DNA of 64,000 nt, taken from the NCBI RefSeq assembly GCF_025370775.1, contig NZ_JAMXEX010000001.1, positions 124,001 through 188,000 of the forward strand, written 5' to 3'. Made by a program: the position numbers and the translations under genes. Each line of letters begins with the position of its first letter. Within the stretch, counting starts at the first letter, position 1. Below the pieces are notes generated by a model, which saw only the letters and a program-made list of their open reading frames with translations, ran no database searches and had not been told where the DNA came from. Below are positions 1 through 64,000 of the stretch, in pieces. This DNA is from Ancylothrix sp. D3o. Its GTDB lineage: Bacteria > Cyanobacteriota > Cyanobacteriia > Cyanobacteriales > Oscillatoriaceae.

Positions 1-22
1 GATTCATAGGTTTACCAACTTT

Positions 23-409
23 ATGCCCGGACAAACATTTGTGTCACAAACAGGGAGGCAGATCGGCAAGATATTAAAAGGTTGTTCTGGTGGGCTTATC
101 ATCCTAGACTTTGCCTCTGGGGAAGAGAGAAAGCTGACATATGACGAGATTGATTTGATGCAATATCAACGAGAGTGGAGACTTCCCAAAAACTGGGAAG
201 AAGGGTACAAAATTACTGGCATCCCCGGCAAGGACGCCACATATTCGGCGGTGCTTCTGTATGTTGCCGGAAGATGGGAATGCCACATAGTCAAGGGTGA
301 AATTGAATCAGTAAAAGCATTTATCGGAAAAACGCCCAAAATTTACACTTACAATGAGGCCAAAGATTGGTTGGAATCTTGTGGAGATTCGTTTTTAAAG
401 AATGAATAA
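23..409 (+). CDS. Hypothetical protein at window edge, 5' end uncertain
   Basis: I do not recognise this 128-residue protein. It is soluble, with no membrane segment or signal peptide, and is rich in aromatic residues and lysine. The ATG at 23 has no clear ribosome binding site, and the frame stays open to the first base of the window, so the gene may start further left. It is the only plus-strand gene at this end and converges with the minus-strand module that ends at 611. A strong hairpin (442-460) separates the two. It probably belongs to the same mobile element, which is an inference from position. Confidence 0.6.
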   Translation: MPGQTFVSQTGRQIGKILKGCSGGLIILDFASGEERKLTYDEIDLMQYQREWRLPKNWEEGYKITGIPGKDATYSAVLLYVAGRWECHIVKGEIESVKAFIGKTPKIYTYNEAKDWLESCGDSFLKNE

Positions 410-436
410 AAGACACGAGTAAAGCGTCAGCCTACA

Positions 437-466
437 AAAAGCCCCCTACTCGCTAGGGGGTTCTGT
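437..466. terminator. Bidirectional rho-independent terminator
   Basis: The stem CCCCCTA (442-448) pairs with TAGGGGG (454-460) around a five-base loop. Read on the minus strand it is followed by a run of five T, which fits the end of the long minus-strand transcript. Read on the plus strand it lies 33 bases after the stop of the gene ending at 409, with a weaker T tail. Confidence 0.75.
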
Positions 467-484
467 TGACTCCTCAGATTTCCG

Positions 485-521
485 CCTCTACTGCTTTTTA
501 ATCAAACTAAGGCAGTAGAGG
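485..521. repeat. Perfect 10-bp inverted repeat
   Basis: CCTCTACTGC (485-494) and GCAGTAGAGG (512-521) are perfectly complementary across a 17-base AT-rich spacer. It lies between the convergent gene ends, after the hairpin at 442-460. It may be a second termination or RNA-stability hairpin, or a recombination site; the sequence does not decide. Confidence 0.6.
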
Positions 522-610
522 TTATCAATGGCGCTTATCTGTTTGATAGTTCGTCGGTTAATTCGAGTTTGGTTGGGCGCATAATAAGTCAGGACAAAAT
601 AAAAGATTGA

Positions 611-1084
611 TTAATCCACAGCAACAAAAGAAAGGGAAAGTTGCACAGCTTCGTTAGCACTCAAACTAGAGACACCTAAAGCACCGGAAGGGCTAATAGC
701 TATATGACAAGTCGTTACACCCCCGTTTGTTAAAAATCTAGGCGCAATAAAGCCTGCTATTTGAGCCGGTCTAAATCCTGTCGGCAAAACTAACGGAAAC
801 CCATAATCACTGAAATTAACTGAAACGCTAATATATCCCTCTACAAGCACGGTTTGGCCAATTTTTCTACATCTAGCTGGTCTATTGACAGAAAGAAGAC
901 TCCACCCTGAATTAAGACTTAGGTTAATCCATCCAGAATCTTGAAAAAAAACACTAGGTTTATTTACAATTCTTTCCCACGTTAACTCACTATCTCTAGC
1001 AATCGCCGGATCTATCTGATTCTCAGGGATTGGGCCTCTAACTCTTCTCAGCATAAATAAAACCGCCTCCCTAGGAAGCGGCAT
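611..1084 (-). CDS. Phage fibre-tip-like beta-rich protein
   Basis: About 157 residues if started at the ATG at 1084, nine bases after the stop of the upstream gene; 147 residues from the ATG at 1054. A longer frame opens from 1192 but its extra N-terminus is Cys/Arg-rich and overlaps the upstream gene by 100 bases, so I reject it. The middle reads GWINLSLNSGW, then VLVEGYISVSV, then LPTGFRP. This is the pattern of C-terminal receptor-binding domains in phage tail fibres (an LPaGyRP turn after two beta strands). It is the last gene of the minus-strand module. A hairpin with a T-rich tail at 1059-1080 covers the first codons of the longer form, which favours the shorter start. Role as a receptor-binding tip is inference. 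Confidence 0.65.
   Translation of the reverse strand: MPLPREAVLFMLRRVRGPIPENQIDPAIARDSELTWERIVNKPSVFFQDSGWINLSLNSGWSLLSVNRPARCRKIGQTVLVEGYISVSVNFSDYGFPLVLPTGFRPAQIAGFIAPRFLTNGGVTTCHIAISPSGALGVSSLSANEAVQLSLSFVAVD
1057..1080 (-). terminator. Terminator-like hairpin between two structural genes
   Basis: On the minus strand CCGCTTCC pairs with GGAGGCGG around a three-base loop and is followed by TTTTATTT. It sits after the stop of the gene at 1093-1458 and directly before the ATG at 1054. It could attenuate expression of the last gene. Confidence 0.6.
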
Positions 1085-1092
1085 AAAGTTTT

Positions 1093-1458
1093 CTATAAAC
1101 GAATTCCAGGAGCAATACCGACTTTCACAGCCTGACCTGTTCCCGCCGCGGTGCCGGCAACAATTCTGTCTCCAGTTATCCACTCGCTCCACTGCATACC
1201 AGGATCGAGACTAAAGGTGCTGTTAGTTGCGCTGGGGTTTGTTGGTGTTGCCCCACTGCCAGTGCCAACCAAGAGAAAAATAGCGGACGTTCCTTCATTG
1301 GTTATTGTTACGTGCCTAGGGGCGGTAGGCGTTGCCACAGCGGGTACCAATTCTACCCCAGCAGCAATGTTTGTGACGCTAACGGAGGTTGTGGTTGTGG
1401 CGTCGGGAAACCATTGCGTACTGTTAAAGGCTGTGTTTCGTGTTTGAAAAATCGCCAT
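1093..1458 (-). CDS. Small beta-sandwich structural protein, paralogue 1
   Basis: A 121-residue protein with no signal peptide. The core reads VTITNEG, AIFLLVGTG, then FSLDPGMQW. The same layout (xVxNxG, IxxWxG, a loop, FxLxPG) occurs in two other small genes of this module, at 2001-2279 and 9367-9672. I infer a shared beta-sandwich fold and a family of minor surface or decoration proteins. I do not recognise a named family. It follows the membrane protein gene by eight bases and is followed by the fibre-like gene. Confidence 0.65.
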   Translation of the reverse strand: MAIFQTRNTAFNSTQWFPDATTTTSVSVTNIAAGVELVPAVATPTAPRHVTITNEGTSAIFLLVGTGSGATPTNPSATNSTFSLDPGMQWSEWITGDRIVAGTAAGTGQAVKVGIAPGIRL

Positions 1459-1466
1459 AAGCTTAC

Positions 1467-1823
1467 CTATGTAAAATCGCTGAACGCCCTTGTAAAATCA
1501 TCACCGCTATCATTAGTGGACTGCCTTTTGATGTACCCGTGATGTACTGATAAGAAACCTTCAATATCTGCTATTTTGCTTGCATTCTCAGCTTGCTTGA
1601 ACTTAGCTATAGATGCTAGGGACTTTAACTTAAATTCTAGGTTGTTGATTTCAGTTGCTAGATTATCTATGCTCTTCTCTAAGTCTCTCTTGTTTCGGTG
1701 TTGAGCATTAACTATGTTCACGATAATAGTTACAACAGCAGCCGCACCTACAATGAAAGCGAAAAATTCAGTTGCCGACATTTTAGATAGGATATCGGCA
1801 AGAAATAAGGGGTGGTTAATCAC
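1467..1823 (-). CDS. Membrane-anchored coiled-coil protein (holin-like topology)
   Basis: 118 residues. After a short N-terminus there is one hydrophobic helix (about residues 20-40, rich in A, V and I), then a charged heptad-type region (about 45-95) predicted to form a coiled coil. There is no signal cleavage site. Single-span proteins of this size occur near lysis or membrane-attachment genes in phages, but no specific family can be assigned. It lies in the minus-strand module, eight bases before the next gene. A GC-rich hairpin precedes it around 1855-1873. Confidence 0.6.
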   Translation of the reverse strand: MINHPLFLADILSKMSATEFFAFIVGAAAVVTIIVNIVNAQHRNKRDLEKSIDNLATEINNLEFKLKSLASIAKFKQAENASKIADIEGFLSVHHGYIKRQSTNDSGDDFTRAFSDFT

Positions 1824-2000
1824 ATCGTTAAATACTTTGGTTGGTGAGTTTTTAAGGGAGGTTTGAGCCTCCCCTTGACAATAGTTGACGTTTATTGAAA
1901 CAAAGACTCATTATTTCATGGCTAATACTCTCCTCAAAAGACCGTGCTTTTGGTAATGAATAGATTGCGCTTAACTAACGTCTAGTTATTAGCAAACTGA

Positions 2001-2279
2001 CTACTTAGAGAAGGGTTCAAACTGGATACTTGCCAAGCCCTGACCTTTCTTTGTAGCCATTTTAATAGACTGACCCTTATAAATTCCCGCCTCACTCTCG
2101 CCTGGCTTCAAAGAAAAGCGATGATTGCCTATTGCGGGATTAGCGATTCCTAGCCATACAAATATCTCGGCGTTGCCAGTATTTTTAACGGACAATAATT
2201 CGAGACTCTTAGGGGGTTCCACAGCAGAGAGAGTAAATACCCCCGACTTGATATCGGGGACTTCAAAGGTGTGCGTCAT
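2001..2279 (-). CDS. Small beta-sandwich structural protein, paralogue 2
   Basis: 92 residues, no signal peptide. The core VKNTGNAEIFVWLG followed by FSLKPGES matches the pattern of the genes at 1093-1458 and 9367-9672. The start lies six bases after the stop of the 281-residue gene, so the two are probably co-translated. Likely a minor virion or surface component; function is inference from context and paralogy. Confidence 0.65.
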   Translation of the reverse strand: MTHTFEVPDIKSGVFTLSAVEPPKSLELLSVKNTGNAEIFVWLGIANPAIGNHRFSLKPGESEAGIYKGQSIKMATKKGQGLASIQFEPFSK

Positions 2280-2285
2280 AAACTA

Positions 2286-3131
2286 TTAGGGAATCGGTGC
2301 GGACAGCAATTTCTCAATAAACTTCATATTTTCGCCTTGGTACAAGAGGCTGTTGACCGAGGGTACGGCTGCAAGCAATTCTCCGACGCTGATAATAAAA
2401 TCTTCGTCATTCTCACATACCGGCATCTTGGATTGCTGACTCCGCACCGCCCCGTCTAATGCGTCCGTCCAGAGGCTTTTAACTACATAGTGTCGCGGCT
2501 CACTTGGGGAATTATCGTTTGTTCGCGGGCTACTGGTGTTGTCAATACCAACGGCAACAGCATCAGTGTAATGAGGGGGCGCCGCCGGTGGCGTTACACT
2601 TGTCTGCATTGAAAATTTGTCGATTTTTTCCCGCCCATCGTCGCTGTCGTATTCCATACGTCCAGAAAAGCGGCGCCGTTGGTTTAGACGCGGTGCGTCC
2701 ATAGTCGTCACTTTGTCGGTTGGCAATACGAGCCAGTCGTAGATATCTCGCCAACGCTCACCCACAAGGTCAATTCGATTGACACGGTAAGAGCCGATAG
2801 CTTGAATGGCTCCGCGTACAGCTTCTGCGGTGGGGATTATGTTGAGCCTGTCGCGGACAATAATCTCAATCGTTGCCCTGTTTCCCGCCGGATCTCGCAT
2901 GGTGAATTTTAATCGCCGGGGGTCGAAGATTTTCTCCAAAACGTCTTTCACCAGCTTAGGGGCCAGTTCGGGGGTGTAAGGGGTTGCCCCGGCAGCACTC
3001 GCTATTGGTGCCATTTGAGCGTGACTAAGTCCCGGCCACACATTGTATCTGCCCACCCAATCTATCGACAATCCTATGTCCGTTATATAAGTGGAGGTGC
3101 CTTCAAAAACATAGACAACTTGATCAGCCAT
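2286..3131 (-). CDS. Unrecognised element protein, 281 residues
   Basis: I do not recognise the family. The N-terminal 170 residues look folded, with alternating strands and helices. A polar linker around residues 175-215, rich in P, T, N and S, separates a C-terminal helical part. There is no membrane segment. The start codon overlaps the last base of the upstream gene (3131), indicating translational coupling with that 127-residue protein. It is one of the larger proteins in this part of the module and could be an assembly or structural component. Confidence 0.6.
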   Translation of the reverse strand: MADQVVYVFEGTSTYITDIGLSIDWVGRYNVWPGLSHAQMAPIASAAGATPYTPELAPKLVKDVLEKIFDPRRLKFTMRDPAGNRATIEIIVRDRLNIIPTAEAVRGAIQAIGSYRVNRIDLVGERWRDIYDWLVLPTDKVTTMDAPRLNQRRRFSGRMEYDSDDGREKIDKFSMQTSVTPPAAPPHYTDAVAVGIDNTSSPRTNDNSPSEPRHYVVKSLWTDALDGAVRSQQSKMPVCENDEDFIISVGELLAAVPSVNSLLYQGENMKFIEKLLSAPIP

Positions 3132-3514
3132 TAGCTATCACCCCCTTCGTTGGATTCAGCCAGCTTCTTTGCGTTTTCGATGGCGGGGATGCTATCAGCT
3201 TTCTTCGCATTTTCGGTGGCGAGAAGACCATCAACTCCGTACATTCTGTCAGGTAGGCTGGGGAGTTGCTGGCCTTCTTCTGGGGTCATTATGTAGGTGT
3301 AAACAATCTTCCAGCGCTTTGCGTCTTTCGGGAAAGACAGCATCTGCGCTCTTCCACCACCTTCGATAGAGAGCCGCTGCCCCCGATCTTGTGGGAAACC
3401 TTGATAAAAGTTTTCCAGTATTGCTTTTAGTAGATACTTGGGGTTTTTAGCTTGCTCTGCCGTCAGCCCTAGTTCTTCTAGGGTGAAGCTCACTCCTGTT
3501 TCGTTTAATTCCAT
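3131..3514 (-). CDS. Unrecognised element protein, 127 residues
   Basis: The N-terminus (VSFTLEELGLTAEQAKNP) resembles a short helical motif and the rest is mixed alpha/beta with a charged low-complexity C-terminus. No family is recognised. It is the first gene of the left minus-strand cluster; a GAGGATG ribosome-binding-like stretch precedes the ATG. Its upstream region is the large inverted repeat at 3744-4024, so its promoter may be controlled from there. It is coupled by a one-base overlap to the next gene. Confidence 0.6.
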   Translation of the reverse strand: MELNETGVSFTLEELGLTAEQAKNPKYLLKAILENFYQGFPQDRGQRLSIEGGGRAQMLSFPKDAKRWKIVYTYIMTPEEGQQLPSLPDRMYGVDGLLATENAKKADSIPAIENAKKLAESNEGGDS

Positions 3515-3743
3515 TTGTCATCATCCTCAAGATACAACCCTACGATAAACGCCGAACGCTCGCAAAATCAAGGGTTTGAGGTAAAAAACTCCGAGTCGTA
3601 TCTTAGAGGCAAAGGTGGTTTTAGGTATCGATCCGCTACTGTCCTATGGACTGGCACAAAGTGAACCATCGCTGACAACATTCAGTTCAAAGTCGGCACC
3701 GGCTCACTCAAAACCATCTAGCTTGACTGTGACAATTTCAACT

Positions 3744-4024
3744 GTCACAAAGTGATCCACCCCCCACCAGTGGATCACTTGTGGATCACTTTCTCAAATC
3801 CTTACAGGGCAAGGTTTACAGCTAGAGGTGATCCACTGATCCGCCTTTTTTGAATTTTGAAAATTTTTATTTTCTGTGTATCATTTGATACATCTGTTTT
3901 AAAAAAATATTTTTCAGCGTTACCCCGGATCAGTGGATCACTTTGGACTAAAACTTGCTCTGGGCAAGGGTTACAGAAAGTGATCCGCAAGTGATCCACC
4001 CTCCCCAGTGGATCACTTTGTGAC
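3744..4024. repeat. Large symmetric inverted repeat, candidate replication, partition or packaging site
   Basis: Two arms of about 100 bp (3744-3845 and 3926-4024) are imperfect reverse complements. Both contain several copies of GTGGATCACTT or its complement and start or end with GTCAC/GTGAC. The centre is AT-rich and holds a palindrome, TGTATCATTTGATACA (3877-3892). Its midpoint (3884.5) coincides with the midpoint of the outer arms (3884). The extra repeat GTGACA/TGTCAC (3729-3748) flanks the left arm. The site occupies a 569-base gap with no gene, between a ribbon-helix-helix-like gene and the structural module. Iterons, AT-rich core and dyad symmetry are typical of origins and partition sites; the assignment is inference. 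Confidence 0.8.
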
Positions 4025-4048
4025 AGCCCAAGGACAGTTAGCCGGCAA

Positions 4049-4077
4049 TAAAAAACCGCCCTGGTCGGGGGGCGGCA
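4049..4077 (-). terminator. Rho-independent terminator of the small regulator gene
   Basis: On the minus strand CCGCCC pairs with GGGCGG and is followed by TTTTTTA. It lies directly downstream of the stop at 4084, and insulates the regulator from the inverted repeat. Confidence 0.8.
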
Positions 4078-4083
4078 CTGAAG

Positions 4084-4302
4084 TTAATTTTGGTTTTCGG
4101 GTTCGGGGTCTGGGAGGCTATCGATCCAATCTCTAAAAACGTCCCGCCAATTCTCCACTCCATCTAGTTTCCGCTTTTGCTGTTCGCTTATTCTCACCCC
4201 TACCTGTACGTTAAGCGGATCTTCTCCTTTCACCTTGAATCCATACGCCTTGATATCGGGATTGCCACCAGGGCGACCACTACGGCCTTTAACTCCTGTC
4301 AT
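4084..4302 (-). CDS. Small ribbon-helix-helix-like regulator
   Basis: 72 residues. The basic, Gly-rich N-terminus (GVKGRSGRPGGNP) is followed by a strand (LNVQVGVRIS) and two helices (EQQKRKLDGVENWRDVFRDWID). This order, beta strand then helix-helix, is that of Arc/CopG-type DNA-binding proteins; the call rests on pattern only. The gene is monocistronic, with its own promoter (TTGGTT, 17 bases, TATAAT) and an 8-bp inverted repeat at the predicted start of transcription, so autoregulation is likely. It could also bind the repeats at 3744-4024. Confidence 0.6.
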   Translation of the reverse strand: MTGVKGRSGRPGGNPDIKAYGFKVKGEDPLNVQVGVRISEQQKRKLDGVENWRDVFRDWIDSLPDPEPENQN

Positions 4303-4312
4303 GTTTATAGTG

Positions 4313-4370
4313 TGAGTATCTTGCTAAAAACTGATACTCATATTATAATAGGTTCAAGCTTAAAAACCAA
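4313..4370 (-). promoter_or_regulatory. Promoter and operator of the 72-residue regulator
   Basis: Read on the minus strand, TTGGTT (4365-4370) and TATAAT (4342-4347) are separated by 17 bases. TGAGTATC (4313-4320) and GATACTCA (4333-4340) form a perfect 8-bp inverted repeat over the expected transcription start, as an autorepressor operator would. Confidence 0.7.
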
Positions 4371-4531
4371 CCCCTCCAAAACGCTGAGAGATGGCAGCCT
4401 CAGTAGATAAAGACCTGCCTGGTAAGGGATGGTAAACGCTCAAAACCCCCGAAAACGCGAAAGACGCTGCTAGACCGATCAAAGTTAACAGCGCCTTTCT
4501 AAACCAAGCGGTAAAACCGCATTGCATACTT

Positions 4532-4885
4532 ATGTTACCAAAACAAACACGACGGCGCAATTTTCTGCGCGGCTTACTTTCCGGTGGCTCCTTGGCTGCC
4601 GTGCCTCTCATCCTACCTTCTGCATCCCTTCCCCTTCCCAAGGGATTGCCGGCACCTAAATTCAAGATCGGGGATACCGTTTACTCCGAATTCATCCTTG
4701 ACACCCCCCGCCCCAGTAAAACCGCGTGGTGGAAAGGCGTTATCTGTGGCATCATTTGGAGTCCTGAAGATATTGGCGAGTGGGGTTATGTGTGCCGATG
4801 GAATGAAACCTACTATGACGGCTACACTACCGAGTCTGACTTAGAAGACGACATGGCGCGGTTTAAACAGGAAGGGAAACTATGA
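4532..4885 (+). CDS. Tat-signal small protein with SH3-like domain
   Basis: 117 residues. The N-terminus has a twin-arginine pattern (RRRNFLRG) followed by a hydrophobic stretch, so export by the Tat system is plausible. The rest (FKIGDTVY, KGVICGI, GYVCRWNETYYDGYTTESDL) aligns by eye with the next gene: a GD turn, a KG/TG strand, GY.Y.W and a final acidic helix-like segment. I infer a small SH3-like barrel duplicated in tandem. First gene of a three-gene plus-strand operon; its stop overlaps the next start (ATGA). Confidence 0.65.
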   Translation: MLPKQTRRRNFLRGLLSGGSLAAVPLILPSASLPLPKGLPAPKFKIGDTVYSEFILDTPRPSKTAWWKGVICGIIWSPEDIGEWGYVCRWNETYYDGYTTESDLEDDMARFKQEGKL

Positions 4886-5115
4886 AAACCATGCCTCCTG
4901 ATTGGCCGATGCCTAAGTATTGGTTTGGCGACCGCCTTTGCCTGACCGAGCAGATTGCCGATGACCTGGTGATTGTTGAGCGAACCGGCATTGTAACCGG
5001 CATCAAGTACAACCCAACTCACGGCTACAGCTACTCACTTGAGTGGGACAACTTTCCTTCTGACACCTTTACCTACGCAGAACACGAACTCATAACCGAG
5101 GGGGAATTAGTGTGA
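4882..5115 (+). CDS. Small SH3-like protein, paralogue without signal
   Basis: 77 residues, lacking the Tat signal of its neighbour but sharing the pattern FGDRLCL, TGIVTGI, YSYSLEWDN, then YAEHELI. It overlaps the upstream gene by four bases and the downstream gene by four (GTGA), so the three are translationally coupled. No characterised family is recognised. The cytoplasmic and exported copies may bind the same ligand in two compartments; this is speculation. Confidence 0.6.
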   Translation: MKTMPPDWPMPKYWFGDRLCLTEQIADDLVIVERTGIVTGIKYNPTHGYSYSLEWDNFPSDTFTYAEHELITEGELV

Positions 5116-5471
5116 AACGACTCAACAAAGCCACTACAACCCGCGTCTCATCAAAGGCAAAGCAACCCAAGAAAATCTCCTTAACCCCCCTTGAGGAGCG
5201 AGTGCTTAAGCTTTTTATTGACCTTGAAACTGACTGGGTTGCTATCACTCAGATAGAGCCAGGCGATGAGAAGTTGTTAATCAAAAGCCTACGTTCTCTT
5301 GAGCGTAAAAACTTCATCACCTACTATGCCTCTGATTATGAAGTTGAGCTTTTGAAAGACGGCGCTCAATGGCTGAAGGATTGGGGGCTAATAAAGGATT
5401 TTGAGATTTTCAGTCCGCGTAAGTCTCCGCCCTATATCCCTTCCTATGTCTGTGTAGTTGCTTGGGAATAA
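5112..5471 (+). CDS. Winged-helix-like small protein
   Basis: 119 residues, GTG start within the GTGA overlap with the preceding gene. A basic N-terminus (about 25 residues) precedes LTPLEERVLKLF and a helix-rich segment ending in LRSLERKNFITYY, which looks like a winged-helix fold with a beta wing. A DNA-binding role is inference from this pattern. Last gene of the operon, followed by a clear terminator. Confidence 0.6.
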   Translation: MKRLNKATTTRVSSKAKQPKKISLTPLEERVLKLFIDLETDWVAITQIEPGDEKLLIKSLRSLERKNFITYYASDYEVELLKDGAQWLKDWGLIKDFEIFSPRKSPPYIPSYVCVVAWE

Positions 5472-5484
5472 TTGATGGGGTTAG

Positions 5485-5507
5485 AAGCGGGTTTATCGCC
5501 CGCTTTT
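5485..5507 (+). terminator. Rho-independent terminator
   Basis: AAGCGGG (5485-5491) pairs with CCCGCTT (5499-5505) around a seven-base loop, followed by TT. It ends the three-gene operon at 4532-5471. Confidence 0.8.
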
Positions 5508-5625
5508 ACTCGCACTTAGACAAAGCATGAGGATGTTAAAAAAACGGTCGGTAGAGTCGAAATGACGGGTTATATCAGGTTTTGCTTGTAGGTTCTGGGG
5601 GGTTGTCACTTGCCGACAATTGACA

Positions 5626-5835
5626 TCAAAAAGGCGGCAAATCCTCTACAAAAAACTTATGCTTATAAGCAACTCCTTTTAACTGTCTTTTCCTTACCAG
5701 CCTTAATATCTGAGAGCGACTTAAAAAGTATTTTTCCGCATAAGAATCTAAGTCTATACAAGGGATAGGCTCGGTTGGGTGTCCTGCTGATAAATAAGCG
5801 GTTTTTGAGTATAACCGCCTACTTTTCTTTGGCAT
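5626..5835 (-). CDS. Excisionase-like HTH protein
   Basis: 69 residues, very basic at the N-terminus. The segment YFLSRSQILRLVRKRQLKGV followed by KHKFFVED matches the winged-helix pattern of excisionase/MerR-type proteins: helix-turn-helix, then a strand presenting a residue ahead of an acidic end. The start lies three bases after the stop of the 802-residue gene, so it is expressed with the structural genes. It may act as recombination directionality factor for the integrase or as a regulator; neither is shown. Confidence 0.6.
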   Translation of the reverse strand: MPKKSRRLYSKTAYLSAGHPTEPIPCIDLDSYAEKYFLSRSQILRLVRKRQLKGVAYKHKFFVEDLPPF

Positions 5836-5838
5836 AAA

Positions 5839-8247
5839 TTAGCGCTCCGCTGGTACAAATGCAAGGACTGTTTCGGGGTCGCCCGTAGTAGGATTCAAGT
5901 CAGCTATAGCAGCACGAACAGCGCGGACTTCTCGCACTTCTGGTTTGCGGGGTCTTCCACCCGTACCAATACGAAAATCACCAACTTTCTCTAACAAAGA
6001 GTAAGATTCCATCATTGCCAGTACGCGGCGGGCTTCACCCTCATCCCTGAAATAACCACCACTCCAAACCTTAGAATTTTGCCAAATTATTTTGCCAAAA
6101 ACGGAGCCCTTCCAAAATCTAAATCCCTCGAAATCTTCCCAGACTAAACCGGGCCGTGGCTGAGGGATAGTCATGTGCCACAAGCTACCCTCTTGATAAG
6201 GATAAAATCTCACTTCTACTAGCGTGAAAGTTAATTGTCGGACGATTGGGAACTCTTCAAGATGTGGGTCTGCATATACAGGATAAGCGCCACCACCACC
6301 GTGCTTACAAACCTCTGTGATAATGTATTTATTGAGGTTTGCAAGGGCGTTAATTTGATTTTGTATGCCTACTAACCCGATACCTTCATAGCGGTTTTCT
6401 TGGATGAGTATATCGCCATTTTCGTCTGTCTCACATAACGCATAATCAAGAGCACCCGCTATCGTGTCCTGCTGTGGCTGCAAACCGTTACAGATGTGGT
6501 TAAGGATATTCTTAGATATCTCCATATTGATATCAATCATTTGCTGCAAACCTTTTAAACCTTTACCCTTAAAGGCGTAGGAGGTTGCAACATCACGGCA
6601 AACTATCTCGCCCTCACCCTCAATATCAGGAAACTCTATCTCTAGCTTTTCCCTAATTTTCTTAACATTGTCCCCAGTTTTCTTACATTCTTCCTCTGAT
6701 TTCTTATGACCGTCCCTGCATTTTTCTACCTCTTTCTTAATGGGTTCAAGGTCAACATCCATCTCAATACTAGACTGACCTTGAGGGATATTAATCTCTA
6801 TTTCTTTGTTGCCAAGGTTAATGTCAAATTCTAAACCTTTCCTACCTAAATCAATCTCAAAATCTAGCTCTTTCTGTCCAAGATTAAAGTCCATCTCCAT
6901 CTGTTGATTAGGGTTCTCAAAGAACGCCTCTAACAACTGAGGGATAATTGCAGTTTTTGTTAGCTTCTGTGGAATAACGGCGCTAGAAGTCAGTGTTTTA
7001 GGTAGTACAGCCGTAGAAGTTAATGTCTTTGGTAGCAGAGCAGTCGAAGTTAATGTACTTGGCATTAAAGCCGTAGAAGTCAATGTACTTGGCATTAAAG
7101 CCGTAGAAGTCAATGTACTTGGCATTAAAGCCGTAGAAGTTAACGTGCTTGGTATTAACGCCATAGAAGTAAGCGTTTGTGGTATCTGCACCGCACTGGT
7201 GAGCTTTAAACCGCTGACTACATTGTGAACCTGGTCAATCAAAAAGCTGGCGAATGTTGTTGCCGCAATAATTGGCTCAATTAAGTTTGTAACCCCGGTC
7301 ACGGTTGCCACACCAATTCCTACTACTGCTTTGAGGATGGGGTCAAGATCCGGCTCTTTTGCCTCTTGTTGCTCTAAATTGTTTAGACGTTGCCAGATAG
7401 GAACATTAAGATTTACACCTCCCAAACCGGCAGGATATTGACCTTTAGGTGTAGCCCCTGGTTGTGGTGGTTGCTCAATTCCGGGGGGAGCGAAAGGTTT
7501 AGTCGGACTTGGGCTAGTTGGCGATGATGGGCTACGAGTTGTACCAGGTGATGAGTTGGGAGATGGTGCCGGTGTGCCTGCCGGGGATTGAACAGGTGAA
7601 CCGGTAGGCGATGACTGAGGAAACCTAGTCGGGCTTCCCAGTGGGGTCTTGGTCGGTGCTGGTGAGGTTGGAAAATTAATAGCGGGCCCTGGCAGGAAGC
7701 CAGAGGTCATTTTTTCAGTTTGTGGCTTATTTGGTCTGCCGGTTTGCCAGTTGAAATCATCTAAAAATTGTTTACCTGCCGGGTCTACCCAGTTGGCAAA
7801 GTTAGATATTCCCTCACCGATAGCAACCCCCAACCCAATGCCGCCTAAGGCACCCCCAACCCGACCGACCAACCCGCCAACTTTACCAGCAAGACCGGCA
7901 GCCTTTGCGATGACATCATCAATATTAGAACTGACGGCCTTACCCACCCCAGAAGCTATTTCATCTCCAAATTGTGACAACTGTGAGAGGTTGTTGGCTC
8001 GCGGGCTGATAGACTTTGTAATCCTTTCAACCCCTAGATTATTTTTCGCACCAAAGCTAAAGTTATTACCTCTGTGTGGTGATGTAATACCTTGAGATTT
8101 TGATAAATCAGAAACACTAAAACTCGAACCGCTAGGCTGATTTGCAACACTAGATGGGGGGTTAAATGAACCTGTATTCCTCACTGGTTGACTTGATGGA
8201 GGTATTCTCGGAAATAACATCGGTGGCGCAGTGGTATAGTTAATCAT
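5839..8247 (-). CDS. Large repeat-rich structural protein, 802 residues
   Basis: No family recognised. Order of parts: a disordered Ser/Pro-rich N-terminus (1-95); a Gly-rich hydrophobic stretch (about 115-145); a Pro/Ser/Thr-rich linker (about 180-275); a hydrophobic segment (about 310-345); nine decapeptide repeats of the form TLTSTALMPS (348-437); five 11-residue repeats of the form LDFEIDLGRKG (450-504); a charged Cys-containing helical region; and a C-terminal domain with aromatic-rich strands and two CxxG-like sites. Repeats of this regularity suggest a fibrous or solenoid shaft. It is the largest gene of the module and could be a spike, fibre or scaffold. It follows the 360-residue gene by 34 bases. 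Confidence 0.7.
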   Translation of the reverse strand: MINYTTAPPMLFPRIPPSSQPVRNTGSFNPPSSVANQPSGSSFSVSDLSKSQGITSPHRGNNFSFGAKNNLGVERITKSISPRANNLSQLSQFGDEIASGVGKAVSSNIDDVIAKAAGLAGKVGGLVGRVGGALGGIGLGVAIGEGISNFANWVDPAGKQFLDDFNWQTGRPNKPQTEKMTSGFLPGPAINFPTSPAPTKTPLGSPTRFPQSSPTGSPVQSPAGTPAPSPNSSPGTTRSPSSPTSPSPTKPFAPPGIEQPPQPGATPKGQYPAGLGGVNLNVPIWQRLNNLEQQEAKEPDLDPILKAVVGIGVATVTGVTNLIEPIIAATTFASFLIDQVHNVVSGLKLTSAVQIPQTLTSMALIPSTLTSTALMPSTLTSTALMPSTLTSTALMPSTLTSTALLPKTLTSTAVLPKTLTSSAVIPQKLTKTAIIPQLLEAFFENPNQQMEMDFNLGQKELDFEIDLGRKGLEFDINLGNKEIEINIPQGQSSIEMDVDLEPIKKEVEKCRDGHKKSEEECKKTGDNVKKIREKLEIEFPDIEGEGEIVCRDVATSYAFKGKGLKGLQQMIDINMEISKNILNHICNGLQPQQDTIAGALDYALCETDENGDILIQENRYEGIGLVGIQNQINALANLNKYIITEVCKHGGGGAYPVYADPHLEEFPIVRQLTFTLVEVRFYPYQEGSLWHMTIPQPRPGLVWEDFEGFRFWKGSVFGKIIWQNSKVWSGGYFRDEGEARRVLAMMESYSLLEKVGDFRIGTGGRPRKPEVREVRAVRAAIADLNPTTGDPETVLAFVPAER
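6736..6900 (-). repeat. Five 11-residue coding repeats
   Basis: Residues 450-504 of the 802-residue protein: units MEMDFNLGQKE, LDFEIDLGRKG, LEFDINLGNKE, IEINIPQGQSS and a last IEMDVDL unit. Alternating hydrophobic and acidic residues suggest a beta-solenoid or amphipathic strand stack. The DNA copies have diverged more than those of the adjacent decapeptide array. Confidence 0.75.
6937..7206 (-). repeat. Nine 30-bp coding repeats (decapeptide array)
   Basis: Nine in-frame units encode decapeptides from KLTSAVQIPQ through TLTSTALMPS to KLTKTAIIPQ (residues 348-437). The central three units are identical at the protein level and nearly so in DNA, showing recent expansion. Confidence 0.85.
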
Positions 8248-8281
8248 TTTTCACCTTTATTTTCTCGCTAATGTACCTAGG

Positions 8282-9364
8282 TTATTTATTTTCGCTATTG
8301 ATGTTTAAAGGTGTTAATTCTCCCCCCGTCCAGATGTTGTTTTCTAACCTATCAATTCGTTCTATAACCCTATCATCGTCCTTAATATCAAATGCTTTTA
8401 ACTGCTCTTGAAAAAAAACACATTGCCTGTAAGCCGTGTCGTTGATGTGTTCTTTTATTCTAGCCTCCGATTCTTTGATAAGTTTTTCTACTTTTTCCAT
8501 GTAGGCTTCCATTAAAGCCGCCATAGCTTCTATACAATCGCAACAATCTTCTTTCATGCCGTTATCTCCATCTTGAATAATACTATCACCCCCGTTATCT
8601 ATTGCAGAACCCCAGACCAACTGTTGATAGAAAGTCGAGGTTTCTACGAAACCCTCATCAGCCATCGGATGCCTCCTAAAGCTATAGCTATCGGTAATAA
8701 CTGAGGCGGCATCATCCCAAGAGCCGTAAAAAAATTGAAACTGATGGAAAAAGGGCTCTATTTCCACCCCTGTTTCGTAAACCGTACTGTATCTGTTATT
8801 TCGACGTGGAGTATCACTTCTTTCTATTAAATTCAAATTTTCGTCTAGGACAAAAAAATAATGCGATCTGGATCTGTGGGCAACATTAGGGAGACCTATT
8901 CCAGGCCAATACCCATCGTATCCATTAGCCGTTATTACTACTACTAAATTATTTCCATCTGTGAAGCTTCTACTAAATGATTTTGTGGTTTTTTTTGTAT
9001 AGGGTCCGACTATGTTCATAGGCGGAGCCGCAACAAAACCACTATAACTGTAAAACCCAGCGAATAACCAGAGACCTATAGTATCTGGGGGTATATTAGG
9101 AATAAGAGGCTCTGGAGGTATCGGGTCGTCGTTTGTTTCGGAGCTAGGCGAATCGTCGCCTATTGATTTTGATTTCTGAGGTTTTATACACTCCACTGGG
9201 TTCCTATTTCTTTTTATCCCCCTCAAATCCAAATCCTCTGGCAGGAAATATGATTTAACTTCACATTCTAAGCCAGGTAATAAAATATCAATTAACTCAC
9301 CTCTACCGTCGGGAAATAAAGGAGTTAGCAAAATCTGACCAGGGAATTTTTCTCGGCAATCCAT
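8282..9364 (-). CDS. Unrecognised element protein, 360 residues
   Basis: No family recognised. The N-terminal 65 residues are followed by an acidic Pro-rich linker (about 70-95). The middle (about 100-245) is rich in aromatic residues and strands. Near residue 270 there is a CCDC motif (EDCCDCIEA), after which a long charged helix (about 280-340) suggests a coiled coil. Two residues separate its start from the stop of the upstream small beta protein. Likely a structural component by position; there is no enzyme motif. Confidence 0.6.
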   Translation of the reverse strand: MDCREKFPGQILLTPLFPDGRGELIDILLPGLECEVKSYFLPEDLDLRGIKRNRNPVECIKPQKSKSIGDDSPSSETNDDPIPPEPLIPNIPPDTIGLWLFAGFYSYSGFVAAPPMNIVGPYTKKTTKSFSRSFTDGNNLVVVITANGYDGYWPGIGLPNVAHRSRSHYFFVLDENLNLIERSDTPRRNNRYSTVYETGVEIEPFFHQFQFFYGSWDDAASVITDSYSFRRHPMADEGFVETSTFYQQLVWGSAIDNGGDSIIQDGDNGMKEDCCDCIEAMAALMEAYMEKVEKLIKESEARIKEHINDTAYRQCVFFQEQLKAFDIKDDDRVIERIDRLENNIWTGGELTPLNINSENK

Positions 9365-9366
9365 AA

Positions 9367-9672
9367 TTAAACTGATAAATAAGAAACAACCAAAGCGTTA
9401 GCCCCTAACTCGGACGATAAACCTATTGATAGCCTAGCTTCCGAATCTGGTAGAAAGTGGGTAAAACCCCCGCCAATCACTGAAATTAACTGAGTGCCTA
9501 CCCAGATATTAATGTCATTCATTCCTAGGTTTTGGACTGATAACTTAACTCTGTTATTGTTGGCTGCAAGTGTAAAAATAGATGCCGTCAATCCCTGCTG
9601 AAAAGATGTAATCGTCCTAATAATAGGTATGTTGGCGGGTAACGATTTTAGATTATTGTCGTGTTGAATCAT
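9367..9672 (-). CDS. Small beta-sandwich structural protein, paralogue 3
   Basis: 101 residues. The core LSVQNLGMNDINIWVGTQ, then FTHFLPDSEARLSI, has the same order as the genes at 1093-1458 and 2001-2279 (VxNxG, IxxWVG, loop, FxLPxxE). The start overlaps the stop of the 181-residue gene by four bases (ATGA). Three members in one element suggest specialisation after duplication. Confidence 0.65.
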   Translation of the reverse strand: MIQHDNNLKSLPANIPIIRTITSFQQGLTASIFTLAANNNRVKLSVQNLGMNDINIWVGTQLISVIGGGFTHFLPDSEARLSIGLSSELGANALVVSYLSV

Positions 9673-10214
9673 GGTATTACCACCAAATTATGATCCTGCA
9701 AGAACTGACCGGATCTTGTGCCGTACCCCGTCACAGAAATAAAATCCGAACCTGTTAAAAGCCCATACCCTCGGTCAATTTGACGTGCTACTATTTCCCA
9801 GCCTTGTGCTAGTTTGAATTTTTCGGCTTGGGTTAGATATTCAAACAAATTGATTAAGTAGCCAGGGCGGACGGGAAAAAAATCATAGCCGGCGGTTTTG
9901 CCTACCCCAGGCGTATAAGCTGCTCCGATGGGTTGAATTCTTAATTCAAGTCCTACCTTGATACCGGCTCGAAAGAATTCGCGTTTTTGTCGTCTAGCCA
10001 TAGTTGAATCCCTGGGGTCATCAACTGGTAAAAAGGCTTCTTCTTTTGATGGTATTTCAGCCCAACCTTGCAAAGCGTAGATACTGTATTGGTCGGGTAC
10101 GGCAACACCTAACACTGTTTGGGATGTGTTATTGGCTATTAAAGAAACTTCGGTAGTTTGCGCTGTTAAAGTTGCCCTGATTTGTACGATTTTTTCTGAG
10201 GTATCTACTGCCAT
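9669..10214 (-). CDS. Unrecognised element protein, 181 residues
   Basis: No family recognised. The N-terminal half is strand-rich and ends in a conserved-looking basic segment (MARRQKREFFRAG); the second half mixes helices and Gly-rich turns. It has no signal peptide, and no repeats. It is packed between the Gly-rich 362-residue protein (two bases upstream) and a small beta protein it overlaps. The compact folded character and the position make it one of the better candidates for a main shell or tail-type protein, but this is only inference. Confidence 0.55.
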   Translation of the reverse strand: MAVDTSEKIVQIRATLTAQTTEVSLIANNTSQTVLGVAVPDQYSIYALQGWAEIPSKEEAFLPVDDPRDSTMARRQKREFFRAGIKVGLELRIQPIGAAYTPGVGKTAGYDFFPVRPGYLINLFEYLTQAEKFKLAQGWEIVARQIDRGYGLLTGSDFISVTGYGTRSGQFLQDHNLVVIP

Positions 10215-10216
10215 AG

Positions 10217-11305
10217 TTATCTCATAATAGACTGTTGTCTATTAATTCGCGGATCTAATACGCGAGAACTCTCCGATGAAATTCTAGGCGTAAAAGGCTT
10301 TAGATTAGCGTTCAAGCCTCCTCCCAAACCTTTCGATCTTTGTTCAAAAGAAACGTCCTCTTGATTTCTATTTAAAAAACCTAGATCGGGTTCTAATCCA
10401 AGACCTTTGAGTATTCTGGCATCTGTTACTTGTTGTTGTCGGTTTTGTCTATTGAAATGCCCATCTATCACAGCCTCGCCGTACCTGGAGAACTGCTCGT
10501 TAGTTTGGCCAGTTGGGCCGACTCTGTTGGGGTCATCTGGGATAACTCCCAAGCCTTGCCAAGCTCCCCTAAAGAAGTCTTGACCCGTATTCCAAGCGCT
10601 GCCAGCGGCTTTGCCAATACTCTCACCAGCGCCTTTTAATCCTTGTCCGAAGGCGTAGCCCGTGTCATTAGCAGAATTGCCGGTTTTGCCTATATTAGAG
10701 TTGGCTGTACTTGACTTACCCCCGCCGCCACCAACCTTAGAACCGCCACCGCCCTTTAAGCTATTGCCGAATTCCTGAGCCTTCCCTGATATATAGCCTT
10801 CTGGGTTATTTAAGAATTTCTCCGACTCCGCCTTAAATTGCTCTGAACCCCTCAATATCGCCTCGTCTCTGGCTGCCTGTCCTTTTGTTATTTGTTCAGC
10901 CCTAGCCTCATCGTAAGGGCCATATATATTTTGTATAGCCTGATTTAGTGTTTGCTTTGATTTAGCATCTGCTATCATCTGAGCCTCTTGTGAAGCTTCC
11001 CAGGGCTGATAAGGATAATACTGGTTTGGATCTCTGAGGTTAGGTACAACGCCTGGGGGTAAGGGTTGCCCTGTTTTTGGATCCATTATGATAGGCTCGC
11101 CGTGTTCTAGGTTTGCGGTTACTACCATTGATTGACCGTAGGAACCCAAAGGGTAGTGAGTGCCATGTTGACCTTGTACGGGCCCACCACCGCCGCTGGC
11201 GTAGCCACCACCACCCATTGACCCGCCGCCACCATAAATAGGTGTACTTTGTCCTGCCATTGGGTTTGCCGGGGCCTGTGCGTATCCTGATGCTTCAAGA
11301 GCCAT
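10217..11305 (-). CDS. Gly-rich element protein, 362 residues
   Basis: Low-complexity protein: a Gly-rich N-terminus (GGGGSMGGGG-type runs around residues 25-45), a charged helical segment (about 105-170), a second Gly/Ser/Asn-rich stretch (about 180-240) and a polar Arg/Gln-rich C-terminus. No catalytic motif or membrane helix is visible. It resembles assembly or scaffold proteins in composition only. It lies eleven bases after the 149-residue gene. Confidence 0.6.
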   Translation of the reverse strand: MALEASGYAQAPANPMAGQSTPIYGGGGSMGGGGYASGGGGPVQGQHGTHYPLGSYGQSMVVTANLEHGEPIIMDPKTGQPLPPGVVPNLRDPNQYYPYQPWEASQEAQMIADAKSKQTLNQAIQNIYGPYDEARAEQITKGQAARDEAILRGSEQFKAESEKFLNNPEGYISGKAQEFGNSLKGGGGSKVGGGGGKSSTANSNIGKTGNSANDTGYAFGQGLKGAGESIGKAAGSAWNTGQDFFRGAWQGLGVIPDDPNRVGPTGQTNEQFSRYGEAVIDGHFNRQNRQQQVTDARILKGLGLEPDLGFLNRNQEDVSFEQRSKGLGGGLNANLKPFTPRISSESSRVLDPRINRQQSIMR

Positions 11306-11315
11306 AAAAACCTCC

Positions 11316-11765
11316 TTATTTCTTCACAGATGAATCAAATACAACGCCGCCAAAGGTGTACGTTTGAAAGTTGCTATCAAATTCTGTAGGGTTTTTTAAC
11401 CTGTCAGCTTGAGTATTTGTTACCCCGTAATTTTGCTGAACGCCAAAGCTTGAGTTATTGGTAATCTGGTTTGGTTTGGCTGTATTTGCATTACCGCTCA
11501 CATTGGTTTCTATGTCGCCCTGGGGTGCTTCGGTTGACAGCCTTAACTTAATTCCCCCGGTGGGAATTGATATCTTTTTTGTGTATGTTGTAGCCTCCCC
11601 CTCCGCATTTTTCTGTGTGCTTGGGTTGCCTCCGATATTACTGCCTTGGCTGTTGTTCATTGAACCGCCTACAAAGTTAAAGCCCCCATTTGTTACTGAT
11701 TGCACACCTTGAGAACGGTCTACGGTGAAATTAGAAATGCTACCGAAAGATGGTGCCAGCCTCAT
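11316..11765 (-). CDS. Asn/Ser/Gly-rich element protein, 149 residues
   Basis: No recognised domain. Composition is dominated by N, S, G, T and Q, with a folded-looking C-terminus (TYTFGGVVFDSSVKK) and a central strand-rich part (KKISIPTGGIKLRLS). Starts three bases after the stop of the 83-residue gene. Likely a minor structural or adaptor protein by context. Confidence 0.55.
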   Translation of the reverse strand: MRLAPSFGSISNFTVDRSQGVQSVTNGGFNFVGGSMNNSQGSNIGGNPSTQKNAEGEATTYTKKISIPTGGIKLRLSTEAPQGDIETNVSGNANTAKPNQITNNSSFGVQQNYGVTNTQADRLKNPTEFDSNFQTYTFGGVVFDSSVKK

Positions 11766-11768
11766 TTG

Positions 11769-12020
11769 TTAACCTCCAGAATCACAACTTGAACTACTGC
11801 AATCACAATCTGAACTGCCGTAATCTGTATTTATCCAAACACTGTAATCGTACGATTCTTCATCGTTCAGGCTGTACTGAAACCTTGCTTTAATTTCTTC
11901 ATCATCTTGTTGGGTCTGTGGGCTTTTATTTTTTCTGGAATTTGGCAATGCGCTCGGAGAAAAGGCGGGCAAAAAGCAAGAGTCGCCAGAATTAAAAACA
12001 AAAGCTGTATCGAACATCAT
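11769..12020 (-). CDS. Small protein with Cys/Ser-rich tail
   Basis: 83 residues. The C-terminus SSDCDCSSSSCDSGG holds three cysteines in a Ser/Asp/Gly context, which could bind metal or crosslink. The tail superficially resembles a peptide-natural-product core, but no modifying enzyme is nearby. The start overlaps the stop of the preceding gene (ATGA-type). Coupled expression with the paralogous pair upstream is therefore likely. Confidence 0.55.
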   Translation of the reverse strand: MMFDTAFVFNSGDSCFLPAFSPSALPNSRKNKSPQTQQDDEEIKARFQYSLNDEESYDYSVWINTDYGSSDCDCSSSSCDSGG

Positions 12021-12373
12021 ATCAAGGATGGATTAGGCATCATAGCTTCAAAAACGTTCACTACCTGCATCTGAAAAAGGTACACCATAGCAGTTTTCAT
12101 AACTCCATCAACTGACCTGCTAGATAGTGAAATGTCGGGCCCTGCTATAGCTAGTTGACTGTCGTTGCTGGTGTCCTGTCTTTCACCTGTTCTTAAAACG
12201 AGGGAGAGCATAACCGACTCTGCTGTATGTGGCCCCACCCCTACTAGGGCCGGCCATCTGGGGGGTGTAGCATTAGACGTTAAATCTTGTGGGTAAAAAG
12301 TGATGGCGCCGGTTTCAGGATCTTGTGTCGCTCTGTCACCAAAAAATTCAGGTAAAGCTCTATCTACTGCCAT
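12017..12373 (-). CDS. Structural-module protein, tandem paralogue B
   Basis: 118 residues. The stretch AESVMLSLVLRTGERQDTSNDSQLAI and the end MMPNPSLI align with the preceding gene (SESLFLALYMRAMRNQDQSPDSQL; end LFPNPSSI). The two are therefore tandem duplicates of one small fold. No signal peptide; family unknown. Confidence 0.65.
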   Translation of the reverse strand: MAVDRALPEFFGDRATQDPETGAITFYPQDLTSNATPPRWPALVGVGPHTAESVMLSLVLRTGERQDTSNDSQLAIAGPDISLSSRSVDGVMKTAMVYLFQMQVVNVFEAMMPNPSLI

Positions 12374-12388
12374 AGTTATTGACTCCGA

Positions 12389-12730
12389 TTAAATGCTAGA
12401 TGGGTTAGGAAATAGGGAGAGAGTGTCATCAACTCGCACTATTAATTGCGATGTGTAAAGCCTTTGATATTTGGAGAATGAAAAATCAAGTGTCATTTCA
12501 AAAGGTGTTAGCTTTAGTTGACTGTCGGGTGATTGGTCTTGATTTCTCATTGCTCTCATGTATAAGGCAAGAAACAGTGATTCACTCGTGTTATCAGCAG
12601 CCGGGGTGAATGTATATGAGGGGTTAAGTTCAACAGGGGCAACTAAGTCAGATTTGAGTATTATTAGCTGCGTTTCTGTCTGCGATGAACCTTGCCCAAA
12701 AATAGCTTGTAGGGGTGGATTAGAAGCCAT
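12389..12730 (-). CDS. Structural-module protein, tandem paralogue A
   Basis: 113 residues from the ATG at 12730, chosen because GGAG lies seven bases upstream; a longer frame from 12763 lacks a ribosome binding site. It is the first gene of the long minus-strand module (12730 to 5626). Its C-terminal half and last residues (FPNPSSI) match the next gene, showing tandem duplication. Function unknown. Confidence 0.65.
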   Translation of the reverse strand: MASNPPLQAIFGQGSSQTETQLIILKSDLVAPVELNPSYTFTPAADNTSESLFLALYMRAMRNQDQSPDSQLKLTPFEMTLDFSFSKYQRLYTSQLIVRVDDTLSLFPNPSSI

Positions 12731-12950
12731 TTCTATCTCCCCTGTCTGCGAGAGCCGCAACAAAGCTTAGCCCTAGTACGCAGATATTGAGGAGCATAAG
12801 CGCGCATCCTAAACTTAGAAAGGATATTGCTAAAGGCTTGAGTTCTTCTATCATTTGCGTTCAAGGATGTGTGATTAATTTGAAAGTAACTGATTTTTAG
12901 CTAAAATAAAATTAAATCTTGCACCATTTTTTGCACCACTGGCAGGTTTT

Positions 12951-13121
12951 ATGACGCTCACCAATCCCCATAAACGCACTATTCAAAATGTGGCGACTGT
13001 TAAAAGACTTTTGTTAGCAAAACCTTATCTTTCTATTAGGCAAGCTTGCAAGTTAACCAAGGTTTGCAGGCGTACTTATTATGAATGGTACAATAAATTA
13101 GACAAAATTGATATTTATTGA
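12951..13121 (+). CDS. 56-residue helix-turn-helix protein
   Basis: A short gene: the protein reads as a single HTH, with VKRLLLAKPYLSIRQACKLT followed by KVCRRTYYEWYNKL. This pattern (helix, SIRQAC turn, recognition helix ending in YYEW) resembles homeodomain-like HTH units of transposases and phage regulators. Its stop overlaps the next start by one base (TGATG), indicating translational coupling. Two direct TTGCACCA repeats (12919-12926, 12931-12938) lie just upstream and may be its operator. Confidence 0.65.
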   Translation: MTLTNPHKRTIQNVATVKRLLLAKPYLSIRQACKLTKVCRRTYYEWYNKLDKIDIY

Positions 13122-13600
13122 TGGAAAAAACTGTATTGTTTTACGAATGCCCGCAATTTATAGATTGCGACGCTTTAACCGGACAGTCTTTTAGGCAGTG
13201 TCCAAACAAAAACCATTGCTTAGCTACTGCTCAGCGTAGAAATTTCTGCACACTTCCTTATGTCGTCGATAAGGAAAAAGAGTGCTTCAAGGTGCGGAAT
13301 TTTGCACAGGATCATCACCGCAGGGAGTTAATTGAAATGGGTTGGATGTGGGCAGAAAAATTGCCTTACTCCTACTCAAAATCTCAGGCTAAATTAGTTG
13401 TTTCTGTTAACATTACAACCGATTGCTATGAGGCTTTAAATGCTGGATGGGCAGACGCTATCCGCATTCCTGATCCTTGGGAAAGTAGGGATTTCGATTG
13501 TGATGACGATGATGGAAGATATTTTGAACTTTATCGGGCTTTTGATGATTCTGCTCAAAACAACTCAGGGATAACCGGCTTATCAATCAAGCCCGCATAG
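13121..13600 (+). CDS. Cys-rich hypothetical protein beside the integrase
   Basis: 159 residues. Five cysteines lie in the first 45 residues (YECPQFIDCDAL, FRQCPNKNHC, NFCTLPY), suggesting a zinc-binding knuckle. The rest is mixed alpha/beta and ends in an acidic patch (DFDCDDDDGR). No family recognised. It is coupled to the HTH gene upstream and converges with the integrase gene, whose stop is 20 bases away. A regulator or accessory recombination factor is possible. Confidence 0.6.
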   Translation: MEKTVLFYECPQFIDCDALTGQSFRQCPNKNHCLATAQRRNFCTLPYVVDKEKECFKVRNFAQDHHRRELIEMGWMWAEKLPYSYSKSQAKLVVSVNITTDCYEALNAGWADAIRIPDPWESRDFDCDDDDGRYFELYRAFDDSAQNNSGITGLSIKPA

Positions 13601-13619
13601 TGGCTGAGTAAAACTTTTA

Positions 13620-14735
13620 CTAGGTAAGCCTTGGAACCTCTGCTTTTCCGCTGACATTCCCTGCATAATTTTTGTATAAAACTTGCACGTCGTGGCCTGT
13701 AATTGGGGCAACCTGCAAAGGGTGCATTCCCGCTACTAAACAATGGGACACAAATGTGTGGCGAGTGTTGTAGGGCTTACGAAAAGGAATTCCCGCTTCG
13801 GTTAAAATTGTTCGCCACGCTCTACGACAAAAATTATTTGCATTAATAGGTTTACCTTTTGGAGAAACAAATATTAAATCATTGGCAGAGAAAATAGCTG
13901 GCTTAATTGATGATAAAAATTCTCCTAGTTCTTGATTACAGGGAAAGATTCTATCTTTGTGATTTTTGGCTGGTTTTTGCTGGCCGTTGGTTATTATTTC
14001 ACCTACCCAGATATGAGAAAAATTATCAGCGATATGTCGCCAGCGTAGCCCTACGGCTTCACCAGTACGAAAGCCTGTTAAAAATAAAAATCGGACATAG
14101 TTATAATAAAAGCAATAGTCCTTGTGATTTTCAAACCCTTCTAAGATTGCTCCAATTTCTTGCTTAGAAAAAGGTTTAGGCGGTTGTTTCGTACCTGTTT
14201 TTATAAACTTTGCATTGATTTCGTCCCATATATTGCTAGGTACAAGATTTTCTTTGATAGCCCATTTCCAGGCTGCTTTTAAGATTGCCAACCTGTCTCG
14301 TATGGTGCGGGGTTGCTGAAATTGTTTAAGGTATTCAATAAATTTTTGTGGGATTAATTCTTGTTTTTCGCTTTCAAATGTCCGTAGATGATTAACGAGT
14401 GCGGAGTATTTTTGTATAGTGCGAGGGTCTAAGTGTTTGCAGTGCTCTGTATATTGTTGCAAGATTGCGCTGGGGGAAGGTTCTTTTTTTGGTTCCGATT
14501 CCGCTTTAAGTTTTGTGCTGACCTTCTCTCGGTACTTGGCGAGCGATCCGTCAAAGTTCCCTGAGTTGATGTCCAATTCTATTGATATAGCCTTTGCCTG
14601 TGCAAATTTTCTGTTTTGGGGATTGTCGGGGATTCCCAGATAGAGGGTATACCTTTTGCTTTCTACCTGCCAGCGCAATCTTAGCCGGGACTTGTCTGCG
14701 GTTATGGCGACGGTTCCCTTTGGAGTCTTTGCCAT
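13620..14735 (-). CDS. Tyrosine recombinase (phage-type integrase)
   Basis: 371 residues from the ATG at 14735. A TTG-started extension to 14768 would run through the direct repeats. The N-terminal arm-binding and core-binding regions precede the catalytic domain with the first Arg in TGFRTGEAVGLRW, a Lys in the beta-hairpin region, the second Arg in PYNTRHTF, a following GH, and the nucleophile Tyr in VLYKNYAG. The usual first His of HxxR is Tyr, as in some cyanobacterial integrases. The gene starts 149 bases from a tRNA-Ala 3' end, so the tRNA is the likely attachment site and the enzyme the integrase of this element. Confidence 0.9.
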   Translation of the reverse strand: MAKTPKGTVAITADKSRLRLRWQVESKRYTLYLGIPDNPQNRKFAQAKAISIELDINSGNFDGSLAKYREKVSTKLKAESEPKKEPSPSAILQQYTEHCKHLDPRTIQKYSALVNHLRTFESEKQELIPQKFIEYLKQFQQPRTIRDRLAILKAAWKWAIKENLVPSNIWDEINAKFIKTGTKQPPKPFSKQEIGAILEGFENHKDYCFYYNYVRFLFLTGFRTGEAVGLRWRHIADNFSHIWVGEIITNGQQKPAKNHKDRIFPCNQELGEFLSSIKPAIFSANDLIFVSPKGKPINANNFCRRAWRTILTEAGIPFRKPYNTRHTFVSHCLVAGMHPLQVAPITGHDVQVLYKNYAGNVSGKAEVPRLT

Positions 14736-14738
14736 GAT

Positions 14739-14868
14739 TTCTACCAATTTTCTACCAATTTTTTGCAAAGCCTAGGATTTGTAAGGCTTTTAGGAGACAA
14801 AATTCTACCAATTTTCTACCAATTCTCTACCAAATTGGGTTATTTGGGCTCTTGTTTTTCTACCAATG
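14739..14868. repeat. Direct repeats TTCTACCAATT between integrase and tRNA
   Basis: Six copies of TTCTACCAATT or a close variant start at 14739, 14750, 14803, 14814, 14825 and 14858. Copies within the first pair and within the triplet are spaced exactly 11 bp, one helical turn. A related CTCTACCAACT occurs inside the tRNA. The layout resembles arm-type integrase binding sites beside an attachment core; that role is inferred. Confidence 0.8.
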
Positions 14869-14883
14869 AACCCTGAAAACAAT

Positions 14884-14955
14884 GGAGAATAGGGAACTCG
14901 AATCCCTGGCCTCTGCGGTGCGATCGCAGCACTCTACCAACTGAGCTAATTCCCC
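14884..14955 (-). tRNA. trnA: tRNA-Ala (anticodon CGC)
   Basis: 72 bases that fold as a cloverleaf: acceptor GGGGAAT with ATTCTCC, D stem GCTC/GAGT, anticodon stem CTGCG/CGCAG with loop ATCGCAC, T stem AGGGA/TCCCT with TTCGAGT. The G3-U70 pair, the identity element for alanine, is present. The anticodon CGC maps to 14920-14922. CCA is not encoded. The octamer GCGATCGC, common in cyanobacteria, overlaps the anticodon arm. Its 3' end faces the integrase, so it is the likely integration site. Confidence 0.95.
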
Positions 14956-15096
14956 GTGACTGCCAAACTCTGCAACAAGCAAATTTTGGTCACATCTTTA
15001 AAAAGTACAATATAACCTGCTACTTGTCAAGCCAAGAGAATAAAAATTTCCTAACAATAGCAGCCGGCACCTGAGAGAATTTTAGATGCAAAAATT

Positions 15097-15822
15097 TCAG
15101 ATTTGAGCTTTTAAAGGCTCAGTCCCCTCCCCATAAAACTGCAAAACCCTCTCTAACTCCAGATCCGCAAAACGATCTATCACCCAAGTCGCCTGTCGGT
15201 GGATCATGTGAAACGGATAACTATTCGCCACCCCCACCACCGGCATCCCCGCCTGCTGCCCCGCCTGAATTCCTGCCGGCGTATCCTCAAACACCAAACA
15301 ATTCTTTGGCGACAAATTCAACTCAGGGTAACACTCATTTAAACGCTTAACAGCCATCAAATAGCCATCCGGTGCCGGCTTACTTTTTGTAACATCCTCC
15401 GCCGCCACAACCACCGAAAAATATTGCGCCAAACCGGCACGACTTAACACATTTTCCACCTCCACACGCAGCGCCCCCGTCACCACAGCCAACTTCAAAC
15501 CGGCTTCTTGCAACCTTAAAATAAAATCTTGCAACCCCGGATAAATTGGCAGCACTTCCAAACTTCCCAGCTTCTCCAAATACGCCGCATTTTTGCGAGC
15601 AATAAGCTGATCCAAATACGCCTCAGTCACCACCCGATACCGGCTATTTAGCAACTCGGCAATACAAACCCGATCACTCCTCCCCAAACAAACGTAGCGA
15701 AACTCATCACGCCTGGGACGCAAATTTTCCGAAATCAGCAATTCTTCAATAAGCTGCTCGTGAATTTTCTCGTCATTGATAATCACACCATTAAAATCAA
15801 ACAAAACTGCCTTAATACTCAT
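15097..15822 (-). CDS. HAD-superfamily hydrolase, beta-phosphoglucomutase-like
   Basis: 241 residues with the motifs of subfamily I HAD phosphatases: FDFNGVIIND (nucleophilic Asp), VVTGALR (Thr of motif II), SKPAPDGYL (Lys of motif III) and VFEDTPAGIQAG (acidic motif IV). A helical cap (about 15-90) follows motif I. The general acid position is Asn in DFNG rather than the usual Asp, so mutase or phosphatase activity may differ from the family norm. First chromosomal gene beyond the tRNA. Substrate unknown. Confidence 0.85.
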   Translation of the reverse strand: MSIKAVLFDFNGVIINDEKIHEQLIEELLISENLRPRRDEFRYVCLGRSDRVCIAELLNSRYRVVTEAYLDQLIARKNAAYLEKLGSLEVLPIYPGLQDFILRLQEAGLKLAVVTGALRVEVENVLSRAGLAQYFSVVVAAEDVTKSKPAPDGYLMAVKRLNECYPELNLSPKNCLVFEDTPAGIQAGQQAGMPVVGVANSYPFHMIHRQATWVIDRFADLELERVLQFYGEGTEPLKAQI

Positions 15823-15958
15823 GTCAATTCAATTATCCGGGGGCCGCTACACCTTCCACCACACCTCATCCCCAACTTTACAAAACTTTGTCCAATTTAG
15901 CAACATTTACCAGCCCCAAAACTTCTCTAATCCCATAAAACCCGCTTCTCCCATACAG

Positions 15959-16303
15959 ATGAACCCAAACCCCATCAAAATTCTGGCCTTATTTTTGTTA
16001 ATTTTCAGCTATCCCTTACCCGCCTATAGCCAAAGCCCAATCAAACTAGGCGGCAAAGAATACCCCATTTTAAACGAAGTTCAAATCACCATCAGCCGAA
16101 ATCAATTAAATTTGCCGGTGAGCCACTATACCGACAAAACCCCCAATCAAAGATATGAATTCATAAAATTTTTACCTATTCTCACCCAAGAAGAAGAAAT
16201 CGCCCCCCCACCTGCCGGTAGACAACTTTACCGGCTTGTAGAAATTTACGACTCTCAAACCCAAAAAACCCTCCAAGTCGCCATTCCCCTCAAAATTGAA
16301 TAG
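15959..16303 (+). CDS. Small exported protein of unknown function
   Basis: 114 residues when started at the ATG at 15959. That start gives a clean signal peptide: a short polar N-terminus, a hydrophobic core (ILALFLLIFSYPL) and a cleavage site near AYSQS. The longer frame would overlap the HAD gene on the other strand. The mature part (about 90 residues) is strand-rich and polar, with no recognised family. Divergent from the HAD gene. Confidence 0.7.
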   Translation: MNPNPIKILALFLLIFSYPLPAYSQSPIKLGGKEYPILNEVQITISRNQLNLPVSHYTDKTPNQRYEFIKFLPILTQEEEIAPPPAGRQLYRLVEIYDSQTQKTLQVAIPLKIE

Positions 16304-16330
16304 AATATATCTTACATTTTTTTGTCGTAA

Positions 16331-16972
16331 TTACCCTTTTTCTTTTTCAACATAATTCAAAGACTTTTTAGCAATTACAGTGCCATAAATTGTCACCCCA
16401 ACCGTCGCCAAAAAACCAACTCCTCGGATAATCCATTCCGCAGGAGTAACCGGTTGATTTTGCAAACCAATCGAAGTAAAATCCTTAACCAAAGACCCCA
16501 AATAAACATACATAACCGTCCCCGGTAGCATACCCAACCAAGACGCAAAAAAATAATCCCTCAAAGAAACTTTAGTTACCCCCAAAGCATAATTTAACAA
16601 ATTAAAAGGAAACACAGGAGACAACCGGCACAACCCTACAAACTTCCAAGCCTCCGCCGCCACAGCGCCATCAATTGCCTTAAATTTCTGATTTTTGGCA
16701 ATTTTTTGTTCTACCCAACTTCTCGCTAAATACCGGCCAATCAAAAAAGCCGCAACCGCCCCTAAAGTTGACCCAATCGAAACATAAACAGAACCCCGAA
16801 CTACGCCAAATAAAAACCCAGCCCCCAGAGTCAACAACAACCCCGGAATAAACAAAACCGTAGCCAAAACATAAACGCCAATAAAAATAAACCCACCCCA
16901 AAATCCCAAACTGCCAATCCAAACAATTAAACCCGTAAAAAACTCTTGAAAAGGTAAATAATTCAGCATCAA
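16331..16972 (-). CDS. TVP38/TMEM64-family membrane protein
   Basis: 213 residues with five or six hydrophobic segments. The family signature is visible: GFLFGVVRGSVYVSIGSTLGAVAAFLIGRYLAR-type Gly-rich stretch (about 65-95), and PVFPFNLLNYALGVT followed by the re-entrant-like GMLPGTVMYVYLG (about 125-160). Members are inner-membrane proteins related to DedA/VTT lipid scramblases. It converges with the small exported protein. Confidence 0.9.
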   Translation of the reverse strand: MMLNYLPFQEFFTGLIVWIGSLGFWGGFIFIGVYVLATVLFIPGLLLTLGAGFLFGVVRGSVYVSIGSTLGAVAAFLIGRYLARSWVEQKIAKNQKFKAIDGAVAAEAWKFVGLCRLSPVFPFNLLNYALGVTKVSLRDYFFASWLGMLPGTVMYVYLGSLVKDFTSIGLQNQPVTPAEWIIRGVGFLATVGVTIYGTVIAKKSLNYVEKEKG

Positions 16973-17122
16973 AACAAACCCCTATAGAATCACACAAGCC
17001 CAAAAAAATAAGTTTATCCTCGGCCATTTTTTAACTTTTAACCTTCATTTAATCTCCTAAGTAGGATGCAGTATCTCACCGTTTAGAAGGTTAACTAATA
17101 CTACCCCAATTACCCAATTTTT

Positions 17123-18130
17123 TTATACCAAAGCCCCCCCACAACTGGAACCAGACCCCGCAGTACAACCATAACAAAAATTAGCAGTTTGCACATCCTC
17201 AATTAAATCTAAACGCCCCGCATCCAACAACATCCCCAGGGTTATATTTTCCCCAGCCTTATTGCGGGCCGGCAATTTCTCCATCTGATTAAAATCACAA
17301 TCATAAATATTACCTAAAAAATCCACAGACAAATGATTGCGGCACATCAAATTTTCAACCGTCGCCCCATTAAAATTGTTCTCCAAAAAGCCCAAATAAG
17401 GCTCCATCAGGCCGCGATGCTTTAAATGAAACTTACTTCGACCAATGGGTAAATTAGTAATCGTAAAAAGTTGATTAAAATGGATGCCAAAATGCTCATT
17501 AAGATAAGCTTTATAAGCTTTTTCTAACTTACCTTGTTCTGGTGGAAGCGAAAATTTATCCTCATTCAAAGGAAGCGGAGGATTATAAACCAAATCAAGA
17601 ATTAAACTCGGATCTGAAGCATAACCCAGCCGGTTTAACCATTGCAAAGCCCGAATTGAAGCATCAAAAACACCAGACCCCCGCATCTTATCAACATTAT
17701 CCGCCAAATAACAAGGCAAACTAGCCACAACCCGTAATTTATTGGCAGCAAAATAAATTGGTAAATCCTCAAAACCAGGCTCAAAATAAATCGTCAAATT
17801 TGAACGCACAATCACTTCTTTACCCGCCTTCCTCGCCGCTTCTACAATAGGTTTAAACCCAAAGTTCATTTCCGGCGCACCGCCTGTCAAATCAACGGTT
17901 TTAATTTGCTCAAAACGCTGGATAATTTCAATTAATTGCTGACAAACAAGCGGGGAGAGTTCTTCAGTGCGTTTTGGCCCAGCCTCGACATGACAATGGC
18001 TGCAAGACAAATTACAACGCCGGCCTAAATTTACCTGCAAAACAGAAATCGGCCTCTTCTTTAAACCCCCAGCAACTTTAACATCAAACGGCGTAACAGC
18101 CCGAACAGAAAGCGGTTGAATCATCTCCAA
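17123..18130 (-). CDS. arsS: Arsenosugar-biosynthesis radical SAM protein ArsS-like
   Basis: 335 residues. The radical SAM cluster motif is CNLSCSHCH (CxxxCxxC, about residues 38-46), followed by GGAPEMN. The C-terminal part contains CRNHLSVDFLGNIYDCDFNQM and ends CYGCTAGSGSSCGG, cysteine sets typical of ArsS/DUF3641 proteins. In cyanobacteria ArsS works with ArsM on methylated arsenic to make arsenosugars; no ArsM is in this window. Two starts (residues 1 and 3) are equivalent. Family assignment is strong, substrate follows from the family. Confidence 0.85.
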   Translation of the reverse strand: MEMIQPLSVRAVTPFDVKVAGGLKKRPISVLQVNLGRRCNLSCSHCHVEAGPKRTEELSPLVCQQLIEIIQRFEQIKTVDLTGGAPEMNFGFKPIVEAARKAGKEVIVRSNLTIYFEPGFEDLPIYFAANKLRVVASLPCYLADNVDKMRGSGVFDASIRALQWLNRLGYASDPSLILDLVYNPPLPLNEDKFSLPPEQGKLEKAYKAYLNEHFGIHFNQLFTITNLPIGRSKFHLKHRGLMEPYLGFLENNFNGATVENLMCRNHLSVDFLGNIYDCDFNQMEKLPARNKAGENITLGMLLDAGRLDLIEDVQTANFCYGCTAGSGSSCGGALV

Positions 18131-18240
18131 ATCCTAAAACTAACTTTAAAGATAAACACATTTTACTCATAGAGCAATCCACCGTTTAAGAAAATATACC
18201 TAAATTGGGGCCAACCCCGGTAATACAAGGTTTTTTATCA

Positions 18241-21200
18241 TTAACGCCAATCACCCTGAACAGTAAAAGCAGCCCAATAATAAGGAGAACGCCAATTTTC
18301 AGACTTCCACATTTCTAATTGTGCCTCTCTTAATGCCGTAGCTGGATTTTGTTTTTTTTGCAACATTTTTTGATAAAATTTAGCCATCAATTCCGAAGTT
18401 GCCACATCATTTACACTCCATAAACTAACAACTACTCGTTTAGCCCCTGCATACATAAAGCCTCTTGTCAACCCCACTAAGCCTTCACCTTTGACATTTT
18501 CACCAAGGCCAGTTTCACAAGCACTTAATACTACCAATTCTGCCGGCAAATTAAGATTAAAAATATCTTGAAGCCGTAAAAAACCATCTCGAATTTTACC
18601 ATTTTCATCATACAAAGACAAAACAACGCCAGACAATTCTGGGTTCACCGGATCTAGTAAACCATGAGTAGCTAAATGGACGATTTGATATTGTTCTAAA
18701 TTCGGACTCGTAGCAATTTCACGAGAAGCCTTAAAATCTAAAGCTTGTAACCGGCTATCTTCTGGAACTAAAGCTAGGATTTTTTCTGCTTCAGTGCGAG
18801 TGAATTTTAGCCGGTCAAATACCACTCCTCCTTCCCCTAAACCTAAATTTCGACTAGCACGAGTTAAAGCAGAATTTACTTCGGTTTCTGGCTTTTCTTG
18901 TTGCCTATTTGCCAGACGAGAATCATTCAAATTAAACACAGGATCGGCAATTACTGCCAGAGTTTTAGCAGCCGGAGTGCGGTTTTCAAATAGTCGTCTT
19001 TGAATCGCAATAGTGGAAGCAGAAGGAAGGGTAACAATTTCGTTTTGAACTAAAAGCGGATTTGCCGGATTAGATGGTATTGGTAGGGCTGCAAACGGCA
19101 CATATTGTAAAGCTCCATCTCCCACAATTATTAAGCGTTTATTGGCTAATTGATTGGCAATGGGAGATAAAAGTATTTGGCTTAATGGCAGGCCGATTTC
19201 CAGATTTGCCCCGCTATTTTGAGTGACTGATTTGCGGAAAGTTTGAACAGCAGCTTCAATTTCGCTTTGTTTAGGGAGGACATAACTATTAATGCTGTTT
19301 TTGGTGACAGCCCAAAGATAACTGCGTTCTTCCCCCAGGGAATATTGTAAAAGCAGGGTATTTTCATCCAGTACCTCTTGTTGAATTTGTTGTAATGTCA
19401 AAGGTTGAGGATATTTGAGAGCAGCATAGCGGGGACTATTTAGGCGAATTTGGGCTTTTATTTGGTCGATTTGAGTGAACAGAGAGTTAGATTGCTGGAC
19501 AATTTCCTCAAGTTGTTTTTGGGTATATTGGCTGTTTAAAAATTCGTGCTTACGACGTTCAATGGTGTTGAGTTGCTGTTGTAAATTGCGTTCTTTTTCT
19601 AGGAGTTGAGGGTCTACACCTTGTCGAATATTTGCCCCCGCTTCTGTGAGGAGTTCCAGAAGACTGCGGGCGCGGGCACGTTCGCTAACGTGAAGTGCTA
19701 TAGCGTCGTAGTCTTTTGATGGCTTTTGTTGATGCAATTGCATTAACAAATCTATGTACAACTGATAGTAACTTTGAACAGTTGCAAAGTAGGAAGCCCG
19801 AAGTTCTTGGCTACCTATTTTGGTGCGGAGGTCTTCAACAATAGTGATAGCAGATTCAATTTTGGTGAGTGCAGTGTCGAGATTGCCTCTATCACGTTCT
19901 AAGTCAGCCATATTGAAAAGAGTCCTGGCTTCTCCACCTCTATCTCCCACCGCCCTTAATAGAGGTAAAGCTTGGTTGTAGAACTCCAATGCCTTTTGTT
20001 TTTCTTGGAGGTCGTCGTAAACAAGGCCAATGTTGTTGAGAGTCCTGGCTTCTCCACGTTTATCTCCCACCGCCCTTCTTAAAGGCAAAGCTTGGTTGTA
20101 GAACTCCAACGCCTTCTGTTTTTCTTGGAGGTCGTTGTAAACAAGGCCAATGTTGTTGAGAGTCGTGGCTTCTCCACTTCTATCCCCTACTGCCCTTCTT
20201 AGAGGCAAAGCTTGGTTATAGAACTGCAATGCCTTCTGTTTTTCTCCGAGTTCGTTGTAGACACCGCCAATGTTATTGAGAGTCGTGGCTTCTCCACCTT
20301 TATTTCCCAATGCCTCTAACATAGGCAAAGCTTGGTTGTAGAACTCCAACGCCTTCTGTTTTTCTCCGAGTTCGTTGTAGACAGCGCCAATGTTGTTGAG
20401 AGTCCTGGCTTCTCCACGTTTATCTCCCACCGCCCTTAATAGAGGCAAAGCTTGGTTGTATAACTCCAATGCCTTCTGTTTTTCCCCCAGGGACTCGTAG
20501 ACAGCGCCAATGTTGTTGATAGTGGTGGCTTCTCCACGTTTATCTCCCACTGCCCTTAACATAGGCAAAGCTTGGTTGTATAACTGCAATGCCTTTTGTT
20601 TTTCTCCGAGGTCGTCGTAGACAAGGCCAATGTTGTTGAGAGTCCTGGCTTCCCCACGTTTATCTCCCACAGCCCTTAACATAGGCAAAGCTTGGTTGTA
20701 GAACTCTAACGCCTTCTGCTTTTCGCCCAGAGAGTCGTAGACAAGGCCAATGTTATTGAGAGTCGTGGCTTCTCCACCTTTATTTCCCACTGCCCTTCTT
20801 AAAGGTAAAGCTTGATTGTAGAACTCCAATGCCTTTTGTTTTTCTCCCAGAGAGTTGTAGACAACGCCTATGTCATTGAGGGTATTGGCTTCACCGCTTT
20901 TATCACCCACCGCCCGTAACAGAGGCAAAGCTTGGTTGTAGAACTCCAATGCTTTCTGCTTTTCTCCGAGGTCGTCGTAGACATTGCCAAGCCTAAAAAG
21001 AGACTTAGCTTCTAAGCCAAGATCACCGGCCTGCTTAAAGAGTCTAGCAGCTTCTTCAAATTTAGGAATTGCCTGTCTCAGCGATTCTGCTGTTGCCTGC
21101 TGATAGAGTTTCATTGCTTCCTTAAAAACTTGTTCAGCAGCATTAGAATTAACCGGCCCCTCAGCAATCAAAACCCCACTCAAACTATCCTTAAAAACTG

Positions 21201-21327
21201 GAGATAATGATTTAGGTGTTGCCATCCCAGACTCTGACAGAAACACCACAATCATCGTCCCTGATCGGGAAACTTTCTTAACTAACCGCCAAACCATTTT
21301 TTTAGCAATTTGTGTTTTACCCATCAC
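18241..21327 (-). CDS. TPR-CHAT protein, caspase-like peptidase domain
   Basis: 1028 residues. A hydrophobic N-terminal segment (about 22-32) may anchor or export the protein. Residues 107-466 are nine nearly identical 40-residue TPR units ([26 protein letters not shown]), then a degenerate tenth. After a helical linker (about 500-680) the CHAT domain spans about 710-1028, with the catalytic pair in HLATHG (His near 888) and LSACETG (Cys near 937). CHAT domains are clan CD proteases related to caspases. The upstream gene encodes a caspase homologue 37 bases away in the same direction, so the two form an operon. A proteolytic cascade is inference. Confidence 0.9.
19930..21009 (-). repeat. Nine 120-bp coding repeats (TPR array)
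   Basis: Nine units of 120 bp, encoding 40 residues each, are highly similar in DNA, not just in protein. This points to recent unequal recombination or gene conversion, and the copy number may vary among strains. Confidence 0.9.
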
Positions 21328-21364
21328 CGCACCTCAATTTAATTTCTGTAACCACAAACTACCT

Positions 21365-22558
21365 TTAAGCCATCAAACGTAACGGCGTTCCTTCTGCCAC
21401 CGGCTTCTCAATCTTTGCCTGCGCCACTAACCCATCCCGCGCCAAAACTTTCACCTGTCCTGTACCATTACTAGCTGTAAAAATTGTTCCCGTTGTCACC
21501 TTCCTTAAATCAACTCCCCCTAACCACAAAACAGCATTATCCCCACTCACTTTTGTAACAATTGCCTGGGCTGGAGACTTCGGAGAATTAATAAAATAAG
21601 GCGGTTGTACTTGATAGTCTCTCCCCACTTTAACTTCATAGCGAGGCACTTGCTTAAATCTTTCAGGAATCTCTGAGAGAACCTTTGGGAAAATTCGCTC
21701 AATATTACTATCCTCTTGCCACAAAAAATGAGTAAGCAAATAAGTAAATAACCCGCATTTAAAACCATTAACATTCATTTCTCTCGCCAATTGGGTTGGC
21801 GATGTTGCAGCTAAAACCTTTCCTTTTGCCACCCCTTGCCGATAGCCTTTCACAAAATCTTCTGGCGACATATTCAACCGGCTTAACCACTCTTTCTGAT
21901 AAGCTTTTTCCTGATTAGAAACGAGAATTTTTTTCCCACCCTCGCGGGAACGAACCCTCGCATCCCTCGTAGCACCACCGGCAAAACAACTATCTAAAAC
22001 AACCGTCACATTTTCCGTTTTCAGCGCCGACATTAACAAAAATAAAGTATGCCCCATAATATCGGGCACAGCCCCCCCCACTTCGGGATAACCCGCCGGC
22101 AAACTCCCATCCACCGGCACAAAAGTTCCATTTAAACCTTCTTTTCCAGGTTCAACTACAATCGGGTTAGGGTCAAAAATTTGCGAACCATGTCCAGAAT
22201 AATGATAAACTACCACATCACCCGGTTTAGCTTGTTTAATTAAAACTTCTTCAAACGCCGTTAAAATTCCTGCCCTTGTCGCTTCTTTATCAGCCACAAC
22301 ATAAATATCTTTTGGATTAAAACCAAAGCGATGAATTAGTAAATTTCTTTGCAATTCAATATCATTGAGGCATCCCTCTAGGGGTTGCGAAGTATATTGA
22401 TTGATGCCAACGAGTAAAGCAAGTTTGCGCGGCGTATTTTGGGCTAAAACTTGACTGTAGCTTTTAACTTGCTTTTGAAAAACAAGCTGATTGATTCCAA
22501 CCGCAGCCAGTGCAGATCCGGCACCTTGTAAGAAATGACGACGAGTTGTATTAGTCAT
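21365..22558 (-). CDS. Caspase-family (peptidase C14) protein with Tat signal
   Basis: 397 residues. The N-terminus has a twin-arginine motif (TRRHFLQG) and a hydrophobic stretch, so export is likely. The p20-like domain (about 44-300) contains LALLVGINQY, the catalytic His in YHYSGHGSQ (H123) and the catalytic Cys in VVLDSCFAGG (C191), the dyad of metacaspases and orthocaspases. A C-terminal part (about 310-397) forms a separate strand-rich domain. It is the first gene of the two-gene operon with the TPR-CHAT protein. Confidence 0.92.
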   Translation of the reverse strand: MTNTTRRHFLQGAGSALAAVGINQLVFQKQVKSYSQVLAQNTPRKLALLVGINQYTSQPLEGCLNDIELQRNLLIHRFGFNPKDIYVVADKEATRAGILTAFEEVLIKQAKPGDVVVYHYSGHGSQIFDPNPIVVEPGKEGLNGTFVPVDGSLPAGYPEVGGAVPDIMGHTLFLLMSALKTENVTVVLDSCFAGGATRDARVRSREGGKKILVSNQEKAYQKEWLSRLNMSPEDFVKGYRQGVAKGKVLAATSPTQLAREMNVNGFKCGLFTYLLTHFLWQEDSNIERIFPKVLSEIPERFKQVPRYEVKVGRDYQVQPPYFINSPKSPAQAIVTKVSGDNAVLWLGGVDLRKVTTGTIFTASNGTGQVKVLARDGLVAQAKIEKPVAEGTPLRLMA

Positions 22559-23029
22559 ACTGAGAGAAGTTAAAGGATTGGAACCCGTGAGCGTGTGGCA
22601 TTTATAGCACCAATTTTAAGGACGTCAACACCGCAGCGTCAAACAAATTAATAAAATATAACTTTACAGTTCTGTAAGTAGATGAACATAAATAAAATCT
22701 AGGTTTGTCTTAGAGATCAAGCCCTCTTAGTGTAAGGTTATGGCGCTAAAGCGCAACTACATACCGAGAGAGCGATCATTGCCAATACATACCGGCATTA
22801 CCAGCGCAACTACAACATACCGGCTAGTACGAACTCAGACTTTTTTAGTGGAATTTTGCCGGCCTACTTCCACATCTGCAAAAATTATCACACCTCTGGA
22901 GTTACCCCAAAAAGATTTATAACCCTGCCATTACAAAAACCCAAGTGTTATAAACCCCACCCCTCAAACAAAACTAAAGCATTAGAATAACTTCTGGCAA
23001 AAAATTGGCAACCATCAGGACGACACGCC
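22559..23029. promoter_or_regulatory. Intergenic region with dispersed repeat half
   Basis: 471 bases between divergent genes, so it should hold both promoters; none is clear enough to place. The stretch 22743-22763 (GCGCTAAAGCGCAACTACAT) is one half of the palindrome found at 26707-26740, and a shorter copy (GCGCAACTACA) lies near 22804. No gene is visible. Confidence 0.5.
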
Positions 23030-23728
23030 ATGATCAAACTCGCCCCCCTTTACCCAATTATCCATCAAATCTTAAAACCAACCTTTCCCACCTGCCTGTG
23101 GAGTGGCACCGAGCACAGCCCCCACATCGCCCTCACCTTCGACGATGGCCCACACCCGCAACACACCCCAAAACTCCTAGAAGTCTTAGACAAACACAAC
23201 ATAACCGCCAGCTTCTTCTGGCTAGGAACCTGCATACAACGCTCACCCAGCATAGCCAAACAAGTGTACGAACGCGGACACTGGCTAGGCTTACACGGAT
23301 GGACACACCAAGCCTTTCCCAGCCTTAGCCCCAACCAACTCAAACAAAGCCTAGAACAAACCCAAACCGCCATCGCCAAAGCCTGCGACCTCGACCTAAA
23401 TTATGTGAGAAAAAACATCAGAGACGTCCGCCCCCCCAACGGAATATTCACCCCCCAAACCCTGCAACACCTGCAACAATGGAACTACCGGCCGGTCATG
23501 TGGAGCGTAGTACCCGAAGACTGGGTAAGACCCGGAGTATCCATAGTCCTAGAACGAGTCATACAGCAAGTCAAACCAGGCTCATTAATCGTTTTGCATG
23601 ACGGATACTGCGGCGGAGAAGACGTCACCGAAACCGCAGCCCTTCTCATTCCCCGCCTACTGGATCAAGGCTATAAATTCGTCAACATCGATCAACTATG
23701 GTCATGCCAACAAACCCATCCGCGTTAA
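23030..23728 (+). CDS. Polysaccharide deacetylase (NodB family)
   Basis: 232 residues. The NodB motifs are present: LTFDDGPHPQHT (metal and catalytic Asp, D38/D39), LHGWTHQAF (the two metal-binding His), RPPNG-type motif 3, motif 4 around MWSVVPEDW, and LIVLHDG near the C-terminus. Family members remove N-acetyl groups from peptidoglycan or other amino-sugar polymers. There is a short hydrophobic N-terminus but no clear signal peptide. Monocistronic; a dispersed repeat follows the stop. Confidence 0.88.
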   Translation: MIKLAPLYPIIHQILKPTFPTCLWSGTEHSPHIALTFDDGPHPQHTPKLLEVLDKHNITASFFWLGTCIQRSPSIAKQVYERGHWLGLHGWTHQAFPSLSPNQLKQSLEQTQTAIAKACDLDLNYVRKNIRDVRPPNGIFTPQTLQHLQQWNYRPVMWSVVPEDWVRPGVSIVLERVIQQVKPGSLIVLHDGYCGGEDVTETAALLIPRLLDQGYKFVNIDQLWSCQQTHPR

Positions 23729-23731
23729 TCT

Positions 23732-23753
23732 GTGGGGCAGGCATCTTGCCTGC
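23732..23753. repeat. Dispersed palindromic repeat, copy 1
   Basis: Contains GGCAGGCATCTTGCCTGC, a short hairpin. An identical 22-base copy lies at 46514-46535. Both are directly after stop codons. Confidence 0.8.
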
Positions 23754-23773
23754 TATACATCTGCGGTTAAAAA

Positions 23774-24613
23774 CTACTCATGGGTCTTCCCATCCGGCAT
23801 AATAGCCCCCGTCAGATCAGCATCCCGCAAATTCACCCGCACCAAATTTGTATCAATCAAAATAGCATCCCGCAAAATCGCCCCGGTCAAATTCGACCAA
23901 CTCAACTTAGCGCGATACAAAGTAGCCCCCGTCAGATTCACCTCCCGCAAAGTAGACCAACTCACATTAGTACCCCGTAACTGAGCCTTAGTCAAATTCG
24001 CGCCCGCCAAATTAGAACCACTCAACTTAGCCCGACTTAAATTAGCCCGATTCAAATTAGCCCCGCTCAAAGTCGCGCCATTGAGAATAGCATTTGTTAA
24101 ATTTGCCCCCTCCAAATTCGAGTAAGAAAGGATGGTAATAGTCATATTTGCCCCCTCCAGAATAGCGCGACTCAAATCAGCTTCCGTAATAATTGAGCGG
24201 CTCAAATTCGCATCTGTTAAATTTGCCGAACGTAAATTAATCTTGCTCAACTTTGCCTCAGAAACAATCGCACTCGTCAAATCGCAGCCTTGCAAATTCG
24301 CCTCACTCAAATTGGCCCGGCTCAAATTTGTTTCTCGCAGATCCGCTTTTTCCACAGTAGCCACACTCAAATCTGCCCCGATCAAATTCATTTCGCTCAA
24401 CATCGCACCACTGAGATCCGCCGTATGAAGATTCGCTTCTCGCAAATTTGATCGCACCAATTTTGCATTTCGCAAATTCGCCCCACTCAGGTTAGCATCG
24501 CGCAAATTTGCCCCGCTCAAATCTACACCTTCAAGATTCGCACCAATCAATCGTAGACTGCGAAAATCTCGTTCTCCGTCGGCATATTTTTGTATAATTT
24601 CGCTGACATCCAT
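23774..24613 (-). CDS. Pentapeptide-repeat protein
   Basis: 279 residues. After about 18 residues the protein is almost entirely A(D/N)Lxx pentapeptides (about 45 units, for example ANLRDANLSGANLRNAKL), which form a right-handed quadrilateral beta helix. No extra domain is visible. Function in cyanobacteria is varied and mostly unknown. The N-terminal helix (DVSEIIQKYADGERDFRSL) is typical of this subgroup. Convergent with the deacetylase gene. Confidence 0.92.
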   Translation of the reverse strand: MDVSEIIQKYADGERDFRSLRLIGANLEGVDLSGANLRDANLSGANLRNAKLVRSNLREANLHTADLSGAMLSEMNLIGADLSVATVEKADLRETNLSRANLSEANLQGCDLTSAIVSEAKLSKINLRSANLTDANLSRSIITEADLSRAILEGANMTITILSYSNLEGANLTNAILNGATLSGANLNRANLSRAKLSGSNLAGANLTKAQLRGTNVSWSTLREVNLTGATLYRAKLSWSNLTGAILRDAILIDTNLVRVNLRDADLTGAIMPDGKTHE

Positions 24614-24990
24614 AGATTTTACGCACCTTTTATAAAGTTATAACTTTAAGTGTTAGATAGTTTGTGTGTTAACAAGAAAACAGAAAACAGGTTTTCTCGC
24701 AGCAGCCAGAAAAATACCGCTCAACAGACAAACGAAGACAGTAGTTTATCTAGTTTGTAAGCTGTCCCCCACTTCCTCATAATTTTCTCTAAACAAACCA
24801 TTACAATCACCGAGATAACACAAAAATCAGCGCAAACGATCCAACCTTCTGAGACAATCAGAAATAGCAGTCAGCGGTCAACGAGTTAGCAATTCCCGCG
24901 CAACAGTCATTCGACCAATTCACGAGGCTAACCTTTAACCGAAATTCAACCCCTGATCTGCCCCATCGCTTAGAGACAAAGGAAGCACCG
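24614..24990. promoter_or_regulatory. Divergent intergenic region upstream of ilvD
   Basis: 377 bases between the divergent pentapeptide gene and ilvD. It should carry both promoters. I see no riboswitch, attenuator or repeat that I can support. Confidence 0.4.
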
Positions 24991-26679
24991 ATGCCAGACA
25001 ATCTGAGAAGCCAAGCTATAACCCAAGGAGTCCAGCGCAGTCCCAACCGGGCCATGCTACGGGCTGTTGGTTTTGGAGATAACGATTTCACCAAACCCAT
25101 TATCGGGATCGCCAATGGTTACAGTACCATCACTCCCTGTAACATGGGAATCAATACCCTCGCCTTACGAGCAGAATCAGCCGCAAGATCAGCCGGTGCT
25201 ATGCCGCAACTGTTTGGTACCATCACGATCAGCGACGGGATCTCAATGGGTACCGAAGGCATGAAATATTCCCTCGTCTCCCGCGAAGTTATTGCCGACA
25301 GCATCGAAACTGTTTGCAATGGTCAAAGTATGGATGCCGTTCTTGCCATTGGTGGCTGTGATAAAAATATGCCAGGGGCAATGATTGCTATGGCACGCCT
25401 CAATATTCCCTCAATTTTTGTCTATGGCGGTACGATTAAACCTGGACACCACAACGGACGCGATTTAACGGTTGTTAGCTCTTTTGAAGCTGTTGGCGAA
25501 TACAGCGCTGGCAAAATTGATGAGTCTGAATTAACAGAAGTTGAGCGCAAAGCTTGTCCGGGGGCCGGCTCTTGTGGTGGAATGTACACGGCTAATACCA
25601 TGTCAAGCGCTTTTGAAGCTATGGGCATGAGTTTGATGTACTCTTCGACAATGGCGGCTGAAGATGAAGAAAAGGCGGAAAGTGCCGAAAAGTCTGCCTA
25701 CGTTTTGGTGGAGGCTGTTAAAAATCAAATCCTCCCCCGCGATATTTTGACGCGCAAGGCTTTTGAAAATGCTATCGCTGTGATTATGGCGGTGGGTGGT
25801 AGTACGAATGCGGTTTTGCATTTATTGGCGATTTCTCGCGCTATTGGGGTGCCTCTGACTCTTGATGATTTTGAAGTTATCCGCGCTAAGGTGCCGGTTT
25901 TATGTGACCTTAAGCCTAGTGGCCGGTATGTGGCGACTGATCTACACAAGGCCGGTGGTATTCCTCAAGTGATGAAGATGTTGTTGGCGCATGGGTTGCT
26001 TCACGGCGATGCGTTGACAATTACCGGCCAAACTATTGAGCAAGTTTTGGCAGATGTTCCTTCTGAACCTTCGCCAAATCAAGATGTGATTCGTCCTTGG
26101 GATAATCCTATGTATGCTCAAGGTCATTTGGCGATTTTACGCGGTAATTTGGCTACAGAAGGCGCGGTGGCAAAAATCACTGGCGTTAAGGTTGCTTCTA
26201 TCACCGGCCCGGCTAGAGTGTTTGACTCTGAGGAAGAGTGTTTGCTGGCAATTCTTGATGGCACTATTAAGGCCGGTGATGTGGTTGTTGTGCGCTATGA
26301 AGGGCCGAAGGGTGGCCCCGGTATGCGGGAAATGCTTGCTCCTACTTCGGCTATTATTGGGGCCGGTTTGGGTGATAAGGTTGGTTTGATTACGGATGGC
26401 CGGTTCTCTGGTGGGACCTATGGCTTGGTGGTAGGTCATGTGGCGCCGGAGGCTGCGGTTGGCGGTACGATTGCTTTGGTGCAAGAAGGCGATACGATTA
26501 CTATTGATGCGTCTGCGCGTTCGCTCCATCTGCATATTTCTGATCAGGAGTTGGCTGCTCGCCGTGAGAAGTGGCAACCTCGTCCTCCTCGTTATACGAA
26601 GGGGATTTTGGGTAAGTATGCTAAGTTGGTTTCTTCTAGCAGTTTGGGGGCTGTGACTGATTTAGATTTGTTTATTTAG
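24991..26679 (+). CDS. ilvD: Dihydroxy-acid dehydratase
   Basis: 562 residues, full length for the family. It converts 2,3-dihydroxy-isovalerate and 2,3-dihydroxy-3-methylvalerate to the 2-oxo acids of valine and isoleucine synthesis. Iron-sulphur cysteines are in [17 protein letters not shown] and [16 protein letters not shown]; the C-terminal SxGGTYG motif (RFSGGTYG) is present. Monocistronic. With leuA 3 kb away, it makes this stretch rich in branched-chain amino-acid genes. Confidence 0.97.
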
Positions 26680-26706
26680 GCCGGTTGGGGGGATTTTTAA
26701 TTCCTC

Positions 26707-26740
26707 TGTAGTTGCGCTTTAGCGCTAAAGCGCAACTACA
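26707..26740. repeat. 34-bp perfect palindrome between convergent genes
   Basis: TGTAGTTGCGCTTTAGC followed by its exact reverse complement. It lies between the stops of ilvD and the DUF2157 gene and may end both transcripts, although no T-run follows. One half also occurs at 22743-22763. Confidence 0.9.
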
Positions 26741-26762
26741 TAACTGTGTTGTCCTAAAGAAT

Positions 26763-27812
26763 TTAACCGGCATCTTTTTCTCTGATTTCTCTGTTTCTTT
26801 GAGACAACCACCGGAGCATTCTATTTTGGCGTTGCCGGTGCCGGTTTTGGGAAATAAAAATTCCTAAGCCAAGGATGATGAAGCCTAAAAGACTTAAAGC
26901 TACGGGTAAGAAAATGGTATTTTTAAAGAAGCTGTAGGCAACCTGATAAAGATATCCCAATACTCCCACTCCTCCAAATAATAGAAAAACTTTCCGTTTT
27001 AACAAGGCTGAGAGAACTATTAACCCTAGGTTGATTAAGAAGTAAAGAAACCGCTGAAGTTGATCTTCTCCTCCCATTAAGGTAATGCCACTCCAAAAGG
27101 AGAGTAAACCGAAAAAATACAACCAAAAAGCATAATCAGGAGCGTTTTTTTTCTCGCGTAAATCTATTCCATAAGCGACGACTAAACAAGTTAATCCAAA
27201 CCACAGACAAACTAAAAGTTGTTGTTCCCAAGTTAGCTCTATTTGACCTAAAAGCAAGGGCGTAAAATCAATCGCCATTAACCATAAGCACAAAATTATG
27301 GGGACGGTGAGTAAGGGTAAGGGAATAATTTTTAAGCTGCAAAAGGCTGTTAAAATGGTTGTTAATTCGATGACAAACCAACTTTTTTTTACCCATAAAT
27401 AATATTCCTGATAGTTGCCGGCTTCGTTTTGCGGCCATACACCGGCCCACATTTGCAACCCATAAACGGCAACTGGTGTTAAGCAAACTGCCAGCATCAC
27501 TAATAACCCTCCCAAAACTCGCCGGTTTTGTTTGTGCCACAACCAACTACCAGCCACAACAAAACAAGCTGCATAAAATATTGCTGTTATGGAAATGCCG
27601 GTGCCGCCAAAAGGATACCAAACGGCGCTCATTAACCAACTCATGCTTGCAATGACGATTGCTATACCAAGAGCATAGGCAATAGCGGCTAAGTCGTATT
27701 TTGGGCGATTTTGCACGCGGTTATGAAGCGCTTGCCAAAGCGTTTCAGCCTGTTCGGGTGTTAGTAACCCCTCAGAGGCGCAAGCGTGAAAATCTTCTTT
27801 AGAAATTTTCAT
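26763..27812 (-). CDS. DUF2157 membrane protein
   Basis: 349 residues. A soluble N-terminal segment (KISKEDFHACASEGLLTPEQAETLWQAL) matches the DUF2157 start. About nine hydrophobic helices follow (from residue 40 to about 330), and a basic cytoplasmic tail ends the protein. Function unknown; an integral inner-membrane protein. The leader contains no signal. Convergent with ilvD. Confidence 0.85.
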   Translation of the reverse strand: MKISKEDFHACASEGLLTPEQAETLWQALHNRVQNRPKYDLAAIAYALGIAIVIASMSWLMSAVWYPFGGTGISITAIFYAACFVVAGSWLWHKQNRRVLGGLLVMLAVCLTPVAVYGLQMWAGVWPQNEAGNYQEYYLWVKKSWFVIELTTILTAFCSLKIIPLPLLTVPIILCLWLMAIDFTPLLLGQIELTWEQQLLVCLWFGLTCLVVAYGIDLREKKNAPDYAFWLYFFGLLSFWSGITLMGGEDQLQRFLYFLINLGLIVLSALLKRKVFLLFGGVGVLGYLYQVAYSFFKNTIFLPVALSLLGFIILGLGIFISQNRHRQRQNRMLRWLSQRNREIREKDAG

Positions 27813-28112
27813 GCAGAATCATTGATAGAAGATCGCTAACCAGTATTTTAGATTTTAAATTTTAGCGTTTAAATTATGGTTTGGTTAAAAAAGGCTCCTG
27901 ACTTTTGGCCTATTTCTTGGAAAGTTCACTAATTTTAGCAAGATTTGGGGCTTTTTTTTAAGCTAATTTTTTCAAAAATATTCCTATTTATTCTGCACTG
28001 GGAGGGTTGATAAAAAAACTTTCTTAGCTTTGGAAAAACCGCCAACTATCTAACAAAAAAAAGGGGTGCGAACCGGCACCCCAAAAAACATAAAGCATTA
28101 AAATCTAAACAG
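27813..28112. other. Intergenic region after leuA
   Basis: 300 bases: the promoter region of the DUF2157 gene is at its right of transcription, and the leuA terminator (28054-28088) at the other end. Otherwise AT-rich, with no gene. Confidence 0.5.
28054..28088 (-). terminator. Rho-independent terminator of leuA
   Basis: On the minus strand GGGGTGC pairs with GCACCCC around six bases and is followed by eight T. It lies 25 bases after the leuA stop. Confidence 0.9.
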
Positions 28113-29711
28113 TTAAGAAGCTGTCGCCGCAGGTGTTGTTTTAGGCGCATTCAAAGCCACATAAAGCCGGTTAAGAGCATTGACATAAGCATGAGCCGAA
28201 GCAACGATGATATCTGTATTGGCGGCACGACCAGAATAAACTTGTCCATTGTGACGCAAACGTATTGTCACTTCTCCCAAGGCATCAATACCGGCTGTGA
28301 CGGACTGTACAGAAAACTCGATGAGTTCGTTGGGTACGTTAACGACGCGGTTGATTGCTCGGTAAACGGCATCCACCGGCCCGGTACCTATGGCTGCATC
28401 GGTTAATTCTTCTCCGGCGGGTGTTCTCAAGGTGACGGTAGCGGTCGGGCGTGCGCGGTCGCCGCAAGACACTTGCACGAGTTCGAGGCGGAACATTTCG
28501 GGGGGTTGTTGAATTTCATCGTTGACGATGGACTCAAGATCCCAATCAGTGATTTCTTTTTTCTTGTCGGCAAAAGTTTTAAATTTCAAGAATGCGTTAT
28601 TAAGTTCGGTGTCTAACAATTCATAACCCAATTCTTTGAGGCGAGTTTGGAAGGCGTGCCGGCCTGAATGTTTGCCCAAAACAATTTGATTATCGGTTAA
28701 TCCGATTAATTGGGCATCCATAATTTCATAGGTTAATTTATGTTTTAATACGCCGTCTTGGTGGATGCCAGATTCGTGTGCGAAGGCGTTTGCGCCGACA
28801 ATTGCTTTATTAGGTTGTACCAACATTCCTGTTAAGTTGGAAACCAAACGCGAGGTTTTATAAATTTGTTTGGTGTCAATATTGGTGAGGGGTTCTTCGC
28901 TGTCTGCGGGCCGGCCAAAGAAGGGATTAAAGTATTGCCGGCGGACGTGCAATGCCATCACTAATTCTTCTAAGGCGGCGTTGCCGGCTCGTTCGCCAAT
29001 GCCGTTGATGGTGCATTCAAGCTGGCGGGCTCCGTTTTTAACGGCTTCGAGGAAGTTGGCAACTGCTAAGCCTAAATCGTTGTGACCATGTACTGAAATA
29101 ATTGCAGAATCAATATTGCGGACGTTTTCTTTGATGCCGCGAATTAAGTCACCAAATTCTGAGGGTGTGAGGTAGCCAACGGTGTCGGGGATATTAATAG
29201 TTTTGGCACCGGCGGCGATGGCTTTTTCTAATACTTCGTACAAAAATTTTGGTTCACTGCGACCGGCATCTTCGGGGGAAAATTCGACATCATCGACAAA
29301 AGTTTTGGCATAACTAACCATTTCTTCGGCGATGGCGATGACTTCGTTTCTGTTTTTTCTGAGTTTGTATTCGAGGTGAATATCGGAGGTTGCAATAAAG
29401 GTGTGGATGCGGGGTTTGGCGGCGGCTTTAACGGCTTTGGCGCAGGCTTCGATGTCTTGAAAGGTGGCGCGGGCTAAACCGCAGATAATGGGGCCGGTTT
29501 CGGTGCCGACGGTGGCGGCAATTTTATGGACTGCTTCAAAGTCGCCGGGGCTGGCGTAGGGAAAGCCGGCTTCGATGACATCGACTCCGAGTTTAGCGAG
29601 TTGGCGGGCGATGGTGAGTTTTTCTTCGACGTTTAAGGTGGCGCCTGGGGACTGTTCGCCGTCGCGGAGGGTTGTGTCAAAAAAGATGATCCGGTCTTGG
29701 TGGTGACTCAT
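28113..29711 (-). CDS. leuA: 2-isopropylmalate synthase
   Basis: 532 residues, the LeuA type 1 length. It condenses acetyl-CoA with 2-oxoisovalerate, the first step of leucine synthesis. Visible motifs: [12 protein letters not shown] (metal and substrate binding), [14 protein letters not shown] (HxH metal ligands) and NGIGERAGN. The C-terminal part (about 390-520) is the allosteric leucine-binding domain. No leader peptide or T-box-like attenuator is visible upstream. Terminated by a strong hairpin. Confidence 0.97.
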
Positions 29712-29846
29712 TGTTTGATTTGGGGTTTTGGGTAAGTAAAATTGGTATTTGTCAATTGACTCTGGACTAATGACTAATGTACGGGCCGGTCTACAAATAT
29801 CTTATCTTTTTTTTTATTAAGGATATCGGTTAACCCACCCCTACGG

Positions 29847-29881
29847 GCTAATGGCTAATGACTAATGAGTAATGATTAATA
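29847..29881. repeat. Five tandem heptamers (short tandem repeat)
   Basis: Units GCTAATG, GCTAATG, ACTAATG, AGTAATG and ATTAATA. A further pair (ACTAATG) lies around 29765-29778. This is the short tandem heptamer type common in filamentous cyanobacteria. Confidence 0.8.
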
Positions 29882-29887
29882 ACTCCT

Positions 29888-30409
29888 TTAATAGTCTAAT
29901 TTTTCGATACTTTCTCGAATTTCGTTGAGGTCGATGTAGCGGTCTGTGGCGTTTCGCAGTTCTCTGGCTATCATTCCTTCTGTGGAGACTACGGTGATGT
30001 GGGTGTTTTTGGAACGCAGTAGCTCGATTGCTCTTTCAAAGTCTCCGTCGCCGCTGAATAATACTACTCGGTCATATTGATCTACGGTGTTAAACATATC
30101 TACGACAATTTCTATATCGAGGTTGGCTTTTTGCGAGTAACGTCCAGAGGAGTCATCATAATATTCTTTGAGGATTTTTGTGCGGACGGTGTAGCCCAGG
30201 CTGATGAGGGCGTCTCGAAAGCCTCGCTGGTCTTGGGGGTCTTTGAGGCCGGTGTACCAGAAGGCGTTGATTAACATTACCTCTTTGTCTTTGTGGGTGA
30301 AGTGTTCTAATACTCTTCTGGGGTCGAAAAACCAGCCGTTTTTTTGCTGTGCGTAGAACATATTGTTTCCGTCTACAAAAATTGAGAGACGGTTCATTGA
30401 ATTACCCAT
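29888..30409 (-). CDS. NYN-domain protein, LabA/DUF88-like
   Basis: 173 residues, almost all one NYN (PIN-like) domain. Acidic residues expected for metal binding are present: SIFVDGNNMFY near the N-terminus, DIEIVVDMFN (about 108) and VLFSGDGDFERAIELL (about 128). LabA of Synechococcus, a relative, affects circadian output; some family members are RNases. Start uncertain between residues 1 and 5. Confidence 0.88.
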   Translation of the reverse strand: MGNSMNRLSIFVDGNNMFYAQQKNGWFFDPRRVLEHFTHKDKEVMLINAFWYTGLKDPQDQRGFRDALISLGYTVRTKILKEYYDDSSGRYSQKANLDIEIVVDMFNTVDQYDRVVLFSGDGDFERAIELLRSKNTHITVVSTEGMIARELRNATDRYIDLNEIRESIEKLDY

Positions 30410-31046
30410 AGAAATTTACTTCTAATATTTGTAGTAGAGATTTTAAGCCGAATATTTTTTTTTCGCAATTTCCTGTTAAAAACTATATGTACTAATATTT
30501 TTTTAGGAAACCGCTTGTTATTGAGCAAGAGCACAAGCCCTGAATCGCTGTTAAGGCAGTTTGGTTAAGTCTGGGTTATTTAGCCGCAGACAAAGGGATT
30601 TTGAGCGATTATGATGCTTTTGTGCAGCAGACGGTGGTCAAGCTATGCACTCAAAGGCTTTCCGAGTTAGATAAGGTTTGGATCTGTTTTTTTAGGCTGC
30701 AAAGCGTAATTTTCATATTTTTTCCGATTTTAACTGAATGTAACAAATGTATCAGTTTTGGGGTTGACGGCAGTTAGGACAGCCAAGAGGCAACGTAGGC
30801 ATCTTGGAGTGACACCCATCAAGTCAACCCCCATCTTTAAACTTTACCTCTATTTGATGATCTGTATTATGCGAGTTGTTTATTTTTGTAGTTACACACT
30901 TGAATCAACATACCACAGATGCTTCTGGGCGAGGAATGGCTAGTAATCTCAGGCATTTTTGATGCTGTCCCTGGTGTGTGGGGTTCCGGGGTTTTGTGGG
31001 CGAAGGCTTGGACTGGCCACGTCCGGCCCCTGCCTTGGCGGCTTTT
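30410..31046. other. Intergenic region with a stem-loop element
   Basis: 637 bases without a convincing gene. The candidate structure at 30760-30831 is listed separately. A stretch near 30590-30690 reads as an open fragment with no start, and I could not assign it. Confidence 0.4.
30760..30831. other. Candidate structured RNA or small mobile element
   Basis: GGGGTTGAC (30760-30768) pairs with GTCAACCCC (30823-30831), enclosing a second stem CCAAGA (30783-30788) / TCTTGG (30802-30807). The nested arrangement could be a small RNA or a miniature inverted-repeat element. No target-site duplication was confirmed. Confidence 0.45.
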
Positions 31047-31694
31047 TTAGGCCCGGTTGCTTTCGATTGCCCACCGCGCTAACTCCGTGCGGTTATTGAG
31101 GCTGGTTTTGCCTAGCATATTTGAGACGTGGCTTTCGATGGTTCGTTGGCTGACGTTCATTATTTCTGCAATTTGACGGTTGGCTTTGCCTTGAGCGAGT
31201 AATTGTACGACTTTTAATTCGGTTGGTGTTAAATCTACCTCTGCGGGTACTTGTATTTTGTTTGGGCCGTCGCTGCTTTTATTTTGATGTTGGATCAGTC
31301 GATTGGCTTGTTTGAGAGATGACTCTACTTGTGCGACTAATTCTTCTGGTTCAAAGGGTTTGACCATATACACATCGGCGCCGGTGTTTAAGCCTTTTAC
31401 TCTGTCTTGGCTTTGACCTTTTGCTGAGAGAAATAAAACTGGTATCCAGCTTGTGCGGGGGTCTTCTCTTACGCATCTGACAAATGAATAGCCATCCATT
31501 TCTGGCATCATTACGTCACAGATGATCATGTCTGGCTGTTCTTGTTCGAGAATTTCTAGCGCTTCTCGACCATTTTCTGCTGTGATGACTTCATAACCGC
31601 GAAATTCTAAGTAATCTTTGACGAGTAAGATAAGGTTTGGGTCATCGTCAATTAGCAGAAGTCGTTTTTGTTCTCTTGGGCTTGTTTCTTTCAT
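31047..31694 (-). CDS. NarL/FixJ-type response regulator, Ycf29-like
   Basis: 215 residues. The receiver domain (about 10-130) has the acidic pair in LLIDDDP, the phosphoacceptor Asp in MIICDVMMPEMDGY, and Lys in VKPFEPEEL. A LuxR-type HTH follows (about 150-212): LTPTELKVVQLLAQGKANRQIAE then TIESHVSNMLGK. The receiver resembles the Ycf29 proteins of cyanobacteria and red-algal plastids. The kinase partner is not in the window. Monocistronic. Confidence 0.88.
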   Translation of the reverse strand: MKETSPREQKRLLLIDDDPNLILLVKDYLEFRGYEVITAENGREALEILEQEQPDMIICDVMMPEMDGYSFVRCVREDPRTSWIPVLFLSAKGQSQDRVKGLNTGADVYMVKPFEPEELVAQVESSLKQANRLIQHQNKSSDGPNKIQVPAEVDLTPTELKVVQLLAQGKANRQIAEIMNVSQRTIESHVSNMLGKTSLNNRTELARWAIESNRA

Positions 31695-32016
31695 GGGGTG
31701 CTATTTGCCATCTATATATTTGAGGGATTTTGAAAGCTGTTTTCTGATACTAGATATCTTTTTTTGCCTTGCGTCAAGTTCTTAGCAGAGGCCCGCAGAT
31801 AAAGTTGAGAAAACAGTCTTTGCGCTTGAATTTATTTTAACTATTCTGGTATTGTAGTCTTGTCTGCTCTTGTTTGGCTAGAGTCTCCTTTGCTGTGGTG
31901 GGATTGTGGGGCGCTACAAGGTCTTGGGTTTGCTGTTTGCTTAGGGATTTGGAGCGGTGGCTTTTAGATTGTTGATTGGTTTCAATACCAGTGAGTAAAT
32001 TTGTTTATTTTTTAAT
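31695..32016. other. Intergenic region, nothing recognised
   Basis: 322 bases upstream of the response regulator and downstream of the 2Fe-2S protein. T-rich; it should hold the regulator promoter. I see no repeat or RNA. Confidence 0.4.
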
Positions 32017-32535
32017 TCATGCAACTTGATTACAAGGGGTTGCACCTTGGGTTTTACAGCTTTCTTGGTTGTTTTGATGTGGCGCTGCTTTTTCTCCTTT
32101 TAATTGAGATGAGGCATCGGGTAAAGGATGGGTTAAAAATGCGTATTCTTGGACAATTTGGTTGCCGATTAGGTGTTCTGTGATGATTCGCTCGATGACT
32201 TCGGGGGTGGCGCTGTGATACCACACTCCATCTGGATAGATTACCATGATTGGCCCCGAACCGCAGACCCGCAGGCAGTTGGCTTTGGTGCGAAATATAC
32301 AGCTTGGTTGGGTTGGGGTTGGGGCGTCGAGTTTGAGTTGTTTGAGGCGTTTTTTGAGGTATTCCCAGGATTGTATGCTGGCTTGTTTGTCACAGCATTT
32401 GGGGAGGGTTTGATCGGCGCATATAAATATATGTCTCTGAATTTGGGCGAGTCCTAGACTTTGGACGCACGCCTCGAAGGATGGGCCGGTGCAGGTGATT
32501 TCGTTTTGTTGGGGTTGGGATGCCTGTTCATTCAT
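32017..32535 (-). CDS. Thioredoxin-like 2Fe-2S ferredoxin-type protein
   Basis: 172 residues. The cluster cysteines are in [12 protein letters not shown] and [14 protein letters not shown], the pattern of thioredoxin-fold (2Fe-2S) proteins related to NuoE and cyanobacterial ferredoxin-like proteins. The ending [26 protein letters not shown] matches the family closely. The C-terminal 35 residues are polar and disordered. Electron partner unknown; a soluble cytoplasmic protein. Monocistronic. Confidence 0.88.
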
Positions 32536-33858
32536 GGTGCAAGGATTGTCGATTGTTTTTTATCTTCTCTCTATTATTCTATTTTTGCTGGCGTCACCGG
32601 CATCTTTGGGAGAATCAAACCGGCACCGGTGGAAAAAAAAGCCGGCTGCGATCACCGGCACTGTTGGAAGAATCAATCACCACCAACTAATTAGCCCGTC
32701 GCCACTCCCTGATCAACTCCCTAAATAAAAGTTTGACGGCTTTGGCACAGCACCGGTTTTGAGTAATTTGATTGAGTGGGCCGCGAATGTTTCCTTTTAA
32801 CTTTGCCGAAAGCGGTTTTGTTTAACTTCTGAATCTGTGCCGCCTTGCCGGTGCGCTGTAATGATTCTCTTAATAACTTGATGTTGGGGTTTTTGGTTGG
32901 TTTGCAGTATTACCAGAAATCTAAAAAATTTTGCACATCTCGAAATTTTCAAATATTTTTTTAGGGTATTTTATAGCTCTTAAACCTCAGAGAGAATGCC
33001 GACTTTTCTCGCTTTAGGCGGTTCCTAAGAAAGTTTTTGATGTTGTAATTGCTAAGAAAAGAGAGGCTTTTTATCTAGGTCATTTCCTAGTTATTTATTG
33101 ATTAATTTGTTGGTAATGATGGGTTTAATGAGATTTGTGAAAGCCAAAATAATGCGTTGCTTTATTCACTACTATTATGGAAATTAATCTAATTGAGAAA
33201 CGCTATAGGGCCGTTTTTTTGATATGGCTTGAGTATTTTTTGGATGTTGAATACTTTACATTGAACTAAGCTTTTTTAAACATAGAAAAACAAAAGGGAT
33301 AGGCTTTTAAGGTTGAATTAGGCTGATCTACTTACATCATCCGGCAATGCAAGGCCAAAAAAGTGCTTTGCTGCCTTTTGTCGCCTGTTGTGTTTTTGGT
33401 AAAAATTTGAGTCCGTTTGTCCGGTACGGAAAGTTTTGCCGGTGAACGACTTAGGTTAGGATAAGTATTAAGTCACAAGCTGAGGAACGCAAGGGAGAAT
33501 TACAAGACTTTAAAGTTGCAATTTTAAATGGTAGATGGCCGTAAAAATATAGCTACCCGTCATCTGTCTTTCCGATTTTCTATTGGTTGGTTTAAAAAAC
33601 TAAAAAATGCCAATTTATTTGTCGTTTATTTGATGTCAAGAATGAAGATATGGGCGTTATGAGGCTGCATCAAAAGTTGCGAAAACATTGGTTTCGGCGG
33701 TAGGAGAGAAAGCCTAAGATTCTTTACCTAAACTCGCCGATGATTTTAAAGTTTAAGTTTTCCTGGAAAAATTCTTTTTAAATTTTTTGTCATCAAATTT
33801 ATAAAATAATAGGGGTGTTATTGTTAATTTGATTTTTTTGTGAGGAAATAATAATCTT
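32536..33858. other. Long gene-free interval
   Basis: 1323 bases with no convincing coding region on either strand; the small frames lack start sites and have no coding character. The right end must contain the promoter of the cyclase operon. It could hold decayed genes or small RNAs. Confidence 0.5.
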
Positions 33859-36800
33859 ATGAAGCTGCGAACAAAAACTATATTAATTGTTAGTTTGACC
33901 CTGGTGAGTTTGGTGGGTGTTTTGTTTGCTACATCCTCTTTGATTTTAATAAGAAGCCTGAGACAGGCGGAGGTAGAAAACACTCGTCAAACAGTGAAAG
34001 GAGTTTTAAATATTTTAGATCAAACTACTGAAGATTTTAGCAATCGTTTTGATGATTGGTCAGCTTGGGATGATACTTATAACTTTATCAAAAAACCAAA
34101 TAAAGAGTATATTGAATCAAATTTAGTAGAAGAACAACTAGCCAGCTTGCGGGTAAATTTAGTGTTGTTTTTAAATTTGTCTGGTAACTTAGTGTTTGGC
34201 ACTAGCGTAGACCTGAGTACCAAAGAACTGAAACCGGTTCCGGATGATATTAAGCCTTATCTTTCTTTGAATAATTTGCTTTTACAACATGATCAGCCAT
34301 CGAGTCGCCGTGATGGAATTTTGATGCTGTCCGGTGGCCCTATGTTGATTACTTCTCAACCTATTGTTACGAGTAAAGGAGCCGGCCCTATTGAAGGTAC
34401 AGTGATTTTTGGCCGTTATTTGAATCAAACTCAATTGGAAAGACTACGCAGAATTACTCGTTTATCTCTGGAGATTTATAGTTTAAATGATCCGCAAATT
34501 AGCCCAGAGATTGCCAGCATTAGAGGAAAATTAGTGGAGGAGCAAGCCGGTTTTGATAAAGAGCAAAATAAGGTTGATAGGAATGATGTTTTGCTGGCTG
34601 GTAAAGATGGAAATTCTAGCCCAATTGTAGTGAGGCCGGTGAATACCCAAATTATTGCCGGTTACACCTTAATCAGGGATATTTACGGAGAACCTGCGTT
34701 AATTTTGCGAGTAGATTTACCAAGGGAGATTTATAAACAAGGCGAAATTAGTCAGCGGTATTTAGTGACTTCTCTGCTCTTAGTTGGATTTGGGTTTGGT
34801 GGCTGTACAGTAATTTTATTAGAGCGTTTGGTGCTGTCCAAACTAGCAGATGTAAGTGCAAATGTTACGCGCATAGGCAAACGTAAGGATTTATCTATGC
34901 GGTTGCCGATAAAAGGCAATGATGAGCTATCTAGTCTTGCGAATACTATTAATGAAATGCTCGCGGCTTTAGAAACTTCTCAAAAGGAACGGAGAGAAAC
35001 CCAAGAGCGATATCGTGCTGTTGTTGAGCAATCTTCTGAAGGAATCTTTTTATTTGATGTAGATACAAAACGCATTATAGAAGCGAATAAAACCCTTGAG
35101 AAGTTACTGGGGTATAGCAGCAATAGCTTGTTAGGGATTAGTATATATGAGATTCTTGGAGAAGGCAAAAACAGTATTGCTCAGATCACAGCAATTTTAG
35201 ATCCTCAGATTATCCAAATAGGAGAACGCCAATATAGACGCAAAGATGGATCATTAATAATTTGCGAAGTTAGTGCCAATATTATTTGGTATGAGGGAAG
35301 AAAAGCGGTTTGTGCTGTGGTGCGAGACATCACGGAACGCAAAAAAGCTGAAGCGGCTTTACAGGAGAGCGAAAAGCGCTTGCGCCGGCAAAATGAAGTG
35401 CTGGTAAGCCTTGCCAAGAGTCGCAGCTTAAGCGAAGGAGATGTGCAAGGATATTGCCGAAATTTGACAGAAGCGGCAGCCAAAGTGTTAGAAATTGATC
35501 GCGCTAGTGTGTGGCTCTATAACGAAGAGCGTTCTGTACTTTATTGTTTAGATTTGTATGAGCCAAAAACCAAACGGCACTCCTGCGGAAATAAACTCGC
35601 AGCAGTAGATCATCCTTTTTATTTTAAAGCCTTGGAACAAGAGCGAATTTTGGTGGTGAAAGATGTTTATGTTGATCCGAGAACTTCAGAGTTTCGCTCA
35701 TCTTATATGAGACCTTTGCAGGTACGAGCTTTATTAGATGCTCCGATTCGTATTGCGGGTGAAATTGTCGGAGTGGTGTGCCATGAACACAGCGGTAATT
35801 CTCGCAATTGGACGCAGGACGAACAAAATTTTGCCTGCTCAATTGCTGATTTAGTGGCGTTAAGTTTAGAAGCGCGGGAACGACAAAAAACACAAGAAGC
35901 TTTGCGGCAAACTGAAGAAAAATATCGGATGATTTTTGAAAATGCAGTGGAGGGAATTTTTCAAAGCACAACAGAGGGAAAATATCTCAGTGCTAATTTG
36001 GCGCTGGCTCGCCTTTATGGTTATTCTTCCCCCCAGGAACTTATGGAAAATGTGACAGATATTAACCGGCAGCTTTATGTGGAGCCAAACCGACGCGCTG
36101 AGTTTGTGGAGGCGATGGAATCTGCTGGGGCAGTTTGGCAGTTTGAATCGCAAGTTTATCGGCAAGATGGCAGCGTGATTTGGATTAGTGAAAATGCTCG
36201 CGTTGTGCGGGATAATCAAGGGCAAATTCTTTACTATGAAGGAACGGTGGAAGATATTTCTACCCGCAAAGTTATGCAAGAAGCTCTGCGATATCAGCAA
36301 GAACAAGCCGAACGTTTGCTGTTAAATATTTTGCCGGCGCCAATTGCCGAACGTTTGAAACTTGAGCCTGATACGATTGCTGAAAGTTTTTCGGAAGTGA
36401 CAGTTTTATTTGCTGATTTGGTGGGTTTTACTCAACTTGCAGAAGAAATGTCTCCTAAAGATTTGGTTAATTTACTTAATAAGATATTTTCCGCCTTTGA
36501 CCGGCTCGCAGAACAGCACAACTTAGAAAAAATTAAAACGATAGGCGATGCTTATATGGTAGTAGGAGGTATTCCCACACACCGCAGCGATCATGCAGAA
36601 GCAATTGCGGATATGGCGTTGGATATGCAGCAAGAATTGATCGCTTTTAATGAGGCAACTGGACACAATATAACCATGCGAAGTGGTATTCATACGGGGC
36701 CGGTGATTGCTGGAGTTATTGGGATTAAAAAGTTTATTTATGATTTGTGGGGAGATACGGTAAATATTGCCTCTCGGATGGAGTCTCATGGAATACCTGG

Positions 36801-36927
36801 CACAATTCAAGTGAGTAGGGTAACTTATGAGAAATTGTCTCATAAATATTTATTCAAGGAACGAGAAGCCATTTATGTGAAAGGAAAGGGAAAAATGGTG
36901 ACTTACCTACTCATTGGGAGGCGTTAA
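33859..36927 (+). CDS. Adenylate cyclase: CHASE4-HAMP-PAS-GAF-PAS-cyclase
   Basis: 1022 residues. Transmembrane helix 1 (about 8-31), a periplasmic CHASE4-type sensor with WSAWDDTYNF (about 60), helix 2 (about 298-322), HAMP (about 323-375), PAS (about 385-495), GAF (about 520-670), PAS (about 685-800) and a class III cyclase (about 840-1020). Metal-binding Asp residues are in VLFADLVGFTQ and KTIGDAYMVVGG. The Lys in EKIKTIGD and the Asp in YDLWGDT are the adenine-selecting pair, so ATP is the expected substrate. First gene of an operon with a di-heme peroxidase and a second cyclase. Ligand unknown. Confidence 0.93.
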   Translation: MKLRTKTILIVSLTLVSLVGVLFATSSLILIRSLRQAEVENTRQTVKGVLNILDQTTEDFSNRFDDWSAWDDTYNFIKKPNKEYIESNLVEEQLASLRVNLVLFLNLSGNLVFGTSVDLSTKELKPVPDDIKPYLSLNNLLLQHDQPSSRRDGILMLSGGPMLITSQPIVTSKGAGPIEGTVIFGRYLNQTQLERLRRITRLSLEIYSLNDPQISPEIASIRGKLVEEQAGFDKEQNKVDRNDVLLAGKDGNSSPIVVRPVNTQIIAGYTLIRDIYGEPALILRVDLPREIYKQGEISQRYLVTSLLLVGFGFGGCTVILLERLVLSKLADVSANVTRIGKRKDLSMRLPIKGNDELSSLANTINEMLAALETSQKERRETQERYRAVVEQSSEGIFLFDVDTKRIIEANKTLEKLLGYSSNSLLGISIYEILGEGKNSIAQITAILDPQIIQIGERQYRRKDGSLIICEVSANIIWYEGRKAVCAVVRDITERKKAEAALQESEKRLRRQNEVLVSLAKSRSLSEGDVQGYCRNLTEAAAKVLEIDRASVWLYNEERSVLYCLDLYEPKTKRHSCGNKLAAVDHPFYFKALEQERILVVKDVYVDPRTSEFRSSYMRPLQVRALLDAPIRIAGEIVGVVCHEHSGNSRNWTQDEQNFACSIADLVALSLEARERQKTQEALRQTEEKYRMIFENAVEGIFQSTTEGKYLSANLALARLYGYSSPQELMENVTDINRQLYVEPNRRAEFVEAMESAGAVWQFESQVYRQDGSVIWISENARVVRDNQGQILYYEGTVEDISTRKVMQEALRYQQEQAERLLLNILPAPIAERLKLEPDTIAESFSEVTVLFADLVGFTQLAEEMSPKDLVNLLNKIFSAFDRLAEQHNLEKIKTIGDAYMVVGGIPTHRSDHAEAIADMALDMQQELIAFNEATGHNITMRSGIHTGPVIAGVIGIKKFIYDLWGDTVNIASRMESHGIPGTIQVSRVTYEKLSHKYLFKEREAIYVKGKGKMVTYLLIGRR

Positions 36928-36993
36928 TATGGAAGTAAAGGCTTTCTGCCATTGTTGATTGCGAATGGCTGTTCACGGTTCACAAGAGGTTTT

Positions 36994-38043
36994 ATGAAAT
37001 ATTTAGCTTTTGGAAAACGCTTTTCTAAAACATATTTTCTTTTAGTTACGATTGTGGTCGCTTTTCTTATAGTTTTATCTTGGCCGCGTTTTCAAAAAAC
37101 AACGCTAAACGACTCCACAGAGAAGGAAATACCACAAGAAATAGTGCTGACGGTGAATGGCCCCATCCAACCTATCCCAGAAGTTATGCCTCTGGCTTCC
37201 GAAAAAGTAGCCTTGGGAAATAAATTATTTCACGAGCCAAAACTTTCTGGGAATAATCAAATTTCCTGTGCGACTTGCCATAATCTCAGCAAAGGCGGTG
37301 TAGACTGGCGTAAACTTTCTGTGGGTATGAATGGCACTGTTACACAATTTAATACGCCAACTGTTTTTAACAGTGGCTTTAACTTTAAACAAAATTGGAC
37401 GGGTAAGGCTAACACCCTTGAACAACAAATCGAAACATCGATTTCCAACCCCAGAAGTATGGGAAGTAGCTGGAAAGATGTGTTGCAAAAACTCAAAAAT
37501 GAGCCGGAATATGTTAATTTATTTAGACAAATTTACTCCCAGGAAATTTCTAAAGAAAATGTGGAAGATGCTATAGCAACATTTGAGCGTTCGCTCTTTA
37601 CAGCAAACTCTCGATTTGATAAATTTTTAAAAGGAGATAGCGCAGCAATCACGGAAAAAGAAAAAGAAGGCTATCGAATTTTTAACGAATATGGGTGTGT
37701 CAGTTGCCATCAAGGGGTGAATGTCGGCGGTAATTTGTTTCAAAAGTTTGGCATTATTGGCGATCCTTTAGCTAACAAACCAACCCCCATAACAGAAGCC
37801 GATCTTGGCCGTTTTATCATTACCGGCAAAGAAGAAGACCGTCATGTTTTTAAAGTTCCCAGTTTGCGAAATATCACCCTCACTCCGCCTTATTTTCACG
37901 ATGGATCAGCCAAAACCCTAGACAAAGCCATCGATATTATGGCTGAGTATCAATTGGGCCGGAAACTCTCGAAAAACGAAACCGAGTTAATCGTGAAATT
38001 TTTGCGAACCCTAGAAGGTGAGTATCAAGGAAACCCATTATGA
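36994..38043 (+). CDS. Di-heme cytochrome c peroxidase, MauG/CcpA type
   Basis: 349 residues from the ATG at 36994, chosen for the AGAGG seven bases upstream. An N-terminal hydrophobic helix (about 17-32) anchors or exports it. Two c-type heme motifs are visible: ISCATCHN and CVSCHQG. The family reduces hydrogen peroxide or oxidises protein partners in the periplasm. It lies between two adenylate cyclase genes, 66 bases after the first and overlapping the second (ATGA). This suggests peroxide or redox input to cAMP signalling, which is inference. Confidence 0.92.
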   Translation: MKYLAFGKRFSKTYFLLVTIVVAFLIVLSWPRFQKTTLNDSTEKEIPQEIVLTVNGPIQPIPEVMPLASEKVALGNKLFHEPKLSGNNQISCATCHNLSKGGVDWRKLSVGMNGTVTQFNTPTVFNSGFNFKQNWTGKANTLEQQIETSISNPRSMGSSWKDVLQKLKNEPEYVNLFRQIYSQEISKENVEDAIATFERSLFTANSRFDKFLKGDSAAITEKEKEGYRIFNEYGCVSCHQGVNVGGNLFQKFGIIGDPLANKPTPITEADLGRFIITGKEEDRHVFKVPSLRNITLTPPYFHDGSAKTLDKAIDIMAEYQLGRKLSKNETELIVKFLRTLEGEYQGNPL

Positions 38044-40514
38044 AATATCAAAAAACTTACGTCAAAATCGCCATTTTTCTGTTGTCAGTGTTTGTGTTTT
38101 GTTTTTTGATATTCAAGTTTTTGTCCGTAGATTTTATCGAACATGACCGTTACAATGGATTTTTGCGCCGGCTCAACCAAATTGATGCCACCCTCAACAA
38201 AGATGTTTTGGAATTGAGGTATGGTATTTTAAGCCATTATGATTCCCTAGTGCGGGGAGTCACAGAAATTGAAAAGTTGCAACAAAACCTCAAGGACATT
38301 CCTAAATTTATTGATCAAGAAGGCATCAACACCTTGGCTTTAAAACTAGAATATTATCAAAAATTCCAGCAAGAAAAAGAAGAATTAATAGAACAATTTA
38401 AATCAGTAAATGCCCTTTTAAGAAATTCTCTGTATTATTTGCCGGTGTTAGCCACAGAACTCGCCCAGGAAGCCTCAAACAATGGCGATGATATGCTGGC
38501 AATTCGCATCAACGACTTATTAAAAGACATCCTTTTGTATAATTTAACATCCAGGGAAGATATCGCCCCACAAATCCGCGAAAAATTAGATATTTTTGCC
38601 CAAAACCATAACGAATATGCCTTGCGGGTAGAAGGCAAAGACTTAGATTTAATGATCGCTCATGTAGAAGTTATATTAAAAAACAAACCGCGTGCTGATT
38701 TATTGATACAAAACCTCGTTTCCTTACCCACCAGTCAAAAAGGAGAAGAACTTTATAAAGCCTATAACAGCGAGTATGAAAAAGCCTTAGAAACATCGAA
38801 CTATTACAGGTTGCTTTTGTATATGTTCTCGATAGTGTTAATTAGCGGCATTTCCGCCTACATCATCTTAAAACTAAGAAATGCAGCCAAAATAGTGAGC
38901 CTCGCCAAAGAAAATATCCAAAATGCCTTAGAAGCCACCCAAGAAGCCGAAGAAAAATATCGCAGCATATTTGAAAACTCAACCGACGGAATATTTCAAA
39001 CCACACCAGAAGGAAAATATCTAAACGCCAACCCCACTTTAGCCAAAATTTACGGCTATGATACACCGGCACAACTCATCGAATCAATTACCAACATCGC
39101 CACCCAACTGTATGTCGATCTCAACCGGCGAGCAGAATTCCTTACCCTAATGAAACATAACGGCTCAATCACCCAATTTGAATCACAAGTTTACCGCAAA
39201 GACGGCAAAATTATCTGGATTTCTGAAAATGCTCGCTCTGTAAAAGACACAGACGAAAAACTGCTTTATTACGAAGGAACCGTCGAAGACATCACCAAAC
39301 GCAAGCGCATGGAAGCCGCCCTTACAGAAAGCGAAAATCGGCTTAGAATTCAACAAGAAGCCCTTGTAGAACTGGCAATGTCACAGCCGATTTACAGCGG
39401 AGATATCATCGCAGCCTATCAAGAAATCACCCAAGCGGCCAGCAAAACATTAAGCGTAGAACGGGCAAGTATTTGGCATTACAACGAAGACAGAAACGGC
39501 CTAAACTGCATCAATTTATATCAAAAAAGCTTAAACAAACACTCCAGCGGAAGCCAACTTTTTGCCGCCGACTTTCCGGCATACTTTCAAGCAATGGAAG
39601 CAGATCGTGCCATCGCCGCTAACTACGCCCGCACCGATCCCCGCACTAAAGAATTTTGCGAATCCTATCTCATTCCTTGTGGTATTACCTCCATGCTAGA
39701 CGTACCCATTCGCGTTGCCGGTCGCACTGTTGGAGTGGTGTGTTTAGAACAAGTTGGAAAAGCCAGAAAATGGGCATTAGAAGAACAAAACTTTGCAAGT
39801 TATTTAGGATACATAGCCGCCTTAGCAATTGAAGCCGGCGACCGCAAACAAGCCCAAGAAGCTCTGCGACAAGAACAAGAAAAAGTCGAACGTTTAATTT
39901 TAAATATCTTACCCGCCCCGATAGCTGAACGCCTCAAACAAAACTACACCTCCATCGCCGATCATTTTGAAGAAGTCACCGTACTTTTTGCAGATATAGT
40001 AGGCTTCACCGAACTTTCTGCTTACATTTCTCCCACCGAATTAGTCAATAACCTTAATCAGATATTTTCAAGTTTTGATCAACTAGCCGACCGGCACGAT
40101 CTCGAAAAAATCAAAACCATAGGAGACGCCTACATGGTGGTTGGCGGCTTACCAATGCCCCGAAAAGATCATGCCGAAGCCATAGCAGAAATGGCCCTAG
40201 ATATGCAGATAGAACTCGCCAAACTTAGCAAAGGAATCGGCCTCAATTTTACTATCCGAATTGGCATAAATACCGGCCCCGTTGTAGCCGGTGTCATCGG
40301 CTTAAAAAAGTTTACCTATGATCTTTGGGGCGACACAGTTAATACAGCCTCCCGCATGGAATCACACGGCATCCCCGGCGCCATTCAAGTCTCGGAAACT
40401 ACCTACCTTCTCCTACGCCATAAATACACATTTCAAGAAAGAGGAATGAGCTACATCAAAGGCAAAGGCGATATGCTCACATACTTACTCACCGGCAGAC
40501 AAAACCAAAACTAA
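38040..40514 (+). CDS. Adenylate cyclase: DAHL-like sensor, PAS, GAF, cyclase
   Basis: 824 residues. Helix 1 (about 8-28), an all-helical periplasmic region (about 30-250) resembling the DAHL domain, helix 2 (about 260-282), PAS (about 310-425), GAF (about 440-600) and class III cyclase (about 640-820). Metal Asp in VLFADIVGFTE and KTIGDAYMVVGG; the adenine-selecting Lys and the Asp of YDLWGDT are present. The PAS, GAF and cyclase regions are close to those of the gene at 33859-36927, so the two are paralogues with different sensors. Coupled to the peroxidase by a four-base overlap. Confidence 0.92.
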   Translation: MKYQKTYVKIAIFLLSVFVFCFLIFKFLSVDFIEHDRYNGFLRRLNQIDATLNKDVLELRYGILSHYDSLVRGVTEIEKLQQNLKDIPKFIDQEGINTLALKLEYYQKFQQEKEELIEQFKSVNALLRNSLYYLPVLATELAQEASNNGDDMLAIRINDLLKDILLYNLTSREDIAPQIREKLDIFAQNHNEYALRVEGKDLDLMIAHVEVILKNKPRADLLIQNLVSLPTSQKGEELYKAYNSEYEKALETSNYYRLLLYMFSIVLISGISAYIILKLRNAAKIVSLAKENIQNALEATQEAEEKYRSIFENSTDGIFQTTPEGKYLNANPTLAKIYGYDTPAQLIESITNIATQLYVDLNRRAEFLTLMKHNGSITQFESQVYRKDGKIIWISENARSVKDTDEKLLYYEGTVEDITKRKRMEAALTESENRLRIQQEALVELAMSQPIYSGDIIAAYQEITQAASKTLSVERASIWHYNEDRNGLNCINLYQKSLNKHSSGSQLFAADFPAYFQAMEADRAIAANYARTDPRTKEFCESYLIPCGITSMLDVPIRVAGRTVGVVCLEQVGKARKWALEEQNFASYLGYIAALAIEAGDRKQAQEALRQEQEKVERLILNILPAPIAERLKQNYTSIADHFEEVTVLFADIVGFTELSAYISPTELVNNLNQIFSSFDQLADRHDLEKIKTIGDAYMVVGGLPMPRKDHAEAIAEMALDMQIELAKLSKGIGLNFTIRIGINTGPVVAGVIGLKKFTYDLWGDTVNTASRMESHGIPGAIQVSETTYLLLRHKYTFQERGMSYIKGKGDMLTYLLTGRQNQN

Positions 40515-40870
40515 TACCCCCAAAAATCACAATTCAAAAAACCCTTTTTTATAACAATTCCCTTTCTATAAATATCGTCTGTGGGGGAGCTATAGAGCCT
40601 GCCTTACATCTGCCCTTAAAAAATCAGAACCCATCATCACAACAGAAACCAACCAAAAAAGCACTCTGGGTAAAGCCTATTCCCCATCAATTGTAAAAAT
40701 TAATTAGCAAAGCTATTTTTAAAAAAACTTTTCCGCTGTATTCTTTTATACAAAATTTCTCTTCAACCAATGCTTTGATAAGCATATTATTTGACGGAAA
40801 GAAAAATCGTATCTTTAATATTTTTCCAACTCCTCAATTATCCCTTACCCCCTACACAGGAGTGCCAACT
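40515..40870. promoter_or_regulatory. Intergenic region upstream of the ABC importer operon
   Basis: 356 bases. It should contain the promoter of the importer and hydrolase genes. A degenerate copy of the GGCAGGC repeat lies near 40580-40615. No riboswitch is recognised. Confidence 0.4.
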
Positions 40871-42055
40871 GTGAATAAGAAAAACTACCTATCGCGCCGC
40901 TACGTTCTCCGCGCGCTGTTAGCCACAACCGCCTTTGGAGTTACCTCAAAATTTGGCACCGGCTGCACATCAACAACACAAACAAACGCCGCTTCCACAT
41001 CCACAGCCGGCCAAGAAAAACCAATAACAATGGGCTTCATTTATGTAGGGCCAAAAGATGATTATGGATACAATCAAGCCCACGCCGAAGGGCGAGCCGG
41101 TGTCGCCAAATTACCCTGGGTAAAAACCGTCGAAGAAGCCAACGTACCCGAAACCACAGCCGTTCAAGAAACCATGCGAAACATGATTGAACAAGACGGC
41201 TCCACCGTAATTTTTCCCACATCATTTGGTTACTTTGATCCCCACATTTTAACAATCGCCAAAGACTATCCAGAAGTACAATTTATCCACTGCGGCGGAC
41301 TGTATCAAGAAGGAATACATCCCAAAAACGTCGGCAGTTATTTCGGCTATATAGACGAAGCTCAATATATTGCCGGCATCATCGCCGCCCACGCATCAAA
41401 AACAGGAAAACTTGGTTTTATTGCCGCAAAACCCATCCCCCAAGTTTTGCGAAATATTAACAGCTTCACCCTGGGCGCACGCAGCGTCAAACCAGAAATT
41501 ATTACCCAAGTAATCTTTACCGGCGACTGGGCATTGCCGGTCAAAGAAGCCGAAGCCGCTAATAGCATGGCCGACCAACAAATCGACGTTCTCACCTCTC
41601 ATGTAGACAGCCCCAAAGTAATCGTAGAAACAGCCGAAAAACGGGGAATTTTTAGCAGCGGATACCACGCCAACCAAGCAAGCCTTGCCTCCAAAGGCTT
41701 CCTCACCGGCGCAGAATGGGACTGGACAAACGTTTATTCCAAATATGCCGAAATGATCAAAGAAGGCAAAACCTTAATGAACGGAGGAATCCCCCACATT
41801 GTGCGCGGCGGTTTAAAAGATGGCTTCTTGAAAATCTCCCCCTATGGCACCGCCGTCAGCGAACAAGCAAAAAAAGATGCCGAAACCGCTATTGCCAAAT
41901 TTAAAGACGGCTCAATGGTCATTTATAAAGGCGAAATCAAAGACAACACCGGCAAAATTGTCATCCCCAACGATAAACAATTTCAACAACAAGACCCTGA
42001 ATTAGAAAAAATGAATTGGTTAGTTTCTGGAGTTTTGGGAAAAGTTAGCAGTTAA
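40871..42055 (+). CDS. BMP-family ABC transporter substrate-binding protein
   Basis: 394 residues from the GTG at 40871, chosen for the AGGAG ten bases upstream. A twin-arginine-like N-terminus (SRRYVLRALLATTAFG) leads to a cysteine in GTGCTS that fits a lipobox-type site. The mature part matches the BMP/Med family: MGFIYVGPKDDYGYNQAH, FIHCGG, VGSYFGYIDEAQYIAGIIAA and GFIAAKP. These proteins usually bind nucleosides or related purines; the AtzT branch binds s-triazine-like compounds. First gene of the operon. Confidence 0.93.
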   Translation: MNKKNYLSRRYVLRALLATTAFGVTSKFGTGCTSTTQTNAASTSTAGQEKPITMGFIYVGPKDDYGYNQAHAEGRAGVAKLPWVKTVEEANVPETTAVQETMRNMIEQDGSTVIFPTSFGYFDPHILTIAKDYPEVQFIHCGGLYQEGIHPKNVGSYFGYIDEAQYIAGIIAAHASKTGKLGFIAAKPIPQVLRNINSFTLGARSVKPEIITQVIFTGDWALPVKEAEAANSMADQQIDVLTSHVDSPKVIVETAEKRGIFSSGYHANQASLASKGFLTGAEWDWTNVYSKYAEMIKEGKTLMNGGIPHIVRGGLKDGFLKISPYGTAVSEQAKKDAETAIAKFKDGSMVIYKGEIKDNTGKIVIPNDKQFQQQDPELEKMNWLVSGVLGKVSS

Positions 42056-42067
42056 GCCATCAAACTC

Positions 42068-43138
42068 ATGTTAAATACCTTGAAAAACCACTGGGAAGCC
42101 GTTTTACTTCCCCTCAGCGCCATTTTATTTTCCCTGATTTTATTTGGCATTTTTTGCACTTTGGCCGGTGCTAATGCCTTTGAAGTCTATGGCTCAATTT
42201 ATAAAGCAGCCTTTGGCAGTTGGCATTCCTTTCAAAACACCTTAATTCGAGCCGCCCCCTTAATGTTAAGCAGCCTTTGCACCGCCCTACCGGCACGTTT
42301 AGGACTGGTAATAATTGGCAACGAAGGCGCTTTAATTGTCGGCGGTTTAGGAGCAGTCAGTGCCGGTTTAGCCTTGGCAAATTTACCCCCCTTAATAGTT
42401 CAAATAAGCATGGCAATAGCCGGCATTATCGCTGGGGGATTATGGATCGCAGCCGTTGGAGCCTTGCGTCACTATCGCGGAGTCAATGAAACCATCAGCA
42501 GCCTGCTTTTAAACTACATTGCCATTGCCTTTTTAAATCATTTAGTGGGCGGGCCAATGAAAGATCCAAGCTCATTAAATAAACCCTCCAGCTATCCCAT
42601 CGCCGAGTTCAACTTGCTGGAAAAAATCCCCGGAACTCGCGTTCATTATGGCTTAATTTATGGCTTAATTGCCTGTGCTATCGCCTACTTTTTAATTCAA
42701 CGTACAACATTTGGTTTTGCTGCTAGAACCGTTGGCGGAAACATTCGCGCCGCCAAAATAGCCGGTTTGCCGGTGGGAAAAATCACGATAGCAATTTGTT
42801 TTTTAGCCGGCTCCTGTGCCGGTCTTGCTGGTATGGTAGAAGTGGCTGCCGTACACGGACGCGCCAGCGAATCCCTCAACGCCAACTATGGTTACAGCAG
42901 CATTTTAGTTGCATTCATTGCCCGGCATAACCCTCTGGCTGCAACAGTTGTAGCCATTTTATTAGGCGGTATTCTTGCCAGCGGAGGTATATTACAAAGA
43001 GCGCATAATTTACCCGATGCCACAGTTTTAGTTTTTCAAGGATTAGTATTTTTAGTGGTTTTGTTTAGCGAATCGCTCTACGGTAGATTAGAACTATTTA
43101 AACAAAAATCTACTCAAATACAAGCCGGGCCGGTGTAA
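42068..43138 (+). CDS. ABC transporter permease, BMP-type (subunit 1)
   Basis: 356 residues with about eight to ten hydrophobic helices. The motif GNEGALIVGGLGAVSAG near residue 90 and GVNETISSLLLNYIA (about 138) belong to the BPD_transp_2 family, which pairs with BMP substrate-binding proteins. It starts 12 bases after the binding-protein gene and precedes a second permease by 21 bases, giving a heterodimeric channel. Confidence 0.93.
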   Translation: MLNTLKNHWEAVLLPLSAILFSLILFGIFCTLAGANAFEVYGSIYKAAFGSWHSFQNTLIRAAPLMLSSLCTALPARLGLVIIGNEGALIVGGLGAVSAGLALANLPPLIVQISMAIAGIIAGGLWIAAVGALRHYRGVNETISSLLLNYIAIAFLNHLVGGPMKDPSSLNKPSSYPIAEFNLLEKIPGTRVHYGLIYGLIACAIAYFLIQRTTFGFAARTVGGNIRAAKIAGLPVGKITIAICFLAGSCAGLAGMVEVAAVHGRASESLNANYGYSSILVAFIARHNPLAATVVAILLGGILASGGILQRAHNLPDATVLVFQGLVFLVVLFSESLYGRLELFKQKSTQIQAGPV

Positions 43139-43159
43139 CACAAACAGGAGAAAAAAACA

Positions 43160-44086
43160 ATGACAGAAGCAATCGGCTGGTGGGGCGTACCCCTAGGAAT
43201 ATTAGCAGGAACCTTGCGAGGTAGCGCACCTTTTTTGTTTGTCAGTTTAGGAGAATGCCTAACAGAAAAGAGCGGCAAAATTAACCTAGGACTTGAAGGA
43301 ACTCTCCTCACCGGCGCCATGAGTGGATATGCCATATCCTACCTCACCGGCTCCCCTTGGTTAGGCGTACTTGGCGCAGGAATTAGCGGCATGATATTAG
43401 GCATAATTTATGGCATAATTTCCCAACAACCACGAGTTAATGACATCGCCGTTGGCATCGCCATGATCATTTTTGGTAGCGGCATCGCCTTCTTTTTTGG
43501 TAAACCCTTTATTCAACCCTCAGCCCCCCAATTACCAGCCCTAGAATTTGGATTTTGGAGCAACTTACCCCAACTACAATCAGCCTTAAAAATATGCCCA
43601 CTTTTTCTCTTAGGAGTCATCCTTGCACCCCTAATGCAATGGTTTTTTCGTAATACCCGCTGGGGGTTATATATCCGCGCCGCCGGTGATAATCCTGATG
43701 CAGCAAAAGCCCTGGGAATTTCCCTCTTTAAAGTCCGAATGTTTAGCATTATTAGCGGCAGTTTTCTAGCAGGAATTGGCGGCGCTTATCTCTCTCTTTA
43801 TTATCCGGGGAGTTGGACAGAACGCATCTCTAGCGGACAAGGATTAATGGCTGTTGCTCTCGTTATTTTTGCTCGTTGGAACCCCATACAATGTTTATAC
43901 GCCTCCCTCTTATTTGGAGGTGCCCAAGCCATCGGCCCCACCTTGCAATCGGTTGGTGTAGAATCCAATTATTATTTATGGAATGCCTCGCCCTACATTC
44001 TCACCTTAATTATTATGATTTTTACTTGCTCACCTAAACGAACCTTAGCCGGTTCCCCTGGCGCTTTAGGTGCAGAAAACCGCTGA
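43160..44086 (+). CDS. ABC transporter permease, BMP-type (subunit 2)
   Basis: 308 residues, about eight to nine helices. LTEKSGKINLGLEGTLLTGAM near the N-terminus is characteristic of the second permease of BMP systems, and AAGDNPDAAKALGIS (about 172) is the family coupling motif. AGGAG lies upstream of the ATG. It would form the membrane channel with the preceding permease. Confidence 0.93.
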   Translation: MTEAIGWWGVPLGILAGTLRGSAPFLFVSLGECLTEKSGKINLGLEGTLLTGAMSGYAISYLTGSPWLGVLGAGISGMILGIIYGIISQQPRVNDIAVGIAMIIFGSGIAFFFGKPFIQPSAPQLPALEFGFWSNLPQLQSALKICPLFLLGVILAPLMQWFFRNTRWGLYIRAAGDNPDAAKALGISLFKVRMFSIISGSFLAGIGGAYLSLYYPGSWTERISSGQGLMAVALVIFARWNPIQCLYASLLFGGAQAIGPTLQSVGVESNYYLWNASPYILTLIIMIFTCSPKRTLAGSPGALGAENR

Positions 44087-44223
44087 AAATTTCTTGATTT
44101 TTACCCGGCAAATAGAAACCGTTTTTTTATAAAAATGCTGGTTTTTAGCCATTAATACTGATGAAAAACCCGGTTTCTGCTCTCATGCTTAACTCTAAGA
44201 CAATTTAACCCCTTAATCCAGCC

Positions 44224-44910
44224 ATGAAACGCTTTGTCAACTCCGATCCCTACCCCTATCCTTACAACGGCGACTTACGCCCAGAAAACACCGCCATTAT
44301 CGTCATAGATATGCAAACAGACTTTTGTGGAAAAGGCGGATATGTTGATAAAATGGGCTACGATTTAAGCTTAACTCGCGCACCCATTGAACCAATCAAA
44401 AAACTCCTAGAAATAGCCCGGATCAAAAAATATCACATCATCCACACCCGTGAAGGGCACCGGCCAGATTTATCAGACTTACCCGAAAATAAACAATGGA
44501 GATCCCGACAAATTGGCGCCGGAATTGGCGATCTTGGCCCTTGTGGGAAAATATTAGTGCGAGGTGAACCAGGATGGGAAATTATTCCCGAACTCGCTCC
44601 AATTGCCGGTGAAACAATCATCGATAAACCCGGAAAAGGCTCGTTTTACGCCACAGACTTAGACCTAATTCTTAAACGCAAAAACATTCAAAATTTAATC
44701 TTCACCGGCATCACAACAGACGTTTGTGTTCATACCACCATGCGCGACGCCAACGACCGAGGTTATGAATGTTTATTGCTTTCCGACTGCACCGGCGCCA
44801 CCGATTACGGAAACTACTTAGCCGCCCTCAAAATGATTAAAATGCAAGGCGGAGTTTTTGGAGCAGTTGCCGAATCCCAAGCCTTTCTTGACGTAATTAA
44901 AGAGAATTAA
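44224..44910 (+). CDS. biuH: Biuret amidohydrolase (isochorismatase family)
   Basis: 228 residues. Full-length resemblance, from memory, to the rhizobial biuret hydrolase Biu[80 protein letters not shown] and [17 protein letters not shown]. The catalytic triad maps to D29, K135 and C168, all offset by seven from the D36, K142 and C175 that I recall for BiuH. The reaction is biuret to allophanate and ammonia. It sits inside the transporter operon, between the permease and ATPase genes. A closely related ureide is possible. Confidence 0.85.
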
Positions 44911-44930
44911 AAACCCAGGAAAAACAAATC

Positions 44931-46496
44931 ATGGAATCAACCCAAACCTTAACACAAAATTCCGCTTTTGTCAACAACAATAATGCCTTAGTTCCCCCAG
45001 AATTAGAAGTTATTGGAATGACAAAAAAATTCGGCACATTCACCGCCTTAGATAACGTTCACCTGCACCTTAAACCTGGAACATTCCACGCCTTACTCGG
45101 TGAAAACGGCGCAGGAAAAAGCACCCTTGTTAAATGTATTATGGGGTTTCATCCAGCCACCACCGGCCAAATTCTCCTCAACAAACAACCCTCCAAAATC
45201 ACAAACCCCCGCAAAGCCCACAAATATGGAATCGGCATGGTTTATCAACATTTTACCTCCGTGCCGGCCATGACCGTTGCCGAAAACTTAATTCTCTCCC
45301 GTCTTCAAACATCTAACCTCATTAACTGGAGAAAAGAAAACGAAAACTTGAAAGAATTCATGGCATTTTCCCCCTTTCAACTGCCCTTAGAAATACCCAT
45401 TTGCCAATTAGCAGCAGGGGAAAAACAAAAACTCGAAATTCTCAAACAACTTTATCTAAACAGCCGCATTTTAATTTTAGATGAACCCACATCAGTCCTC
45501 ACCCCCCAAGAAGCAGACGAAGTATTAGGACTGCTGCGAGAACAAGTAGAAGACGGAAAATTAAGCGTTTTAATGATTAGCCATAAATTCCGCGAAGTTC
45601 GCAACTTTGCTGACGAAATCACAGTATTAAGAAAAGGCAAATTTGTCGGCACCGGCCTAGTCAAAAACCTCGACGTTTCCGACATGGCAAAAATGATGTT
45701 AGGAGAAATCAGGCCGGTGCAAGAAACCGTCAAAATTTCCCCATCAAACCCCGCCCCCATTTTGCAAATCAACAACCTCCACAGCGACAAAGATAACGGA
45801 TTAAAAGCCATTTCTAACATTAACTTAACCGTTCAAAGCGGAGAAATTGTTGGCATCGCCGGCATATCTGGAAACGGACAAAAAGAACTCGTTGAAGTGT
45901 TGGCCGGTCAGCGTCAACCCACCTGCGGCGAACTATTAGTCAACGGCGAAAAATATACCGCCACTCGTGCAGAAATGTTTCGCCACAAAGTTTTTACCCT
46001 ACCCGAAGAACCCCTAAAAAACGCCTGCGTTCCTAACATGAGTGTCGCCGAAAATTTAGCCTTGCGAACCTTTGACCGGCCCCCCCAAGCCCAAAACTTT
46101 TTATTAAACTTACCCAAAATCAGGGAAAGGGCAATCAATTTAATACAAACCTTTGCCATTAAAACCCCCACCCCAGAAACCCCCATCAGCAACCTTTCCG
46201 GCGGTAATATTCAGCGAAGCGTTTTAGCAAGAGAACTTTCTGATCCAAACATCAAACTTCTCATAGCCGCTAACCCTTGTTTTGGTTTAGATTTTGCAGC
46301 CGTCGAGTATATTCATAACCAAATAATCGAAGCCAGAAACCGAGGTGTAGCCGTTTTATTAGTCAGCGAAGACTTAGACGAACTTTTCAAACTTGCTGAT
46401 AAAATTGTCGTGATGAGTGAAGGCAAAATCGTCTGGGAAACCCTGACAAATCAAACAGATATATCTACTCTTGGTCAGCGGATGGCAGGACATTAA
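44931..46496 (+). CDS. ABC transporter ATP-binding protein, double domain
   Basis: 521 residues with two nucleotide-binding domains. The first has Walker A GENGAGKST, signature QLAAGEKQKLEILKQLYL and Walker B ILILDEPTSVLTP. The second has a degenerate Walker A (GISGNGQKEL, lacking Lys), signature NLSGGNIQRSVLARE and Walker B LLIAANPCFGLD. This asymmetry is usual for BMP and sugar importers. It completes the transporter of the upstream binding protein and permeases, although the hydrolase gene separates it from them. Confidence 0.94.
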   Translation: MESTQTLTQNSAFVNNNNALVPPELEVIGMTKKFGTFTALDNVHLHLKPGTFHALLGENGAGKSTLVKCIMGFHPATTGQILLNKQPSKITNPRKAHKYGIGMVYQHFTSVPAMTVAENLILSRLQTSNLINWRKENENLKEFMAFSPFQLPLEIPICQLAAGEKQKLEILKQLYLNSRILILDEPTSVLTPQEADEVLGLLREQVEDGKLSVLMISHKFREVRNFADEITVLRKGKFVGTGLVKNLDVSDMAKMMLGEIRPVQETVKISPSNPAPILQINNLHSDKDNGLKAISNINLTVQSGEIVGIAGISGNGQKELVEVLAGQRQPTCGELLVNGEKYTATRAEMFRHKVFTLPEEPLKNACVPNMSVAENLALRTFDRPPQAQNFLLNLPKIRERAINLIQTFAIKTPTPETPISNLSGGNIQRSVLARELSDPNIKLLIAANPCFGLDFAAVEYIHNQIIEARNRGVAVLLVSEDLDELFKLADKIVVMSEGKIVWETLTNQTDISTLGQRMAGH

Positions 46497-46513
46497 CCAT
46501 CTGCAAAAACCCA

Positions 46514-46535
46514 GTGGGGCAGGCATCTTGCCTGC
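46514..46535. repeat. Dispersed palindromic repeat, copy 2
   Basis: Identical to the 22-base repeat at 23732-23753, again just after a stop codon. Followed by a T run (46536-46539), so it may act as a terminator here. Confidence 0.75.
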
Positions 46536-46676
46536 ATTTTTAGATATCTTCAGTCACTATATTAAAGTTAACTTTTTCACCTATTCCCCCCCAAAAAAAA
46601 CTATAAAACCACTCTTATTAAGATTTATCTTCACCCCTAATTACTACGATTTCAAATTTGCGAAAAGCACACTTAT

Positions 46677-47345
46677 ATGATTTCAATTCCTGCTCAACCC
46701 TACAACTATGAACTCCCCGATCTCCAAAAAGTTGCCCTGGTTATTATCGATATGCAGCGAGATTTTTTAGAAATCGGTGGGTTTGGAGAAAGTCTCGGCA
46801 ATGACGTCAGCCGGTTGCAAACAATTATCCCTACTATCCAACAATTATTAACCAGCTTTCGCGGCAAAAATCTCCCCATTATTCACACCCGCGAAGGACA
46901 CCAACCCGACTTATCAGACTGCCCACCTTCTAAAATAAATCGAGGTAAAACCACCTTAAAAATTGGAGATACAGGCCCAATGGGACGCATTTTAATTTTA
47001 GAAGAACCAGGAAACAACATCATCCCCCAACTGCAACCACTCCCCGGAGAAATAGTCATTTCCAAACCAGGAAAAGGCGCATTTTATAAAACTTTTTTAG
47101 AACACTTATTGCGAGAAAAAAACATCACCCATCTGATCCTCACCGGCGTCACCACAGAAGTTTGTGTCCAAACCACCATGCGCGAAGCCAACGACAGAGG
47201 CTTTGAATGTTTGCTAGTAGAAGACGCCACAGAAAGTTATTTTCCCCAATTTAAACAAGCCACCTTAGAAATGATCACCGCCCAAGGGGGTATCATCGGA
47301 TGGACAGCAACCGCCCAGCAAGTTTTGCAAGCCTTAGAAACTTGA
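46677..47345 (+). CDS. Isochorismatase-family amidase, triuret/biuret hydrolase-like
   Basis: 222 residues. Shares with its neighbour at 44224 the motifs [41 protein letters not shown] and [18 protein letters not shown]. The triad is D25, K130, C163. It differs by lacking the N-terminal YPYNG segment and by [12 protein letters not shown] after the first motif, which suggests a different ureide; triuret is a reasonable guess. It lies 180 bases after the transporter ATPase gene on the same strand. Substrate unproven. Confidence 0.78.
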
Positions 47346-47415
47346 AAAAAACAACCATCCAGCATCAAGACAACAGCCCCCATCTGCAAGCGCCAAGCCC
47401 TCAATACCGGCCTGA

Positions 47416-47697
47416 TCATTTACCAAGAAAAACTTATCCTCTAGCATACCGTCCCAAGGCATTCTTGGCCGCCTACACATCACGGCCCACCAGAGAGAAA
47501 AATATCTTTTTCAAAAACGCGGTACAATTCACATCGAAGGAAAAATGGAAATGCTGACTTATCTTTGGGCCGGCATCCAAAACCTTTCACTGAGTACAAG
47601 CCTCATTTATCCCCTTTTTAAACTTATCCCAATCGCCAAAAACCGGCTTTCTTTTGACGCGCACCTTGCGATCAAAGGAGAAGGATTTTTTTGCTAA
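47416..47697 (+). pseudogene. Remnant of an adenylate cyclase C-terminus
   Basis: A frame without a start codon reads FTKKNLSSSIPSQGILG, then REKYLFQKRGTIHIEGKMEM and LTYLWAGIQN. It matches the ends of the two cyclases upstream (SHGIPG, HKYLFKERE, KGKGKMVTYLLIGR), with about four residues missing before KYLF. A stop precedes the frame at 47413. The metal-binding and catalytic parts are gone, so it is a decayed third copy. Confidence 0.75.
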
Positions 47698-47862
47698 ATT
47701 TTCCAAAATATAAATATTTCTACTTTTTTATAAGCAATCAAAAATCTCCTTTATAATTAAAACCTAAACTTTCCCCAAATCTACCTTGCAACAAAACCCA
47801 GCACGTCTCGTCCCTCTCGAATTAAAAAACAAAACCAAAAAATTCAAGAGAGCCAAAAACAG

Positions 47863-49395
47863 ATGAACGATAATAAAAAAGCCCCGGTCGTCATTTTAAT
47901 TGTAGATGACACCTTAAACACCATGAGCTATGATTTAACCAAATTAGGCTTTGAAGTGTTGACAGCCAGCGATGGAGAGAGCGCCATAAAAAAAGCCCAA
48001 AAGGCAAACCCAGACATCATTCTTTTAGACATAATGAGGGAACATACAAATGCCTTTAAAACCTGCAAAATACTCAAAGCAAATTGTTTAACAAAAAACA
48101 TTCCTGTCATTTTTATAAGTGCCTTTTGCGAAGTCGTAGATAAAGTTCAAGCCTTTAAAATAGGGGCTGTTGACTATATAACAAAACCGATTCAACCAGA
48201 AGAACTTTTAGCCCGGATCAACAACCACTTAAACCTCAGTAAGCTCCACAAAAACCTAGAAGATAAAAACCAAAAACTTCAACTAGAAACGGTGAAAAAA
48301 CAAAAAATCGAAGCCACCCTCCGAAACCAAATCGTCCGCGAACGAATCTTAGGCTCAATGCGAGAGCGAATCAGACAATCTTTAAACCTCCAAGAAATTT
48401 TAAAAACCACCGTCGAAGAAGTCCGCAAATTTTTACAAACAGACCGCGTACTTATTTATCAATTCCAAGAAGATTGGAGTGGCATAGTAGTCGTAGAATC
48501 TGTTAGCAAAAAAACATTTTCTATCCTTAATAAACAAATCACAGACCCCTGTTTCGGCGAAAACTATATAAAGCCCTACCGCCAAGGCAAAATCCACAGC
48601 ACCAAAGATATCTATAAATCAAATTTACAACCATGCTACATCGAATTTTTAGAACAATTTCAAGTTCGCTCAAACCTAGTAGTACCTATCCTTCAAACAG
48701 ATAGTTTATGGGGACTCTTAATCGCCCACCACTGCACAGAACCGCGAACCTGGCAAAACTTAGATATAGACCTACTCAAACAATTTTCCTCACAAATTGC
48801 CATCGCCATTCAACAAGCCCAACTTTACGAACAACTCAAAGCAGCCAACCAAGAACTCCATCGTTTAGCCAGCCTAGACGGGCTAACATTATTAGCAAAC
48901 CGGCGAAAATTTGACCAAATTCTCAGCCAAGAATGGCGACGAATGGCAAGAGAAAATCAACCGATATCCTTAATTTTATGTGACGTCGATTGTTTTAAAC
49001 TCTACAACGACACCTACGGACATCAAGCCGGTGACGACTGTTTGCGACAAGTTGCACGCGCCATGAGTAGCACCATCAGCCGGCCCGGAGATTTAGCCGC
49101 TCGCTACGGCGGAGAAGAATTTGCCATAATTTTACCCAACACCGACCAAACCACAGCCCTCAAAACCGCTGAAAACATCCGTCTCGCCATAAAAAACCAA
49201 GCCATCCCTCACAGCAAATCTCTGATCAGCAAAATAGTCTCCCTAAGTTTAGGTACAAGCACCCTCATTCCCCGGCTTGACACCAGCCCAGACAAACTGA
49301 TCACCCTCGCAGACAAAGCCCTTTATCAAGCAAAACAGCAAGGACGAGATCGCGTAGTAGCCGGCATGATAGAAGAACTCAGCAGACAAGAATAG
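47863..49395 (+). CDS. REC - cyanobacteriochrome-type GAF - GGDEF protein
   Basis: 510 residues. Receiver domain (about 8-125) with D15/D16, phosphoacceptor D56 and K108. A coiled linker leads to a GAF domain (about 160-320) with a DXCF motif (D228-P-C230-F), a second Cys at the canonical bilin position (C258-Y259), and FQVRSNLVVPI and LWGLLIAHHC, all typical of cyanobacteriochromes. The usual His after the canonical Cys is Tyr. The GGDEF domain (about 335-500) has GGEEF (416-420) and an I-site RPGD (407-410). It should make c-di-GMP under light and phosphorylation control; both inputs are inferred. Confidence 0.9.
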   Translation: MNDNKKAPVVILIVDDTLNTMSYDLTKLGFEVLTASDGESAIKKAQKANPDIILLDIMREHTNAFKTCKILKANCLTKNIPVIFISAFCEVVDKVQAFKIGAVDYITKPIQPEELLARINNHLNLSKLHKNLEDKNQKLQLETVKKQKIEATLRNQIVRERILGSMRERIRQSLNLQEILKTTVEEVRKFLQTDRVLIYQFQEDWSGIVVVESVSKKTFSILNKQITDPCFGENYIKPYRQGKIHSTKDIYKSNLQPCYIEFLEQFQVRSNLVVPILQTDSLWGLLIAHHCTEPRTWQNLDIDLLKQFSSQIAIAIQQAQLYEQLKAANQELHRLASLDGLTLLANRRKFDQILSQEWRRMARENQPISLILCDVDCFKLYNDTYGHQAGDDCLRQVARAMSSTISRPGDLAARYGGEEFAIILPNTDQTTALKTAENIRLAIKNQAIPHSKSLISKIVSLSLGTSTLIPRLDTSPDKLITLADKALYQAKQQGRDRVVAGMIEELSRQE

Positions 49396-49498
49396 ACTTT
49401 ATCTAAACCAGTCCCACCGCAACTGATCGAACGCCCCTACCCTTCTTGTCCAACTGTGCTACCATCTGGGAAAAATATTCCCCCCTATTAAAAATCTA

Positions 49499-49996
49499 AT
49501 GGGCAAGGTTCTAGTCCTGAACGCCTCCTACGAGCCGCTCAACATCACCAGTTGGCGGCGAGCGGTCGTTTTGTTGCTCAAAGGAAAAGCCGAACAAGTC
49601 GAGCATAACGGCAAATACCTCTCTGCCGAATTTCCCCTGCCGACAGTGATCAGGCTACGCTACTACGTTCGTGTCCCTTACAAAGAAATTCCCCTAACCC
49701 GCCGGAACATCTTGCACCGAGACGGCCACACTTGTCAATATTGCGGATACACCGGCGACGACCTGACCCTCGATCACGTCCATCCCCGTTCAAGAGGTGG
49801 CCCTGATACCTGGGAAAACATTGTTACCGCCTGCGTGCGCTGCAATGTCAAAAAAGGCAACCGTACCCCCAAAGAAGCGAATATGCCTCTCGATAACCCA
49901 CCCCGCCAACCGTATAGCGGTCTGTACTTTGAGGTGAGCAAACACCTAAAAAACGGACACAATGACGAATGGCAAAAATACGTCATCGGTTCCTAG
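49499..49996 (+). CDS. HNH endonuclease, cyanobacterial type
   Basis: 165 residues. The HNH domain is C-terminal (about 75-135): CQYCGYTGDDLTLDHVHPRSRGG then WENIVTACVRCNVKKGN, with two CxxC zinc pairs and the catalytic His in DHV. The N-terminal part (LVLNASYEPLNITSWRRAV) is the conserved extension of stand-alone cyanobacterial HNH proteins. Biological role unknown. Followed by a terminator hairpin. Confidence 0.92.
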   Translation: MGKVLVLNASYEPLNITSWRRAVVLLLKGKAEQVEHNGKYLSAEFPLPTVIRLRYYVRVPYKEIPLTRRNILHRDGHTCQYCGYTGDDLTLDHVHPRSRGGPDTWENIVTACVRCNVKKGNRTPKEANMPLDNPPRQPYSGLYFEVSKHLKNGHNDEWQKYVIGS

Positions 49997-49997
49997 T

Positions 49998-50030
49998 CCC
50001 CGGTCGTTGAAAAAACGCTGGGGGCTTTTT
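49998..50030 (+). terminator. Terminator of the HNH gene
   Basis: CCCC (49998-50001) with an inner CGTT/AACG stem pairs with GGGG (50020-50023), then CTTTTT. It begins two bases after the stop codon. Confidence 0.7.
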
Positions 50031-50063
50031 GCTATAACCCATACTTTTACTTTTTTTGGAGGT

Positions 50064-50092
50064 GTCTGCCGACTTACCCGTATTCGGCAGAC
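50064..50092. repeat. Perfect 9-bp inverted repeat
   Basis: GTCTGCCGA (50064-50072) and TCGGCAGAC (50084-50092) with an 11-base loop. A T run follows at 50112-50118. Possibly a second terminator or a small RNA end. Confidence 0.55.
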
Positions 50093-50237
50093 CCACATTT
50101 CCGTAGGCGCTTTTTTTTGTCAAGATCAAGAATAGGAATTTGAGATAGTTTTTAAATAAACTATAAAATTTCAAATCTAAGATCACAAATCAATCAAAGT
50201 CATCTACAAATCTCCTTAAATACGGTTTTCTTCAGCC

Positions 50238-51551
50238 ATGCCATCTTCTCATTCACTCTCAACAGCCAACCAAGCCACAATGGCATCTACAACAAAACGT
50301 CCCACTGAGCATAACAACTCTGCCGCCTCCGAACCCGAAACGGCAGAAGACGCTGACCCACTAGCACCCACCGTTCTTGAAACTGCTATCATCGTCAAAA
50401 CACCGTCTACTAATAGCATCCTGCCCGTAGCCCAGTCGCTCGACAGCAAACTGGAAGCTCTGCGGCAAACCCTCCACCGGCACCGAGGGGAACGTCAGCT
50501 TATCATCCTCCAAGACTTCCCCGACCCTGATGCCCTTTCCGGCGCCTGGGCCTATAAACTCATTGCCCAGCAATACGGCATTGTCTGCGATATCGTGTAT
50601 GCGGGAGCGCTGTCTCACCAAGAAAACATCGCCCTTGTTAAACTCACCGGCCTCCCTGTCACCCGCTTGGCGGTGGAAACTGCCAAAAGAAAAGATTTAT
50701 CCATTTATCAAGGCTGCGTACTGATCGATAACCAAGGCACTACCAGCACCCTCACCCCCCTCATCCAGGCTGCCAAGCTACCAATCACGATGATCATTGA
50801 TCATCACACCCAACAAGGCAACACTGAGGCCGAGTTTATTGATATCCGCCCCCATATTCGCGCTACTGCTACTATTCTCAGCCAATACCTGCAAGCCGGC
50901 CTGCTCAAGTTTGACAATCAAATTAATGATCATGTCAAATGTGCTACTGCTCTGATGCACGGTTTACGCTCTGATACTGATGCTTTGCGCCAAGCTCAAG
51001 AAGAGGATTTTTTAGCGGCTGCTTTTTTGAGCCGGTTTTATGATAGCCAATTACTAAGCGCTGTTTTGCAAGCTTCTCGCTCTAAGCGGGTTATGGATGT
51101 GATTGAGCGAGCTTTGCATAACCGAATGATACAAAATAATTTTTCTATTGCCGGTGTTGGTTATCTCCGATATGAAGACCGCGATGCCATCCCCCAAGCG
51201 GCTGATTTTCTGCTAACTGAAGAAAATGTCCATACTGCTGTTGTTTATGGCATTGTCCATGATGAGGATCAAGAATTGGAAGTTGTCACCGGCAGTCTCC
51301 GCACTGATAAGCTTACTTTAGATCCTGATGAGTTTATCAAAGAGGCTTTTGGACAAGATGCTCATGGCCGGTTTTTTGGCGGTGGTAGAAGTCAAGCCGG
51401 TGGTTTTGAAATTCCTATGGGTTTTCTTTCTGGTTGTAATGAAAATAAGGAGTATGCTCGTCTGAAATGGGAGGTTTTTGATATGCAAATTAAACAAAAG
51501 CTTCTTGAGTTGGTTAATCCTGATACGAGTTATCCTCATCATTCAGATTAG
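50238..51551 (+). CDS. DHH-family phosphoesterase, NrnA-like
   Basis: 437 residues. A disordered N-terminus of about 70 residues precedes the DHH domain: LQDFPDPDALSGAWAY (first metal motif) and IIDHHTQQGN (the DHH motif). The DHHA1 domain ends with FFGGGRSQAGGFEIPMGF, the substrate-binding GGGx element. Relatives degrade short oligoribonucleotides or dephosphorylate pAp. The extended Ser/Thr-rich N-terminus is not typical of NrnA and may be over-called; an internal Met at residue 15 is an alternative start. Monocistronic. Confidence 0.88.
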   Translation: MPSSHSLSTANQATMASTTKRPTEHNNSAASEPETAEDADPLAPTVLETAIIVKTPSTNSILPVAQSLDSKLEALRQTLHRHRGERQLIILQDFPDPDALSGAWAYKLIAQQYGIVCDIVYAGALSHQENIALVKLTGLPVTRLAVETAKRKDLSIYQGCVLIDNQGTTSTLTPLIQAAKLPITMIIDHHTQQGNTEAEFIDIRPHIRATATILSQYLQAGLLKFDNQINDHVKCATALMHGLRSDTDALRQAQEEDFLAAAFLSRFYDSQLLSAVLQASRSKRVMDVIERALHNRMIQNNFSIAGVGYLRYEDRDAIPQAADFLLTEENVHTAVVYGIVHDEDQELEVVTGSLRTDKLTLDPDEFIKEAFGQDAHGRFFGGGRSQAGGFEIPMGFLSGCNENKEYARLKWEVFDMQIKQKLLELVNPDTSYPHHSD

Positions 51552-51580
51552 AATCTTGCTTGCTAGGGGAGGTTTTTATT

Positions 51581-51690
51581 TAACCGCAGATAAACGCAGA
51601 TAAACGCAGATGGGTTAATTGTTTGTAGTCTGGGTTAAATAAACTTTTTCTACCCAATTTTATCTCATCCGCGTTTATCTGCTGTTAATA
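51581..51690. repeat. Dispersed repeat ACCGCAGAT(A/T)AACGCAGAT, copy 1 with inverted half
   Basis: 51581-51620 contains three CGCAGAT units separated by a short AAC spacer, then GGGTTAATT. An inverted copy (CGCGTTTATCTGC, 51668-51680) follows, so the region could fold into a long hairpin. A direct copy lies at 55676-55715. Confidence 0.75.
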
Positions 51691-51849
51691 TATTATTCAA
51701 GTTCTTTTTTGATTGGTTCGGTAATGGTAATTACGCTAAAAACTGGGCTTTTTCTTAGTTTTTTAGTGGCGGTGTTATCTTTCGTGCCCTCGCTTTGAAA
51801 AAAAGCCTATAGATCACAATAGTAAGTTAAGTATTACCAACCCTGAGCT

Positions 51850-52344
51850 ATGAAACTTTATCTGATCCGTCATGGCATTGCTGCTGATCCCGTAGAATAC
51901 GAAAAAGACGAAGACCGGCCTTTAACTGAGGACGGTAAGCGCAAAACCCAAAAAATCGCTAAACGCTTGCGAGAGTTGGATTTGCAGTTTGATTTAATCT
52001 TGACTTCCCCGCTGGTACGGGCAAAGCAAACGGCAGAATTGCTGAAAAATGCCGGTTTATCTTCTAAACTAGAGGAATCGATTTTTTTGGCGACCAATGG
52101 AGATATTCAAGGCTGGTTTGATTGGCTTTTGAAGTGGCAGGCTGCCGGTGGTGATTCTCTGGCTCTGGTTGGTCATCAGCCAAATCTGGCTAATTGGGCG
52201 GAGTTGTTGGTGTGGGGAGAGGTAAAAGAAAAGCTGGTTCTTAAAAAGGCTGGCATTATTGGCTTAATTTTGCCTCAAGATGGTCTGCCGTTGGGCCGGT
52301 GTGAGATGTTTTGGCTGACTGCTCCTAAGTTTCTCATCGGCTAG
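51850..52344 (+). CDS. sixA: Phosphohistidine phosphatase SixA
   Basis: 164 residues, a short histidine-phosphatase-fold enzyme. The catalytic His is in LIRHGIA at the N-terminus; conserved Arg in LVRAKQTAE and the second His in LVGHQPNL. SixA removes phosphate from histidine in phosphotransfer proteins; the target here is unknown. The DHH gene upstream is on the same strand 300 bases away, with a repeat between, so it is probably its own unit. Confidence 0.9.
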   Translation: MKLYLIRHGIAADPVEYEKDEDRPLTEDGKRKTQKIAKRLRELDLQFDLILTSPLVRAKQTAELLKNAGLSSKLEESIFLATNGDIQGWFDWLLKWQAAGGDSLALVGHQPNLANWAELLVWGEVKEKLVLKKAGIIGLILPQDGLPLGRCEMFWLTAPKFLIG

Positions 52345-52360
52345 GTCTGTTGTTTTTTCT

Positions 52361-52887
52361 GAGATGTGATAAATCTTAGGGGGCCGGTTTCTACAATTGC
52401 CGCTTTTATCGCATGATAGTTCTTCCTTATCAGGTTTAGCATATCATGTCCGGGGCGGAGTTGTCAAGCAAAATCTCTCTTCTTAAAGCCGGTTTTTTTA
52501 ATAAACTTGGTTTCTGAGATGTGATAAATCTTAGGGGGCCGGTTTCTACAATTGCCGCTTTTATCGCATGATAGTTCTTCCTTATCAGGTTTAGCATATC
52601 ATGTCCGGGGCGGAGTTGTCAAGCAAAATCTCTCTTCTTAAAGCCGGTTTTTTTAATAAACTTGGTTTCTGAGATGTGATAAATCTTAGGGGGCCGGTTT
52701 CTACAATTCCAGCTTTGATTAGATGATAGTTCTTCCTTATCAGGTTTAGCATATCATGTCCGGGGCGGTGTTGTCAAGCAAAATCTCTCTTCTTAAAGCC
52801 GGTTTTTTTAATAAACTTGGTTGCTGAGATGTGATAAATCTTAGGGGGCCGGTTTCTACAATTACAGCTTTGATTAGATGATAGTTA
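52361..52887. repeat. 155-bp tandem repeats upstream of citrate synthase
   Basis: Units begin at 52361, 52516, 52671 and 52826, exactly 155 bp apart: three full copies and a partial fourth of about 62 bp. Copies 1 and 2 are almost identical; copies 3 and 4 share TTTGATTAGATGATAG in place of TTTTATCGCATGATAG. Each unit contains ATATCATG and a TTGTCA-like box. The array occupies most of the gap between sixA and gltA. Confidence 0.93.
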
Positions 52888-53018
52888 TTTCTGAGCAATT
52901 TTACGAAAACATATCTGGTGGACGGCTGATCTTGTAAAAAGATTGTTTTGAAACAGAAATCAGGTCTTCGGTTTCTGGTAACTTAACCTGTATATTAGAT
53001 ACACGCAAAGGGTAAGCC

Positions 53019-54176
53019 ATGAGTGTCGCCAGTGAAGTTAAGACCGGCTTTGAATTCAAGCCTGGGTTAGAAGGAGTACCAGCAACCCTATCCAGCATCA
53101 GTTATGTAGACGGAAAACAAGGAATATTAGAATATCGAGGCATTCCCATAGAAGAGGTTGCTCTTAAAAGCTCGTTCGTTGAAACCTCTTATTTATTAAT
53201 TTGGGGCGAACTGCCGACCCAAGCAGAACTGGCAGAATTTGAACACGAGATCCGCTATCACCGGCGCATCAAATACCGTATTCGGGACATGATGAAATGC
53301 TTCCCCGAAACCGGCCACCCAATGGACGCCCTCCAAGCCAGCGCCGCCGCCCTGGGACTATTTTACTCGCGCCGGGCCCTTGATGATCCTGCTTATATTC
53401 GCGCAGCAACCGTCCGCCTGCTGGCCAAAATTCCGACAATGGTTGCAGCATTTCAAATGATGCGGAATGGTAACGATCCGATCCAACCCCGCGATGATCT
53501 TGACTATTCTGCCAACTTCCTGTATATGCTCACGGAACGGGAACCCGACGAACTGGCAGCCAGAGTGTTTGATGTTTGCCTAATCTTACACGCGGAACAC
53601 ACGATCAACGCTTCTACATTTTCCGCCAGAGTCACTGCCTCCACGCTAACCGATCCCTATGCTGTGGTAGCATCAGCAGTTGGAACCCTAGCCGGCCCTC
53701 TACACGGCGGTGCCAATGAAGAAGTCATCGATATGCTCGAAGAAATTGGCAGCGTTGAAAACGTCCGCGCTTACGTTGACAAATGTGTGGCCGGTAAATC
53801 AAAAATCATGGGCTTTGGGCACCGCGTTTATAAAGTCAAAGATCCGCGAGCCACCATTCTGCAAAGCTTAGTGGAACAACTGTTTGCTAAATTTGGCAGC
53901 GATAAATACTACGATATCGCCCTTGAACTTGAAAAAGTCGTAGCCGAAAAACTCGGTCATAAAGGCATTTATGCCAACGTAGACTTTTACTCTGGTTTAG
54001 TCTACCGAAAACTAGGCATCCCCACCGACTTATTTACACCGATTTTTGCTATTGCACGGGTGGCCGGTTGGGTAGCGCACTGGAAAGAACAACTCGGAGA
54101 AAACCGCATTTACCGGCCTACTCAAATTTACACCGGCTCGCACAATGCTCCTTATATTGACATGGAAAGCCGTTAA
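53019..54176 (+). CDS. gltA: Citrate synthase
   Basis: 385 residues, the usual bacterial length. Catalytic His and Asp are visible: LHAEHTINAS, PLHGGAN, GFGHRVYK and ANVDFYSG. It forms citrate from acetyl-CoA and oxaloacetate at the start of the TCA cycle, and feeds 2-oxoglutarate for nitrogen assimilation. The promoter region includes the 155-bp array; a TATATT box lies near 52991. No operon partner. Confidence 0.96.
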   Translation: MSVASEVKTGFEFKPGLEGVPATLSSISYVDGKQGILEYRGIPIEEVALKSSFVETSYLLIWGELPTQAELAEFEHEIRYHRRIKYRIRDMMKCFPETGHPMDALQASAAALGLFYSRRALDDPAYIRAATVRLLAKIPTMVAAFQMMRNGNDPIQPRDDLDYSANFLYMLTEREPDELAARVFDVCLILHAEHTINASTFSARVTASTLTDPYAVVASAVGTLAGPLHGGANEEVIDMLEEIGSVENVRAYVDKCVAGKSKIMGFGHRVYKVKDPRATILQSLVEQLFAKFGSDKYYDIALELEKVVAEKLGHKGIYANVDFYSGLVYRKLGIPTDLFTPIFAIARVAGWVAHWKEQLGENRIYRPTQIYTGSHNAPYIDMESR

Positions 54177-54297
54177 CGCTTGTATCTCATGCTTTTTTAA
54201 CGCAGAAGTTGCAGAGGTTGAACAAGAGGAACTTAGATAGAGTCTATTTAACTTTTCTGTGTTAACCTCTGTGTTCCTCTGTGTTAAAAAACATCCT

Positions 54298-55086
54298 ATG
54301 AAACTAAGCAGCTTTAACTTTCTTTTTGGCATTTGGGGTCAACGCTTAACCGCCGCTGTGTTGCTAGGCGGTCAAGTTCTCGTCCATATTATTCAGGGTA
54401 AAATTCACCGCCGCAATACCCTTGACCAAATGGCCGCAGTTGGCCCAGAATCTCTTTCTATTGCTTTGATTACTGCTGCGTTTGTTGGTATGGTGTTTAC
54501 AATTCAGGTAGCACGAGAATTTATTAATTTTGGCGCTACTAAAGCAGTAGGTGGGGTTTTGGCGATTTCTTTGGCCCGCGAACTGGGGCCGGTTTTAACT
54601 GCTGTAGTTATTGCCGGTCGGGTTGGCTCGGCTTTTGCCGCCGAAATTGGCACCATGAAAGTGACCGAGCAAATTGATGCGCTTTATATTTTGAAAACTG
54701 ATCCGGTTGATTATTTAGTAGTGCCGCGTGTGATTGCTTGCTGCATGATGTTGCCGGTTTTAACCATTTTATCTCTGCTGACCGGGATGGCCGGCGGTTT
54801 ACTTGTGGCCACAACTTATTACGGCATTTCTCAACAAGTTTTTCTTGAGTCTGCTCGCAATTTTCTCAATGTTTGGGATCTAACGAGTTGTTGTCTAAAA
54901 GGTGTTTGCTTTGGGGCTTTGGTGGCTGTGATTGGTTGTAGCTGGGGTTTAACGACAACGGGAGGTGCAAAAGGTGTAGGACAATCTACTACCGCTGCGG
55001 TTGTTACCTCGCTTTTGGCCATCTTTATTAGCAATTTTTTCCTTTCGTGGGTAATGTTTCAAGGCACCGGCAATGCGGTTTTGTAA
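54298..55086 (+). CDS. MlaE/TGD1-family permease (lipid ABC transporter)
   Basis: 262 residues from the ATG at 54298; an upstream in-frame start has a Cys-rich peptide unlike the family. About five hydrophobic helices. AREFINFGATKAVGGVLAISLARELGPVL and the AAEIGTMKVTEQIDAL motif (about 110) identify the family, which moves lipids between membranes; TGD1 is the chloroplast homologue. The ATPase and substrate-binding parts are not in this window. It is 56 bases upstream of the DUF3119 gene, on the same strand. Confidence 0.94.
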   Translation: MKLSSFNFLFGIWGQRLTAAVLLGGQVLVHIIQGKIHRRNTLDQMAAVGPESLSIALITAAFVGMVFTIQVAREFINFGATKAVGGVLAISLARELGPVLTAVVIAGRVGSAFAAEIGTMKVTEQIDALYILKTDPVDYLVVPRVIACCMMLPVLTILSLLTGMAGGLLVATTYYGISQQVFLESARNFLNVWDLTSCCLKGVCFGALVAVIGCSWGLTTTGGAKGVGQSTTAAVVTSLLAIFISNFFLSWVMFQGTGNAVL

Positions 55087-55141
55087 CGATTTTTGAATCT
55101 GACGCTTTAGAATTAAAAAGAAACCAAGGCATTTTAAAAAC

Positions 55142-55531
55142 ATGACCATCAGCACTTCTTCTGTCAATGCGACTCAAACCGTCGAACTGTCCCCCAGTTA
55201 CGCGATCCCCCTGGTTTTGGTCATTTCTTCGGTTCCCTTCTTTGTTATTCAACCTTGGGTGGCTGGGTTAATTTCTTTGTTTGGCTTGTTTTTGATGATT
55301 CAGAGCGCCACAATTCGCCTAAAATTTACCGATACCGCTCTTGATGTCTACCGTTCTGATAAGCTAATTAGACGTTTTCCTTACGCAGAATGGGAAAATT
55401 GGCGCGTTTTTTGGCCGGCCCTTCCAATTTTGTTTTACTTTAAAGAGGTTAAAAGTATTCACTTTTTGCCGGTTTTGTTTGATGCAAAAATGCTGCAAGT
55501 TTGTCTCGAACAACGTTGTCCACGAAAGTAA
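55142..55531 (+). CDS. DUF3119-family membrane protein
   Basis: 129 residues. Two hydrophobic segments (about 20-50) form a hairpin, followed by a soluble PH-like part (LKFTDTALDVYRSDKLIRRFPYAEWENWRVFW). DUF3119 proteins are restricted to cyanobacteria and plants; function unknown. The spacing of 56 bases to the MlaE-type gene suggests a shared transcript. Confidence 0.88.
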   Translation: MTISTSSVNATQTVELSPSYAIPLVLVISSVPFFVIQPWVAGLISLFGLFLMIQSATIRLKFTDTALDVYRSDKLIRRFPYAEWENWRVFWPALPILFYFKEVKSIHFLPVLFDAKMLQVCLEQRCPRK

Positions 55532-55675
55532 TTTGAGTTTTTGGCAGACGTGATACTATTTTTTTAAGGAGGTATCACGTTTTGCATTTTCAGGTAAAAT
55601 TGTTGGGATTGGTAGAAATTTTTGAGACATGAAACTAGATATGATTGTAATGGTGTCTTTTTGTTGTTTTTTTTT

Positions 55676-55715
55676 CAACCGCAGATTAACGCAGATTAAC
55701 GCAGATAGGTTAATT
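55676..55715. repeat. Dispersed repeat ACCGCAGATTAACGCAGAT, copy 2
   Basis: Three CGCAGAT units spaced by TAA, then AGGTTAATT, matching the copy at 51581-51620. It lies in the 309-base gap before the DUF3086 gene, which otherwise shows no feature. Confidence 0.75.
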
Positions 55716-55840
55716 GTTAAACCAAATTTGGGATGAAACGCAGATGAAGGCAGAAAAACGCTGAGAGAAACAATGCTTTTTTGGCTCGGCCAAAAGGTTA
55801 TTTAGGCTTTGAAATTTTTGCAATATTGAGATTAGATGTT

Positions 55841-57148
55841 ATGAGTTCAGATCACGAAAATCAACAAGAAAATGTTTCGGTGCCAGAAGAAAGCGAAAAT
55901 TGGCCGGCAGATGAACCAGATGGCGAAATGATGCCTATTGGTAAAGAAGAAACAGTGCCGACAGATGAATATGATACGGGAATAATTACTGCTAGTGATG
56001 AGGATACAGTGCCGGCAGATGAACCAGATGCGGAAACTATTCCTGCCGGTGAAGAGGAAACTGGGGCAATAAATCAACCGCAGGCAGAAAATATTGCTGC
56101 TAATAATGAGGAGGAAATTTCTCCACTGGTGCCGGTGGAAGCAACAGAAAATGCAGCAGCTTTATTAGCTCAAAGAGTAGCATCTTTGCAAGCACAAGAA
56201 GAAGAATTGCGAAAAGAAGTAGCTTCATTGCAAGCAACGAGAGATCAATTATTAGAGTTACAAGTTGAAACGCAAACTGCTTTAGGCCGGCTGGTAAAAG
56301 AAGGTTTAAGCGAACTAGAACAACGCAAACAAGCGCTGCAAATTACTGTTGAACAATTGGAACGTCGGCAAGAACGCATTCGCCAAGAAATGCGGACAAC
56401 TTTTGCTGGGGTTTCCCAAGATTTAGCAATTCGCGTTCAAGGCTTTAAAGATTATTTGGTAGGCAGTTTACAAGATTTAGCAAGTTCAGCAGAACAATTA
56501 GAATTAGCGCCTCCCCAAGCGCCGCCAAAACAACAACAACCACAACAAACGGCCAGAGAAACAAGAGGAGATGACCGCAAAGCGTCGTCTCCAAAATTTG
56601 CCGAACAAGCGTTTCAAGACCAAGCAAAACAAATTCGCCGCATCATAGATCAATATCGCAATACGCCTGATTATTACGGCCCGCCTTGGCAGTTGCGCCG
56701 CACTTTTGAACCCATTCATGCGGAACGAGTTTCTAACTGGTTTTTCAGTCAAGGTGGACGCGGTGCTTTGCGTTCTATGGGTAGCAGGTTGCAGAATATT
56801 TTGGTGGGTTCTTCGGTGATTTCTGTATTAAGACAAGTTTATGGAAATCGTTTAAGAACTTTAGTTTTAGCCAACAGTCCGGAACGTTTAGGCGAGTGGC
56901 GCCGGGGTTTACAAGACTGTTTGGGTATTACTCGTACCGAATTTGGCCCCGAAAGAGGTGTGGTTTTATTTGAAGCGCCAGAACCTTTGGTGCAGAAAGC
57001 TGAAAGGTTGTTAAAAGAAGGTCAAATGCCGTTAGTTATTATTGATGAAACGGAAGATCAAATTAGCCTTTCTTTGTTGCAATTTCCCCTATGGTTAGCT
57101 TTTGCACCAGAACCGCAACAAATGCAGCCATCTATGCGCGATTTTTAA
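55841..57148 (+). CDS. DUF3086-family protein
   Basis: 435 residues from the ATG at 55841. The N-terminal 105 residues are acidic and disordered (runs of D, E, P); about 110-230 is a coiled coil (SLQAQEEELRKEVASLQATR); a Pro/Gln linker leads to the conserved C-terminal DUF3086 domain (about 265-435: YGPPWQLRRTFEP, GSSVISVLRQVYGNRLR, LVIIDETEDQISLSLLQFPLWLAF). Cyanobacterial family of unknown function. It precedes plsY by 94 bases. Confidence 0.88.
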   Translation: MSSDHENQQENVSVPEESENWPADEPDGEMMPIGKEETVPTDEYDTGIITASDEDTVPADEPDAETIPAGEEETGAINQPQAENIAANNEEEISPLVPVEATENAAALLAQRVASLQAQEEELRKEVASLQATRDQLLELQVETQTALGRLVKEGLSELEQRKQALQITVEQLERRQERIRQEMRTTFAGVSQDLAIRVQGFKDYLVGSLQDLASSAEQLELAPPQAPPKQQQPQQTARETRGDDRKASSPKFAEQAFQDQAKQIRRIIDQYRNTPDYYGPPWQLRRTFEPIHAERVSNWFFSQGGRGALRSMGSRLQNILVGSSVISVLRQVYGNRLRTLVLANSPERLGEWRRGLQDCLGITRTEFGPERGVVLFEAPEPLVQKAERLLKEGQMPLVIIDETEDQISLSLLQFPLWLAFAPEPQQMQPSMRDF

Positions 57149-57208
57149 TTAAAATCCCACAAAAACCGGGTTTTTTACAAAAATCCTTAATCTAAACCCG
57201 GTTGCTAA

Positions 57209-57242
57209 ACAAATGACAAATGACAAATAACAAAGGACAAAA
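57209..57242. repeat. Tandem heptamers ACAAATG directly before plsY
   Basis: Five units (ACAAATG twice, ACAAATA, ACAAAGG, ACAAAAA) run into the plsY start codon, so they occupy its 5' leader. Same repeat class as 29847-29881. Confidence 0.8.
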
Positions 57243-57932
57243 ATGATTCTTTGGTTAAGTTTAAATCTTGGACTCTTACTTGCTGCTTATTTGCTGGGTT
57301 CAATTCCCACCGGCTACATAGCAGGACGCTTGCTGAAAAACATTGATATTCGAGAAGTGGGTTCTGGTTCCACCGGCGCCACAAATATCCTACGAACCCT
57401 TGGCAAAGGGCCGGCTATTGCTGTGCTTTTGGTTGATGTTTTAAAAGGGGCGGCGGCAATTTTATTAACTCGCTTAATTTATACTCAGGAATTTACTTCG
57501 GTTTTGGTTTCGCCGCCAATTCTGGAAAATTGGTTGCCTTGGATGGTGGTTGCTTCCGGCTTATTAGCGCTTTTAGGCCATAGTAAATCAATTTTTCTCA
57601 ACTTCACCGGCGGTAAATCTGTGGCTACCAGTTTAGGCGTTTTGTTGGCGCTTTATTGGCCGGTTGGGTTGGGAACGTTAGGCATTTTTGGGGTAGTTAT
57701 CGCGCTTTCGCGGATTGTTTCTTTGAGTTCAATTATTGCCGCAATGGGTTGTTCTGTGTTGATGTTTTTTGCGGGTCTACCTTTGCCTTACTTGTTATTT
57801 GCTTTGGCCGGTGGGTTGTATGTAATTTTGCGTCACCAAAGCAATATTCAGCGACTCTTAGCGGGTACAGAACCGCGAATTGGGGAAAAGTTGCCGGCGC
57901 AAAAAGAACCCGAACAAAGCCCAGGAACTTGA
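57243..57932 (+). CDS. plsY: Glycerol-3-phosphate acyltransferase PlsY
   Basis: 229 residues, about five to seven helices. Family motifs: YLLGSIPTGYIAGRL, VGSGSTGATNILRTLGK, then GHSKSIFLNFTGGKSVATSLG, with the GHxxxxFxxFxGGK active segment. It transfers the acyl group of acyl-phosphate to glycerol-3-phosphate, the first step of phospholipid and galactolipid synthesis. A repeat array forms its leader. The Pro/Gln-rich end (residues 215-229) is not part of the core. Confidence 0.95.
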   Translation: MILWLSLNLGLLLAAYLLGSIPTGYIAGRLLKNIDIREVGSGSTGATNILRTLGKGPAIAVLLVDVLKGAAAILLTRLIYTQEFTSVLVSPPILENWLPWMVVASGLLALLGHSKSIFLNFTGGKSVATSLGVLLALYWPVGLGTLGIFGVVIALSRIVSLSSIIAAMGCSVLMFFAGLPLPYLLFALAGGLYVILRHQSNIQRLLAGTEPRIGEKLPAQKEPEQSPGT

Positions 57933-58055
57933 AATTTTTGCTCGGATCAGAAAGGTGGGGCAGGCTTGTGATCCGAAGTTTCAGCGGTTTATAAAAGCTG
58001 TTTTTTGGCCGTATAAATTGAAGAGAAACCGCCCCTACAGAACCGAAAGGAGAAG

Positions 58056-58424
58056 TTAAATTTCCGGGGCAACGCCTTGTTCTTCCAGACAGCGTTTAAA
58101 CTCAACTTCGGCTGGTGTTGGTTCGGGGTTATCGCTGGCTTTTAAAGCACCAACAACGCGTTTATTGCCCATTTTATCTAGGGGTTTATCGAGGTTGGCT
58201 GTTGTTTTATTATCGCCATTTTTGAGATATTTTCTGCATTCTTCCACTGCGCCAATGCGCTGCACTCTTTCTTTGGAAACCACAGAATCTCCTTGTGTGA
58301 GTTCGGTGGTGGTTCCGGGGGTAGAGGCATAGGCAAAAGAGCCGGTGAGACAAACCAAACTCAAGAGCAAGGAAAATAGGAGTGTTTTGGCAAGAACCGG
58401 CAAGCTTTTCTTGAAGTAAATCAT
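58056..58424 (-). CDS. Small exported protein of unknown function
   Basis: 122 residues. A signal peptide is clear: a basic start, a hydrophobic core (LAKTLLFSLLLSLVCLTGSFAYA) and a likely cleavage after AYAS. The mature part is charged, with a conserved-looking VEECRKYLKNG and a Cys near the C-terminus (FKRCLEEQG) that could pair with it. Cyanobacterial; family unknown to me. Convergent with plsY. Confidence 0.7.
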   Translation of the reverse strand: MIYFKKSLPVLAKTLLFSLLLSLVCLTGSFAYASTPGTTTELTQGDSVVSKERVQRIGAVEECRKYLKNGDNKTTANLDKPLDKMGNKRVVGALKASDNPEPTPAEVEFKRCLEEQGVAPEI

Positions 58425-58554
58425 TTTTAAAATCTCTTGACTTTTCCAATTTTAATGTTATGAAAAAGTCGTTAAAAACCCCTGTGCCTTAAGAGAGATT
58501 TTGGTGAGAAAGGCCGGATAAAGTAGCCGGCCCTAGCTGTTGAATTTTGAAGCT

Positions 58555-59466
58555 TTACTTTTTCTTATGCCCAGATTTTTTAAGGACTTTTTTAACTAAT
58601 TCAGGAATTTGAGAAGGGCGTTCAGCCACCGGCACTTTCACATCTTTAAACGCGGCAATTTTACTTTCAGGGGTGCCAACTTCTGCGCCCACATCTCCCA
58701 CCAAACCGGCGGTAATAATGGCGCCCGCATGACCCAAACGCCGGCCTTTAGGGGCATGAATTCCTGCCACATAAACAATCACCGGCTTATCAATTGCCTC
58801 ATCAATATATCGGGCGGCTGCTTCTTCTCCTGCTCCGCCAATTTCGCCGACTAAAACTATCACCTCAGTTTTGTCATCTTCTTCTAAAATTTGTAACCAT
58901 TGTTGAAAAGAAGAACCGACAATCGAATCACCACCAATACCCACACAAATTGATTGACCGATACCGGCTTCTGTGAGTTCGCGGGCAATTTCATAACTGA
59001 GGGTACCACTGCGACTAATTAAACCCACCGGCCCTGGGGTATAAAACTCGGCGGGATAAGTACCCAATAAAACTTTACCCGGAACAATCACACCCGGAGA
59101 ACTGGGGCCAATTACCAAAGTATCTGTAGCCTCTGCCTTTCTAACCAGAGTTACCATATCCAAAGGAGGTACACCGGCACTTGTAATAATAATTTGGCGA
59201 ATACCCGCAGCGATTGCTTCTTTGGCAGCATCTAAAACCAAATAAGGAGGCACAAAAATAACACTTGCATCCACCGGCCCAACTTCTGGCAAAGCTTGCT
59301 CTACCATATCAAAAATCGGGATTTCTTCAATAGTTTGGCCGCCCATCCCCGGACTAATGCCGGCGACAACATTTGTGCCGTAAGCTTTCATTAGGGCGGC
59401 GTGGGTTTGTCCTAGCGGCTGTCCGATTCCTTGAATAATTACTTTCAGGTCTGATTTAGAGTACAT
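58555..59466 (-). CDS. sucD: Succinate-CoA ligase alpha subunit-like (SucD)
   Basis: 303 residues. The CoA-binding Rossmann domain is at the N-terminus (VIIQGIGQPLGQTHAALMKAYG) and the phosphohistidine sits in GRRLGHAGAI near residue 245. SucD pairs with SucC to make succinyl-CoA or the reverse. The usual GTTGKxG of the first loop is replaced by GQPLGQT, so it may be a divergent CoA ligase rather than the classic enzyme. It follows the sucC-like gene by 49 bases. Confidence 0.85.
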   Translation of the reverse strand: MYSKSDLKVIIQGIGQPLGQTHAALMKAYGTNVVAGISPGMGGQTIEEIPIFDMVEQALPEVGPVDASVIFVPPYLVLDAAKEAIAAGIRQIIITSAGVPPLDMVTLVRKAEATDTLVIGPSSPGVIVPGKVLLGTYPAEFYTPGPVGLISRSGTLSYEIARELTEAGIGQSICVGIGGDSIVGSSFQQWLQILEEDDKTEVIVLVGEIGGAGEEAAARYIDEAIDKPVIVYVAGIHAPKGRRLGHAGAIITAGLVGDVGAEVGTPESKIAAFKDVKVPVAERPSQIPELVKKVLKKSGHKKK

Positions 59467-59515
59467 AAATGGCTAATTGGTGAAAAAGTGATAGGTGAAA
59501 AGGTAAAGACAAATT

Positions 59516-60697
59516 TTAAAGCCTTGCGAGGTCAACTGCTTTTTTTGTTGCCTGTTCTAAATCTTCCAAAAAATGCAATTTTAGTGTAGCTAATCGTTGC
59601 TTTAAATCTTCATCTCCGGCTCCAATCAAGCGCATAACAATATGCAAAGGAGTTTTGCCGCGCAGACTCACTTCTCTCCGCTTCACATAACTTTCAACAG
59701 CGGTCACGGCGGCTTCGCAGGCAATAGGGCTGCCGATAATATTCACCAAAATCACTTTAACTTTTTTATCATTGCCGACAAGTTCCAAACTTTGCTCGAC
59801 ATTTTCGCGTAATAATTCCGGGCTAGAATCACTGTAAATTACACAATTATTGCTTTCACAATAAGTCGGCCAAATATTTAAAAAACAAGCCGGATCTCCA
59901 CCGGCAAAGCAAACTAAATCCAGAGTTGCCATTGTCAAACCGGCACCATTGCAAATAATCGCCACATTGCCATCAAGCTGAACAAAATTTTGGTTAAAAG
60001 GCAAAGCCGGCACATCTTCATGTTTAACTTGTTTAGCGATCATTCGTGCCAAAGTAGCAATTTCTGGATGCCGGCCCAAAGCTTCATCATTGGCGCTAAT
60101 TTTGCCATCTAGTGCCATAACTTCACCGCTGGCGCTAATTCCCAAAGGATTAATTTCTACCAAATCTAAATCCTTATCTACAAACAAATGATACATTTTT
60201 TCAACCACCGCACTCACCGATTGAATTAATGCACCTTGCAGTCCCATTTTCACAGCTAAACGGCGGGCATAAAAAGGCGAAAATTGCCGGTCTACCACCA
60301 CTTGCTGGATGCGATGAAAACTGGCTTCTGCCTCAATTCCACCCTCTACAGAACCCAATAAAACAGGCCGGCGGGCATTGCGATCTAAAACCACAGCTAA
60401 ATAAAATTCGCGGTCAGCATTATATTTTGATTCAGCCAGTAAAACTTGGGGATATTCTCCCATAATCGGCAAGTTAAAAATAGTTTGGGCAGCCGCAACA
60501 GCATCGATGGTAGTTGCTACAAACTTAACACCACCGGCCTTTCCCCGTCCGCCGGTACGCACTTGAGATTTCAAAGCAATGGGGTAGGGAATTCTTAACC
60601 CTTTAAGATCGCTGGGGTGGTCAATTCTTTGGGAAGGCAAAACGGGAATGCCCATTTCTCTAAATAATTCTTTGGCTTGATATTCTAATAAATCCAT
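59516..60697 (-). CDS. sucC: Succinate-CoA ligase beta subunit-like (SucC)
   Basis: 393 residues with an ATP-grasp domain (about 1-240: MDLLEYQAKELFREMGIPVL, SQVRTGGRGKAGGVK, LVEINPLGIS) and a C-terminal CoA ligase domain. In the second, GNVAIICNGAGLTMATLD is canonical but the later loop (NIIGSPIACEAA) and active segment differ from E. coli SucC. Promoter gene of the pair with SucD. In cyanobacteria lacking classic 2-oxoglutarate dehydrogenase its role is debated. Confidence 0.85.
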   Translation of the reverse strand: MDLLEYQAKELFREMGIPVLPSQRIDHPSDLKGLRIPYPIALKSQVRTGGRGKAGGVKFVATTIDAVAAAQTIFNLPIMGEYPQVLLAESKYNADREFYLAVVLDRNARRPVLLGSVEGGIEAEASFHRIQQVVVDRQFSPFYARRLAVKMGLQGALIQSVSAVVEKMYHLFVDKDLDLVEINPLGISASGEVMALDGKISANDEALGRHPEIATLARMIAKQVKHEDVPALPFNQNFVQLDGNVAIICNGAGLTMATLDLVCFAGGDPACFLNIWPTYCESNNCVIYSDSSPELLRENVEQSLELVGNDKKVKVILVNIIGSPIACEAAVTAVESYVKRREVSLRGKTPLHIVMRLIGAGDEDLKQRLATLKLHFLEDLEQATKKAVDLARL

Positions 60698-61292
60698 AAT
60701 TTTTGGTTATTGGTCTTGGATCATAAGGGAGGGTTTTTGGGAGTGGTTTTTAGGAGTGGTAGTTTTTTTATGTTGCCATTGCTAATTGCCCCTTGCCAAA
60801 GTTATAAATTGCTCGCTTTTGTAACTCAGCACTTATGGAATTGATTTTGTAGAAATTTTGCCGGTGGATAGCAGCTTGGATTTATACAAGGTCTTTTTCT
60901 GGATTTCCCATTAGAGCTTTTTTTAAACCACAGATGTACAGTAGCGCCGATGCTGTATCACAGATAGGGTATCTTTTGGGCATCGGATTTGGTATGACAT
61001 CCAAGTTGGTATATCTTTTGTGGTGGTCATATCCGTTAGAACTGTTCAGCACTCCGGCAAGAGCGTGGGTAGCTGCGAGTCGCCACCTGATCTAGCTTAT
61101 CGGAAATGATCGCCACCAAAACCAAACGAGCCGGCGATCAATTGTTGAGCCAGTAGGGGTAAGCTGAGGCGATAGGATACTAGACATACGGCTGATGATT
61201 AAGCAAGCTGCTAAGGAGGGGATTCGACCAACACAGCCAAGTTATGTTAAAAACTGCTTCATAATGAAATTTACGCAATAAACGAGATAGCC
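60698..61292. promoter_or_regulatory. Divergent intergenic region, nothing specific
   Basis: 595 bases between divergent genes. It has several short inverted patches (for example near 61050-61140) that could be a structured leader for the 614-residue gene, but I cannot match a known RNA family. No coding region. Confidence 0.4.
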
Positions 61293-63137
61293 ATGACAAC
61301 AACAGTAGCAGTGCGTCCGGCTGATTTACGCCATTTAGGGCAGCAGTTAGAAGAACGCCTACAACTCAAATTATTTCCCAATGGCCCGATGCAAGTGCGG
61401 TGTGCTCGCCGGAGCGAAACGCTGATGGTTTTGGGGCAGCATAGCGAGTTAGTAATGCCCGATACTCAGCAAATTTTCAGCATTTTGGAGCAAGCCATCA
61501 CAGCTTTGCATCCCGACTGGGTGGAAAAAGTGCAGCTTTTTCTCCAGGTGACAGAAAAAAAACAACCCTACGCTACTCACAGTTTTAGTATTGCAGCGCC
61601 CACCATTACAGGTGTGCCGCCTGTGCCACTGGTAAGCAAAGAAGAAATGCCACCGCTGTCGGAAGTTGCTACTGCTGAGTTTTCGCCAGAGGAACCGATT
61701 CTAACGGCAGAAAACAGGGCAAAAGTGACGGCGGATGTGGCTGATCCTTGGGAAACAAAGGAGGCAACCTCTACCCCAGAACCGGAAATGATGACGGAAG
61801 AGGTGCCAGTATCAAAACCGGTGGATGAGGTGCCAAGGAAAGATAACGTCTGGTTGCCGGCAACGGTTATGGGTGCCGGTGTAAGTTTGGTGGTATTGCT
61901 GGGGATTGTTTATCCTTTGACCCGGCCTTGTGTGATTGGCAAATGTGTGGAATTGGCAACGGCAAAAGAACTCGGTCAGGAGTCGGTTAAAATTTTGGAA
62001 GGCGCGAAAACTGCCGCTGCGCCGATACAAGCAAAAAGCAAATTAAGAGAAGCTGAAGAAGTTTTAAAAACGATTCCTTTTTGGTCTTTTTACTATCAAG
62101 AAGCTCAGAGTTTAATTCAAACTTATCAAAATCGAGCCGGGGTGTTTGATGATTTGTTGGAAATTCAAAAAAGTGCTACTTTAGCTTCACAAAAAAGCCA
62201 AAATCCTCCGCATTCTCTGGGAACTTGGCAAGAAATTCAAAGTTTGTGGCGCTCTGCTATTGCGAAATTGGAAAAGCTGCCCGCAGATAGTCAAATTGAT
62301 GGCTGGAGAGAGGAGAAAATTAAGGAGTACCAGAAGAATGTAGAGGTGGTTAACAAGCGTATTCAAAGCGAGCAAAAAGCTGAAAATCAGCTAAGAGCAG
62401 CGATTTCAGCGGGACAAATTGCGGAAGCTCGTCAAGGTGTGGCTCAAAGTTTGGAAGGTTGGCAGCAAGTTCATGCAACTTGGCAAACGGCAATAAAGGC
62501 TTTGCAGCAGGTGCCGGTGGGGACTATGGCGCATCGAGAAGCTCAGCAAATAATGCAAAATTATCAGCCGAAGTTGCTGGAAACTCAAGCGCGGAAAATC
62601 ACGGAGGAAAAGGCGGCGGCGGTTTATAATCAGTCTTTGCGTTTGGCAGAAAATGCTCAGCGTTCTGAAGAAAAAAATCAGTGGACTCAAGCTGTTTCTT
62701 TGTGGCGACAAGCGATTGTTAATACTGAAAAGGTGCCGGTGGGAACCGATTATTATGAGCAGTCTTTGCCTCTTAAGGAAGCTTATAATAGTTCTTTGGA
62801 ACGAGCGCAAGCAAAGCTACAAGTTGCGGTTACTTTGCAAAAGGTACGGCAAGATTTAAGGACAACTTGCGCTGGCCGGTTGAAGGTTTGCGATTATGCG
62901 GTGACGGGAGATAGAATTACGGTTTATATTAGCCCTGAATATCAAAAGGCAATTCGTCAAGCTGCGACTATTGCAGATCGCAAGAATGATTCTAAAACAC
63001 GGGCTACTGTAGACAGTCGTGTGCAGAAGTTGCAATCAACTTTGGAGACTATTAGTAATCGGGCGGGTATTCCTGTTCAGGTGTATGATTCGACGGGGGG
63101 TGTGATTGGAAGTTATACGCCGCGTCCGAGAACTTAA
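61293..63137 (+). CDS. Cyanobacterial single-span membrane protein with coiled coil
   Basis: 614 residues. The N-terminal 110 residues form a folded domain (ADLRHLGQQLEERLQLKLFPNGPMQVRC); an acidic linker (about 110-185) leads to one membrane helix (about 190-212: ATVMGAGVSLVVLLGIVYPL). The remaining 400 residues are helical, with heptad-like regions and TPR-like repeats (SLEGWQQVHATWQTAIKALQQVP, then SLWRQAIVNTEKVP), ending in a small globular domain. Family conserved in cyanobacteria to my recollection; function unknown. Confidence 0.75.
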   Translation: MTTTVAVRPADLRHLGQQLEERLQLKLFPNGPMQVRCARRSETLMVLGQHSELVMPDTQQIFSILEQAITALHPDWVEKVQLFLQVTEKKQPYATHSFSIAAPTITGVPPVPLVSKEEMPPLSEVATAEFSPEEPILTAENRAKVTADVADPWETKEATSTPEPEMMTEEVPVSKPVDEVPRKDNVWLPATVMGAGVSLVVLLGIVYPLTRPCVIGKCVELATAKELGQESVKILEGAKTAAAPIQAKSKLREAEEVLKTIPFWSFYYQEAQSLIQTYQNRAGVFDDLLEIQKSATLASQKSQNPPHSLGTWQEIQSLWRSAIAKLEKLPADSQIDGWREEKIKEYQKNVEVVNKRIQSEQKAENQLRAAISAGQIAEARQGVAQSLEGWQQVHATWQTAIKALQQVPVGTMAHREAQQIMQNYQPKLLETQARKITEEKAAAVYNQSLRLAENAQRSEEKNQWTQAVSLWRQAIVNTEKVPVGTDYYEQSLPLKEAYNSSLERAQAKLQVAVTLQKVRQDLRTTCAGRLKVCDYAVTGDRITVYISPEYQKAIRQAATIADRKNDSKTRATVDSRVQKLQSTLETISNRAGIPVQVYDSTGGVIGSYTPRPRT

Positions 63138-63305
63138 AATGTTGTAGAAAGCCGGTTTTTTGCAGAGATCGGCTTCCTAAGTCCCTAGCGGTGAAGATCA
63201 ATAAATTTTAGGTATGTAGTTGGACTTTAGCTATTTTTCTCCATACTACATACCGGCTCAATTACCGCTACTACATAGATAATTTTTATTAAAATTCCCA
63301 CCCAC

Positions 63306-64000
63306 CCATGACCAAAACTCAACAATTTTTAGCTCAACTTCCGGGGGATGTTTATAGCGGTTTGCAACGAGTAGATAGCCTGTGGAAAAACATCAAAGAA
63401 AATACGTCCCCTGATGTGCCGGTGGTTATAAAAACAAGCAATCAAGTTTTGGGAAATGTTGATTGGGATGTGGTGATTTGTGGGGGAACTCTGGGAGTTT
63501 TTATTGGGGCTGCTTTGGCTGTTCGTGGTTGGCGGGTGGCGTTAATTGAACGCGGAATTTTGCGAGGGAGGGAACAGGAATGGAATGTTTCTCGGCAGGA
63601 ATTAGAGGTTTTTTTGGAGTTAGATTTATTAACCCAAAGCGAGTTAAATGAAGCTATTGCTACCGAATATAATCCGGCGCGGGTGAGATTTTTTGAGGGT
63701 AAGGAAGTTTGGATCAGGGATGTTTTAAATATAGGTGTTGATCCTGTTTTTTTGCTAGAAAAATTAAAGAAAAAATTTTTAGATTGCGGTGGATATTTGT
63801 TAGAAGATACGGCATTTAAAGAAGCTGTGCTATATCCTGATGGGGTGGTGGTGGAGGCGGGCAAGCAAGAGTTGAAAGGCCGGTTGTTAATGGATGCAAT
63901 GGGGCATTTTTCGCCGATTATTAAACAAGCCCGCCAAGGAGAAAAACCCGATGGTATTTGTTTGGTGGTGGGGAGTTGTGCGAAAGGGTTTGCACAAAAT
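63306..64000 (+). CDS. cruP: CruP-type lycopene cyclase paralogue (partial)
   Basis: 231 residues, then the window ends. The FAD-binding motif is VVICGGTLGVFIGAALAVRG (about 55-75). EWNVSRQELEVF, EYNPARVRFF, VWIRDVLNIGVDPVFLL, LMDAMGHFSPIIKQARQGEK and PDGICLVVGSCAKGF match CruP of cyanobacteria and plants closely. CruP is related to the CruA lycopene cyclases; plant CruP has been linked to limiting carotenoid turnover under oxidative stress. The start is chosen as the ATG at 63306, first of the frame. Confidence 0.9.

What the first reader, a model, noticed from the sequence alone, without database searches (positions are those of the whole stretch)
611..12730. Virion-like gene module with no hallmark viral genes
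About fourteen compact minus-strand genes with overlapping starts and stops encode Gly-rich, repeat-rich, beta-rich, fibre-like and membrane proteins, the texture of a phage structural operon. I cannot find terminase, portal, capsid, tape measure, replicase or lysin signatures. It may be a non-tailed virus, a satellite, or a non-viral surface assembly.
Basis: partly seen in the sequence, partly recalled or inferred. Interest (0 to 1): 0.75.

Follow-up and report, generated by a model that had tools for sequence, protein, structure and literature searches.

The report
Unrecognised provirus family in cyanobacteria
The genes belong to a 24 kb mobile element parked in a tRNA gene of a cyanobacterium; relatives of its unfamiliar particle-like genes, some beside cell-wall-cutting enzymes, occur in other cyanobacteria, and a linked gene type sits on two circular plasmids, so it is probably one of an overlooked family of bacterial viruses whose shell protein is still unknown.

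Summary
The operon is real, but split by a duplicated plus-strand cassette. It lies in a 23.8 kb element bounded by 44-bp identical att repeats at tRNA-Ala, with an integrase and, mostly left of the window, a 1159-aa D5-type primase-helicase; 'no replicase' is a window-edge artefact. No capsid, portal, terminase or lysin was recognised in it. The 281-aa family matches 17 of 388 genomes of the order (10 of them not profile seeds), the 802-aa C-terminal domain 11; of its 5 non-seed genomes 4 also have the 281-aa family, 3 on one contig. Three of seven related loci carry recognised peptidoglycan hydrolases (GH24, GH19, M15). Two relatives have att repeats at tRNA-Asp. In two same-family genomes the same tRNA-Ala site holds elements with a P-loop ATPase and a second module type; its marker domain occurs in 54 of 388 genomes and on two circular plasmids (20.76, 20.80 kb). 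Three proteins tested match none of 50,697 phage records. Best reading: a modular, unrecognised provirus/phage-plasmid group with its own virion module; this copy may be defective. Capsid and shape are unresolved (both structure models poor). A helper-dependent satellite is the main rival.

The parts
1..409 (+). C-terminal end of the 1159-aa D5_N/DUF5906 primase-helicase (gene at L002:14930-18409, mostly outside the window)
611..1192 (-). 193-aa ORF (start uncertain), C-terminal 120 aa resemble phage minor-tail C-termini
   Evidence: phrog_3971 7.3e-9, phrog_3639 minor tail 4.2e-7
1093..1458 (-). 121-aa small beta-type protein, by eye like the 92- and 101-aa ORFs
   Evidence: no Pfam/PHROG match
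1467..1823 (-). 118-aa membrane-anchor plus coiled-coil protein (my family g, by eye)
   Evidence: only sub-threshold Pfam matches
2001..2279 (-). 92-aa small beta-type protein (by eye)
2286..3131 (-). 281-aa protein, family b: tandem duplication of a ~130-aa domain; profile matches 17 of 388 genomes of the order, own genome and other seeds included
3131..3514 (-). 127-aa protein, tentative family a (same place upstream of b as the 112-aa ORF of L012)
   Evidence: weak similarity
3740..4040 (.). iteron-like direct and inverted copies of a GTGATCCAC-type repeat
   Evidence: seen by eye; not counted against chance
4084..4302 (-). 72-aa small protein, relative of the 74-aa ORF beside the other repeat array (L002:9516-9740)
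   Evidence: no Pfam match
4532..5471 (+). three-gene plus-strand cassette (117, 77, 119 aa) that splits the operon; near-identical second copy at L002:9979-10921
5626..5835 (-). 69-aa ORF (not scanned)
5839..8247 (-). 802-aa protein, family h: Pro-rich N-terminus, hydrophobic stretches, 11-residue repeats, conserved C-terminal domain (5842-6270)
8282..9364 (-). 360-aa protein; the 300-aa ORF of L012 stands in the same place
   Evidence: synteny by eye
9367..9672 (-). 101-aa small beta-type protein (by eye)
9669..10214 (-). 181-aa protein; 35% identical to the 188-aa ORF of L012, 26% to the 183-aa ORF of L010
10217..11305 (-). 362-aa Gly-rich protein; one copy in its genome; 264-aa Gly-rich ORF in the same place in L012
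11316..11765 (-). 149-aa ORF
11769..12020 (-). 83-aa ORF with a Cys/Ser-rich tail
12017..12373 (-). 118-aa protein, family a
   Evidence: aligned with L012:13643-13993
12389..12763 (-). 124-aa ORF (an internal ATG near 12730 is a likely start), family a
   Evidence: aligned with L012:13275-13616
13620..14768 (-). tyrosine integrase with Arm-DNA-binding domain; 51% identical to the integrase at the same site in G007
14881..14924 (.). att repeat, 44 bp identical to L002:9104-9147; overlaps the 3' part of tRNA-Ala (14883-14955, minus)

Best explanation
It is an integrated provirus, possibly now defective, of an unrecognised, modular group of cyanobacterial temperate viruses/phage-plasmids. The integrase recombines a 44-bp core in the 3' end of tRNA-Ala(CGC) (repeats shown; activity inferred). 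The excised circle is replicated by the D5-type primase-helicase, probably from iteron-like repeat arrays (inferred). The minus-strand operon encodes the particle (inferred): in typical members one domain is used four times (281-aa tandem protein plus two single-domain paralogues), with repeated ~115-aa proteins, small beta proteins, fibre-like C-termini, and a long protein with hydrophobic stretches and a conserved C-terminal domain that may be a penetration or tape-like component. In several relatives a peptidoglycan hydrolase may open the cell, and in several a P-loop ATPase, not recognised here, may load the DNA. The structural module is exchangeable: an element with a kindred integrase at the same tRNA site carries a second module type joined to this one by the long protein's C-terminal domain.
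For: att repeats and tRNA; integrase; D5_N/DUF5906. Recurrence: 281-aa family in 6 of 386 phylum genomes (five-row profile) and 17 of 388 order genomes (eight-row profile; 7 of the 17 are its seeds). The 802-aa C-terminal domain in 11 of 388 (6 are seeds that were picked beside the 281-aa gene, so their pairing is by construction); of the 5 others 4 have the 281-aa family, 3 of these on the same contig. Recognised hydrolases at L023 (GH24 7e-42, M15), L011 (M15 1.5e-13), L022 (GH19 1.5e-8) and, second type, L028 (GH24 6e-49). Two elements with att repeats at tRNA-Asp, 27.7 and 27.1 kb. Same tRNA-Ala site with second-type genes in G005 and G007; G007 integrase 51% identical. Second-type marker domain in 54 of 388 genomes and on circular plasmids of 20,803 and 20,757 bp. 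Link between the types: hhalign E 3.6e-7. G020 has both types side by side. Domain reuse.
Against: No capsid, portal, terminase, lysin or separate P-loop ATPase was recognised in the window's element. No particle, excision or infection is shown. No match in phage records for three proteins, and no relative of the 281-aa protein in viral contigs, which also fits a non-viral element. Structure models have mean pLDDT 51 and 44, so no fold supports a virion role. The operon is split by an inserted cassette. Most of the 802-domain/281-aa pairing rests on profile seeds; 7 of the 17 genomes with the 281-aa family have no match to the 802-aa C-terminal domain, G478 has the domain without the family, and in G543 they lie on different contigs. 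In L009 and L010 no lysin was noticed by eye (not scanned); L012's candidate is sub-threshold (E about 0.03). The G005 ATPase's resemblance to a large terminase is weak and partial (2e-5), and relatives of the G008 ATPase lie on 43 plasmids, so it may have a plasmid role.
Confidence: 0.6

Rival explanations
1. A helper-dependent satellite: the element integrates and replicates itself, makes its own spikes/fibres/lysis parts, but is packaged in the capsid of a co-infecting tailed cyanophage.
For: Integrase plus primase-helicase or, in G339, a VapE-like protein is the usual satellite replication kit (recalled); compact size; no capsid or terminase recognised; tRNA integration.
Against: The structural module is large (about 10 kb here) and the three proteins tested have no match in 50,697 phage records, where helper relatives might be expected; several relatives carry their own lysins and some an ATPase.
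Confidence: 0.22
2. A tail-like or contractile/injection particle (tailocin-like) or another cellular surface assembly carried on an integrative island.
For: Fibre-like C-terminus with minor-tail matches, W..l.gkP repeats in L067 (phrog_1954 virion structural protein 1.8e-4), lysins in relatives; no capsid found.
Against: Sits in elements with integrase, own replication protein and att repeats; second-type relatives on circular plasmids; no sheath, tube or baseplate family was recognised among the ORFs scanned; repeated att cores about 21.5 kb apart in G007 point to mobility.
Confidence: 0.08
3. A decayed remnant of a known virus group whose hallmark genes have been lost or have diverged beyond recognition.
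For: Operon split by a duplicated cassette; no ATPase or lysin recognised in the window's copy.
Against: Homologous genes are open and in similar order in distant genomes; the 281-aa family is open at 18-26% identity to the window's copy, so it was kept by selection for long. In the relatives only selected ORFs were scanned for hallmarks, so this is a partial argument.
Confidence: 0.1

Closest known systems
Temperate tailed phages (Caudoviricetes) / prophages
   Same: tRNA-site tyrosine integrase, primase-helicase, endolysin-type enzymes in some relatives, fibre-like C-terminus
   Different: no HK97 capsid, portal or large terminase recognised in the window's element; att-bounded sizes here 23.8, 27.1 and 27.7 kb
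Phage-plasmids
   Same: second-type long protein sits on circular 20.80 and 20.76 kb plasmids that also have an annotated integrase and an ATPase gene
   Different: known phage-plasmids carry recognised phage structural genes (recalled); here the matched gene and most others are annotated as hypothetical proteins
Phage satellites (P4-like, PICI, tycheposons; recalled)
   Same: tRNA integrase plus D5/VapE-type replication protein, compact size
   Different: large own structural module, lysins in relatives; no helper-redirecting gene recognised (not specifically searched)
Tailless dsDNA phages with double-jelly-roll capsids (tecti-, cortico-, autolykiviruses; recalled)
   Same: small genome, lysins and membrane proteins in relatives, a separate P-loop ATPase in some; a domain-duplicated structural candidate
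   Different: the only model of the duplicated protein (pLDDT 51) shows mixed alpha/beta, not jelly rolls, but is too poor to decide

Membership tests
Integrative mobile element (tyrosine recombinase, tRNA site) | integrase adjacent to tRNA and direct att repeats at both ends | tested here: met
   44-bp identical repeats 23.8 kb apart
Integrative mobile element (tyrosine recombinase, tRNA site) | circular excised form | not tested
   no reads available; circular plasmids carry second-type relatives
Caudoviricetes prophage | HK97 capsid, portal and large terminase genes recognisable by sequence | tested here: not met
   none in Pfam among 20 window and 9 further element ORFs; none in PHROGs for the 11 ORFs scanned; strongly diverged forms would be missed
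Double-jelly-roll tailless phage | double jelly-roll major capsid protein | tested here: inconclusive
   281-aa model pLDDT 51, best PDB match Z 3.8; other candidates not modelled
Double-jelly-roll tailless phage | FtsK/HerA-type packaging ATPase | tested here: inconclusive
   none recognised in the window's element; P-loop proteins (by eye or family match) in G005, G007, G008, G411 and pMIC7113.08, class not established
Phage satellite (P4/PICI-like) | integrase plus primase-helicase replication module | tested here: met
Phage satellite (P4/PICI-like) | mobilisation depends on a helper phage | not testable with these tools
   needs induction experiments
Tycheposon | shared gene families with described tycheposons | not tested
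   only a literature listing was seen; no reference set compared

The most novel reading that the evidence does not exclude
The module encodes a virion architecture unlike known ones: a cyanobacterial virus group, whose second-type marker domain alone occurs in 54 of 388 genomes of one order, with a shell built from a repeatedly used, tandem-duplicated ~130-aa domain and/or the ~115-aa repeated family rather than an HK97 or jelly-roll capsid.
Probability: 0.25. Interest if true: 0.93.

Novelty: new variant of a known kind. Interest (0 to 1): 0.74.

Why it matters
If right, a common group of cyanobacterial temperate viruses and phage-plasmids has been missed because the structural genes tested match little in phage libraries. 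The C-terminal-domain marker (second type: 54 of 388 genomes; the module around it was read only at G005, G007, G020 and one plasmid) makes the group searchable. Two circular plasmids in named strains (Allocoleopsis franciscana PCC 7113, Tolypothrix sp. PCC 7601) make the particle question testable at the bench.

Tried and rejected
Led nowhere: tblastn of the 281-aa protein in phages and plasmids; viral-contig scans with the 281-aa protein or its alignments and with L012's C-terminal domain; the family-f scan gave one 172-kb contig with an isolated relative. PDB profile searches gave nothing credible (best E 0.036). AlphaFold models of the 281-aa protein and of the 802-aa C-terminal domain were poor; the VIA second look at the first had best Z 3.8, and families absent from that list are not excluded. 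The second model was not searched for that reason. Five records (four plasmids and the 172-kb contig) have no match to the 281-aa profile (which itself warns that an empty answer shows nothing); one of the plasmids carries the second-type long protein. In PHROGs only one of ten relatives' proteins (the G008 ATPase) matched, and none of the seven family-f members.

Considered and rejected: 'no replicase' (window-edge artefact); one uninterrupted operon (split); homology of the 192-aa ORF of L028 to the 215-aa ORF of L049, first suspected by eye (BLASTP E 4.3). A jelly-roll capsid for the 281-aa protein is not supported by its low-confidence model but not excluded. Literature: searches were seen as listings with abstract starts only; no paper was opened; none listed appears to describe these modules. 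No paper holds 'pMIC7113'. This covers only that open-access library.
Full report
WHAT IS THERE. The window lies at G000:C1:124001-188000. From 611 to 12763 the minus strand carries a tight series of 16 ORFs. It is interrupted between 3514 and 5626 by a small minus gene and a plus-strand cassette of three genes, which has a near-identical copy left of the window. The named relatives are cyanobacterial MAGs (Microcoleus, Myxosarcina, Coleofasciculaceae); their genomes are listed as of the same order as the window's genome (matched by me through contig length and coordinates).

ELEMENT BOUNDARIES. A tyrosine integrase (13620-14768) abuts tRNA-Ala(CGC) (14883-14955). A 44-bp stretch at the tRNA's 3' part (14881-14924) is repeated exactly at L002:9104-9147, so the element spans about 23.8 kb, of which 8.9 kb is left of the window. 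That part holds a 1159-aa protein with D5_N (3.7e-7) and DUF5906 (5.6e-11) domains, a 549-aa protein, a ribbon-helix-helix-like protein just below the Pfam cut-off, and small ORFs.

RELATIVES OF THE OPERON. The 281-aa protein matched 5 of 100 relatives including its own genome; a five-row profile 6 of 386 phylum genomes, and an eight-row profile 17 of 388 order genomes. Of these 17, seven are seeds of the profile (G000, G008, G020, G026, G028, G054, G411) and ten are new. In L012 (G008) the gene order is similar by eye: homologues or same-place counterparts of the 124, 118, 362, 181, 101, 360, 802 and, on the other strand, 281-aa proteins, beside an integrase and tRNA-Asp. G008 and G411 have copies of a 25-bp tRNA-Asp 3' end about 27.7 and 27.1 kb apart.

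PAIRING OF TWO FAMILIES. The C-terminal domain of the 802-aa protein is found in 11 of 388 genomes, 10 of them among the 17 above. Six of those ten are seeds, chosen because the domain lay beside the 281-aa gene, so they prove nothing. Of the five non-seed genomes, four also have the 281-aa family (at 17 of 388, about 0.2 would be expected by chance): G467, G564 and G592 on the same contig, G543 on another contig; G478 has only the domain. Seven of the 17 have no domain match at that threshold.

LYSINS AND REPLICATION GENES. L023: Phage_lysozyme 7e-42, Peptidase_M15 6e-12, and a VapE-like protein 2e-72. L011: Peptidase_M15 1.5e-13. L022: Glyco_hydro_19 1.5e-8. L021: Prim-Pol 1.3e-23. L028 (second type): Phage_lysozyme 6e-49 and AAA_25. 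So 3 of the 7 related first-type loci read (L009, L010, L011, L012, L021, L022, L023) have a recognised hydrolase. L012 has a 147-aa ORF with only sub-threshold L,D-transpeptidase-type matches (0.03), L021 a like ORF that was not scanned; in L009 and L010 I noticed none by eye and scanned none. L067 (second type) has a C39-like peptidase (3e-16) that also matches a phage endolysin family (4e-11). Different hydrolases in the same setting are what exchangeable phage lysis genes look like; this is inference.

DOMAIN REUSE. The two halves of the 281-aa family align with each other (hhalign E 4e-11, 17 sequences). A ~120-aa family next to it aligns with the first half (E 4e-6) and a ~140-aa family with the second half (E 2e-5). 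These E-values are for single comparisons. A ~115-aa family recurs by eye two or three times per element (weak). By eye I did not recognise the two single-domain paralogues, nor the families I call e and f, in the window's own element; no profile search for them was run there.

A SECOND MODULE TYPE. The tRNA-Ala region was sought in 8 genomes of the family: 7 match. Besides G000, a second copy of the att core on the same contig is seen in G005 (18.5 kb apart) and G007 (two further copies, 21.5 kb steps); G001, G002, G003 and G004 show the tRNA without one, and G006 (66% complete) has no match. G005 and G007 loci encode an integrase beside the tRNA, a P-loop ATPase (by eye), a 506-aa long protein with hydrophobic stretches and a C-terminal domain, and a 217-aa protein. 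G007's integrase is 51% identical to the window's (G005's was not compared). G005's ATPase has weak partial similarity to a large-terminase family (2e-5), and its 235-aa ORF has fibre-type repeats; G007 has a DUF3854/D5 primase. The second G007 copy was located by att core and; its ORFs were not listed. The long protein is homologous to genes of L028 and of plasmid pMIC7113.08, and its C-terminal domain aligns with that of the window's 802-aa family (E 3.6e-7 over about 97 columns). G020 carries both types next to each other: the 870-aa ORF of L022 and the 273-aa ORF of L028 share 41% over 165 aa. A four-row profile of the second-type domain matches 54 of 388 genomes (42 of 149 genera), including a second locus in the window's own genome (C21); the genes around most of these were not read. 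With G007's long protein only two of 72,556 plasmid records match, both circular and almost equal in length: 20,803 bp (Allocoleopsis PCC 7113) and 20,757 bp (Tolypothrix PCC 7601). Equal size fits a packaging limit, but two cases prove nothing.

ATPASES. G008's 598-aa ATPase matches phrog_29669 (6e-101, unknown function), has no tblastn match in phage records but relatives on 43 cyanobacterial plasmids. In the three of the four opened plasmids other than pMIC7113.08 I saw no sign of the module in the annotation, and their ORFs were not read. So that ATPase may have a plasmid role and is not by itself evidence for packaging. G411 has a different P-loop protein. None was recognised in the window's element, nor among the listed ORFs of the G339 locus, an element of perhaps 14 kb whose ends were not determined.

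MECHANISM. Shown by sequence: integration site, integrase, replication protein, conserved module, lysins in some relatives, circular replicons with second-type genes. Inferred: excision and episomal replication, particle assembly, fibre-mediated adsorption, a penetration or tape-like role for the long protein, lysis. Unknown: capsid, genome form in the particle, packaging motor of this copy. The window's copy may be defective (split operon, no lysin or ATPase recognised).

STRUCTURE ATTEMPTS. The 281-aa model (pLDDT 51; core of the first half about 70-79) suggests repeated mixed beta/alpha units, without a credible match (best Z 3.8). The C-terminal domain model is worse (pLDDT 44). I draw no fold conclusion.

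VERDICT. A real and probably viral module in a modular, unannotated group of cyanobacterial elements. Confidence 0.6 for a virus with its own particle, 0.22 for a helper-dependent satellite. Novelty is rated as a new variant of a known kind (temperate virus/phage-plasmid) because no new virion is shown; a new virion architecture is the bold reading (0.25). The correction of the pairing count did not change these odds, as the non-seed genomes still show it.

Noticed in passing
window 4532-5471 and L002:9979-10921: A three-gene cassette (first protein with a weak twin-arginine-like N-terminus) is present twice in the element, nearly identical, each copy beside its own small minus-strand gene and its own repeat array; purpose unknown.
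   Followed up: partly
L002:9330-9475 and L002:17196-17342: The GGTAAGCC-type repeat array of the left copy recurs, inverted and 96% complementary over 101 nt, inside the reading frame of the primase-helicase gene; possible origin or regulation by iterons within the gene.
   Followed up: partly
L002:1-4618: Outside the att repeat, to the left, lie genes that by eye resemble phage tail or injection-system parts; one of them scanned in Pfam gave no match above cut-off. Not part of the element.
   Followed up: no
G007:C35, G652:C81, G660:C186: Second-type long-protein genes occur as equal-scoring pairs 18.0-21.5 kb apart, suggesting tandem element copies; att copies at the tRNA were seen only for G007.
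   Followed up: partly
G000:C27:16443-16491 (L069): A further copy of the tRNA-Ala att core in the window's genome, near an ORF that by eye looks like an integrase (L069:18220-18885); possibly a remnant.
   Followed up: partly
G000:C21:39247-39753: The window's genome has a second-type long-protein gene at another locus.
   Followed up: no
L046:9818-10249: A relative of family f (HWQxxP motif) sits alone in a 172-kb IMG/VR contig.
   Followed up: partly
L047, L048, L049, L050 and other plasmids: 43 cyanobacterial plasmids carry relatives of the G008 ATPase; in the four opened it is preceded by several hypothetical genes in a similar order by eye; an unexplained plasmid operon.
   Followed up: partly
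G517:C1, three of four matches; G591:C1: Second-type long-protein matches with in-frame stops, probably decayed copies.
   Followed up: no
L022:5550-6206: A family-2 glycosyltransferase gene lies inside the structural gene series of G020; possibly a cargo or surface-modifying gene.
   Followed up: no
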